Shown here: positions 1 through 33,656 of the stretch, piece after piece | How positions within the stretch are numbered: position 1 is the first letter of the stretch | Layout: each line of letters opens with the position of its first letter | DNA from: Pirellulaceae bacterium | GTDB lineage: Bacteria; Planctomycetota; Planctomycetia; Pirellulales; Thermoguttaceae | Direction: 5' to 3' | DNA length: 33,656 nucleotides | Assembly: GCA_012744395.1 (NCBI GenBank) | Contig: JAAYCB010000467.1 | Span: forward strand, 1-33,656 | Position numbers and translations under genes: made by a program | Notes under the pieces: generated by a model | What the model saw: the letters and a program-made list of their open reading frames with translations, nothing else | What the model was told of the DNA's origin: nothing | The model's database searches: none

Positions 1-45
1 CACTGGATTTTGAGTCCAGCGCGTCTGCCATTCCGCCACTCCGGC
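1..45 (-). tRNA. tRNA-Leu(CAA), 3' part cut off by window edge
   Basis: On the minus strand the acceptor 5' half GCCGGAG starts at 45. It is followed by TG, a D-arm with GCGG and AATGGCAGACGCG, and an anticodon stem-loop whose 7-base loop CTCAAAA gives anticodon CAA. The long D-loop pattern fits a leucine tRNA. The variable arm, T-arm and 3' acceptor strand lie beyond base 1, so they cannot be checked. A sigma70-like promoter sits 41 bases upstream. Confidence 0.9.
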
Positions 46-86
46 GCGATCCATCGACCGGCCTCTCGGCCAATCGGAATGCCCCG

Positions 87-115
87 ATTCTACGATACAA
101 GATCCGCGCTGGCAA
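87..115 (-). promoter_or_regulatory. Promoter of tRNA-Leu
   Basis: On the minus strand, TTGCCA (115-110), a 17-base spacer and TAGAAT (92-87) form a near-consensus sigma70 promoter. The -10 box lies 41 bases before the tRNA 5' end, leaving room for a short leader. The same -10 hexamer recurs at 5355-5360. Confidence 0.65.
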
Positions 116-420
116 GTTATTCCGTCGCGCCCTGGCAGGCCCGATCGGACCCGGTCGCCGCCTGCCGGGCAGACCAACTACACACACCCATCTTGGGGGA
201 GTGGAGCATGGCAGTCACGCGGGTTTCAAGCTACACCTGGTCAGTGGACCAGAAATTGCGGCGGCATGGGCCGAGGGCGACCGATCCCGTCTTCTCAGCA
301 CGCGGGCGTGCCATCCGTCAGCCAGCGGTCTTTCGCCGGGAGAGTTCGCCCGGTCCTCCCAGCGAGATCGAGCTTGCTGTATGCGCGCTGTACGACTTGA
401 CGCGCAGCGAGCGGCGGTTG
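116..420. other. Gene-free stretch between tRNA promoter and HEAT gene
   Basis: I see no supported gene here. Open frames on both strands are Arg/Ser/Pro-rich, have no recognisable motif and look like GC-driven chance frames. The stretch lies downstream of the minus-strand HEAT gene and upstream of the minus-strand tRNA. Confidence 0.5.
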
Positions 421-455
421 GCGACACAGCCCTTGTCGCTGGAGGTGGGGCCTCC
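421..455 (-). terminator. Two adjacent hairpins downstream of the HEAT gene
   Basis: GCGACA (421-426) pairs with TGTCGC (434-439) across a 7-base loop. GGAGG (441-445) pairs with CCTCC (451-455) across a 5-base loop. They begin 3 bases after the HEAT gene stop. No T-run follows, so this is only a possible terminator. Confidence 0.3.
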
Positions 456-457
456 GG

Positions 458-1153
458 TCAGAACAGGCCGCGCAACGTGGACACGACAGAGGTTTCCGAT
501 CGCGTGGGCGTCTCTCCGCGGACGTATTGGCGCCACATCCGCGCGTCGTGGCCAAAGTTCTCGCCGGTCGATTTCCGCAGGCTCTCCATGGCGACGTACT
601 GCATGGCCGGATCGCGATCCTCAAGCGCCGAGCCGAGGGCGGCGACCGCCTGGGGCCCCCGCGTGCGGCCGAGGGCCTTGGCCGCGGCGAATCGGACCTG
701 CTCGTCCACGTCGCTCGACAGGGCTCGGGCCAGTTCGCTTACCGCCTCTTCATCGGCGACCGCGCCCCAGGCGTCGCATGCCGCCTCACGGACATCGGAG
801 TTGGAGTCCTGCATCCCCGCCCGCAACGCCCTCCGGCCCTCGCTTGTACCCAGTGCGCCCAGAGTCTTGACGATTTCCGCTCGGATCAGAGGATCTTGCT
901 CCTCGGCGTAGCGATTGGCCAATTCCGAAGAGAGCCGCGAGGCCTCCGCCGGGGAGAGACTCCGCGCTGTATCTCGCTGTCGGCGGAGGGTGGAAATCTG
1001 CTCGTGGGGTGGGACAAGCCCCGGCACGACATCGGTTTTCGGCGACGGGCGCGGCAGCCCTCTTCGCCATGCCGCCGCCGAACAGCCTATTCCGCCGAGC
1101 AGCCCCATCAGCAGGGCGAGCGTGGCGATCTGCCCTAAGTGTCTGTAGTGCAT
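458..1153 (-). CDS. HEAT-repeat (PBS-lyase type) lipoprotein
   Basis: A 231-residue exported protein. The start chosen, MHYRHLGQ, immediately precedes a hydrophobic signal (residues 6-23) that ends in the lipobox GIGC with Cys24, so it is probably a lipid-anchored envelope protein; an upstream in-frame extension would bury this signal. Residues about 75-205 hold four to five HEAT-like helical pairs: alternating Ala/Leu helices with 'DPLIRAEIVKTLGALG', 'DSNSDVREAACDAWG', 'DVDEQVRFAAAKALG' and 'DRDPAMQYVAMESL' cores. HEAT arrays bind partner proteins; no enzyme motif is present and the partner is unknown. The tail (about 206-231) is a short Thr/Ser-rich segment. A good promoter lies at 1241-1212. 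It is a single-gene unit on this strand. Confidence 0.85.
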   Translation of the reverse strand: MHYRHLGQIATLALLMGLLGGIGCSAAAWRRGLPRPSPKTDVVPGLVPPHEQISTLRRQRDTARSLSPAEASRLSSELANRYAEEQDPLIRAEIVKTLGALGTSEGRRALRAGMQDSNSDVREAACDAWGAVADEEAVSELARALSSDVDEQVRFAAAKALGRTRGPQAVAALGSALEDRDPAMQYVAMESLRKSTGENFGHDARMWRQYVRGETPTRSETSVVSTLRGLF

Positions 1154-1211
1154 TGAATTACGTCCGCCAGTCGTGACCTGCCGCCGCGAGATCGGGTGCG
1201 TCGGGGTGGGG

Positions 1212-1241
1212 ACTATAACAGACCCCCGCCGGCCGTGCCAA
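1212..1241 (-). promoter_or_regulatory. Promoter of HEAT lipoprotein gene
   Basis: On the minus strand TTGGCA (1241-1236), an 18-base spacer and TATAGT (1217-1212) match sigma70 boxes. The -10 lies about 58 bases before the ATG at 1153. Confidence 0.55.
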
Positions 1242-1332
1242 GACGAAATCTCGGGCGTTCGATTGCCGCGATTCCGCCAACCGCCGCAGGGCGGCCGAGG
1301 ATTCATCGACCGCTACTAGCGCCGGCCGCCTC

Positions 1333-1436
1333 CATCCCAGCGCGACGCGTAAGCCACCTCCATCCCAACCCGCAGCGTAAGCGAGGTCATCCCAACTCCG
1401 CAGCGTAGGCGAGTCCCCCCCGCAGCGTGAGCGAGG
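1333..1436. repeat. Degenerate tandem repeat, 28-bp unit, about 4 copies
   Basis: The unit is roughly CATCCCAACC followed by CGCAGCGTAAGCGAGGT. The core GCGTAAG/GCGTAGG/GCGTGAG starts at 1347, 1375, 1403 and 1425, with periods of 28, 28 and 22. CATCCCA starts at 1333, 1361 and 1388. It lies between the divergent promoters of the HEAT and PAC2 genes and encodes nothing recognisable. Short 'CGCAGCGTAAGCGAG' units are familiar to me as interspersed repeats in planctomycete genomes. Confidence 0.7.
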
Positions 1437-1461
1437 CGCGGCTCCTCCTCTGCCGAGAGCG

Positions 1462-1491
1462 TTGGCGTCGATAGCGCCAAGCCGATACAAT
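1462..1491 (+). promoter_or_regulatory. Candidate promoter of the PAC2-family gene
   Basis: TTGGCG (1462-1467), an 18-base spacer and TACAAT (1486-1491). It would give a leader of about 100 bases before the ATG at 1597. Confidence 0.45.
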
Positions 1492-1596
1492 GGGAAAACT
1501 GGCTTGGCTGAAGGCTGGCGGCCGATTTCAGAACGCAATTGGCCCACCAGCGCCGCGCCGATCGCGCCCTTCTCGTTCTACGCTCGAAGACTCATC

Positions 1597-2445
1597 ATGC
1601 CGGTTCCCATCGACGAGACCCTTCAGATTGGCCGCCACCCCTCGATCGACCGCGCTACCCTGGTGCTCGCCTTTACGGGATGGATGGACGGGGGCGACGT
1701 GTCGTCCGGGACGGTCCAGCGGCTGGTCGATCTGCTCGGCGCGGAGCCGATTGCCGAAATCAATCCCGAACCGTTCTATATCTACAACATCCCCGGTCCG
1801 ATGGAGGTCGCCTCGATTTTTCGGCCGCACGTGGAGGTCTCGGGCGGTCTGCTCAAGAAGATCGAAATGCCGACAAATCGCTTCTATTGCCATCAGCCGG
1901 CGAACCTGGTCCTTTTCCTGGGCAAAGAGCCGAATCTTCACTGGCACAGCTTCGGCGAGTGCATCTTCCGCTTCGCCCGCCAGATCGGGGTTGAGAAGAT
2001 CCTGTTTGTGGGCTCTTTTGGGGGCTCCGTCCCCCACACGCGGGAGCCGCGGCTCTTCATCACCTGTTCGGATGCGAGTCTGCTGGCGGAGATGGAGCCG
2101 TACGGGGTCCGCCGCAGCGACTACCAGGGGCCTGGTTCGTTCACCAACTACTTGATGGCCCAGGCGGCGTCGGCGGGCCTGCAAATGATCTCCCTGGTGG
2201 CCGAGATCCCCGGTTACCTGCAAGGCGCCAATCCCCCCTGTATCGCCGCCGTCACGCGGCGGCTGGCGAAGATCCTCCGTTTGCCGCTGGACTCCGATGC
2301 CCTTCTCACGGTGAGCACGGAGTGGGAACTCCAGGTCTCCAGCATTGTCGAGCAGGACGAGGAACTTGCCCAGGAAGTCCGCCGCCTCGAGGAAGAATAC
2401 GACTACGACCTGCTGAAATCCGAAGCGGAGGGACCCGGAATCTGA
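1597..2445 (+). CDS. PAC2 family protein
   Basis: A 282-residue soluble protein of the PAC2 (proteasome assembly chaperone 2-like) family. Family features visible are the early 'LVLAFTGWMDGGDVSSG' segment (about residues 25-41), 'NPEPFYIYNIPGP' (about 61-74), 'FVGSFGGSVPHTREPRL' (about 136-152) and the 'YQGPGSFTNYL' to 'SLVAEIPGYLQGANPPCIAAV' stretch. The C-terminus is an acidic Glu/Tyr-rich helix. Bacterial members have no settled function; in archaea and eukaryotes the family helps assemble proteasomes. The start was chosen at MPVPIDET because the upstream in-frame extension is low-quality sequence. There is no clear Shine-Dalgarno sequence. It sits alone ahead of recA, separated by a hairpin and recA's own promoter. 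Confidence 0.9.
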   Translation: MPVPIDETLQIGRHPSIDRATLVLAFTGWMDGGDVSSGTVQRLVDLLGAEPIAEINPEPFYIYNIPGPMEVASIFRPHVEVSGGLLKKIEMPTNRFYCHQPANLVLFLGKEPNLHWHSFGECIFRFARQIGVEKILFVGSFGGSVPHTREPRLFITCSDASLLAEMEPYGVRRSDYQGPGSFTNYLMAQAASAGLQMISLVAEIPGYLQGANPPCIAAVTRRLAKILRLPLDSDALLTVSTEWELQVSSIVEQDEELAQEVRRLEEEYDYDLLKSEAEGPGI

Positions 2446-2447
2446 CC

Positions 2448-2469
2448 GAACCCCATATTACGGGGGTTC
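2448..2469 (+). terminator. Hairpin after PAC2 gene
   Basis: GAACCCC (2448-2454) pairs perfectly with GGGGTTC (2463-2469) across an 8-base loop, 2 bases after the stop codon. Only TTGG follows, so the U-tract is weak. Confidence 0.45.
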
Positions 2470-2508
2470 TTGGCCGAATTCACGGGCCGATTTCCTGAAA
2501 AGACGCCC

Positions 2509-2537
2509 TTGTTCCGACCGATGCATGCCCCTATAGT
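2509..2537 (+). promoter_or_regulatory. Candidate recA promoter
   Basis: TTGTTC (2509-2514), a 17-base spacer and TATAGT (2532-2537) fit sigma70 boxes well. The start codon of recA lies about 130 bases downstream. Confidence 0.5.
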
Positions 2538-2549
2538 ATTCATGCGTAC
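2536..2549 (+). promoter_or_regulatory. Operator-like palindrome overlapping the recA -10 box
   Basis: GTATTCATGCGTAC is palindromic at 10 of 14 positions (GTA..CATG..TAC). It overlaps the last bases of the recA -10 box, where a repressor such as LexA would act. It matches neither the E. coli nor the Bacillus SOS box, and I do not know the planctomycete LexA motif, so this is only a candidate. Confidence 0.3.
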
Positions 2550-2666
2550 AGAGGAAGGCGGCTGCTTTTCGCTCGACTCTTCCGGTATGTGGCGATTGGC
2601 GCCGATTCGGGTAAGATAACGGGGCGAAACATGGTCACGGTAACCAAAGGGAAGGCGAGACGCGCA

Positions 2667-3728
<1,062 letters not shown>

Positions 3729-3798
3729 TCGCCGCCGCGGGCGGTTGGCCAGTCGGCCGGCGTGGAAAGGGGCTCAGCATGTTGATTCTGGAGTGTCT

Positions 3799-5289
3799 AT
3801 GAGCGGCAATCCGCGGATTGTGTCGGTGCTCGGCTGCGTTCTCATCTTGGCAGGTTCCGCGGCGGCGCAGCCGCCCGCGTCTCCGCCCGCGTCTCCGCCC
3901 GCGTCTCCGCCCGCGATCGCCGCCCTGGAGGCGGCCGTAGTCGACGTGGTTGCCGAGGCTTCCCGGTCCGTGGTGGCCATTTCGCTGGTTCGCAAGCGTG
4001 TGGCGGGCCAGAGCCTCAATTTCGAAATCCGTCCGGGACCGCTGGGGATGCCGATTGTGCCGCAGAGAATGCCCGCGCCCGAGGACCCCGATTTCATTCC
4101 CATCGAGTATGCCACGGGGGTGGTGGTCGATCGCCTCGGCCTGATTCTCACGGCGTACCACGTGCTCGAGGCAGACTCCGAGTATTTCGTGACGACTTGC
4201 GAGCACAAGCGATATCCCGCCTGGATCAAGGCGGCCGATCCGCGAAGCGATCTGGCCCTGCTGGCGATTGACGCGAACAACCTGGTGCCGATCCCGCTGG
4301 GCGACGGGGCGGCCCTCCGCCGCGGCCAGTTCGTCATCGCGCTGGGCAACCCCTATGCGATCGCTCGCGACGGCCAGGCCAGCGCAAGTTGGGGGATTGT
4401 AGGCAATCTGAATCGCAAGGCCGCCCCCCTGCCGGATGAAGAAGACACGGTGGGAAAGACAACCCTGCACCACTTCGGCACGCTGATCCAGACGGATGCC
4501 AAATTGAACCTGGGAACCAGCGGCGGCGCACTGGTCGATCTGGAGGGGAAGATGGTCGGCCTGACGACTTCGCTCGCGGCCGTCGCCGGCTACGAGACGG
4601 CGGCCGGCTATGCCTATCCGGTCGACGGCACGTTTCGCCGCGTCGTCGACACGCTCAAACGCGGCCGCGAGGTCGAATACGGGTTCCTCGGCGTCCAGCC
4701 GGTCAATCTCTCCCCCGCGGAGATTCTCGCGGGCAAGACGGGAATCCGCGTGCGCCACGTGGAACCGGGGTCGCGGGCCGAGAGGTTTGGAGTCTTGCCC
4801 GACGATCTTGTCACCGCGGTCGATGGCAAGCCGATCCACGATGCCGACGGGCTGGTTCGCGAGGTCGGCAAGTTGCCGGTGGAGGCGAAGGTCCGGCTGC
4901 GCATCGTCCGCGAGGGGAAGGAACAGGAGATCGAGGTCGCCCTGAGCAAGTTTCCCGTCCGCGGCAAGAAAGTCGTCACCAGCCCCAGGCCGGCGTGGCG
5001 AGGAATGCAGGTTGAGTACACCACCGCCGCCGTCGATCCGGAGGTGCGGAGGGCGGCGGGCATGCGCTTCTTCGACGATCGCGTGGTCGTCACGGAAGTC
5101 GAGGCGGACAGCCCCGCATGGAAAGCCGGCGTCCGACCAGGGAGTTTCATCACGCACGTGGACCGCCAGCCCGTCCGCACGCCGCGCGAGTTCGCATCCG
5201 CGGTCGCCAACCGCGACGGCGACGTACGCCTGCGCGTGGCGGTCTCCGGCCAGAAGGAACAAGCGCTGATCGTGGTTCCCAAGTCGTAG
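3799..5289 (+). CDS. HtrA/DegP-like serine protease with two PDZ domains
   Basis: A 496-residue secreted protease or chaperone of the trypsin-like HtrA type, probably acting on misfolded envelope proteins. A signal peptide (residues 1-23, ending in SAAAQ) is followed by a repeated PPAS linker. The catalytic triad is visible: His121 in TAYHVLEA, Asp151 in RSDLALLAI and Ser241 in GTSGGALVD, where the usual GNSGG has Thr for Asn. PDZ1 spans about 295-388 (GFLGVQP to VALSKFP) and PDZ2 about 430-490 (VVVTEVEADSPAWKAGVRPG). The start MSGNPRIV at 3799 places the signal at the N-terminus. The gene follows recA by 70 bases with no clear promoter, so it may be co-transcribed or have its own weak start. 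Confidence 0.93.
   Translation: MSGNPRIVSVLGCVLILAGSAAAQPPASPPASPPASPPAIAALEAAVVDVVAEASRSVVAISLVRKRVAGQSLNFEIRPGPLGMPIVPQRMPAPEDPDFIPIEYATGVVVDRLGLILTAYHVLEADSEYFVTTCEHKRYPAWIKAADPRSDLALLAIDANNLVPIPLGDGAALRRGQFVIALGNPYAIARDGQASASWGIVGNLNRKAAPLPDEEDTVGKTTLHHFGTLIQTDAKLNLGTSGGALVDLEGKMVGLTTSLAAVAGYETAAGYAYPVDGTFRRVVDTLKRGREVEYGFLGVQPVNLSPAEILAGKTGIRVRHVEPGSRAERFGVLPDDLVTAVDGKPIHDADGLVREVGKLPVEAKVRLRIVREGKEQEIEVALSKFPVRGKKVVTSPRPAWRGMQVEYTTAAVDPEVRRAAGMRFFDDRVVVTEVEADSPAWKAGVRPGSFITHVDRQPVRTPREFASAVANRDGDVRLRVAVSGQKEQALIVVPKS
3871..3918 (+). repeat. 12-bp codon repeat encoding PPAS
   Basis: CCGCCCGCGTCT is repeated three times in succession (3871-3906), with a fourth diverged copy ending in ATC. 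It encodes a flexible Pro/Ala/Ser linker between the signal peptide and protease domain, and could vary in copy number by slippage. Confidence 0.85.
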
Positions 5290-5331
5290 CCCGGCCGCCG
5301 GGCTCGCCGTGAAGCAGCGGGACGAGCCCCG

Positions 5332-5360
5332 TCAACTTTTCCGCCGGGCCATGCTAGAAT
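5332..5360 (+). promoter_or_regulatory. Candidate promoter of the DUF4416-WecA-ligase operon
   Basis: TCAACT (5332-5337), a 17-base spacer and TAGAAT (5355-5360). The -10 box is identical to that of the tRNA-Leu promoter; the -35 is weak. It is 85 bases before the first start codon. Confidence 0.4.
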
Positions 5361-5444
5361 AGCTGGCTTGGCAGCCGATAGTTGCCACCTGGCGGCTTTT
5401 CCCCCCAGCGACGATCCTTTTTTTGCCCAGCGGCCGGCGGATCT

Positions 5445-5993
5445 ATGGGTGACCCGGGCCCTCCCCCCCCTTCCATGTTGATCGTTGCGGCCTTCAGCCG
5501 TCATGATGGCGCGCTGGACTGGGCCCGGCGCCGTGCCGCAAACGCGTGGGGCGAGCCGGTCCTCGACAGCGGGCGGTTCGACTTCCGCGAGACGGATTAC
5601 TACCGCCGCTCGATGGGGGCGGGCTTGAAGAAGGAGTTCTGGGGATTCGCGCCAGGATTCAACCCGGCGCGCCTGCCGGAAGTCAAGCTCGAGACGAACG
5701 CCTGGGAGGCCGAGTATGCAGACCGCGGCGGCGGACCGGAGGAGCGGCCCCTGAACGTGGACCCGGGGTATCTGAATCTGGGCAAACTCGTTCTCGCTTC
5801 GACCAAGGACTTCACCCACCGGGTTTACCTGTCGCGAGGGATCTACGCCGAAGTCACGCTCTCCTACCGGCATGGCCGCTGGCGGCATCACGCGTGGACC
5901 TTTCCAGACTATCAACGCCAGGACTACCAGGCTTTTTTCGCCGAATGCCGGCGATACCTGCACGATTGGATTCGGGAAAGGCGGACCGCGTGA
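5445..5993 (+). CDS. DUF4416 family protein
   Basis: A 182-residue soluble protein of the DUF4416 family. The start region MGDPGPPPPSMLIVAAFSR resembles the family pattern of a short Gly/Pro lead into a hydrophobic strand. Conserved-looking segments are 'FDFRETDYYRRSMG' (about 46-59), 'NVDPGYLNLGKLVLASTKDFTHRVYLSRGIYAEV' (about 105-138) and 'WTFPDYQRQDYQAFF' (about 153-167). The function is not established; conserved Asp/Tyr/Arg residues suggest ligand binding but no enzyme can be named. Its stop codon overlaps the start of the glycosyl-1-phosphate transferase gene (TGATG), so translation is probably coupled and a role in the envelope glycan pathway is plausible. Confidence 0.85.
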   Translation: MGDPGPPPPSMLIVAAFSRHDGALDWARRRAANAWGEPVLDSGRFDFRETDYYRRSMGAGLKKEFWGFAPGFNPARLPEVKLETNAWEAEYADRGGGPEERPLNVDPGYLNLGKLVLASTKDFTHRVYLSRGIYAEVTLSYRHGRWRHHAWTFPDYQRQDYQAFFAECRRYLHDWIRERRTA

Positions 5994-7147
5994 TGTGGCT
6001 CTGGTTGATTCTCGGTTCGCTCTTGCCGAGCATGTTTGTTGCCTGGGCGGCGGCGTTCTGCGTCCGCCGGTTCGGGCCCGCCTGGGGCCTGATCGACTCG
6101 CCGGGCCATCGCAAGGTCCATGCCAGCCCGATGCCGACGTGCGGCGGCCTGGCAATCTGGCTGGGGATCATCCTCCCGTTTGCCGCGGGCCAGATCGCGC
6201 TGGCGTCTGTCTCCGGCGCCGGCCAGGCGGCCGGGGTCCGCTGGCTGCCCAGCGAGATTTCCATCCACCTGCCCGGCCTGATCGACGAATCGTCCAGGTT
6301 GTGGATTCTGCTGGGCGGCGGCACCGTCCTGGTGATCCTGGGGTTGATCGACGACCGCTGGGGGCTTGGCTGGAAGGTCCGGCTCGTCGTCCAGACGCTC
6401 GTCGCGGCGATCGTGGTCCACGCGGGCTGGCGGCTGGAGTTGTTCCTCGACGCTCCCTGGTTGACCGGTCTTCTGAGCGTCCTGTGGATCGTCGGGCTGA
6501 TCAATTCGTTCAACATGCTGGACAACATGGACGGGCTCTCGGCGGGGGTCGCGGCGATCGCCGGGGGGATCCTGGCCGTCGTGATGCTGATCGCCCCCGA
6601 TCCGGTCACCCGCCAGCCGCAACTCTTCGTGGGTGGTTTTCTGCTGGTGATCGTCGGCTCCCTGCTGGGGTTCCTCTGGCACAACCGGCCGCCGGCCCGG
6701 CTCTTCATGGGCGACACCGGCAGCTACCTGATCGGGTACATGCTGGCGACGGCGACGCTGACAGCCACGTTTGCCGGCTACGGCGACGTGCCGCGGCACG
6801 CGATCCTCGCTCCGCTGTGCGTCTTGGCCGTGCCGATCTATGACACGGCCACGGTGGTTCTGATTCGCCTCCGCCAAGGCCGAAGTCCCTTCGAAGGAGA
6901 CAAGAGCCACTTCTCGCACCGGCTCGTGGACCTCGGCATGACCAAACCGCAGGCCGTCGGCACGATCTACCTGGCAACCGCCACGTGCGGCCTCGGCGCG
7001 CTGTTGCTCCACCAGGTCGACGCGGCTGGGGCCGCGATCATACTGCTGCTGGTCGCCTGCGTCCTGGTTCTGGTCGGCATCCTGGAAACCGCCGCCAGGC
7101 GCGGCAACTCTACCCCACGGATCAAGAAAGGCGATGAAGGGAAGTAA
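5993..7147 (+). CDS. WecA/MraY-family undecaprenyl-phosphate glycosyl-1-phosphate transferase
   Basis: A 384-residue polytopic membrane enzyme that would transfer a sugar-1-phosphate (GlcNAc-1-P in WecA) from its UDP form to undecaprenyl phosphate, starting a cell-surface glycan. Family motifs are in order: 'KVHASPMPTCGG' (41-52), the acidic 'LIDDRWGLGWK' (118-128), 'NSFNMLDNMDGLSAG' (171-185) with the catalytic-region Asp residues, 'LFMGDTGSYLIGY' (237-249), and 'GDKSHFSHRL' (302-311) with the His-x-x-His typical of the WecA branch. About ten membrane segments lie between them. The C-terminal Lys-rich tail overlaps the ligase gene by 14 bases. MraY and peptidoglycan neighbours are absent, so WecA-type is favoured. 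Confidence 0.92.
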   Translation: MWLWLILGSLLPSMFVAWAAAFCVRRFGPAWGLIDSPGHRKVHASPMPTCGGLAIWLGIILPFAAGQIALASVSGAGQAAGVRWLPSEISIHLPGLIDESSRLWILLGGGTVLVILGLIDDRWGLGWKVRLVVQTLVAAIVVHAGWRLELFLDAPWLTGLLSVLWIVGLINSFNMLDNMDGLSAGVAAIAGGILAVVMLIAPDPVTRQPQLFVGGFLLVIVGSLLGFLWHNRPPARLFMGDTGSYLIGYMLATATLTATFAGYGDVPRHAILAPLCVLAVPIYDTATVVLIRLRQGRSPFEGDKSHFSHRLVDLGMTKPQAVGTIYLATATCGLGALLLHQVDAAGAAIILLLVACVLVLVGILETAARRGNSTPRIKKGDEGK

Positions 7148-9341
7148 ACCTGCCCGATCGAAAGGGCGGCAGCCAAGCCCGCCTTCCACGGCCAGTCCGG
7201 CCCGCCCCGTGCTGCGGCGGCCGGCCGCGTGGCTGCCGGGCCCGCTGGTGGCGATCTTTGTGCTCCGCCCCCTCTACCCGAGCGAATCGGTGGCGGTTGA
7301 AGGCGACGGTCTGGTCGTCGCAATCCTCTGGCTGCTTCTTCTCGCCGCCTGGGCGTGGGCCCTCCTCCGCGAGCCGCGGGCGCGAATCCTGGCGGGATGG
7401 CCCGACCTGGCTCTTGGCCTGCTGGCCATCTGGCATAGCATCGCGGCCGTTCGTGCGTTCTTCTGGGGGAGCCCTCGGCCAGCACTGAATATGCTCTGGG
7501 AATGGGTGGGATTGGCCGCGGCCTTCTTCCTCGCCAGGCAGTCGTTCCGCACCGGACTCGAACGCCGCGCCGTGGCGGCGGTGATGATCGCGGTCGCCGC
7601 AACGGTGTCGGTCTATGGCCTCTACCAGGTTGCCATCGAGCTGCCGGCGACCCGTGCGCTTTACCAGCAGGCCTCCGATGAGACGCTGCGGGAAGCCGGT
7701 CTGTGGTTTCCGCCCGGCTCGCCCCAACGCCAGGTCTTCGAGCAGCGGCTGGAAAGCCGCGAGCCGATGGCCACCTTCGCGCTGGCCAATTCCCTGGCCG
7801 GCTTTCTCGCACCCTGGTCGGTTGCCGTTCTCGCGGTCGCCCTGTTCTGCGGCCAGCGTCCTGGATGGAAGGCCCGCGCAGGGGCTGCGGGACTGCTGAT
7901 TCCGCTCGGGCTCTGCCTTCTGCTGACCAAGAGCCGCAGCGCGTACCTGGCCGTCGGCGCCGGGACGGTGGCTCTCGGCGGCCTGTGGTGGTCCAGCCGC
8001 CCCCGGGCCATGCCGCTCCGCCGTGTCCTGCTCGCCGCCGGGCTGGCCGGGTTCCTGCTGGCCCTGGTCGTGGCGGGCGCAATCGGACTCGGACAGCTCG
8101 ATGCCGAAGTGCTCAGCGAAGCGCCCAAGTCGCTCGGCTACCGGATGGAGTACTGGCGGGCAACCTTGGCGATCATTCGCGACGCGCCGGTCTTCGGATG
8201 CGGACCGGGCAATTTCCAGGAGTGGTACACCGCCTACAAGCTGCCGGAGGCGAGTGAAGAGATCGCCGATCCCCACAACTTCCTGTTCGAGGTCTGGGCG
8301 ACCGCCGGGTCGCCGGCAGCCCTCCTGCTGTGCGTCTTCCTGGCCGCCTTCGCTGTCTGCAATCTGCGAAGTCGCGAGGCCGCCGGGCAGGAAGCTTGCC
8401 CGCCAACGATGCGGCCGGGCGCCGACGAGGCCCCCCCCCGCGGCCCGGCCACGATCTACCTGGGCGGGCTTGCCGGCCTGGGACTCCTCCTACCGATTGG
8501 AGCGATGAGCGCCGCGCCTCCCAGTCTGGTCGTCGCCCCGCTGGGACTGCTGGCCGGCGGAGCGACGCTCGTGCTCCTCGACGGTTGGGTCCGGCGCGGG
8601 GAAGACGCGGCAGCGACCTGGACCGTGGCCGCCGCCGTGATGCTCCTGCACCTCCTGTTTGCCGGGGGGATCGGCTTTCCGGGCGTCGCGGCCAGCCTTT
8701 GGCTGCTATTGGCCCTGGCGCTCAACACGCGGGGGTGCGGCTGCCGGGAGGTGCCCCGCCGGGTCGCCTACGCAGCGCTGCTGATTGCAGCGGGCCTGAT
8801 CGCCGGCTGTTTCTTCACCGGCTATCGCGCGACCGTCCGCGCCCAGGCGGCACTCCAACGAGCCTATGCCAACCCCGCGCGCGCCCGCGAGGCGCTCGCC
8901 GCGGCGGCGGAGGCGGACCGCTGGGCCGTCCAGCCGCGCGGCCTGTTGGCCGACCTGGCCTTCCAGGAGTGGCTCGAACAGCCAACTCCGGCGGCGTTTC
9001 ACCGATTCGAAACGCTCGTCGCGGAAACGCTCCTCCGGGCACCGCGGTCGGCCTCGCGGCGGCACGGTTTTGGGGTAAAATTCGTTGAGGCCTACGCCCG
9101 GTCGGGCGATTCGGCGAAACTTGCCCAAGGGATCGAGACCCTTCGTGCCGCGGCGCGATTGTATCCGAACAACTGCCGCTTTCACGCCGACCTTGCCGAG
9201 GCCTACCGGCTGGCCGGCGACATGGAGGGATATGCGCGGGAACGCAAGGAAGCGCTCCGGCTGGATCAGGCAACCCCCCATTTGGACAAGAAACTGTCCG
9301 ACGAACAACGCCTTTGGCTGGAGCGTAATAACCCCGGCTGA
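7134..9341 (+). CDS. O-antigen ligase/polymerase-like membrane protein with C-terminal TPR region
   Basis: A 735-residue protein with a basic N-terminal tail and about 10-12 membrane segments. It carries the Wzy_C/O-antigen ligase signature: 'LLLTKSRSAYLAV' (about 260-272) before the large external loop and 'VFGCGPGNFQEWYTAYKL' (about 352-369) with the Arg/Gly pattern of that loop. 'ADPHNFLFEVWATAG' (about 378-392) is also typical. After the last membrane segment (about 560) a soluble tail of about 170 residues holds TPR-like helices ('LYPNNCRFHADLAEAYRLAGDMEGYAR'). Members either polymerise lipid-linked oligosaccharide or ligate it to an acceptor; sequence alone does not decide. The start overlaps the transferase gene by 14 bases, confirming an operon. 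Confidence 0.88.
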   Translation: MKGSKPARSKGRQPSPPSTASPARPVLRRPAAWLPGPLVAIFVLRPLYPSESVAVEGDGLVVAILWLLLLAAWAWALLREPRARILAGWPDLALGLLAIWHSIAAVRAFFWGSPRPALNMLWEWVGLAAAFFLARQSFRTGLERRAVAAVMIAVAATVSVYGLYQVAIELPATRALYQQASDETLREAGLWFPPGSPQRQVFEQRLESREPMATFALANSLAGFLAPWSVAVLAVALFCGQRPGWKARAGAAGLLIPLGLCLLLTKSRSAYLAVGAGTVALGGLWWSSRPRAMPLRRVLLAAGLAGFLLALVVAGAIGLGQLDAEVLSEAPKSLGYRMEYWRATLAIIRDAPVFGCGPGNFQEWYTAYKLPEASEEIADPHNFLFEVWATAGSPAALLLCVFLAAFAVCNLRSREAAGQEACPPTMRPGADEAPPRGPATIYLGGLAGLGLLLPIGAMSAAPPSLVVAPLGLLAGGATLVLLDGWVRRGEDAAATWTVAAAVMLLHLLFAGGIGFPGVAASLWLLLALALNTRGCGCREVPRRVAYAALLIAAGLIAGCFFTGYRATVRAQAALQRAYANPARAREALAAAAEADRWAVQPRGLLADLAFQEWLEQPTPAAFHRFETLVAETLLRAPRSASRRHGFGVKFVEAYARSGDSAKLAQGIETLRAAARLYPNNCRFHADLAEAYRLAGDMEGYARERKEALRLDQATPHLDKKLSDEQRLWLERNNPG

Positions 9342-9404
9342 GTCTGCGCGCAGCGAGCAGCGGGGAGGTAATCGTTTTGCGATCTGGTAATTCCTCGTCC
9401 TGGA

Positions 9405-10583
9405 ATGCATATTGGAACCATGAGACTCACGCTTGTTTTTCTTCTGGCGGCCATCCTCGGGACGGCTAGCGGGGCGGGTCTGGCCGCATGGCGGTTCTTT
9501 GCCCATCCGATCATGCCTCCCTTGGCGCGCGTTGACGAATTGCCCGCGGGCGACGAGTCGGCGTCTGTTCCGAAGGCGCATCCCGAGGTGGAGGTCGTCG
9601 AGGAAGACTATTTCTTCGGCTCGATGGCCAACCACATGGTGGCATCCCACGAGTTTGAGTTCCGCAACGTCGGAACCGCGCCGCTGAAGTTGACAAAGGG
9701 CCAGACCACCTGCAAATGCACACTCAGCGACATCGGCGACGGCGTGATTCCCGCCGGTGCGTCGGGAGTCGTCAAGCTGGAATGGAGTGGCCAGGATATC
9801 GTCGGCCCCTATGCCCAGACAGCAACGATCATCACCAACGATCCCCACCGCCCCGCCGTGCATCTGCGGATTCACGGGGAGATGACGGCCAAGGTGCGGT
9901 TGTTTCCGGAGGAACTTGTCTACAGTTCGATTACGGCCGGGCAGTCCGCCATCGCAAGTGCTCGCTTGTACAGCTACATGCCCAAGCCACTAGAGATCAC
10001 CGGCGCCGAGGTCGAGCCGCCAGACCATTTTCAGATCGCTTACTCGCCGCTCCCCCCAGACGAGGTAAGCCAGGAAAAATACGCAAAGTGCGGCTACTTG
10101 GTCACGGTAACGGCAAAACCTGGCTTGCCTCTTGGCCCGTTTCGCGGGACAATTCGCTTGAAGGCCGACGCGTCCGACCTGCCGGAGGTCACGATGCCGG
10201 TCAAGGGGACCGTTGTCAGCGAGATCACGGTTGTCGGGACGGACTGGATCGACACGGCGGCGGTCTTGAGGCTGGGAACACTGACTGCCGAGCAGTCGAT
10301 CCGCAAGACCCTGTTCATCAAGGTGGGAGGGAGCCGGCCGGAAGAGGTCGAGTTCGAGGTGGCGGAGGTGTCCCCCGACCTGATCCAGGTCCGGTTGGGC
10401 GAGCGGACAAGCCCTTCCGGAGGCCACGCCGCAATCACGCCGATTGAGATCGAGATTCCCGTCGGCAGCCCGCCCTGCAACCACCTAGGTCCCAAGCGGG
10501 ATTCGATGGGCAAAATCCGATTGAAAACAACCCACCCAACGGCCAAGGACTTGGACATTTACGTCCAGTTTCTTGTCCGCTGA
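9405..10583 (+). CDS. DUF1573 domain protein, exported
   Basis: A 392-residue protein with an N-terminal signal or anchor (hydrophobic about residues 8-30). It has at least one clear DUF1573 domain at about 70-165: 'FGSMANHMVASHEFEFRNVGTAPLKLTKGQTTCKC' and 'IPAGASGVVKLEWSG', ending in 'ATIITNDPHRPAVHLRIHGEM'. The rest looks like two more beta-sandwich Ig-like repeats. DUF1573 proteins are ASPM/hydin-like beta folds very frequent in planctomycetes and Bacteroidetes; their role is unknown, probably in the periplasm or surface. The pair of close cysteines (CKC) is conserved in the family. The start at 9405 is uncertain; Met at 9420 gives an equally good signal peptide. Confidence 0.85.
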   Translation: MHIGTMRLTLVFLLAAILGTASGAGLAAWRFFAHPIMPPLARVDELPAGDESASVPKAHPEVEVVEEDYFFGSMANHMVASHEFEFRNVGTAPLKLTKGQTTCKCTLSDIGDGVIPAGASGVVKLEWSGQDIVGPYAQTATIITNDPHRPAVHLRIHGEMTAKVRLFPEELVYSSITAGQSAIASARLYSYMPKPLEITGAEVEPPDHFQIAYSPLPPDEVSQEKYAKCGYLVTVTAKPGLPLGPFRGTIRLKADASDLPEVTMPVKGTVVSEITVVGTDWIDTAAVLRLGTLTAEQSIRKTLFIKVGGSRPEEVEFEVAEVSPDLIQVRLGERTSPSGGHAAITPIEIEIPVGSPPCNHLGPKRDSMGKIRLKTTHPTAKDLDIYVQFLVR

Positions 10584-10859
10584 CCGACCTGGCCGCGGGG
10601 CAGCCATTCGCGTGGACTCTTCAGCTTGTGCCGTCGGCTTCGCCGCGCGCAGAGATGCAGAGACGCATGTGCCGCGACCGGTCGCACCCGTCCCCCTGGA
10701 GCCGCCGTGGCGCGGCCGTGGAAGACATCGACAATCAGGCCAAAAGGTCTGGCGGAATCTGGGACCGAACATGGACGTTGCGCGTCGTTGTGGGATCGGC
10801 CGCGTTCTGGATCGGCTTTCCGGCGGTTCCAAACGACCCGTACAATCGAGGTCAAACAG
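10584..10859 (+). other. Spacer between DUF1573 and cytochrome genes
   Basis: A 276-base spacer with no supported gene. It contains a perfect 12-bp palindrome GCGACCGGTCGC (10674-10685). Near its end is a TACAAT box (10841-10846) with a weak TTCCGG 17 bases upstream (10818-10823), which would start transcription only a few bases before the lipoprotein ATG at 10860. Confidence 0.35.
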
Positions 10860-12881
10860 ATGCTCATTGACAGGTTTTCGTCGCAAGCGGCACAGGCCGT
10901 CGCGTTGCTGATCCTCGGCTCTCTGGCAGCCCTGGTCGGCTGCGATTCCCCGCAGCGGGGCCAGCCGCCGGTGCCGCCACCGGCCGGGCCGGAAGGCTCG
11001 CAGGACGTCGTGCGCGATCCGTCCACCACAAAAGTCGGCCAGCCGCCCGCGAGTCCGCCCCTCCAGCCCGACACGCCACGGCTCCTCGAACTGGCGGCGC
11101 AGACGGACCAGTCGCCGATCCCGCAACGCGCCCCTGCCGTGCCCGGCGAGTTGGGCGGCGTCGCCACGGGAGGCCCCCCCGAGGCGGTCGCCGCGTCGGG
11201 GGAAACGCCGACTGCGGTTGGCGCGGAGACGCGGGGCGGCCCGCCGGTCGGCAAGCGGGCCGCCGCGGAGCCAGGCGCGGAGGATCGCACCGCGATTGCG
11301 CAGTCGTCGCCGCTGGCGCTGTCGGGGTTCTCGCCAAATCCGCTGCGTGGCGGGGTAGCGCCCTCCCCAGGCACCGTCAAGCCGGGCGTCCTGCCACAGG
11401 AGCGGGGCCCCGTGGAACCGCCGGCCGCCAAGACGGTCGAGGGGAAGCCGTTTGGCAAAGGCAAGCACAGCGGCCAGCCGTTTGACCCGATCCTCGAAAA
11501 TGGGCCGATCTTCGTCGGCTGGGAGCCGCCCAAGCTGGCCCTGGTGATCAGCGGGCGGCAGGACGGGTACCTCGAACCGTGCGGCTGTGCGGGATTGGAT
11601 CGCATGAAAGGCGGGCTCAGCCGGCGCCACACGCTGTTCGCGAAGCTCGAGGCGGACGGCTGGCCCACCCTCGGGCTCGACTGCGGCGGCCTGGTGAAAG
11701 GCTCCGGCAGGCAGGCCGAATTGAAGTTCGGCATGTCGATCGACGCCATGCAGCAGATCGGCTACGACGCGATCGCGCTGGGCAAGAGCGACCTGCGGTT
11801 GTCCGCCACGGAACTGCTCGCCCGCGTCGCCTCCACCGCGCAGGTGCAGAGCCCCTTCGTCTCGGCGAACGTGGCCGTGTTCGGGTTCGCGATGGGGATG
11901 ACCGCCGATCACCGGATTCTGGAGGCGGGCGGCCTCCGCGTCGGCGTCACCACGGTCCTGGGCGGCAAATGGCAGAAGGAGATCAACAACCCGGACATCG
12001 AGATGGCCGATCCCCGGGCGCGGCTCCGCGAGGTCCTGCCGAAGTTCGAGGGGAAGTGCGATCTGCTGGTGCTCCTGGCCCACGCCACGATGGAAGAGTC
12101 GGTGGAATTGGCGGAAGCCTTTCCGCAGTTCCACGTCGTCGTGACGGCCGGCGGCGCGCCCGAACCGCCGGACAGGGCCCAACCGATCAACGGCAAGACC
12201 CTCCTGGTTGAGGTCGGCGAGAAGGGGATGAACGCGATCGTCCTGGGAATCTACGGGGCCGATCAACCGATCCGCTATCAGCGCGTGCCGCTCGACTCGC
12301 GGTTCCCCGAGTCCGCGGCGATGAAGATGTTCATGCGGCAGTACCAGGAGCAATTGAAGCAGGACGGTCTGGACGGACTGGGAATTCGGCACATGCCCCC
12401 GCATCCCCAGAGGGAAGAGCTGGGCACGTTCGTCGGTTCGGCCGCCTGCGAGAGCTGCCACGAGCCGTCTTACGACGTGTGGCGGAAGACGGGCCACGCC
12501 AAGGCCTGGGAGACCCTCAAGGAGTTGGACCCGCCGCGCCACCATGACCCGGAATGCATTAGCTGCCACGTCGTGGGCTGGCACCCGACGCAGTATTTCC
12601 CCTACGAGGGCGGTTTCCTCCGCGAGGAAGAGACGCCAAGGCTCGTCGACGTGGGGTGCGAAAGTTGCCACGGTCCGGGCGAGAAGCATGTCGCTGCGGA
12701 AATGGGGTCCAACGCGGAGTTGCAGAAGAAGCTCCAACAGGCGATGGTCGTGACCAAGGAGCAGGCCCGCGACTCGAAGGTCCACTGGTGCTTGAACTGC
12801 CACGACCTGGACAACAGCCCGGACTTCGATTTCGACGAGTACTGGCCGCACGTCGAGCATCGGGAGTACGAAGACGAGTAG
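10860..12881 (+). CDS. Lipoprotein with phosphoesterase-like region and tetraheme cytochrome c region
   Basis: A 673-residue lipoprotein. The signal peptide ends in the lipobox ALVGC (Cys28). A Pro/Gly-rich low-complexity segment (about 30-215) follows. Residues about 220-500 resemble the metallophosphoesterase/5'-nucleotidase-like regions found beside cytochromes: 'LALVISGRQDGYLEPCGCAGLDRMKGGLSRR' (PCGC at 240-243), then 'IGYDAIALGKSDL' and 'CDLLVLLAHATMEES'. Residues 528-673 carry four CxxCH heme sites at Cys530, Cys566, Cys600 and Cys644, in a cytochrome c554-like arrangement with extra His ligand candidates ('KTGHAKAW', 'GEKHVAAE', 'WPHVEHRE'). The likely role is periplasmic electron transfer joined to a binding or hydrolytic domain; the substrate is unknown. 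A start further upstream would bury the signal, so 10860 is preferred. Confidence 0.88.
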   Translation: MLIDRFSSQAAQAVALLILGSLAALVGCDSPQRGQPPVPPPAGPEGSQDVVRDPSTTKVGQPPASPPLQPDTPRLLELAAQTDQSPIPQRAPAVPGELGGVATGGPPEAVAASGETPTAVGAETRGGPPVGKRAAAEPGAEDRTAIAQSSPLALSGFSPNPLRGGVAPSPGTVKPGVLPQERGPVEPPAAKTVEGKPFGKGKHSGQPFDPILENGPIFVGWEPPKLALVISGRQDGYLEPCGCAGLDRMKGGLSRRHTLFAKLEADGWPTLGLDCGGLVKGSGRQAELKFGMSIDAMQQIGYDAIALGKSDLRLSATELLARVASTAQVQSPFVSANVAVFGFAMGMTADHRILEAGGLRVGVTTVLGGKWQKEINNPDIEMADPRARLREVLPKFEGKCDLLVLLAHATMEESVELAEAFPQFHVVVTAGGAPEPPDRAQPINGKTLLVEVGEKGMNAIVLGIYGADQPIRYQRVPLDSRFPESAAMKMFMRQYQEQLKQDGLDGLGIRHMPPHPQREELGTFVGSAACESCHEPSYDVWRKTGHAKAWETLKELDPPRHHDPECISCHVVGWHPTQYFPYEGGFLREEETPRLVDVGCESCHGPGEKHVAAEMGSNAELQKKLQQAMVVTKEQARDSKVHWCLNCHDLDNSPDFDFDEYWPHVEHREYEDE

Positions 12882-12882
12882 C

Positions 12883-12921
12883 GCGGATGCGGCCCAGCCG
12901 CGGAGCGCGGGCCGCATCCGC
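12883..12921 (+). terminator. Perfect 13-bp hairpin after the cytochrome gene
   Basis: GCGGATGCGGCCC (12883-12895) pairs with GGGCCGCATCCGC (12909-12921) across a 13-base loop, starting 1 base after the stop codon. There is no T-run. It may be a terminator, or an interspersed palindromic repeat. Confidence 0.5.
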
Positions 12922-12979
12922 CTGCTAGCACTGCTGGCACACCGCAGAGGGATTTCTTTGCGGGGCGTTCCTAGTGGGG

Positions 12980-13008
12980 TTGCCGATCGGTAAGCGATCG
13001 AATAACTT
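12980..13008 (+). promoter_or_regulatory. Candidate promoter/operator of the hopanoid cluster
   Basis: TTGCCG (12980-12985), a 17-base spacer and TAACTT (13003-13008) make a moderate sigma70 match, 77 bases before shc. The spacer contains two copies of the self-complementary hexamer CGATCG (12984-12989 and 12995-13000) whose starts are 11 bases apart, one helical turn, as expected for a dimeric regulator site. Confidence 0.35.
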
Positions 13009-13084
13009 ATTCAACGCGGGAGACAACTCGCCCGCCCGAGCGCGTCACGGATGACAGCCTTCGAGTTCCAGGAAGAGAACTCCC

Positions 13085-15286
13085 ATGAACCATTTCCGGA
13101 TTCAGCCCTGCCCGGCCACGGATGGTCGGGCGGGCCTTCTCGCCTCCCCCGCGGCGGAAACGCCCAGCGATCGCCTGGCCGCGTCGATCCGCCGATCGAT
13201 CCTCCTGGCGCGGCATTGGCTTCTCCGCGAGCAGCGGCCCGAGGGCCACTGGGTCGCCGAACTGGAGGGAGATTCAATCCTCCAGAGCGAGACGATCCTC
13301 CTCCTGGCCTTCTTCGGCCGCGAGACGTCCGATTTGGCCCGCCGCGCCGCGGAACGCCTCCTGGCCACCCAGTTGCCCGGCGGCGGCTGGTCGATGTATC
13401 CCGGCGGCGGCGTCGAGATCAGCGGCAGCGTCAAGGCCTATTTCGCGCTCAAGCTCACCGGGCACGACCCGAGCGCGGAATACATGCAGCGCGCGCGGCG
13501 CGCGATCCTCGCCCACGGCGGCGCCGACGCCGTCAACAGTTACACGCGATTCTACCTGGCGATCCTCGGGCAGATTCCCTTCGAAGAGTGCCCCGAGGTC
13601 CCGCCGGAGATAATATTTCTACCCAAGTGGTTTCCGATTAACTTATACGCGGTCAGCGCCTGGTCGCGGACAATGATCGTGCCGCTCTCGATCGTCTCGG
13701 CGCTGCGCCCCACGAAGCGGATCGACGCCGGCCGCGGGATTCGCGAGCTGTTCATCGCGTCGCCGCAAGACTGGCCCGAGCTGCGCTGCCCCGGCCGGAC
13801 CGCCGGCCGGGGCCGATTTGGTTGGGACCGTTTCTTCCGGGCGGTTGACGCGACATTCAAGTTCCTGCGGAAGCGCAACTGGCTGCCGTTGCGGAAGCGG
13901 GCCATCCAGGCCGCGGAGCGCTGGACGCTTCAAAGGACGGAGCGGAGCGACGGCCTGGGCGCGATCTACCCGCCAATCGTCTGGAGCCTGCTCGCGTTTC
14001 ACGCCCTGGGTTACGGCGACGACAGCCCCGAGGTCCAGGAGTGCTGGAAACAACTCGGCGACCTGGTCGTCGACGACGAGCAGGGCTGCCGCATCCAACC
14101 CTGCAAATCGCCGGTCTGGGACACCGCCATCGCCTTGCGGGCTCTTTCGGCAACCGGCCTCGAAAGATCGCACCCCGCCGCCGCGCGGGCCGTCGACTGG
14201 CTCCTCGACCGGCAGGTCGACCGGCCCGGCGATTGGTCGGAGACCGTCCAGGCCGAGCCGGGCGGCTGGTGCTTCGAATACAACAACGACTACTATCCCG
14301 ACTGCGATGACACGGCAATGGTGCTGATGGCCCTCCAGGACCAGTTCACCGAAGCCGCGCCGACCGCGGGGGCGCTGCCCCCCCAGTTGCGGCTGGTGGG
14401 CGAACCGGAGGGGGGCAATTCCCACCAGTGGCTGTACCACCACGCGCCCGCCAGTCGGGAGGATGCCTACCGCGGCCTGAAGACAATGGACGAGACGGCG
14501 GCTGCAATCGACCGCGGCCTCCGCTGGCTGCTGGCGATGCAGAACCGCGATGGCGGCTGGGGGGCCTTCGACCGCAACAACAACCGGCAGTTCCTCTGCC
14601 GCGTCCCCTTCGCCGATCACAACGCGATGATCGATCCGAGCACGCCCGACCTCAGCGGCCGCGTGCTGGAAGCCCTGGGGAAACTGGGGCTCGGCGCCGA
14701 ACATCCGGCGGTCAGCCGATGCGTGGCCTACCTCCGCGCGGCGCAGGAGGCGGATGGAAGCTGGTTCGGCCGCTGGGGAGTCAACTACGTGTACGGCACC
14801 TGGCAGGTGATCACCGGCCTGGTCGCGGTCGGAGTGCCGGCGGACGATCCCGCCATCGCGGCCGGCGCCAATTGGCTGCTCGCCCACCAGCAGCCTAGCG
14901 GCGGGTGGGGAGAGTCGCCCGAGACCTATGCCGATCCGACGCTCCGCGGGCAAGGCCCGGTCACCGCCTCGCAGACCGCCTGGGCCGTTCTCGGCCTGCT
15001 GGCCGCGGGCATGGAAGCGCATCCCGCCGTCGGCCGCGGCATCCGCTTTCTTGTCGAGCACCAGGGCCCCGACGGCAAATGGGACGAACCGGAGTTCACC
15101 GGCACCGGTTTTCCCCAGGTGTTCTACCTCCGCTACCACTATTACCCGCTGTACTTTCCGCTGCTGGCCCTCTCGCGATTTGCCGTCTCCGCCGCCATGG
15201 GCATCGCCGGCGCGGCGGCACCTGCCGCGCGGCGGGGCAACCGCGACGGCCAGTCCGCGACCGTTCGCGCCGCCGCCGCCGGATAG
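13085..15286 (+). CDS. shc: Squalene-hopene cyclase
   Basis: A 733-residue class II triterpene cyclase, a little longer than the usual 630-680. It cyclises squalene to hopene/hopanol at the membrane. The catalytic acid motif DCDDTA is at residues 406-411 (DxDD at 406-409). QW repeats appear at GHWVAEL, GGWSMYP (100-106), GGWCFEY (393-399), GGWGAFD (490-496), GSWFGRWG, GGWGES and GKWDEP. The conserved 'PKWFPINLYAVSAWSRT' is at 180-196. Residues about 420-467 form an extra Pro/Gly-rich segment after the catalytic helix. A ribosome site AGGAAGAGAAC precedes the ATG. Codons for residues 176-187 (13610-13645) are unusually AT-rich (ATA, ATA, CTA, TTA). hpnH and hpnG follow. Confidence 0.97.
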   Translation: MNHFRIQPCPATDGRAGLLASPAAETPSDRLAASIRRSILLARHWLLREQRPEGHWVAELEGDSILQSETILLLAFFGRETSDLARRAAERLLATQLPGGGWSMYPGGGVEISGSVKAYFALKLTGHDPSAEYMQRARRAILAHGGADAVNSYTRFYLAILGQIPFEECPEVPPEIIFLPKWFPINLYAVSAWSRTMIVPLSIVSALRPTKRIDAGRGIRELFIASPQDWPELRCPGRTAGRGRFGWDRFFRAVDATFKFLRKRNWLPLRKRAIQAAERWTLQRTERSDGLGAIYPPIVWSLLAFHALGYGDDSPEVQECWKQLGDLVVDDEQGCRIQPCKSPVWDTAIALRALSATGLERSHPAAARAVDWLLDRQVDRPGDWSETVQAEPGGWCFEYNNDYYPDCDDTAMVLMALQDQFTEAAPTAGALPPQLRLVGEPEGGNSHQWLYHHAPASREDAYRGLKTMDETAAAIDRGLRWLLAMQNRDGGWGAFDRNNNRQFLCRVPFADHNAMIDPSTPDLSGRVLEALGKLGLGAEHPAVSRCVAYLRAAQEADGSWFGRWGVNYVYGTWQVITGLVAVGVPADDPAIAAGANWLLAHQQPSGGWGESPETYADPTLRGQGPVTASQTAWAVLGLLAAGMEAHPAVGRGIRFLVEHQGPDGKWDEPEFTGTGFPQVFYLRYHYYPLYFPLLALSRFAVSAAMGIAGAAAPAARRGNRDGQSATVRAAAAG

Positions 15287-15287
15287 C

Positions 15288-15320
15288 CGGATGATCCATC
15301 CCTGCGGCGGGAATCATCCG
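15288..15320 (+). terminator. Weak hairpin between shc and hpnH
   Basis: CGGATGAT (15288-15295) pairs with ATCATCCG (15313-15320), with a bulged CC/GG extension inside. There is no T-run. It could attenuate transcription or protect mRNA ends rather than terminate. Confidence 0.25.
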
Positions 15321-15449
15321 CAGACGGGGCCCCTGGTGCCACGGCATGGGCCGCGGCAGCGCGGTCAGCGCTTCGGGGGCCGGTTTGCCCCCAAGCGGCG
15401 AAACGCGGCGACTGGACCTGCACCAACGACTTCTTGAGGCGGCTTTGCC

Positions 15450-16466
15450 ATGCGATTTCCCCTCTCCCTGACCCGTGCGATGGCCGCCTACGTGATGCGA
15501 CAGAAGCTTGCCGGCCGCAAGCGGTTCCCCTTGGTCTTGATGCTCGAACCCCTCCATGCCTGCAATTTACGGTGCAGCGGTTGCGGCCGGATTCGCGAAT
15601 ACGCGGCGACGCGCAACCAGCGATTGACCGTGGACGACTGCCTCGCCGCCGTTGACCAGTGCGGGGCGCCGATCGTCAGCGTCTGCGGCGGCGAGCCCTT
15701 GATCTATCCGCAGATCGGGGAACTCGTCGAGCGGCTCACGGACCGGAAAAAGCACGTCTATCTCTGCACCAACGGCACGCTGCTCTCCGAACGGCTCGAT
15801 CAGTTCCGCCCCACGAGTCGGCTGTTCATCAACGTCCACCTCGACGGCATGGAATCGACCCACGATGCAATCGTCCAGCGGGGCGGCGTCTTCGCTCGGG
15901 CGGTCAGCGGGATCCAGGCCGCCAAGGCGGCCGGCTTCCTCGTCTACACCAACACCACGGTCTACCGCCAAACCGATGTCCATGAACTCGCCGTGCTGTT
16001 TCAGTACCTGGCGGAGTTGCGGGTGGACGGGTTCATGATCTCGCCGGCCTACGGGTACGAAGCGGTCGGGCGCGACAGGCGCGGCAGCGAGCAGATCTTC
16101 ATGACCCGCGCGGAGATCCACGCCAAGTTCCGCCAGGCCCGGCCGCTGCTGGCCGCGTTCAACCTCGTCACCTCCCCCCTGTATCTCGATTTCCTCTGCG
16201 GCGGCCGCGAACTGTCCTGCGCGGCCTGGGCCAACCCCACCTACAACGTGCGGGGCTGGAAAGGGCCCTGCTACCTGATCACCGATCGCCACTATCCGCG
16301 GTTCGCGGATTTGCTTGCCGAGACGGAATGGGATAGACTCGCTTCTGGTAGCGATCCGCGTTGCCACGACTGCCTGGTGCACTGCGGATTCGAGCCGGCG
16401 GCCGTCCTCGCGGCCGAAAAGAGTCTTCGCGATGTCCTGAAGATGGCCCTCTGGCAGTTCTCCTGA
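15450..16466 (+). CDS. hpnH: Adenosyl-hopene transferase HpnH (radical SAM)
   Basis: A 338-residue radical SAM enzyme that joins the 5'-deoxyadenosyl group of SAM to hopene, the first step of side-chain building in bacteriohopanepolyols. The 4Fe-4S motif is ACNLRCSGC with Cys38, Cys42 and Cys45. 'SVCGGEPLIYPQI' (about 74-86) is the SAM-binding GGE region. The C-terminal cysteines in 'CHDCLVHCGFE' and 'GWKGPCYLI' are typical of HpnH and may bind a second ligand. Length is normal. It lies 163 bases after shc and 16 before hpnG, so hpnH and hpnG are probably one transcript. Confidence 0.95.
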   Translation: MRFPLSLTRAMAAYVMRQKLAGRKRFPLVLMLEPLHACNLRCSGCGRIREYAATRNQRLTVDDCLAAVDQCGAPIVSVCGGEPLIYPQIGELVERLTDRKKHVYLCTNGTLLSERLDQFRPTSRLFINVHLDGMESTHDAIVQRGGVFARAVSGIQAAKAAGFLVYTNTTVYRQTDVHELAVLFQYLAELRVDGFMISPAYGYEAVGRDRRGSEQIFMTRAEIHAKFRQARPLLAAFNLVTSPLYLDFLCGGRELSCAAWANPTYNVRGWKGPCYLITDRHYPRFADLLAETEWDRLASGSDPRCHDCLVHCGFEPAAVLAAEKSLRDVLKMALWQFS

Positions 16467-16482
16467 TCGGTTCCGTGCCCCG

Positions 16483-17373
16483 ATGGTCCTGCGACATATC
16501 GTTCGCCAGTGGTTGGGCTCTTTGGCCCAAGAAAAGGTCCACCAGACGATCGTCCAGGCCGCGCGCGATTCGGTTGCCTCCGCCGTCGAGGAGGCCGAGC
16601 GCGACAGCACCGAGCCCGAGCGGCGGAAGTCGGATGTCGGGGTGGTATTCGCCCTGGGGATCGAGGCGGGAGGGTTGGAAGACCTGCTTTCCGAAGTGGT
16701 CACGGTCCGCGGCCCCCTGTTCACCCTCCGCCGCGGCCTGGCCGGATCGCGCCGCATCGTTCTGGCGGAGTCGGGGCCGGGCGCCGCGGCGGCCGCCCGC
16801 GCCGCTGAAACGCTGATCGCCGCCCATCAACCCGACTGGCTCATCTCGGCCGGCTTCGCCGGCGCCCTCAACGAAGACGTCAAACGCCACGACCTGCTCC
16901 TGGCCGACTCGGTGATCCGCCCCGACGGCGCCCGGATCGCCATCCACCTCCCGATTGATCCGGCCAACCTGCCCGGCTGCCCCAACGTCCATGTCGGCGG
17001 GCTTTGCACGGCCGACCGCATCATCCGCCTCCCGGACGAGAAACGAAAACTTGGCGAGGAGTCGGCCGCCCTGGCCGTTGACATGGAGACGTTCGCCGTG
17101 GCGGAAGTCTGCCGGCGCCGGAACCTGCCGCTGATCGCGGCCCGGATCATCAGCGACGCCGTCGGCGACCAACTCCCCGACGACCTGGAGCAGCTGGCGC
17201 GCCAGCAGACGCCGGTGCGGAAGCTCGGCGCGGTCTTCGGCGCGGTGCTGAACCGCCCCGCGAGCGTCAAGGACATGCTCCAGCTGAAGGAGAACGCCCT
17301 GCTCGCCTCGGACCGGCTGGCCGGCCTCCTCCAGTCGATCATCCGCCAGCTTACCGCTCCACCGCCCCCTTAA
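16483..17373 (+). CDS. hpnG: Hopanoid-associated nucleoside phosphorylase HpnG
   Basis: A 296-residue purine nucleoside phosphorylase-family protein. After HpnH it is expected to release adenine from adenosylhopane, leaving a phosphoribosyl- or ribosylhopane. Family marks are 'ESGPGAAAAARAAETLI' (96-112), 'ISAGFAGALNEDV' (121-133), the substrate-binding 'AVDMETFAVAEVC' (198-210, Glu202) and 'ISDAVGDQ' (223-230) with the catalytic-region Asp. An N-terminal helix of about 50 residues (charged, amphipathic) precedes the domain and is unusual; it could associate with the membrane or reflect a start further in. Its 3' end overlaps the convergent toroid gene by 23 bases. Confidence 0.88.
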   Translation: MVLRHIVRQWLGSLAQEKVHQTIVQAARDSVASAVEEAERDSTEPERRKSDVGVVFALGIEAGGLEDLLSEVVTVRGPLFTLRRGLAGSRRIVLAESGPGAAAAARAAETLIAAHQPDWLISAGFAGALNEDVKRHDLLLADSVIRPDGARIAIHLPIDPANLPGCPNVHVGGLCTADRIIRLPDEKRKLGEESAALAVDMETFAVAEVCRRRNLPLIAARIISDAVGDQLPDDLEQLARQQTPVRKLGAVFGAVLNRPASVKDMLQLKENALLASDRLAGLLQSIIRQLTAPPPP

Positions 17374-20300
17374 GCGGGTCCGGCGGCGACTGCTCCGCGG
17401 CGGGCGACGGCTGCTTGTCGAGTTCGCGAAACAGCGGCAGGTGGCGATAGTAGACTTCGAGCATCAGCAGGCCCATCGCGGTGACATAGTGCCGCCCACC
17501 GGCATGGCCCCAGCGATCCGCCACGGGAACGTCCGGGTTCCAGCTCCCGATCAGCGGCCCGCTCTGAACCTGCGTGGCTTCCAGCAGGGGGCGCAGCCGG
17601 TCGTTCCACGCCTTCCAGTAATCGCCCTGCATCTGGAACATCACTTGCGTCGCGTAGTAGAGGTAGTAGACGTCGCGGGCGGCGCGCGTCTCCTCCGGCC
17701 GCGGCGGAAGACTCCGCTGCAAGATGTTGGCGCCGGCGATCATCTCCGGATGCGTCCGGTGGCGGCCGAGGTAGAGTCGCATCAACAGCCCCTCGGCGGT
17801 CATCGCCAGGTTCGGGACCCGCCCCTGCCGCTGGGCGTCCGTATCGAGCGCGTAGGGGTTGTAGCGATACTCGGCGCCCGAGCGGCCCTGGGCCAGGTCG
17901 AGCCATCCGGACACCTTTTCCAACGACCCCTGGGGAACCTCCAGACCCGCCATCTGGGCGCTCTTCAAGGCCATCAACTTCCAGCCGGAGACGGACGTGT
18001 CGGACTCGACGCCGGCAAGATACCGCCAGCCGCCGCGTTGGGGATGCTGCGCGGCGAGAATGAAGCCGATTGCCCTCTTCAGCGGCTCGTGCAGGTCTTC
18101 GTCCCAGGTCATTCCATAGGCTTCGCTCAGCGCAATCGTGGCAATGCCGTTGCCATAGAACTGGGCGTAAACGGTCTGGTCCGTTTGATCGCTGAACAGC
18201 TGCCCATCCGCCTGTTGGTTGGCAATCAGCCAGCGGAGGCCGGCGCCGACCTGGTTCCGATACTTGTCGTCAATATGGGTGTATCCCTTGCCGAGAAACG
18301 CCAGCAGGGCCAGGCCGGTCGCGGCCGTGTCGGAATTCATCTGGCCCAATCCGGCGTCAACCGTCGGGGGCACGACTCCCGGCGGCAGCCGATCGAGGGC
18401 CCAGCGCCCGTCGGGGAACTGGCAGCGGGCAAGGAAGTGCAATCCTTGTTCGACAGCGCGGTCGGAGCTCTCCGTCGCGCCGTGGGCCTTGGCCACTTCG
18501 CCGCGCTTGCCCGGAAAACGCTGCTGGAACGGCAAGGCCGGCGGCTTCCCTGCGCTGCTCCCCATCGGCGGCGCGGTCCGATCGAGCATGAAGCGCCCCG
18601 GGCTGGTGTGGACCACGATGCTCTCGGGCCGGGCACGGCGGCTGGGGACGCCCAACAGGGGCGAAGGCGGCTCGCTCAGACCGCCCGGCCCGGCCACCGG
18701 TCCGGCCAGCACGGCGGGTCCCGCCTGGCGCCGCGCAACCCCCGTGGGACGGGCCTCCCCGCCCGCCACTCGCGCAGGACGGGCCTCTCCGCCCGTCGCC
18801 CCGCCATCTTCCGCGGCAACCGCGCCCGGCGGCGCCCCGGCCTGCCCGCCACGGGGCGCTCCGCTCTGGTCTGCTGCTTCCGCCGGCATACCCGCAATCT
18901 CCCCGCCAAGACTCCCGGTCCGCGGCGTCCGAGCCAGCGGTTCGCGGCCCCCGCCGCCGGAATCGGCAGGTTCCGTTCGATCCGCCGCGGCGGCGCGGCT
19001 GGGCACGGCCGTCGCTACGCGCGACTCCCAGAGACTGCCGGCCGGGGGAGACAGCGACGACCGGCCGATCGTCAGATCGGTCGTCGCGCCGGCAAGCCTC
19101 CGTGTCGGCCCGGTCGCGGAGGCCTCGATCGCCGTGTCGGGCTCGTTTCCGACGTCCGCGCCGGTTGATGCGACTTGAGCCAGCCTGGCGGTCTCGTCGC
19201 CGGCAATCCGCGGTCCGCGCGGCGACCGCGAGAGCGGATTGCCCGCTCCGTGATCTTCCGCGGATGGCCGCTCGCCCAGGTTCGCCCGCGCCCGGCCCAG
19301 GCCCCCAACGCCTGCCGGCGGGAGCGGCATCGCCGCCGGTGACTGCGGCGCGGACGCCGCTCCAGGCAAGCTCGCCACGAATCGCCCGGGCGCGCGGCGC
19401 AGGCGGGAACGGGCCTGCTCCACGTCGATCGCCGCCTCGGGATCAGCCGCGGTGTCGGGCGGTTCGACCACTGCCGGGGCCGCGGCGGCATCGAGCCGAT
19501 CGACCCGGCGGCTCCGCGTCACCGGCGGGCCGGCCGGTCCGGCGGCCGCCCGGACCGGAATTGCCGTCTCCTCGCGGCCTCTCTGGACCGGGAGTGCCGG
19601 GCTTGGCAAGACGGAAGCCAACGCACGGCCCAGCGTCTCGCCCGCCCGAGCCGGGCCCAGAGACTGCTCGGTTCGCTGCTGGGACGCGGCCGCGTTCGGC
19701 GACAGAACCACCGCCGGATCTTCGGGCGTGGCGGGAGAGGCCGGCTGGGGCAGCGTCTCCCTTGCCTCCAACCGGTCGGGCTTCGCTTGCCGGCTGATCT
19801 GGATCCCGCTCGGACTCTCGCCCCGGTGCGGAACCGCCAGATCGGCTTTGTCGGGCTGGATCGGCGCCGGAGGCTGCTCTGCCAGCAGCGGGACCGGCAA
19901 TGGCCGTTCGGGCGCAATCTCGTGTTCCACGAGCACCTTCTCGATCGCCGTCGGCTGGCTCTCCCGCGGCGGCTCGACTTCGACCGGCTGGGCAAAACTC
20001 AGCGGCTCCTCACGGGGCACAATCTGCCAAATGTGGTAGTCGGGAACGACGACCAGGTCGTCCCCCTCATCGAACATCTTCCGCGCCTCTTCGATCCGCT
20101 CGGCGATCGCCTCCAGATACTGGTCCCGCAGGATGAGCCCCAACCCGAGATGGAGGATCATCCCCACCAGCAGGCAAAACAACACGCGGCGCGCCACCCA
20201 GCGCTGGAGCAGGAGGATCGACAGGGTCGCCGCCAGATAGGCCAGGACGACGGCCGCCAACCGGCCCCAGCCCGTCTGGATCACCGCCCGATCCGTGAAA

Positions 20301-20461
20301 TCGAGCATCGCCGGGTCGGGAAATTCGCTCGTCGCCGCAACCAGCCCGGCAGCCGCGCCGGCCACGGTCAAGACGATCAACTGGATCGGCCAGAGCTGCT
20401 CGTCGAAGTCGCCGGGCGGCCGAATGTTGGGCAGCGGGTGGTCGAGGGTCTGCCGTGTCAT
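17351..20461 (-). CDS. Membrane-anchored Pro-rich protein with C-terminal alpha/alpha-toroid domain
   Basis: A 1,036-residue protein, last gene of a TPR-ExbB-ExbD operon. Three membrane helices lie near the N-terminus (about 24-43, 67-87, 91-111), which would place the rest in the periplasm if the N-terminus is cytoplasmic. Residues about 135-645 are Pro/Ala/Arg-rich and probably disordered, including 10-residue repeats GGEARPxxVA. Residues about 655-1010 are a squalene-cyclase/prenyltransferase-like alpha/alpha toroid: 'AVEQGLHFLARCQFPDGRWAL', 'NSDTAATGLALLAFLGKGYTH', 'AIGFILAAQHPQRGGWRYL' and 'VPNLAMTAEGLLMRLYLG'. The cyclase DxDD acid motif is absent, so it is probably not a terpene cyclase. 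The tail-to-tail overlap with hpnG is 23 bases. The role is unknown; see findings for a TonB/TolA-like hypothesis. Confidence 0.85.
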   Translation of the reverse strand: MTRQTLDHPLPNIRPPGDFDEQLWPIQLIVLTVAGAAAGLVAATSEFPDPAMLDFTDRAVIQTGWGRLAAVVLAYLAATLSILLLQRWVARRVLFCLLVGMILHLGLGLILRDQYLEAIAERIEEARKMFDEGDDLVVVPDYHIWQIVPREEPLSFAQPVEVEPPRESQPTAIEKVLVEHEIAPERPLPVPLLAEQPPAPIQPDKADLAVPHRGESPSGIQISRQAKPDRLEARETLPQPASPATPEDPAVVLSPNAAASQQRTEQSLGPARAGETLGRALASVLPSPALPVQRGREETAIPVRAAAGPAGPPVTRSRRVDRLDAAAAPAVVEPPDTAADPEAAIDVEQARSRLRRAPGRFVASLPGAASAPQSPAAMPLPPAGVGGLGRARANLGERPSAEDHGAGNPLSRSPRGPRIAGDETARLAQVASTGADVGNEPDTAIEASATGPTRRLAGATTDLTIGRSSLSPPAGSLWESRVATAVPSRAAAADRTEPADSGGGGREPLARTPRTGSLGGEIAGMPAEAADQSGAPRGGQAGAPPGAVAAEDGGATGGEARPARVAGGEARPTGVARRQAGPAVLAGPVAGPGGLSEPPSPLLGVPSRRARPESIVVHTSPGRFMLDRTAPPMGSSAGKPPALPFQQRFPGKRGEVAKAHGATESSDRAVEQGLHFLARCQFPDGRWALDRLPPGVVPPTVDAGLGQMNSDTAATGLALLAFLGKGYTHIDDKYRNQVGAGLRWLIANQQADGQLFSDQTDQTVYAQFYGNGIATIALSEAYGMTWDEDLHEPLKRAIGFILAAQHPQRGGWRYLAGVESDTSVSGWKLMALKSAQMAGLEVPQGSLEKVSGWLDLAQGRSGAEYRYNPYALDTDAQRQGRVPNLAMTAEGLLMRLYLGRHRTHPEMIAGANILQRSLPPRPEETRAARDVYYLYYATQVMFQMQGDYWKAWNDRLRPLLEATQVQSGPLIGSWNPDVPVADRWGHAGGRHYVTAMGLLMLEVYYRHLPLFRELDKQPSPAAEQSPPDPLKGAVER
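18744..18797. repeat. Palindromic 30-bp-period repeat inside the toroid gene
   Basis: Plus-strand GGACGGGCCTC[C/T]CCGCCCG occurs at 18747-18765 and 18777-18795, 30 bases apart. The second copy forms a hairpin GACGGGC-CTCTCC-GCCCGTC. In the gene frame each unit encodes GGEARPxxVA, followed by a diverged third unit. It looks like a short interspersed palindrome captured in a disordered coding segment. Confidence 0.6.
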
Positions 20462-20479
20462 CTTCCCAGCGCGGAGGGG

Positions 20480-20899
20480 TTATCCGCTTTCCTTTCGCGT
20501 CGTGATCCGGTAGTCGTGAATCTTGGCCTTGTTGCAGGCGTTCATGGCCGCAACCAGAAACTCGACCCGGCCCCGGCGGTCCGCCCGGAGAATCACCGAG
20601 GCCCGGCCGGGATTATTGACGCGGACCGCGTTGAGCGCCCGCTCGAGTTCCGCCAGCGACAACTTCTGCCCCGATACGAAATACTGGCCGTTCTGGTCGA
20701 TGTTGACGATCGTCTCCCGCGGTTTGCTGGTCCGCGGCTGGGCCTCGCTGGCATCCGGGAGCAGCACATTCATCTCGCGCTCTTCATCGGCGAACTTCGT
20801 GGCCACGAGAAAGAAGATCAGCAACAGAAACACGACGTCGATCAGCGGCGTGAGCGTCAGGTTGGCCAGCGCTTGGCCTTTATTGAGATTGACTGCCAT
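20480..20899 (-). CDS. exbD: ExbD/TolR family biopolymer transport protein
   Basis: A 139-residue inner-membrane protein. A short cytoplasmic tail is followed by one transmembrane helix 'LTPLIDVVFLLLIFFLVATKF' (about 16-36) with the proton-path Asp21 typical of ExbD/TolR. The periplasmic domain (about 40-139) contains 'VNIDQNGQYFVSGQKLSLAELERAL' and 'VILRADRRGRVEFLVAAMNACNKAKI', the standard ExbD fold. With ExbB it would convert the proton gradient into mechanical work on a periplasmic partner. A strong ribosome site (GAGGAG, 7 bases before ATG) precedes it. It is 18 bases from both neighbours in the operon. No TonB or Tol partner gene is visible. Confidence 0.94.
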   Translation of the reverse strand: MAVNLNKGQALANLTLTPLIDVVFLLLIFFLVATKFADEEREMNVLLPDASEAQPRTSKPRETIVNIDQNGQYFVSGQKLSLAELERALNAVRVNNPGRASVILRADRRGRVEFLVAAMNACNKAKIHDYRITTRKESG

Positions 20900-20917
20900 G
20901 GCGGGCTCCTCGGGCGG

Positions 20918-21928
20918 CTATGGCTTCTTGACCGGGTCCGGCGAACGGCGCGCCGGCTCCACCGCTTCGCGCGCGATCGGATTGCGCGGGTACTCCGCGA
21001 CGTCGATCGTCTCGTGGTTGCCCCGCAGCCGCCCCTCGAATCGCTCCAGTTGGGGCAACAGCGTCAGGATGAACTCATCGAGCTCGCGGAACAGCCGCTG
21101 GATCCGCCCTTCGAACATGTGCGCCAGCAGCGCGGCGGGGATCGCAATCGACAGCCCGGCAAACGTCGTCACCAGGGCCTTGTAGATTCCCTCGGCGAGG
21201 TAGTCGGCGCGGTTCGCGCCGGGCTGCAAGTGAACGGTCTCGAAAAACGCCTGGATCATGCCGCCGACCGTGCCCAGCAGTCCCAGCAGCGGCGCGATGC
21301 CCACGGCCAGGGTCAGCCAGCGGACGTTGGCATAGAGCCTCCCCGCCTCCCGCTCGTTCGCGTCGCGGTGCGCCTGTTCCACCTCGCCGTGGGGGCGGCC
21401 CAGCCGCACGAGCATCGCCCGCAGGACGCGCGACGCCGAGGAGGGATACTTGTTGCAGAGCGCGTACGCCCGCCGCGGATCCAGCCCTCCCTTCTGCCCC
21501 GCCAGCCGCCGCAGCCCGTCGAACAGCACGGGCGGCAAGACCTTGCCGCGCCGCAAGGCGATCATCCGCTCCAGTCCGAACGTCACCACCAGCAGCGACA
21601 CCAGCCCGAGCGGGACCATCAGGAAACCGCCGCGCTTGGTCAAGTCCCAGAGGTCGATTCGCGGCAAGTCGAGCTGGCCGCCCCCCGGCAAGCCGCCCGA
21701 ATCCTCCTCCGCCTCTTCGCTCTCCAATGCCTTCTCCGCGAGCAATTCCGCGTCGACCGGTTCCGCGGGCGCCGTCACGGTCTCTCCGCCGGCCCCCAGA
21801 CCGCCCGCCGCCTGGCCGGGCGGCGCGTCCTCTGCCCCGAGTGCCGCCGCTTGCCAGACGGCAACGATCCACGCGGCGGCCAATGCCGATCGCCGCAGCC
21901 CTAGGTTTGCTGCTGGAGACATGATCAT
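20918..21928 (-). CDS. exbB: MotA/TolQ/ExbB family proton channel protein
   Basis: A 336-residue inner-membrane protein, longer than E. coli ExbB/TolQ because of an N-terminal signal-like helix (about 12-30, ending at ALGAED) and an acidic periplasmic segment (about 33-95). Membrane helices follow at about 105-124 ('FLMVPLGLVSLLVVTFGLERMI'), 'LTLAVGIAPLLGLLGTVGGMIQAFF' (about 205-229) and 'ALVTTFAGLSIAIPAALLAHMF' (about 252-273). The GLLGTVxGM motif and Thr-rich third helix mark the family and build the proton channel around ExbD. The N-terminal extra domain is common in 'ExbB-like' proteins of planctomycetes. The start is uncertain between 21928 and 21922. Confidence 0.93.
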   Translation of the reverse strand: MIMSPAANLGLRRSALAAAWIVAVWQAAALGAEDAPPGQAAGGLGAGGETVTAPAEPVDAELLAEKALESEEAEEDSGGLPGGGQLDLPRIDLWDLTKRGGFLMVPLGLVSLLVVTFGLERMIALRRGKVLPPVLFDGLRRLAGQKGGLDPRRAYALCNKYPSSASRVLRAMLVRLGRPHGEVEQAHRDANEREAGRLYANVRWLTLAVGIAPLLGLLGTVGGMIQAFFETVHLQPGANRADYLAEGIYKALVTTFAGLSIAIPAALLAHMFEGRIQRLFRELDEFILTLLPQLERFEGRLRGNHETIDVAEYPRNPIAREAVEPARRSPDPVKKP

Positions 21929-21962
21929 TCAAACCCCGAAAGTATCGACTTGCCACGCAACG

Positions 21963-24900
21963 CTATCGTTTCAATTCCGCCAGCCGCTCCTTGGCGGCCT
22001 TCGCCGTCTCCGCCTGCGGGTACTTCGCGACCAGCTCTTGATACATCTTCACCGCTTGCGTCCGCTTGCCCAGCACCTCGAAACACCGCCCGGCTTCGTA
22101 CGTCGCCTCGGCCTGCCAGCGTTCGACGCTGTAACCGTAGGCGACCTTGAAGAAACTCTTCACGGCCTCGGCATGCTCCTTCCGTTCGAACTGGATCTCG
22201 CCGATCATGTACTGGGCCTTGGCCGCGGTCTCGCTCCCCGTCTTGGCGATCACCTGCTCGTAGAGCCCGATCGCCTCATCGTACTGGCCCAGGTTCTGCC
22301 GGGCCCAGCCCTGTTCGCAGAGCGCCTGGGGCAGGTAGCGCGACCCGGGGCACTCTTCGGCCGCCCGCTTCAACCACGCAAGACTCTCCTCCCAACGCTT
22401 CAATTGCCCCGCCGACTCCCCCGCATGGAGCAGCCAGATCGCCCGGAAGTCCTCATTCGTCAGACCATCGACGCGCCCGTAGGCCGCCAGGGCCTCGGCA
22501 TACTTCTTCTGCTGGTAAAGCGATTCGGCGACCATCAGCAGCCCGTCGGCCTTCAGCGACCCGGAGGGAAACGCCGCCGCCTGGTACGCGAACGCCTCCT
22601 CCGCCGACGCATACGCCTGGTTGTGATAGTAGGACCAGCCCAGCTTGTGGGCGGCCTTTTCCGCCAGGGGCGTCTGCCCGGCCGCCTGCATCGCCTCGTA
22701 ATACGCCACCGCCGCCTTGTCATACTCCTTGCGGTCGTAGAAATACTCGCCGATATGGTGCTGCGCCTCGGCCGCCAGCGGGCTCTCGGGCGAGTCCTTG
22801 GCCAGCCGGGCGAACTGCTCGATCGCCTCCTTGCGGCGCTCCGCCAGCAGCAGCGCCCAGGCCAGCTGGTATCGGGCGTTGTCCGCGCCGGCGTAGTCGG
22901 GCGACTCGCTGAGCAGCCCGGCGAGCGTCTTGGCGGCCTCCGCGTTCTGTTCCAGCCCGATCTGGCACAACCCCAGCACATACAGCGCGTCGGGCCGCAA
23001 CGCCGCCGGCAGTTGCCCCCCAACCGCGGCCGTCAGGTCCTCGGCCGCCGGCGCGTATTTCGCCATCTGCTGCCGCGCCAGGCCGCGGAAATACCGCGCC
23101 TCCGCTCCGCTCGGGTGGTCCGCAAAGCGGCTCAACAGCTGGCTGGCCGTCGCCTCCGCTTCGGCCGGCCGCTTGTCATTCAACTGGGCGCAGGCCAATT
23201 GGTGCAGGGCGTGCGGCACGAGCGGGCTGCCCTCCGCGTGCTCCAGCACCCAGCGAAACTCCTGCTCCGCCGCGGCGTAGTCGCCCTTGGCGAACTTGAT
23301 CTCCCCGAACCGGTAGTGGGCCTTGTCCAGCAGGCTGCTCTTCGGAGACTCGGCGAAGAGCCGTTCCAGCGCCGCCGCCGCCTTCTCGTCGTTCCCCTGC
23401 CCCCGCTCCGCCTCCGCCAGCAGCAGCAGCGACTGGTCCGCGCCCCGCCAGGCCGGCGCGGCGGCCAGCGAAGCCTCCAGGTGCTTGATCGCGGCGTCAG
23501 ACTGCCCGGCCGCCAGCGCGCTCTGACCGGCCATCGTCTCTGCTTCCGCCAGCAGGTTCTTGTCGCGGATCTCGCCCAGGATCGGCGCGATGAACTCGAT
23601 CGCCTCGGCGTGCTTTTTCTGCATCTGGAGAGCCGCGGCGCAGCGCACCCGCCACAGCTGCTGATCGGGGTGATTGGCGTGCTGCTCCAGCAAACGGCGA
23701 TACAGCCGCTCGCTTTCGCTCGCCTCGCCCAGCTGGAGGCGGGCCTCCGCCGCCACGTAGGTCACGTCCGGCGCAAGCCCATGCTCCTGATAGGCCGCGA
23801 GGAACTTGGCCGTCTGATCGCGCGCCAGTTCGTAGCGGCCCACCTCGAGGGCCGCGAAACCGGCCATGTAAAGCGCCTCGGGAGCCACGGCGTCCTCGGG
23901 ATGCTTGGCGGCAATCTGGGCATAGCGATCGACCGATTCGCCGCGCCGCGAAGGCTGCTCGTAAAGCGCGTCGGCCTGGTCCATCATCAACGCCGCGGCA
24001 AACGGGGAACTCCCCGCGGCAGCCAGCCCCGCTTCGGCAACCTGGAAGGCCTCCCCCGGTTGGCCCAGCGCCAACAGGCTCCGCGACGCCCAATGGGCCG
24101 CCTCGACGGCCGCCGCGCCTCCGGCTTGCAGCACGCCGGCCAGGACCTCGCCCGTGCGGGCATGATTGCCCGCCAGGCAGTAGTTCTTGCCCGCCGCAAC
24201 CATGGCCGCGGATGCGTGCTTCGACTGGGGAAAGTCGGTGGCGATCGAGGCGTAGAGATCGGCGGCGCGGGCGAACTGCTCCATTCGCGCAAGCGCCTCC
24301 GCGCGGCGGAACGCGGCCAGATCCGCCATCGCGAATCCCGTTGCCGCCGCCTCGGCAAAATACCCCGCCGCGTCGTTCCAGCGGCCCACCGCCGCAAGCG
24401 TGTTTCCGCGCCGCAAAAAGACCTCGCCCGCCAGGCTGTGCCCCCGGTGCTTGTGCAAAAACTGATCGTACGTCTTGCCCGCTTCCTCCGGCTTGTCGAG
24501 TTCCTCCTGCGTCACGCCCAGAGCGTACAGGATGTCGGGCATCAGCTTGTGGTCGGGATAGGCCGCAACGGTCTGCTGGTAAATCTTCTCGGCGCGATCC
24601 TTCTCGCCCAACATGTAGGCGCACTCGCCTTGGTAAAACAGCGCGTCGGGCCGATGCGCCCCGTTGGGATACTTGTCGGCGAGGGTCTTCAGCGTCGCTT
24701 CCGCCTCGCGGTAGCCGGCCGGCTGCTCGCGCGACGCGAGGTTGAACTGGGACACTCCAAGATACAGATACGCCGAGTCGAGCGACTCGAACTTCGGCCG
24801 CTCCTTGATCAATCGCGACAGGGCGTCGCGCGCCGCGGCGTATTCGCCCTGCTGGTACAGGCACACGCCGAGATAGTACATGGCGTGCCCCGCACGCGCG

Positions 24901-25112
24901 TCGTTAGGAAAATCCTTGACAAACGCGGCCCACGCCTCCGCGGCCAGGTCATAGGACTCGAGGTTCTGAAGTCGAACCGCCGCCGCGTACTGCCGCGCGG
25001 CCGCGCCAGCCGGCTCCTGCCCGCAAAAACCCCAGGTCGCCTGGAACCAGCACAGCGCCAGGCAGACGCCCCCCGCCACCCCGTTCCGAAACAAGCCGTT
25101 CATCACAGACAT
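21963..25112 (-). CDS. Very large exported TPR-repeat protein
   Basis: A 1,049-residue protein built almost wholly of tetratricopeptide repeats. A signal peptide ends near residue 30 ('CLALCWFQATWGFCGQ'). From about residue 40 to 1,049 there are roughly 25-28 TPR-like helix pairs in 34-37-residue steps, for example 'AMYYLGVCLYQQGEYAAARDALSRLIKERPKF', 'DALFYQGECAYMLGEKDRAEKIYQQTVAAYPDH' and 'AQYMIGEIQFERKEHAEAVKSFFKVAYGY'. TPRs bind partner proteins; the spacing resembles CpoB/YbgF and outer-membrane assembly TPRs. As first gene of an ExbB-ExbD-toroid operon it is probably the periplasmic partner. The start at 25112 has GGAG 5 bases upstream; an in-frame ATG at 25103 is possible. Confidence 0.9.
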   Translation of the reverse strand: MSVMNGLFRNGVAGGVCLALCWFQATWGFCGQEPAGAAARQYAAAVRLQNLESYDLAAEAWAAFVKDFPNDARAGHAMYYLGVCLYQQGEYAAARDALSRLIKERPKFESLDSAYLYLGVSQFNLASREQPAGYREAEATLKTLADKYPNGAHRPDALFYQGECAYMLGEKDRAEKIYQQTVAAYPDHKLMPDILYALGVTQEELDKPEEAGKTYDQFLHKHRGHSLAGEVFLRRGNTLAAVGRWNDAAGYFAEAAATGFAMADLAAFRRAEALARMEQFARAADLYASIATDFPQSKHASAAMVAAGKNYCLAGNHARTGEVLAGVLQAGGAAAVEAAHWASRSLLALGQPGEAFQVAEAGLAAAGSSPFAAALMMDQADALYEQPSRRGESVDRYAQIAAKHPEDAVAPEALYMAGFAALEVGRYELARDQTAKFLAAYQEHGLAPDVTYVAAEARLQLGEASESERLYRRLLEQHANHPDQQLWRVRCAAALQMQKKHAEAIEFIAPILGEIRDKNLLAEAETMAGQSALAAGQSDAAIKHLEASLAAAPAWRGADQSLLLLAEAERGQGNDEKAAAALERLFAESPKSSLLDKAHYRFGEIKFAKGDYAAAEQEFRWVLEHAEGSPLVPHALHQLACAQLNDKRPAEAEATASQLLSRFADHPSGAEARYFRGLARQQMAKYAPAAEDLTAAVGGQLPAALRPDALYVLGLCQIGLEQNAEAAKTLAGLLSESPDYAGADNARYQLAWALLLAERRKEAIEQFARLAKDSPESPLAAEAQHHIGEYFYDRKEYDKAAVAYYEAMQAAGQTPLAEKAAHKLGWSYYHNQAYASAEEAFAYQAAAFPSGSLKADGLLMVAESLYQQKKYAEALAAYGRVDGLTNEDFRAIWLLHAGESAGQLKRWEESLAWLKRAAEECPGSRYLPQALCEQGWARQNLGQYDEAIGLYEQVIAKTGSETAAKAQYMIGEIQFERKEHAEAVKSFFKVAYGYSVERWQAEATYEAGRCFEVLGKRTQAVKMYQELVAKYPQAETAKAAKERLAELKR

Positions 25113-25530
25113 CTTCTCTCCATCCAACCCCCTATACAAAGCCCCACGTGCGAGGGGAGGCGTGACAGACAGCCGATCCCATCAGCGGCTCCCCTCCAAC
25201 ACGGGAAAGTTGGCGGCCGCTCCCTGTCGACCGGCCGACCCGGGCAAACCGGCCCCGATCGCCCTGATCCGGGCTTGATCGGGGATGCTCGTTCACGCGT
25301 CGGGGATTCTTTTTGCCGATATCCCTTCGAGTTGCCGATGGCGGCAGCGGCGGGTATCGCTCGGCACCGCCTTGTCTGTTTATGATATACCAATACGACT
25401 GCGCCGTGGAGCAACTGGCACGTCCAGCCGGCTGCCTTCCGGCCGTGCACCACCCGTCCGGGGAGTGCAAAACAGGCCCCCTCCCCCCAACCGTGGCGGG
25501 CGCCCTGCTGTTTTTCTGCGGAGCCAAGCT
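25113..25530. other. Divergent intergenic region, TPR gene / epimerase gene
   Basis: A 418-base spacer between two divergently read genes, so it should hold both promoters. A local AT-rich island at 25369-25400 (TTGTCTGTTTATGATATACC) is the most promoter-like part for the plus strand, but no box pair with good spacing is visible. Near the TPR gene, the minus strand reads TTTGTATAGG at about 25140-25131, a possible -10. CCCCACGTGCGAGGGG (25142-25157) is a partial palindrome just behind it. No supported gene is present. Confidence 0.35.
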
Positions 25531-26523
25531 GTGAAGCACTGCTTTGTCACCGGCGGCGCCGGATTCATCGGAAGTCACCTGGTCGAGCACCTGCTCGGGC
25601 AAGGGCATCGTGTCTCCGTCGTCGACGACGAATCCACCGGTTCGATCGACAACTTGAAACAGGTCATCGACCATCCGCACCTTGAATACACCCGCGGCAC
25701 GGTGGCGGATCGCCAACTCGTCCGCCGCCGGTTGCTCTCGGCGGACGAGGTCTATCATCTGGCCGCCGCCGTCGGCGTGCAACTCATCGCCCGTTCTCCG
25801 ATCCACACCATCGAAGCCAACATCTACCCCACCGAGGTCATCCTCGACGAGCTTGGCCGCATGCACCAGGACGGGCACAAGGTGAAGCTGTTTCTCGCCA
25901 GCACAAGCGAGGTTTACGGCAAGAACCCCAAGCCGATTTACGAGGAGGGCGACGACCTCGTATTCGGCCCCACAACCCGGCCCCGCTGGTCTTACGGGGT
26001 GTCCAAGGCGATCGATGAATTCCTCGCCCTGGCGTATTTCACCGAACGCGGGCTGCCAGTCGTCGTCGGCCGGTTCTTCAACGTCGTGGGCCCCCGCCAG
26101 ACCGGCGCATACGGCATGGTTCTGCCGCGCTTCATCGATGCCGCGCTCGCCGGACGCCCCCTGATCGTCCACGACGACGGCCAGCAGACCCGCTGCTTCG
26201 CCCATGTGGCCGATGTCATCTACGCGATGACCGCCCTCATGGACACGCCCCGCGCCGCCGGAAGAGTCTTCAACATCGGCAGCGAATCTCCGATCACGAT
26301 TCTCGATCTGGCCAGAAAAGTCACCGCGGCGATCCACCCGGAATTGCCGATCGAGTTCCAAAGCTATGAAGACGCCTACTCCGTCAATTTCGAGGACTGC
26401 CGGGCGCGGGTCCCAAGCCTGGCCAAGCTCCGATCGGTAATCCCCTACGAGCCCAAGCACACGCTCGACGCGATTATCCAGGAGATCATCGCCTGGAAAA
26501 AAGATGAGCCCCACGGGCCGTGA
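25531..26523 (+). CDS. NAD-dependent sugar-nucleotide epimerase/dehydratase (extended SDR)
   Basis: A 330-residue extended short-chain dehydrogenase acting on a nucleotide sugar. The Rossmann motif GGAGFIGSH is at residues 8-16. The active site has 'ASTSEVYG' (123-130) supplying Ser/Thr, and YGVSK with Tyr155 and Lys159. 'GRFFNVVGPRQTGAYGMVLPRFI' and 'DDGQQTRCFAHVADVIYAM' are substrate-binding segments as in UDP-glucose 4-epimerase, UDP-glucuronate decarboxylase and dTDP-glucose dehydratase relatives; the exact substrate cannot be read. The start is the GTG at 25531, directly before the beta1 strand, preceded by GCGGAG. Upstream in-frame sequence is low quality. It may supply sugars for surface glycans, though it is not adjacent to the 5.4-9.3 kb glycan operon. 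Confidence 0.9.
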   Translation: MKHCFVTGGAGFIGSHLVEHLLGQGHRVSVVDDESTGSIDNLKQVIDHPHLEYTRGTVADRQLVRRRLLSADEVYHLAAAVGVQLIARSPIHTIEANIYPTEVILDELGRMHQDGHKVKLFLASTSEVYGKNPKPIYEEGDDLVFGPTTRPRWSYGVSKAIDEFLALAYFTERGLPVVVGRFFNVVGPRQTGAYGMVLPRFIDAALAGRPLIVHDDGQQTRCFAHVADVIYAMTALMDTPRAAGRVFNIGSESPITILDLARKVTAAIHPELPIEFQSYEDAYSVNFEDCRARVPSLAKLRSVIPYEPKHTLDAIIQEIIAWKKDEPHGP

Positions 26524-26877
26524 TCGGCACGACCCAGAGGTTGCACCCGCCGGCGATCGCCTGCCACAAGACGGTGATCCCCCCAATCACCTCACGGCCG
26601 ACGCCTTGGCGGCCTGCCGAGCGCGGACGGCCGGGAAGACGGGTCTCCGGCGGTTTGGACGATCGACGCCAACACCTCCGGACAGCCGGACAACGGCAAG
26701 CAGCATCCGGCCGACGCAGCCGTGGCGGGCTTGGCGACTAGGGAGGCAGACTTGATGAGACGAGACGCGCGATGCCGCTGCGCGTCAACCGCCCGGCAAT
26801 CCGGCATTGCCATGCGGACGGACGCAATCATCAGCCAACCATCGACTAATTGTTGCCTGGCCCTGGTTCTGTTCTCG

Positions 26878-26905
26878 GGAGCAAAAGGGGCGGAGCAAAA
26901 GGGGC
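26878..26905. repeat. 14-bp tandem duplication GGAGCAAAAGGGGC
   Basis: Two perfect adjacent copies (26878-26891, 26892-26905), preceded by TTGCCTGGCCCTGGTT at about 26853-26868. The combination GCCTGGCCCC/GGAGCAAAAGGGGCC resembles an interspersed repeat I know from other planctomycete genomes. Confidence 0.7.
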
Positions 26906-27112
26906 CACCCATGAATCACGCGGCCCAAAAAAACGCCCACCAGCCCCACCGCGGCCCGCCCCCCTCCACCTCCTCCAGCCTCTTCAACCCGCTACCCCCC
27001 CCAAAAAACTCCCCCAACTGTTCAAACAACCTCTCCACAAGACCGCCTCTCCCCACGCTCTCCACACCCGTCCCACCGCACCCTGCCCATCTCTTTTTGC
27101 ATCCTTCCCATT

Positions 27113-27131
27113 TTTCGTGTCTTTCGTGGTT
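27113..27131 (-). repeat. Interspersed 'ACCACGAAAGACACGAAA' repeat
   Basis: On the minus strand AACCACGAAAGACACGAAA spans 27131-27113. It is flanked by CCACAGAGAAGCC upstream (about 27162-27150) and by A/G-rich sequence downstream. This belongs to a widespread bacterial repeat whose translations (TTKDTKNGKDAKR) are often mistaken for proteins. Confidence 0.65.
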
Positions 27132-27493
27132 CCCTCTTCCACCCTCTTGGCTTCTCTGTGGACATCGCGCCCGCCGACGAGATTCGCCCGAACAGTGCAG
27201 AAGGGCGCTTCATCGACGCCGGGGGACGGGAGACGCCGTGCGCGGTGTTGGCAGGTGATCTGAGAGGCGCAAGACGCACCCGATCCCAAGGCGCGTCGGT
27301 CGAGACGAACGTGGATCAGGCACTCGACGCTGTTGTCTGCGTTCCCAACGGCTCGATGGATGTCGATGGACGCCCTGGCATTTCCGCCGACGAGTCTCGA
27401 TCTGATCCGGGCTGAAAGGTGCATCGATCCCATCGGATTCGAACGGGGTCCCCACCAGTGGAAGAAGTACCTCCGGCCAGGCGGCCTTCGCGC

Positions 27494-27511
27494 CGGGAGG
27501 GAGATCTCCCG
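27494..27511 (-). terminator. Hairpin downstream of phoR
   Basis: CGGGAG (27494-27499) pairs with CTCCCG (27506-27511); GGGAGATCTCCC (27499-27510) is also a perfect palindrome. It lies about 63 bases after the phoR stop. No T-run follows on the minus strand. Confidence 0.3.
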
Positions 27512-27573
27512 TCGCGCCGACCGATCCTGCCCGCAACATGCGAGCGGACTGTGGGCCGAGTGTTCATTCCCGG

Positions 27574-29364
27574 TCAGCCGGTGGGATTGCCGCCGGCCGC
27601 GGGCAGCTGGATGAAGAACACGCTCCCCTTGCCGACCGTGGTTTCGACCCGCACGGACCCCTTGTGCGCCGTGACGATGTGCTTGACGATGGCCAGCCCC
27701 AGCCCGGTGCCCCCCAACTCCCGGCTCCGGGCCTTGTCAACGCGGTAGAATCGCTCGAACAGCCGCGGCAAGTGTTTCCGCGCGATGCCGCCGCCCGCGT
27801 CCTCGACGCCGATCACTAGTTCGCCCCCTCGCTGCTCGGCGCTAATCCGCACTGCCCCGTTGTTCGGACTGTACTTGACGGCGTTGTCGATCAAGTTGAC
27901 GACCGCCTGTTCCAGGAGCGGCGCGTTGATCTTCGCCACCAGGCCGGCCGGGCACGCAACCTCCAACCCGATCTGCTTTTCCGCGGCCTTCTTCTGGCAC
28001 ATCTCAATCGCCGCGCGGAGCACATCCAGCAGGCATTCCTCGGCCAGCTCGACGGTCTGCTCCTCCGCCCCCCGCTCGATCCGCGAGAGCAGGAGCAGGT
28101 CTTCGATGATTGCATCGAGACGATTCACCTGTTTGAAAACGATCGCGAGAAAACGCAGGGATTGCTCCCTGTCCTCCAGGTTCTCGTGCATCAGGGTCTC
28201 GACAAATCCCTTGATCGAGGTGATCGGCGTTCGCAACTCGTGGGAAACGTTGGCGACAAAATCGCGGCGGATACTCTCCAAGCGCCGCATTCGGGTTGCG
28301 TCGTGAAGGACGATCAGCGCCCCGATCCGCTCCTCCTGGGCGTCGTGCAGCGTTGTCCCGTGCGCATGGATCCAGCGGTCTTCCGCTCCGCTGAGCTCGA
28401 ACTCCGCCTCGACCGGCTCGGCTTTCGAGAGCGTCCGCTCGATGAAGCCCAACAAGGTCGGCCTGCGGACCACCTCGTGGACCATCCGCCCGCGAACCTT
28501 GTCCACTTCGACGCCCAACAGCCCTGCGCACGTTCCGTTGAGATTCAATATCCTGCCTCGCAGATCGACGGCCATGACCCCTTCATTCATGCTTGCCAGC
28601 ACTCCCTGGTGTTCGTTTTGCTGGCGGACGATTGTTCGAATCCGCTGGTCCAACTGTTCCGCCATCGCGTTCAGGGATTGAGCGAGCATGCTGATCTCCA
28701 AGGCGCCCAGGGCCGGCAGGCGGTGCTTGAGTTCGCCGCGCGAGAATCTCTCCGCTCCAGATCGGATTGTCTCCAGGGGGCGGACGATTGCCCGCGCTAC
28801 GAGCAGGCTGGCGACCGCCACGAACACGGCAGCCACCAGCGCCGCGGCGGCGATCCGCCAGTAGACCGCGCGGAGGGTCTGTGCCAGCGTCTGCACGGAA
28901 AACGAAGTCCGGATGGCGGCCGCGACGGCATCACCGCGCCGCAGGGGAATCGCCACGTACATCCGCTCTTCCGCCAGCGTCGTGCTGAACCCCGTCCGCC
29001 GTCCCCGGCCGCCGCCGAGCGCCTCGCGGACCTCCGCACGGTCTCGGTGGTTCTCCATGCAGGCCGGGTTCTCCGCGCTGTCGCCGATGACCTGGCCGCT
29101 GGGCAGAATCACGGTGATTCGCATCACCAGCGCTCGGCCCAACCGCTCGCAGGCGGACTGCAACTCGTCGGTCGCCGCGTGTTGGATCAGGCCGCCGATT
29201 TGGGCTTCGCAGAGCCTTGCCCCAGCCTCCAGCTCCGCGGCCTTTTGGGCAAGATAGAACTGCCGGGCGTGGAGCGAGGCGTACAGCCCCAGCGCCACGA
29301 GCAAAGCCGCGGCGACGGCCAGGTAGCCGAAAAAGACCTGCCACAACAATCGGAAGCTGCGCAC
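27574..29364 (-). CDS. phoR: PhoR-type sensor histidine kinase
   Basis: A 596-residue membrane kinase paired with the response regulator just upstream. Two membrane helices (about 10-30 and 170-190) flank a periplasmic sensor domain (about 31-168). A HAMP domain (about 190-243) and a PAS domain (about 250-355, 'LASMNEGVMAVDLRGRILNLN') follow. The H-box 'FVANVSHELRTPITSIKGF' has phospho-acceptor His375; the ATPase core has the N-box NLIDNAVKYSP (490-500), G1 'EDAGGGI' and G2 'GGTGLGLAIV'. This order is that of PhoR with an added periplasmic domain as in Bacillus-type PhoR. It begins 3 bases after phoB and is surely co-transcribed. No pst or phoU genes are in the window, so phosphate sensing is inferred from the family. 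Confidence 0.9.
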   Translation of the reverse strand: MRSFRLLWQVFFGYLAVAAALLVALGLYASLHARQFYLAQKAAELEAGARLCEAQIGGLIQHAATDELQSACERLGRALVMRITVILPSGQVIGDSAENPACMENHRDRAEVREALGGGRGRRTGFSTTLAEERMYVAIPLRRGDAVAAAIRTSFSVQTLAQTLRAVYWRIAAAALVAAVFVAVASLLVARAIVRPLETIRSGAERFSRGELKHRLPALGALEISMLAQSLNAMAEQLDQRIRTIVRQQNEHQGVLASMNEGVMAVDLRGRILNLNGTCAGLLGVEVDKVRGRMVHEVVRRPTLLGFIERTLSKAEPVEAEFELSGAEDRWIHAHGTTLHDAQEERIGALIVLHDATRMRRLESIRRDFVANVSHELRTPITSIKGFVETLMHENLEDREQSLRFLAIVFKQVNRLDAIIEDLLLLSRIERGAEEQTVELAEECLLDVLRAAIEMCQKKAAEKQIGLEVACPAGLVAKINAPLLEQAVVNLIDNAVKYSPNNGAVRISAEQRGGELVIGVEDAGGGIARKHLPRLFERFYRVDKARSRELGGTGLGLAIVKHIVTAHKGSVRVETTVGKGSVFFIQLPAAGGNPTG

Positions 29365-29367
29365 GGC

Positions 29368-30066
29368 CTATTCCTTGAAGCGGTACCCTACCCCGCGGAC
29401 CGTCTGGATGTACCTCCCTGCCGGCCCAAGCTTCCTCCGCAAACCGACAATCTGCACATCCACGGCGCGATCCGTAACCGCGTAGATATCGCCGTGCACC
29501 GCATCGAGGATTTGCTGCCGCGTGAACACCCAGCCCGGCTTCCGCGCCAACGCCTCCAGGACTCGGAACTCCGTGGCGGTCAACTCGACCGACCTTTCGT
29601 CGACCAGGACCAGGTGCTTCCCCGGATGGATCACCAGGTTGTGGATCGTGAGGATTCCATCCGACTCGGGCGGCGCGGCGGCGGCGCTCGAGCCCGCATT
29701 CCGCAGCGCGGCGCGAACGCGGGCGATCAGGACGTTTCGGCTGAACGGCTTGGTGATGTAGTCGTGCGCGCCCGCGTTCAACCCGGCGACCACGTCCGCC
29801 TCTTCGCCCTTGGCCGTCAGCATCACGATCGCGGCGCCCGCCGTCCGCGGACTCCTGCGGAGTTGCCGGCAGACCGTCAGCCCGTCGACGCCCGGCAGCA
29901 TCAAGTCCAGCAGAACAAGGTCCGGCGGCTGCGATTCGGCACTGGCCAGCGCTGCTTCCCCGGACGCCACGCCGGCAACCTCGTAGCCCTCCTTGAGCAG
30001 GGTGTAGCTCAGGAGCTTGCGAATATCCTCTTCGTCCTCCACCACCAGTACCGACTTGCTGACCAT
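29368..30066 (-). CDS. phoB: PhoB/PhoP-type response regulator
   Basis: A 232-residue OmpR-family regulator. The receiver domain (1-120) has acidic residues Glu10/Asp11, phospho-acceptor Asp54 in LVLLDLMLPG, Thr84 and Lys106 in ITKPFS. The winged-helix DNA-binding domain (about 133-232) has 'LTATEFRVLEALARKPGWVFTRQQILDAVHG' and 'DRAVDVQIVGLRRKLG' as recognition helix, then 'IQTVRGVGYRFKE'. These match PhoB, which regulates phosphate-starvation genes. The four 11-bp-spaced hexamers at 30230-30192 suggest that it controls its own promoter. The phosphate role rests on family resemblance and this site. Confidence 0.92.
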   Translation of the reverse strand: MVSKSVLVVEDEEDIRKLLSYTLLKEGYEVAGVASGEAALASAESQPPDLVLLDLMLPGVDGLTVCRQLRRSPRTAGAAIVMLTAKGEEADVVAGLNAGAHDYITKPFSRNVLIARVRAALRNAGSSAAAAPPESDGILTIHNLVIHPGKHLVLVDERSVELTATEFRVLEALARKPGWVFTRQQILDAVHGDIYAVTDRAVDVQIVGLRRKLGPAGRYIQTVRGVGYRFKE

Positions 30067-30176
30067 GGCATCCCTTTTCGCCCGCCGCCGTTTCCGGAAC
30101 AGGAACCGGCCGCGCGCCGGATGGGTTCCCTGAGAATCTCCCCCGATCGCACGGTGGCCGGCTCCAGCGTTTGGCT

Positions 30177-30230
30177 ATCTTAACGCGTTTCGGTTAATCC
30201 GCGGTTAGGCTTCTGTCAGAATTCCGTCAC
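30177..30230 (-). promoter_or_regulatory. Pho-box-like direct repeats and -10 box upstream of phoB
   Basis: On the minus strand four hexamers follow each other with 5-base gaps: GTGACG (30230), CTGACA (30219), CTAACC (30208) and TTAACC (30197), a strict 11-bp period. Nine bases later comes TAAGAT (30182-30177), a possible -10, with no -35 match at the usual place. Direct TTnACA-like hexamers at 11-bp period over the -35 region are the known arrangement of Bacillus PhoP sites. The opposite strand reads CTGTCAG-AATT-CCGTCAC, close to the E. coli Pho box. The ATG of phoB is 110 bases downstream. Confidence 0.6.
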
Positions 30231-30301
30231 GCCGCGGGCGAGCCGCGCGGCAATCATGCAAGGGGCCGTCTGTTTCGATCCGCCTGCGGGGCGGTGCAGC
30301 C

Positions 30302-30748
<447 letters not shown>

Positions 30749-31072
30749 GCGGTTCTCTCTCGGGGCGGCATGGCTCGCCAACCAGGGGGGCTCGCTGCGG
30801 GCCATCAGGCATTGTTGCCTTCCGGGCAGCGCGTGGCAAGCACGCGCCACCGCGGCAAGCGCCCCGAGGAGGGTGCCCTCGCGCTCTGGCAAACGCCGAC
30901 CGCCGCGATAATAATGACGGTTTGCCCAGCGTCGCTTCGCCAACGATTGCCCCAGTGGGAGCCGTCCTCGGCGCCGCCCCGGTGTGTGAACGTTCCGACT
31001 CCGTCCGGAACGCTGACACGCTGCTGAATTGCCAACCGGCCCAGACCCTTCTAGATCAAGGAGATTCCAGCC
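30749..31072. other. Divergent intergenic region, arsC / TIM-barrel gene
   Basis: A 324-base spacer without a supported gene. It has three inverted repeats: AGGCA-TTGT-TGCCT (30807-30820), GCGCGTG-GCAAG-CACGCGC (30829-30847) and CGTTCCG-N8-CGGAACG (30991-31012). AAGGAG at about 31058-31063 is the ribosome site of the downstream gene. An AATAATAATG patch near 30909 is the only AT-rich spot and may hold the arsC promoter, but no clear box pair is visible. Confidence 0.4.
30991..31012 (+). promoter_or_regulatory. Inverted repeat CGTTCCG-N8-CGGAACG
   Basis: A perfect 7-bp inverted repeat with an 8-base centre, 61 bases before the TIM-barrel gene. It has the form of an operator for a dimeric repressor, or a small leader hairpin. 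Confidence 0.35.
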
Positions 31073-32059
31073 ATGAAATCATCCCATCCCATGACCGACC
31101 GACGACCTTCCCTCAGCCGCCGCGGGTTTCTTGCCGCCGGCGCGGCTTCGATCGTCGCCACGGCCGCTAGCGGGGCCCTCGCTCCGGCCGCCGAACCGGC
31201 CGCCGAGCCGGCTGACGGGCCGGCCGTCGTCTCCCCGCCGCAAGGCAAGCGGATCCTCCTCTCCTGCAAGCTGGGGATGATCGCCAAGGAGGCCGGAGGC
31301 AAGCCGCTCTCGCTGGTCGAGCGCCTGAAGCTGGCCGCCCAGGCGGGCTTCGACGGCGTCGATTTCGACGAGGCCGGCGGCTATACGCTCCAGCAGGCGC
31401 GCCAGGCCGTCGCCGAGTCCGGCGTCTTCGTCCACAACGCCATCAACCATGCCCACTGGCAGCAGCGGCTCACCAGCGCCAACGAGGCGGAGCGGGCGCA
31501 GGGCCGGGCCAACATCGAGCACTGCATGCGGCTTTCGCATGCCGCCGGCGGCTCCGGCGTGCTGATCGTCGTCGGCCGCGGCGGCGACGGGCCGGCGGAG
31601 GTGATCGAAGACCGCTGCCGCGCGGAGATCAAGAAGCTGCTCCCCCTGGCCGCCTCCCTGGGGCAGATGATCCTCGTCGAAAACGTCTGGAACCAGATGT
31701 TCTACGACCACGACGCCCCGCCCGAACAGACCGCCGAGAAGTTCGTCGCGTTTATCGACCGCTTCAACAGCCCCTGGGTGGGAATGTACTACGACATCGG
31801 CAACCATTGGAAGTACGGCCAGCCGGGCGAGTGGATTCGCGCTTTCGGCCGCCGCTGCGTCAAGCTCGACGTCAAGGGCTTCAGCCGAGCGGACAACAAG
31901 TTCACCGACATCGGCGCAGGCGACCTCCCCTGGGACCAGGTCCGCAACGCCCTCGACGAGATCGGCTTCACCGGCTGGGCCACGGCCGAAGTCGGCGGCG
32001 GCGGCGTGGAACGCTTGACAATCGTCCGCGAGCAGATGCAGAAAGCCTTCGGCGTGTAG
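31073..32059 (+). CDS. Tat-exported sugar phosphate isomerase/epimerase-like TIM-barrel protein
   Basis: A 328-residue protein of the xylose-isomerase-like/AP-endonuclease-2 TIM-barrel family, which is widely expanded in planctomycetes. A twin-arginine signal with SRRGFLAAGAAS (about residues 15-26) and the AlaPro-rich cleavage region to about 50 point to folded export. Barrel metal-site candidates are Glu in 'ILVENVWNQ' (about 200-208), Asp/His in 'YYDIGNHWKYG' (about 240-250), Lys/Asp in 'VKLDVKGFSR' and Glu in 'WATAEVGGGGVERL' (about 304-317). The substrate is not readable. A ribosome site AAGGAG sits about 9 bases before ATG. The stop codon TAG is inside the terminal repeat of the element at 32056-32294. 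Confidence 0.92.
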   Translation: MKSSHPMTDRRPSLSRRGFLAAGAASIVATAASGALAPAAEPAAEPADGPAVVSPPQGKRILLSCKLGMIAKEAGGKPLSLVERLKLAAQAGFDGVDFDEAGGYTLQQARQAVAESGVFVHNAINHAHWQQRLTSANEAERAQGRANIEHCMRLSHAAGGSGVLIVVGRGGDGPAEVIEDRCRAEIKKLLPLAASLGQMILVENVWNQMFYDHDAPPEQTAEKFVAFIDRFNSPWVGMYYDIGNHWKYGQPGEWIRAFGRRCVKLDVKGFSRADNKFTDIGAGDLPWDQVRNALDEIGFTGWATAEVGGGGVERLTIVREQMQKAFGV

Positions 32060-32294
32060 GGTGGCCCAGAGCGGACCATCCCTCGGCGGAGCGCATTCCC
32101 ACAGCGCGCACCATCAGACGCAACGCCGGCGCCACCATGGGCGTCAGCGGCGGCCCACCACACGCCGACGCTCGACGTTTAACGCGCTCGGTGGGGCGGC
32201 GCTCGCGCGCTGGCCTTGCAGATATGTTCGGTTCCCGTAAACCGCCGTGGCTTGAGCCAACCACATCCGACGGGCGCGCTCTGCACCACCCTAC
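32056..32294. mobile_element. MITE-like element, 239 bp, with 18-bp terminal inverted repeats
   Basis: GTAGGGTGGCCCAGAGCG (32056-32073) and the reverse complement of 32277-32294 (GTAGGGTGGTGCAGAGCG) agree at 16 of 18 bases, with the outer 9 perfect. The interior encodes no protein and has internal 'ACCATC/CCCACC' segments. Its left end overlaps the TIM-barrel gene and supplies its stop codon. No transposase is in the window, so it would be non-autonomous. No clear target duplication is visible. Confidence 0.55.
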
Positions 32295-32328
32295 AGCCTG
32301 TACGTTGGTCCAGCGCGGCCCCCGTGGG

Positions 32329-33656
32329 CTACGCATTGCCTTCGCGCACCAGCAGCGCCAGCAGCAGCGGCAGCACGACGAGGTTGCCGGCCAAGCCGCC
32401 GAGCATCGAGAAGCCCACCAGCGCCCCGAAATAGATCGTCGGCACGAACTGGCTCGTCGAGAGCACGGCAAACCCCGCCACCAGGGCGATCGTCGAGAAA
32501 ACCACGGCCCGGCCGACCGTCTGCTGCACGGCCCCTAGCGCGTCGGCCAGCGCCATGCCCTGTTCCCGCGCGCGGCGGAAGCTGGTCAGGTAGTGGACGG
32601 AAGAGTCGATCGACAGGCCCACCGAGACGGCCGCGATCATCGCGGCGCCCATGTTCAGCTTCAACCCCAGCCAGGCCATCATCCCAAGCACGACGAAGAT
32701 CGGCAGGATGTTGGGCACCAGCGCGATCAGGGCCAACAGCCACTGGCGCAAAGCCGCCAGCATCATTAGCCAGATCGCGCCGGTCGCGATCAGAAACGCC
32801 AGCCACTGGTCGCGGATGATGCTCTCGATCAGGTGGGCCAGGAGCACGAAGAAGCCGCTGACCACCGCACCGGGCTCTGCGGGCGCCGGGGGGAATTCCT
32901 CGCGGCAGATGCGTTCGACCTGTTCGATGATCGCCCGCTTCGTCGCCGAGGGCTGGCGTTCTTTGGAGCGGAGCATGATCCGCAGCAGATGCCGCCCGGG
33001 CTGGTCCGGATCCTCGCCGCGGAGCGTCGTTTTCAAGGCCGGCATTTTCTCGCTGAAGTGCCGCCAGGCGGTGCTCGCCATCAGGTTGCGGCGGAACGCT
33101 GTCCGGGCCCCATCGGGGTCGGAAGGCGCGGCGGCCAGCACGCCATCGACCATGCTCAGGACCTTCGTCAGTCCCGCGGTCGGTGAACCGTCAACGCCTT
33201 GCACCACGACTTCCTCGCGAAGCCGGTTTTCGAGGCGGCGAATCCGGCTGAGATATTCCCAGTCGGGCTCGTCGGGACCTGGCGCCATCACGTCCCAGAC
33301 GCCCGCCCCGCCCAGCCGCGTCTCCACGAACTCGTAGGACCGGACGATCGGGCTGTCGGCGCGAAAGTTCTTGGTGAAATCGCTTTCGATCTCCATCCGC
33401 GCGTTGCCCGCGGCGGCCGCGGCGACGACGACGAGGATCGCCATTCCCAGCGTCTTGGGGCGCCGCTGGACAAGGCTGGCGAGGTTGGCGAGCTGGCGTT
33501 CGAGCAGCCCCTCTCCCCATGCCCGATGCGGGTCGGCGTCGAATCGGCCCCAGAGCGCCAGGCCCGGCACGATCAGCATCACGCTCGCCAGGACCGACAG
33601 GGTGCCGATGGCCATCATCAGGCCGAAATCCTGCACCGCGCCGACGTTGCTGACCA
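32329..33656 (-). CDS. MMPL/RND-family transporter, C-terminal part, start beyond window
   Basis: At least 442 residues, continuing past base 33656 with no start visible; an internal GTG at 33636 is not a convincing start because sequence 'VSNVGAVQDFGLMMAIGT' runs through it, matching the end of the first sterol-sensing-like membrane block. One membrane helix follows, then a helix near 'RPKTLGMAILVVVAAAAAG', a large periplasmic domain, and five helices of the second block including 'NILPIFVVLGMMAWLGLKLNMGAAMIAAVSVGLSIDSSVHYL' with the Asp characteristic of RND proton relay. It probably exports lipids or hydrophobic compounds, as for HpnN-like or MmpL proteins, using the proton gradient. The substrate is unknown. 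The gene ends at the window's repeat element boundary. Confidence 0.88.
   Translation of the reverse strand, partial: VSNVGAVQDFGLMMAIGTLSVLASVMLIVPGLALWGRFDADPHRAWGEGLLERQLANLASLVQRRPKTLGMAILVVVAAAAAGNARMEIESDFTKNFRADSPIVRSYEFVETRLGGAGVWDVMAPGPDEPDWEYLSRIRRLENRLREEVVVQGVDGSPTAGLTKVLSMVDGVLAAAPSDPDGARTAFRRNLMASTAWRHFSEKMPALKTTLRGEDPDQPGRHLLRIMLRSKERQPSATKRAIIEQVERICREEFPPAPAEPGAVVSGFFVLLAHLIESIIRDQWLAFLIATGAIWLMMLAALRQWLLALIALVPNILPIFVVLGMMAWLGLKLNMGAAMIAAVSVGLSIDSSVHYLTSFRRAREQGMALADALGAVQQTVGRAVVFSTIALVAGFAVLSTSQFVPTIYFGALVGFSMLGGLAGNLVVLPLLLALLVREGNA

Follow-up and report, generated by a model that had tools for sequence, protein, structure and literature searches.

A toroid-ended candidate force transducer encoded with ExbB and ExbD in a planctomycete

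The operon described here raises the question of what an ExbB/ExbD motor drives when the protein encoded beside it is neither TonB nor TolA. To our knowledge, the only recognised transducers for 5:2 proton motors are those two proteins and the recently proposed vWA proteins. The operon lies on the minus strand, as do all of its features given below, of a 33,656-nucleotide stretch of DNA from a Pirellulaceae bacterium (contig JAAYCB010000467.1; hereafter, the window), and it runs from 25112 to 17351. A check of the open reading frames gave the gene order TPR, ExbB, ExbD, toroid protein, with intergenic gaps of 34, 18 and 18 bases, just as the first-pass annotation had described four closely packed genes. 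The first gene (21963..25112) encodes a large TPR protein with a signal-like N-terminus and many matches to Pfam TPR families, in keeping with the exported protein of about 1,050 residues claimed earlier. The mechanical reading frame is longer, opening at a TTG 27 bases upstream of the ATG; since the 87%-identical ortholog at locus L016 begins at the ATG, we set the start there, which gives 1,049 aa.

The two motor genes are readily recognised. The products of exbB (20918..21928; MotA_ExbB, PF01618, 79.6 bits) and exbD (20480..20899; PF02472, 98.1 bits) both scored above the Pfam cut-off, and ExbB and ExbD of these families assemble as a 5:2 motor. The GLLGTV and LVTT segments of ExbB align with TolQ/ExbB of solved motors, and Asp21 of ExbD (20837..20839) aligns with the aspartate of the TP-x-ID motif of solved ExbD, so that the proton-path residue named in the first-pass annotation is indeed present (LTPLID21). 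The extra periplasmic domain attributed to ExbB did not hold up, as its N-terminal extension consists of a signal-like helix and about 65 A/G/P/E-rich residues with no evident folded domain.

The last gene (17351..20461) encodes the force-transducer candidate, a protein of 1,036 aa. Hydropathy, the sole basis of the transmembrane calls, predicts helices at residues 26-44 (20330..20386), 68-86 (20204..20260) and 93-111, the last of which we delimit more widely as residues 91-113 (20123..20191). This third helix resembles the TonB/TolA anchor, with ARR before it on the side predicted to be cytoplasmic, a plan that the orthologs share. Past it lies a short, conserved beta-like segment, LVVVPDYH (20033..20056), which is kept as roughly [VL]xP[DE][YF] in much of the window-type clade and may correspond to the D-box, or motor box, described for TonB (PMC10907165). 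A Pro/Ala-rich, predicted periplasmic linker follows (18542..20029; 526 residues, 14% Pro, 17% Ala), the length of which spans 386-1201 aa across the window-type clade. AlphaFold2 folded the C-terminal domain (17402..18541) into a toroid of alternating helices (pTM 0.72, mean pLDDT 66), and in a structure search this model matched squalene-hopene cyclases as well as sugar epimerases of the (alpha/alpha)6 fold, with Z of about 25. The three helices, the spacer of some 500 residues and the terminal toroid proposed from the first reading were therefore all recovered. No TonB- or vWA-type fold appeared among the VIA-align matches listed for the domain, which excludes nothing. Pfam gave only a weak SQHop_cyclase_C match in the protein and no vWA or TonB/TolA C-terminal domain. 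Over 100 positions of the toroid domain are invariant among six orthologs, and the domain fell below the cyclase cut-offs (PF13243, 15.5 of 26.1 bits; TIGR01787, 28.9 of 322.7 bits). The cyclase DxDD motif is missing from it and from 113 of 120 phylum-wide relatives, making cyclase activity unlikely. An alpha-2-macroglobulin-type thioester protein was also considered and rejected, as none of the 120 domains contains CGEQ. The toroid protein is thus neither TonB nor TolA, its C-terminus being an (alpha/alpha)6 toroid without DxDD.

The association of this protein with the motor is not peculiar to the window. Window-type toroids form a supported clade, and among its 32 members with readable upstream DNA, ExbD lies immediately upstream in 28, usually behind ExbB and the TPR gene. 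This is the opposite of a toroid protein found mostly without ExbB/ExbD. Four members have no nearby ExbB/ExbD, one of them retaining only the TPR gene, and two others have ExbD with ExbB missing. The gene order is kept in all five orthologs from genome contigs and in most of the clade, and in most orthologous clusters the TPR gene stands in the same place, its product aligning almost end to end at 27-87% identity. The window's own genome has a second full cluster (L010). Three further toroid clades are also linked to ExbB-ExbD, giving four separate ExbD-linked toroid clades. However, since most single-helix relatives of the toroid are not adjacent to ExbB/ExbD, this linkage is a trait of the window-type clade and the three others, and not of toroid proteins in general.

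A TonB-type docking motif provides a second line of evidence. The first-pass annotation had called for a comparison of the toroid's first helix with the TonB SHxxxR-type helix; the motif does occur, though the third helix carries it and the first does not. There it reads G100-x3-H104 (20150..20164), where most relatives have S-x3-H, with Leu at H+7. Relative to the SHLS-type helix (S-x3-H-x6-L-x3-S), His and Leu are kept, the first Ser is Gly and the last Ser is lost. Across the phylum, 100 of 114 anchored toroids carry the docking motif. The exact S-x3-H occurs in the last helix of 92 of the 114, compared with 7.9 on shuffling and 18 of 782 other transmembrane segments, and genuine TonBs of the same order carry the same motif, as does a vWA transducer encoded in the window's genome. 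On the motor side, Ser34 of E. coli ExbB and Ser28 of TolQ touch the Ser-His pair of TonB and TolA (PMC12215075), and their positional equivalent by alignment in the window is ExbB Ser111 (21596..21598). This Ser is absent in both of the clusters in which the toroid His is absent, and both residues are kept in all 29 others (P=0.002, for a pattern of two events that was noticed post hoc). A full E. coli-type Ser-Trp contact was rejected, as the window ExbB has no equivalent of Trp38, a further TonB-contacting residue. However, two TonB-linked ExbBs of the same order (L147 and L151) also lack the Trp, so its absence is uninformative. Motif conservation and co-loss support the predicted docking of toroid TM3 on ExbB TM1 through an (S/G)-x3-H/Ser contact, and together with the linkage they lend weight to the original proposal that ExbB/ExbD energise the toroid protein.

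Other explanations of the operon must be weighed against these observations. ExbB/ExbD can serve transducers in trans, as is known for TonB, and four clade members lack adjacent motor genes; the operon could accordingly be a co-regulated envelope unit whose motor drives another, unlinked transducer, with the toroid protein a mere neighbour. We regard this as very unlikely given the TonB-type motif in the toroid helix, its co-loss with the ExbB Ser and the four separate toroid-ExbD associations. The genome also offers no TonB: a profile search found no TonB_C, TonB_2, TolB_N or TonB-receptor plug genome-wide, extending to the whole genome what had been noted for TonB and TolB in the window. The genome does contain seven ExbD matches. 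Genes for SHC (13085-15286), HpnH (15450-16466) and HpnG (16483-17373) adjoin the operon region and, with the cyclase-like fold, might suggest a part in hopanoid synthesis. However, among the window-type loci checked, this adjacency is retained only in the closest relative, L016, and we reject the link on that ground; with DxDD missing and the domain periplasmic by predicted topology, such a role is scarcely credible.

Less easily set aside, though still unlikely in our judgement, is the idea that the toroid acts as an enzyme of the envelope or binds glycans, tethered to the motor, with the proton motive force positioning or feeding it and force transmission secondary. Its (alpha/alpha)6 fold, nearest to sugar epimerases, glycosidases and SHC, is common to GH76, GH105 and terpene cyclases, and many aromatic and charged residues (E779, W811, Y813, D820, W826, Y866, Y931, W951 and R989) are nearly invariant in the 120 phylum-wide domains. 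However, those residues could be conserved for the sake of folding or binding only, and the domains show no known catalytic signature, whether DxDD or a thioester motif.

The preferred reading is a force transducer whose end domain is new, and a close parallel to it is found in the vWA force transducers of PVC bacteria, which occur with TPR and TolQ/TolR-like genes (PMC12204202). Both have a Ser-His membrane helix, a Pro-rich linker, a globular end domain and synteny with TPR and ExbB/TolQ-like genes, in the same phylum. However, the published proteins end in a vWA domain, have one helix and a linker of about 100 residues, and usually accompany two TolR-like genes, compared with the toroid, three helices, far longer linker and single ExbD here. 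The terms toroid, squalene and prenyltransferase do not occur in that paper, and a search of the literature on planctomycete squalene-oxidase-repeat proteins yielded no papers. A vWA cluster of the published type is present in the same genome (L130), its anchor helix nearly identical to that of the toroid protein. TonB-ExbB-ExbD shares the motor, the Pro-rich spacer, the beta-like segment past the helix and the S-x3-H-x6-L motif that contacts the ExbB TM1 Ser, a contact predicted here; the toroid protein differs in lacking TonB_C and in having two extra helices and a TPR gene in its operon. Tol-Pal with CpoB likewise has the motor, the transducer plan and a TPR protein in common with the operon, which lacks a TolA C-terminus and TolB. 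The TPR protein itself, with its roughly 1,050 residues, falls far under the cut-off of the CpoB model (NF008068, 117.7 of 383 bits); it exceeds that of TIGR02795 (324 over 90.1 bits), but with a score summed over 10 repeats. Squalene-hopene cyclases and terpene cyclase C-terminal domains share the fold and weak sequence similarity, whereas the toroid protein carries one such domain only, is membrane-anchored and has its toroid in the periplasm by prediction.

It therefore seems likely to us that the operon encodes a proton motive force-driven, trans-envelope machine working like Ton or Tol, with the toroid protein as its force transducer. ExbB and ExbD would supply the motor, on which TM3 would dock as TonB and TolA do, and the LVVVPDYH strand may bind the periplasmic ExbD dimer in the manner of the TonB D-box. 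The linker would cross the periplasm and the toroid would grip a target. Its conserved linkage makes the exported TPR protein the likeliest candidate for a partner or scaffold, placed on the outer-envelope side.

Judging from relatives throughout the phylum, force-transmitting proteins of this kind may form a large family that has apparently not been described before. A bolder proposal, which we find unlikely, is that Planctomycetota replaced or supplemented TonB/TolA by such a family, with several to more than 10 copies per genome. The toroid would then be an active or ligand-gripping glycan-handling domain, and proton flow would directly drive the handling of envelope glycans or macromolecules across an unusually wide periplasm. 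The envelope biology of Planctomycetota is poorly understood, and their genomes, including that of the window, can lack TonB, TonB receptors and TolB. If correct, the force-transducer reading would provide a concrete candidate for energising the planctomycete outer membrane, and a phylum-wide, toroid-ended family would make the anchor helix a modular adaptor that takes different effector domains.

Four minus-strand genes lie with gaps of 34, 18 and 18 bases, exactly where the first-pass annotation had placed them: TPR (21963-25112; 1,049 aa counted from the ATG at 25112), ExbB (20918-21928), ExbD (20480-20899) and the toroid gene (17351-20461). ExbB and ExbD score above the Pfam cut-offs and can be aligned with solved TolQ, ExbB and ExbD chains. 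The toroid protein begins with three hydrophobic helices, continues through a linker of 526 residues (14% Pro, 17% Ala) and ends in a domain for which profile searches gave only sub-threshold similarity to squalene cyclases. An AlphaFold2 model of this domain, built on six orthologs, predicts a toroid (pTM 0.72, mean pLDDT 66; the last ~50 residues are weak). The structures that match it best are squalene-hopene cyclases and, of the (alpha/alpha)6 type, sugar epimerases and glycosidases (VIA Z ~25; Foldseek E values as low as 1e-5). Since the predicted toroid and these matches agree, the C-terminal fold proposed earlier is confirmed, at the middling confidence of the model.

The membrane helix by which TonB and TolA engage their motors is of the SHLS type (Ser-x3-His-x6-Leu-x3-Ser), and cryo-EM places TonB Ser16/His20 in contact with ExbB Ser34/Trp38, and TolA Ser18/His22 with TolQ Ser28/Trp32 (PMC12215075). 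A comparison with the TonB helix had been suggested for the first helix of the toroid protein; the resemblance was located instead in the third (VLFCLLVG100MILH104LGLGLIL111, preceded by ARR), and it is partial: the His and the Leu at +7 are kept, the first Ser is Gly and the last Ser is lost. Among the anchored toroids of the order and phylum, a membrane helix ahead of the linker carries [SGA]-x3-H in 100 of 114, with Ser in 92, compared to a mean of 7.9 of 114 for S-x3-H after residues were shuffled within each last helix. Other transmembrane segments of the same loci have S-x3-H in 18 of 782 cases, two of which are overlapping windows on the L117 TonB and some of which are artefact reading frames. 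Asn or Tyr replaces the motif His in some exceptional toroids. In genuine TonBs of the order, found by TonB_C, the motif occupies the same position (e.g., SALLH, SLVFH, SLAFH). One genuine TonB, with the anchor SLLVH, is encoded at locus L117 (2419-6667), two genes from a toroid gene that stands alone and has the anchor SLLFH.

ExbB Ser111, located nine residues ahead of the Glu in the Glu-Arg that closes TM1, is the equivalent of Ser34/Ser28, as assigned by gapless position (S-x9-R/K). This residue was readable in 31 clusters, 30 by script and L018 by eye from its ExbB (MSLLVVTFAVER). Toroid [SGA]-x3-H occurs together with ExbB Ser in 29; the two clusters without the toroid His, on separate tree branches, have ExbB Ala (L061, toroid ALFCY) and ExbB Gly (L085, toroid ALLLV). 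Judged from these sequences, the co-loss (Fisher P 0.002, from two events in a pattern noticed after the fact) is the pattern that a direct contact would leave.

The order TPR-ExbB-ExbD-toroid is found in 5/5 orthologs from named genomes, all Planctomycetota and several labelled Pirellulales or Blastopirellula. Toroid relatives are present in 58/58 genomes of the order and in 34 of 40 sampled across the phylum, often as tandem pairs and with the motif in most. We compared the neighbourhoods of 40 of the best matches, 40 of the weaker matches and a further 20 from elsewhere in the phylum. A tree built from 120 toroid domains unites the 37 three-helix toroids of the window type in one clade (SH-aLRT 99), where the linkage to be sought in planctomycete genomes was recovered: ExbD is directly upstream in 28, a contig end cuts 5, and ExbD is absent in 4 (L058, L065, L071 and L053, which has just the TPR gene). 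At L053 (8147-14724), the TPR and toroid genes adjoin with no ExbB/ExbD between; either the motor is fully lost or it acts in trans. L062 and L064 have ExbD and no ExbB nearby.

ExbD-linked toroids occur in three further places outside this clade. The same four-gene order is seen in four loci of a two-helix ExbD-linked class (L010 in this genome, L120, L128 and L129), with ExbB-ExbD also seen at L124, and ExbB-ExbD is directly upstream of the one-helix toroids L104 and L112. Another cluster type (L098, 1377-11499; L106, 1927-9472) combines ExbB and two to four ExbDs with a membrane protein without assignment, a toroid and a large TPR gene. Most one-helix toroids, all but the ExbD-linked ones, lack adjoining ExbB/ExbD; tandem pairs without ExbB/ExbD nearby occur in other planctomycete classes (L193, L195, L199 and L200). 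The three-helix class has the longest linkers (386-1201 aa, median 683), with medians of 231 in the two-helix and 91, the shortest, in the one-helix class; it is speculation that this trend reflects a wide planctomycete periplasm.

Three hopanoid genes (13085-17373), for SHC, HpnH and a phosphorylase similar to HpnG, converge on the operon, and the last of them shares 23 bases with the end of the toroid gene. Among the window-type loci checked, this adjacency is kept only in L016. A long minus-strand reading frame (10485-12917; 810 aa) has no Pfam or NCBIfam match. Divergent from the TPR gene, and upstream of it, lies an NAD-dependent sugar epimerase/dehydratase (25285-26523). Because a homolog occupies the same place in five loci (L016, L017, L066, L075 and L078), its pairing with the operon may be meaningful.

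The toroid protein is neither TonB nor TolA, as its C-terminal domain was tested and did not qualify as either. It was likewise rejected as a squalene cyclase, falling short of the cut-offs and of DxDD, which is absent in 113/120 toroid relatives, and as a vWA family member. A profile search of the genome (98% complete) returned seven ExbD matches and none for TonB_C, TonB_2, the TonB-receptor plug or TolB_N. The first-pass annotation had reported TonB, TolA, TolB and Pal as absent from this stretch of DNA; for TonB and TolB the absence extends to the genome. Three OmpA-domain matches in the genome make a Pal-like protein possible. A Tol-Pal system was rejected for want of TolB in the genome.

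The same genome has a vWA-type cluster (L130, 5969-12665; vWA-TPR-ExbB-ExbD-ExbD-TPR) that is organised like the vWA transducers which PMC12204202 proposes in PVC bacteria. Those follow the principle proposed here, but with a vWA end domain; that paper makes no mention of toroid, squalene or prenyltransferase. In the open-access literature we located no publication about a toroid form, which does not disprove that one exists. The L130 vWA protein (PF13519 E 4e-5, just below the cut-off) has a TonB-like anchor with SMLLH (APSWMVSMLLHALALLAIAMAM), and the anchor of the toroid paralog L011 is TPSWLLSMILHVILLLAMAMLYL. Within this one genome, the same anchor module is thus joined to two end domains that are unrelated.

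The operon, motor family, docking motif, co-variation and fold are established from sequence, and we infer that the toroid protein works like a Ton/Tol transducer. The TPR protein would be its partner. LVVVPDYH in the toroid protein, which a large part of the clade keeps as approximately [VL]xP[DE][YF], would act like the TonB D-box, which binds the ExbD dimer through strand addition (PMC10907165), and the ExbB/ExbD motor would move the toroid protein.
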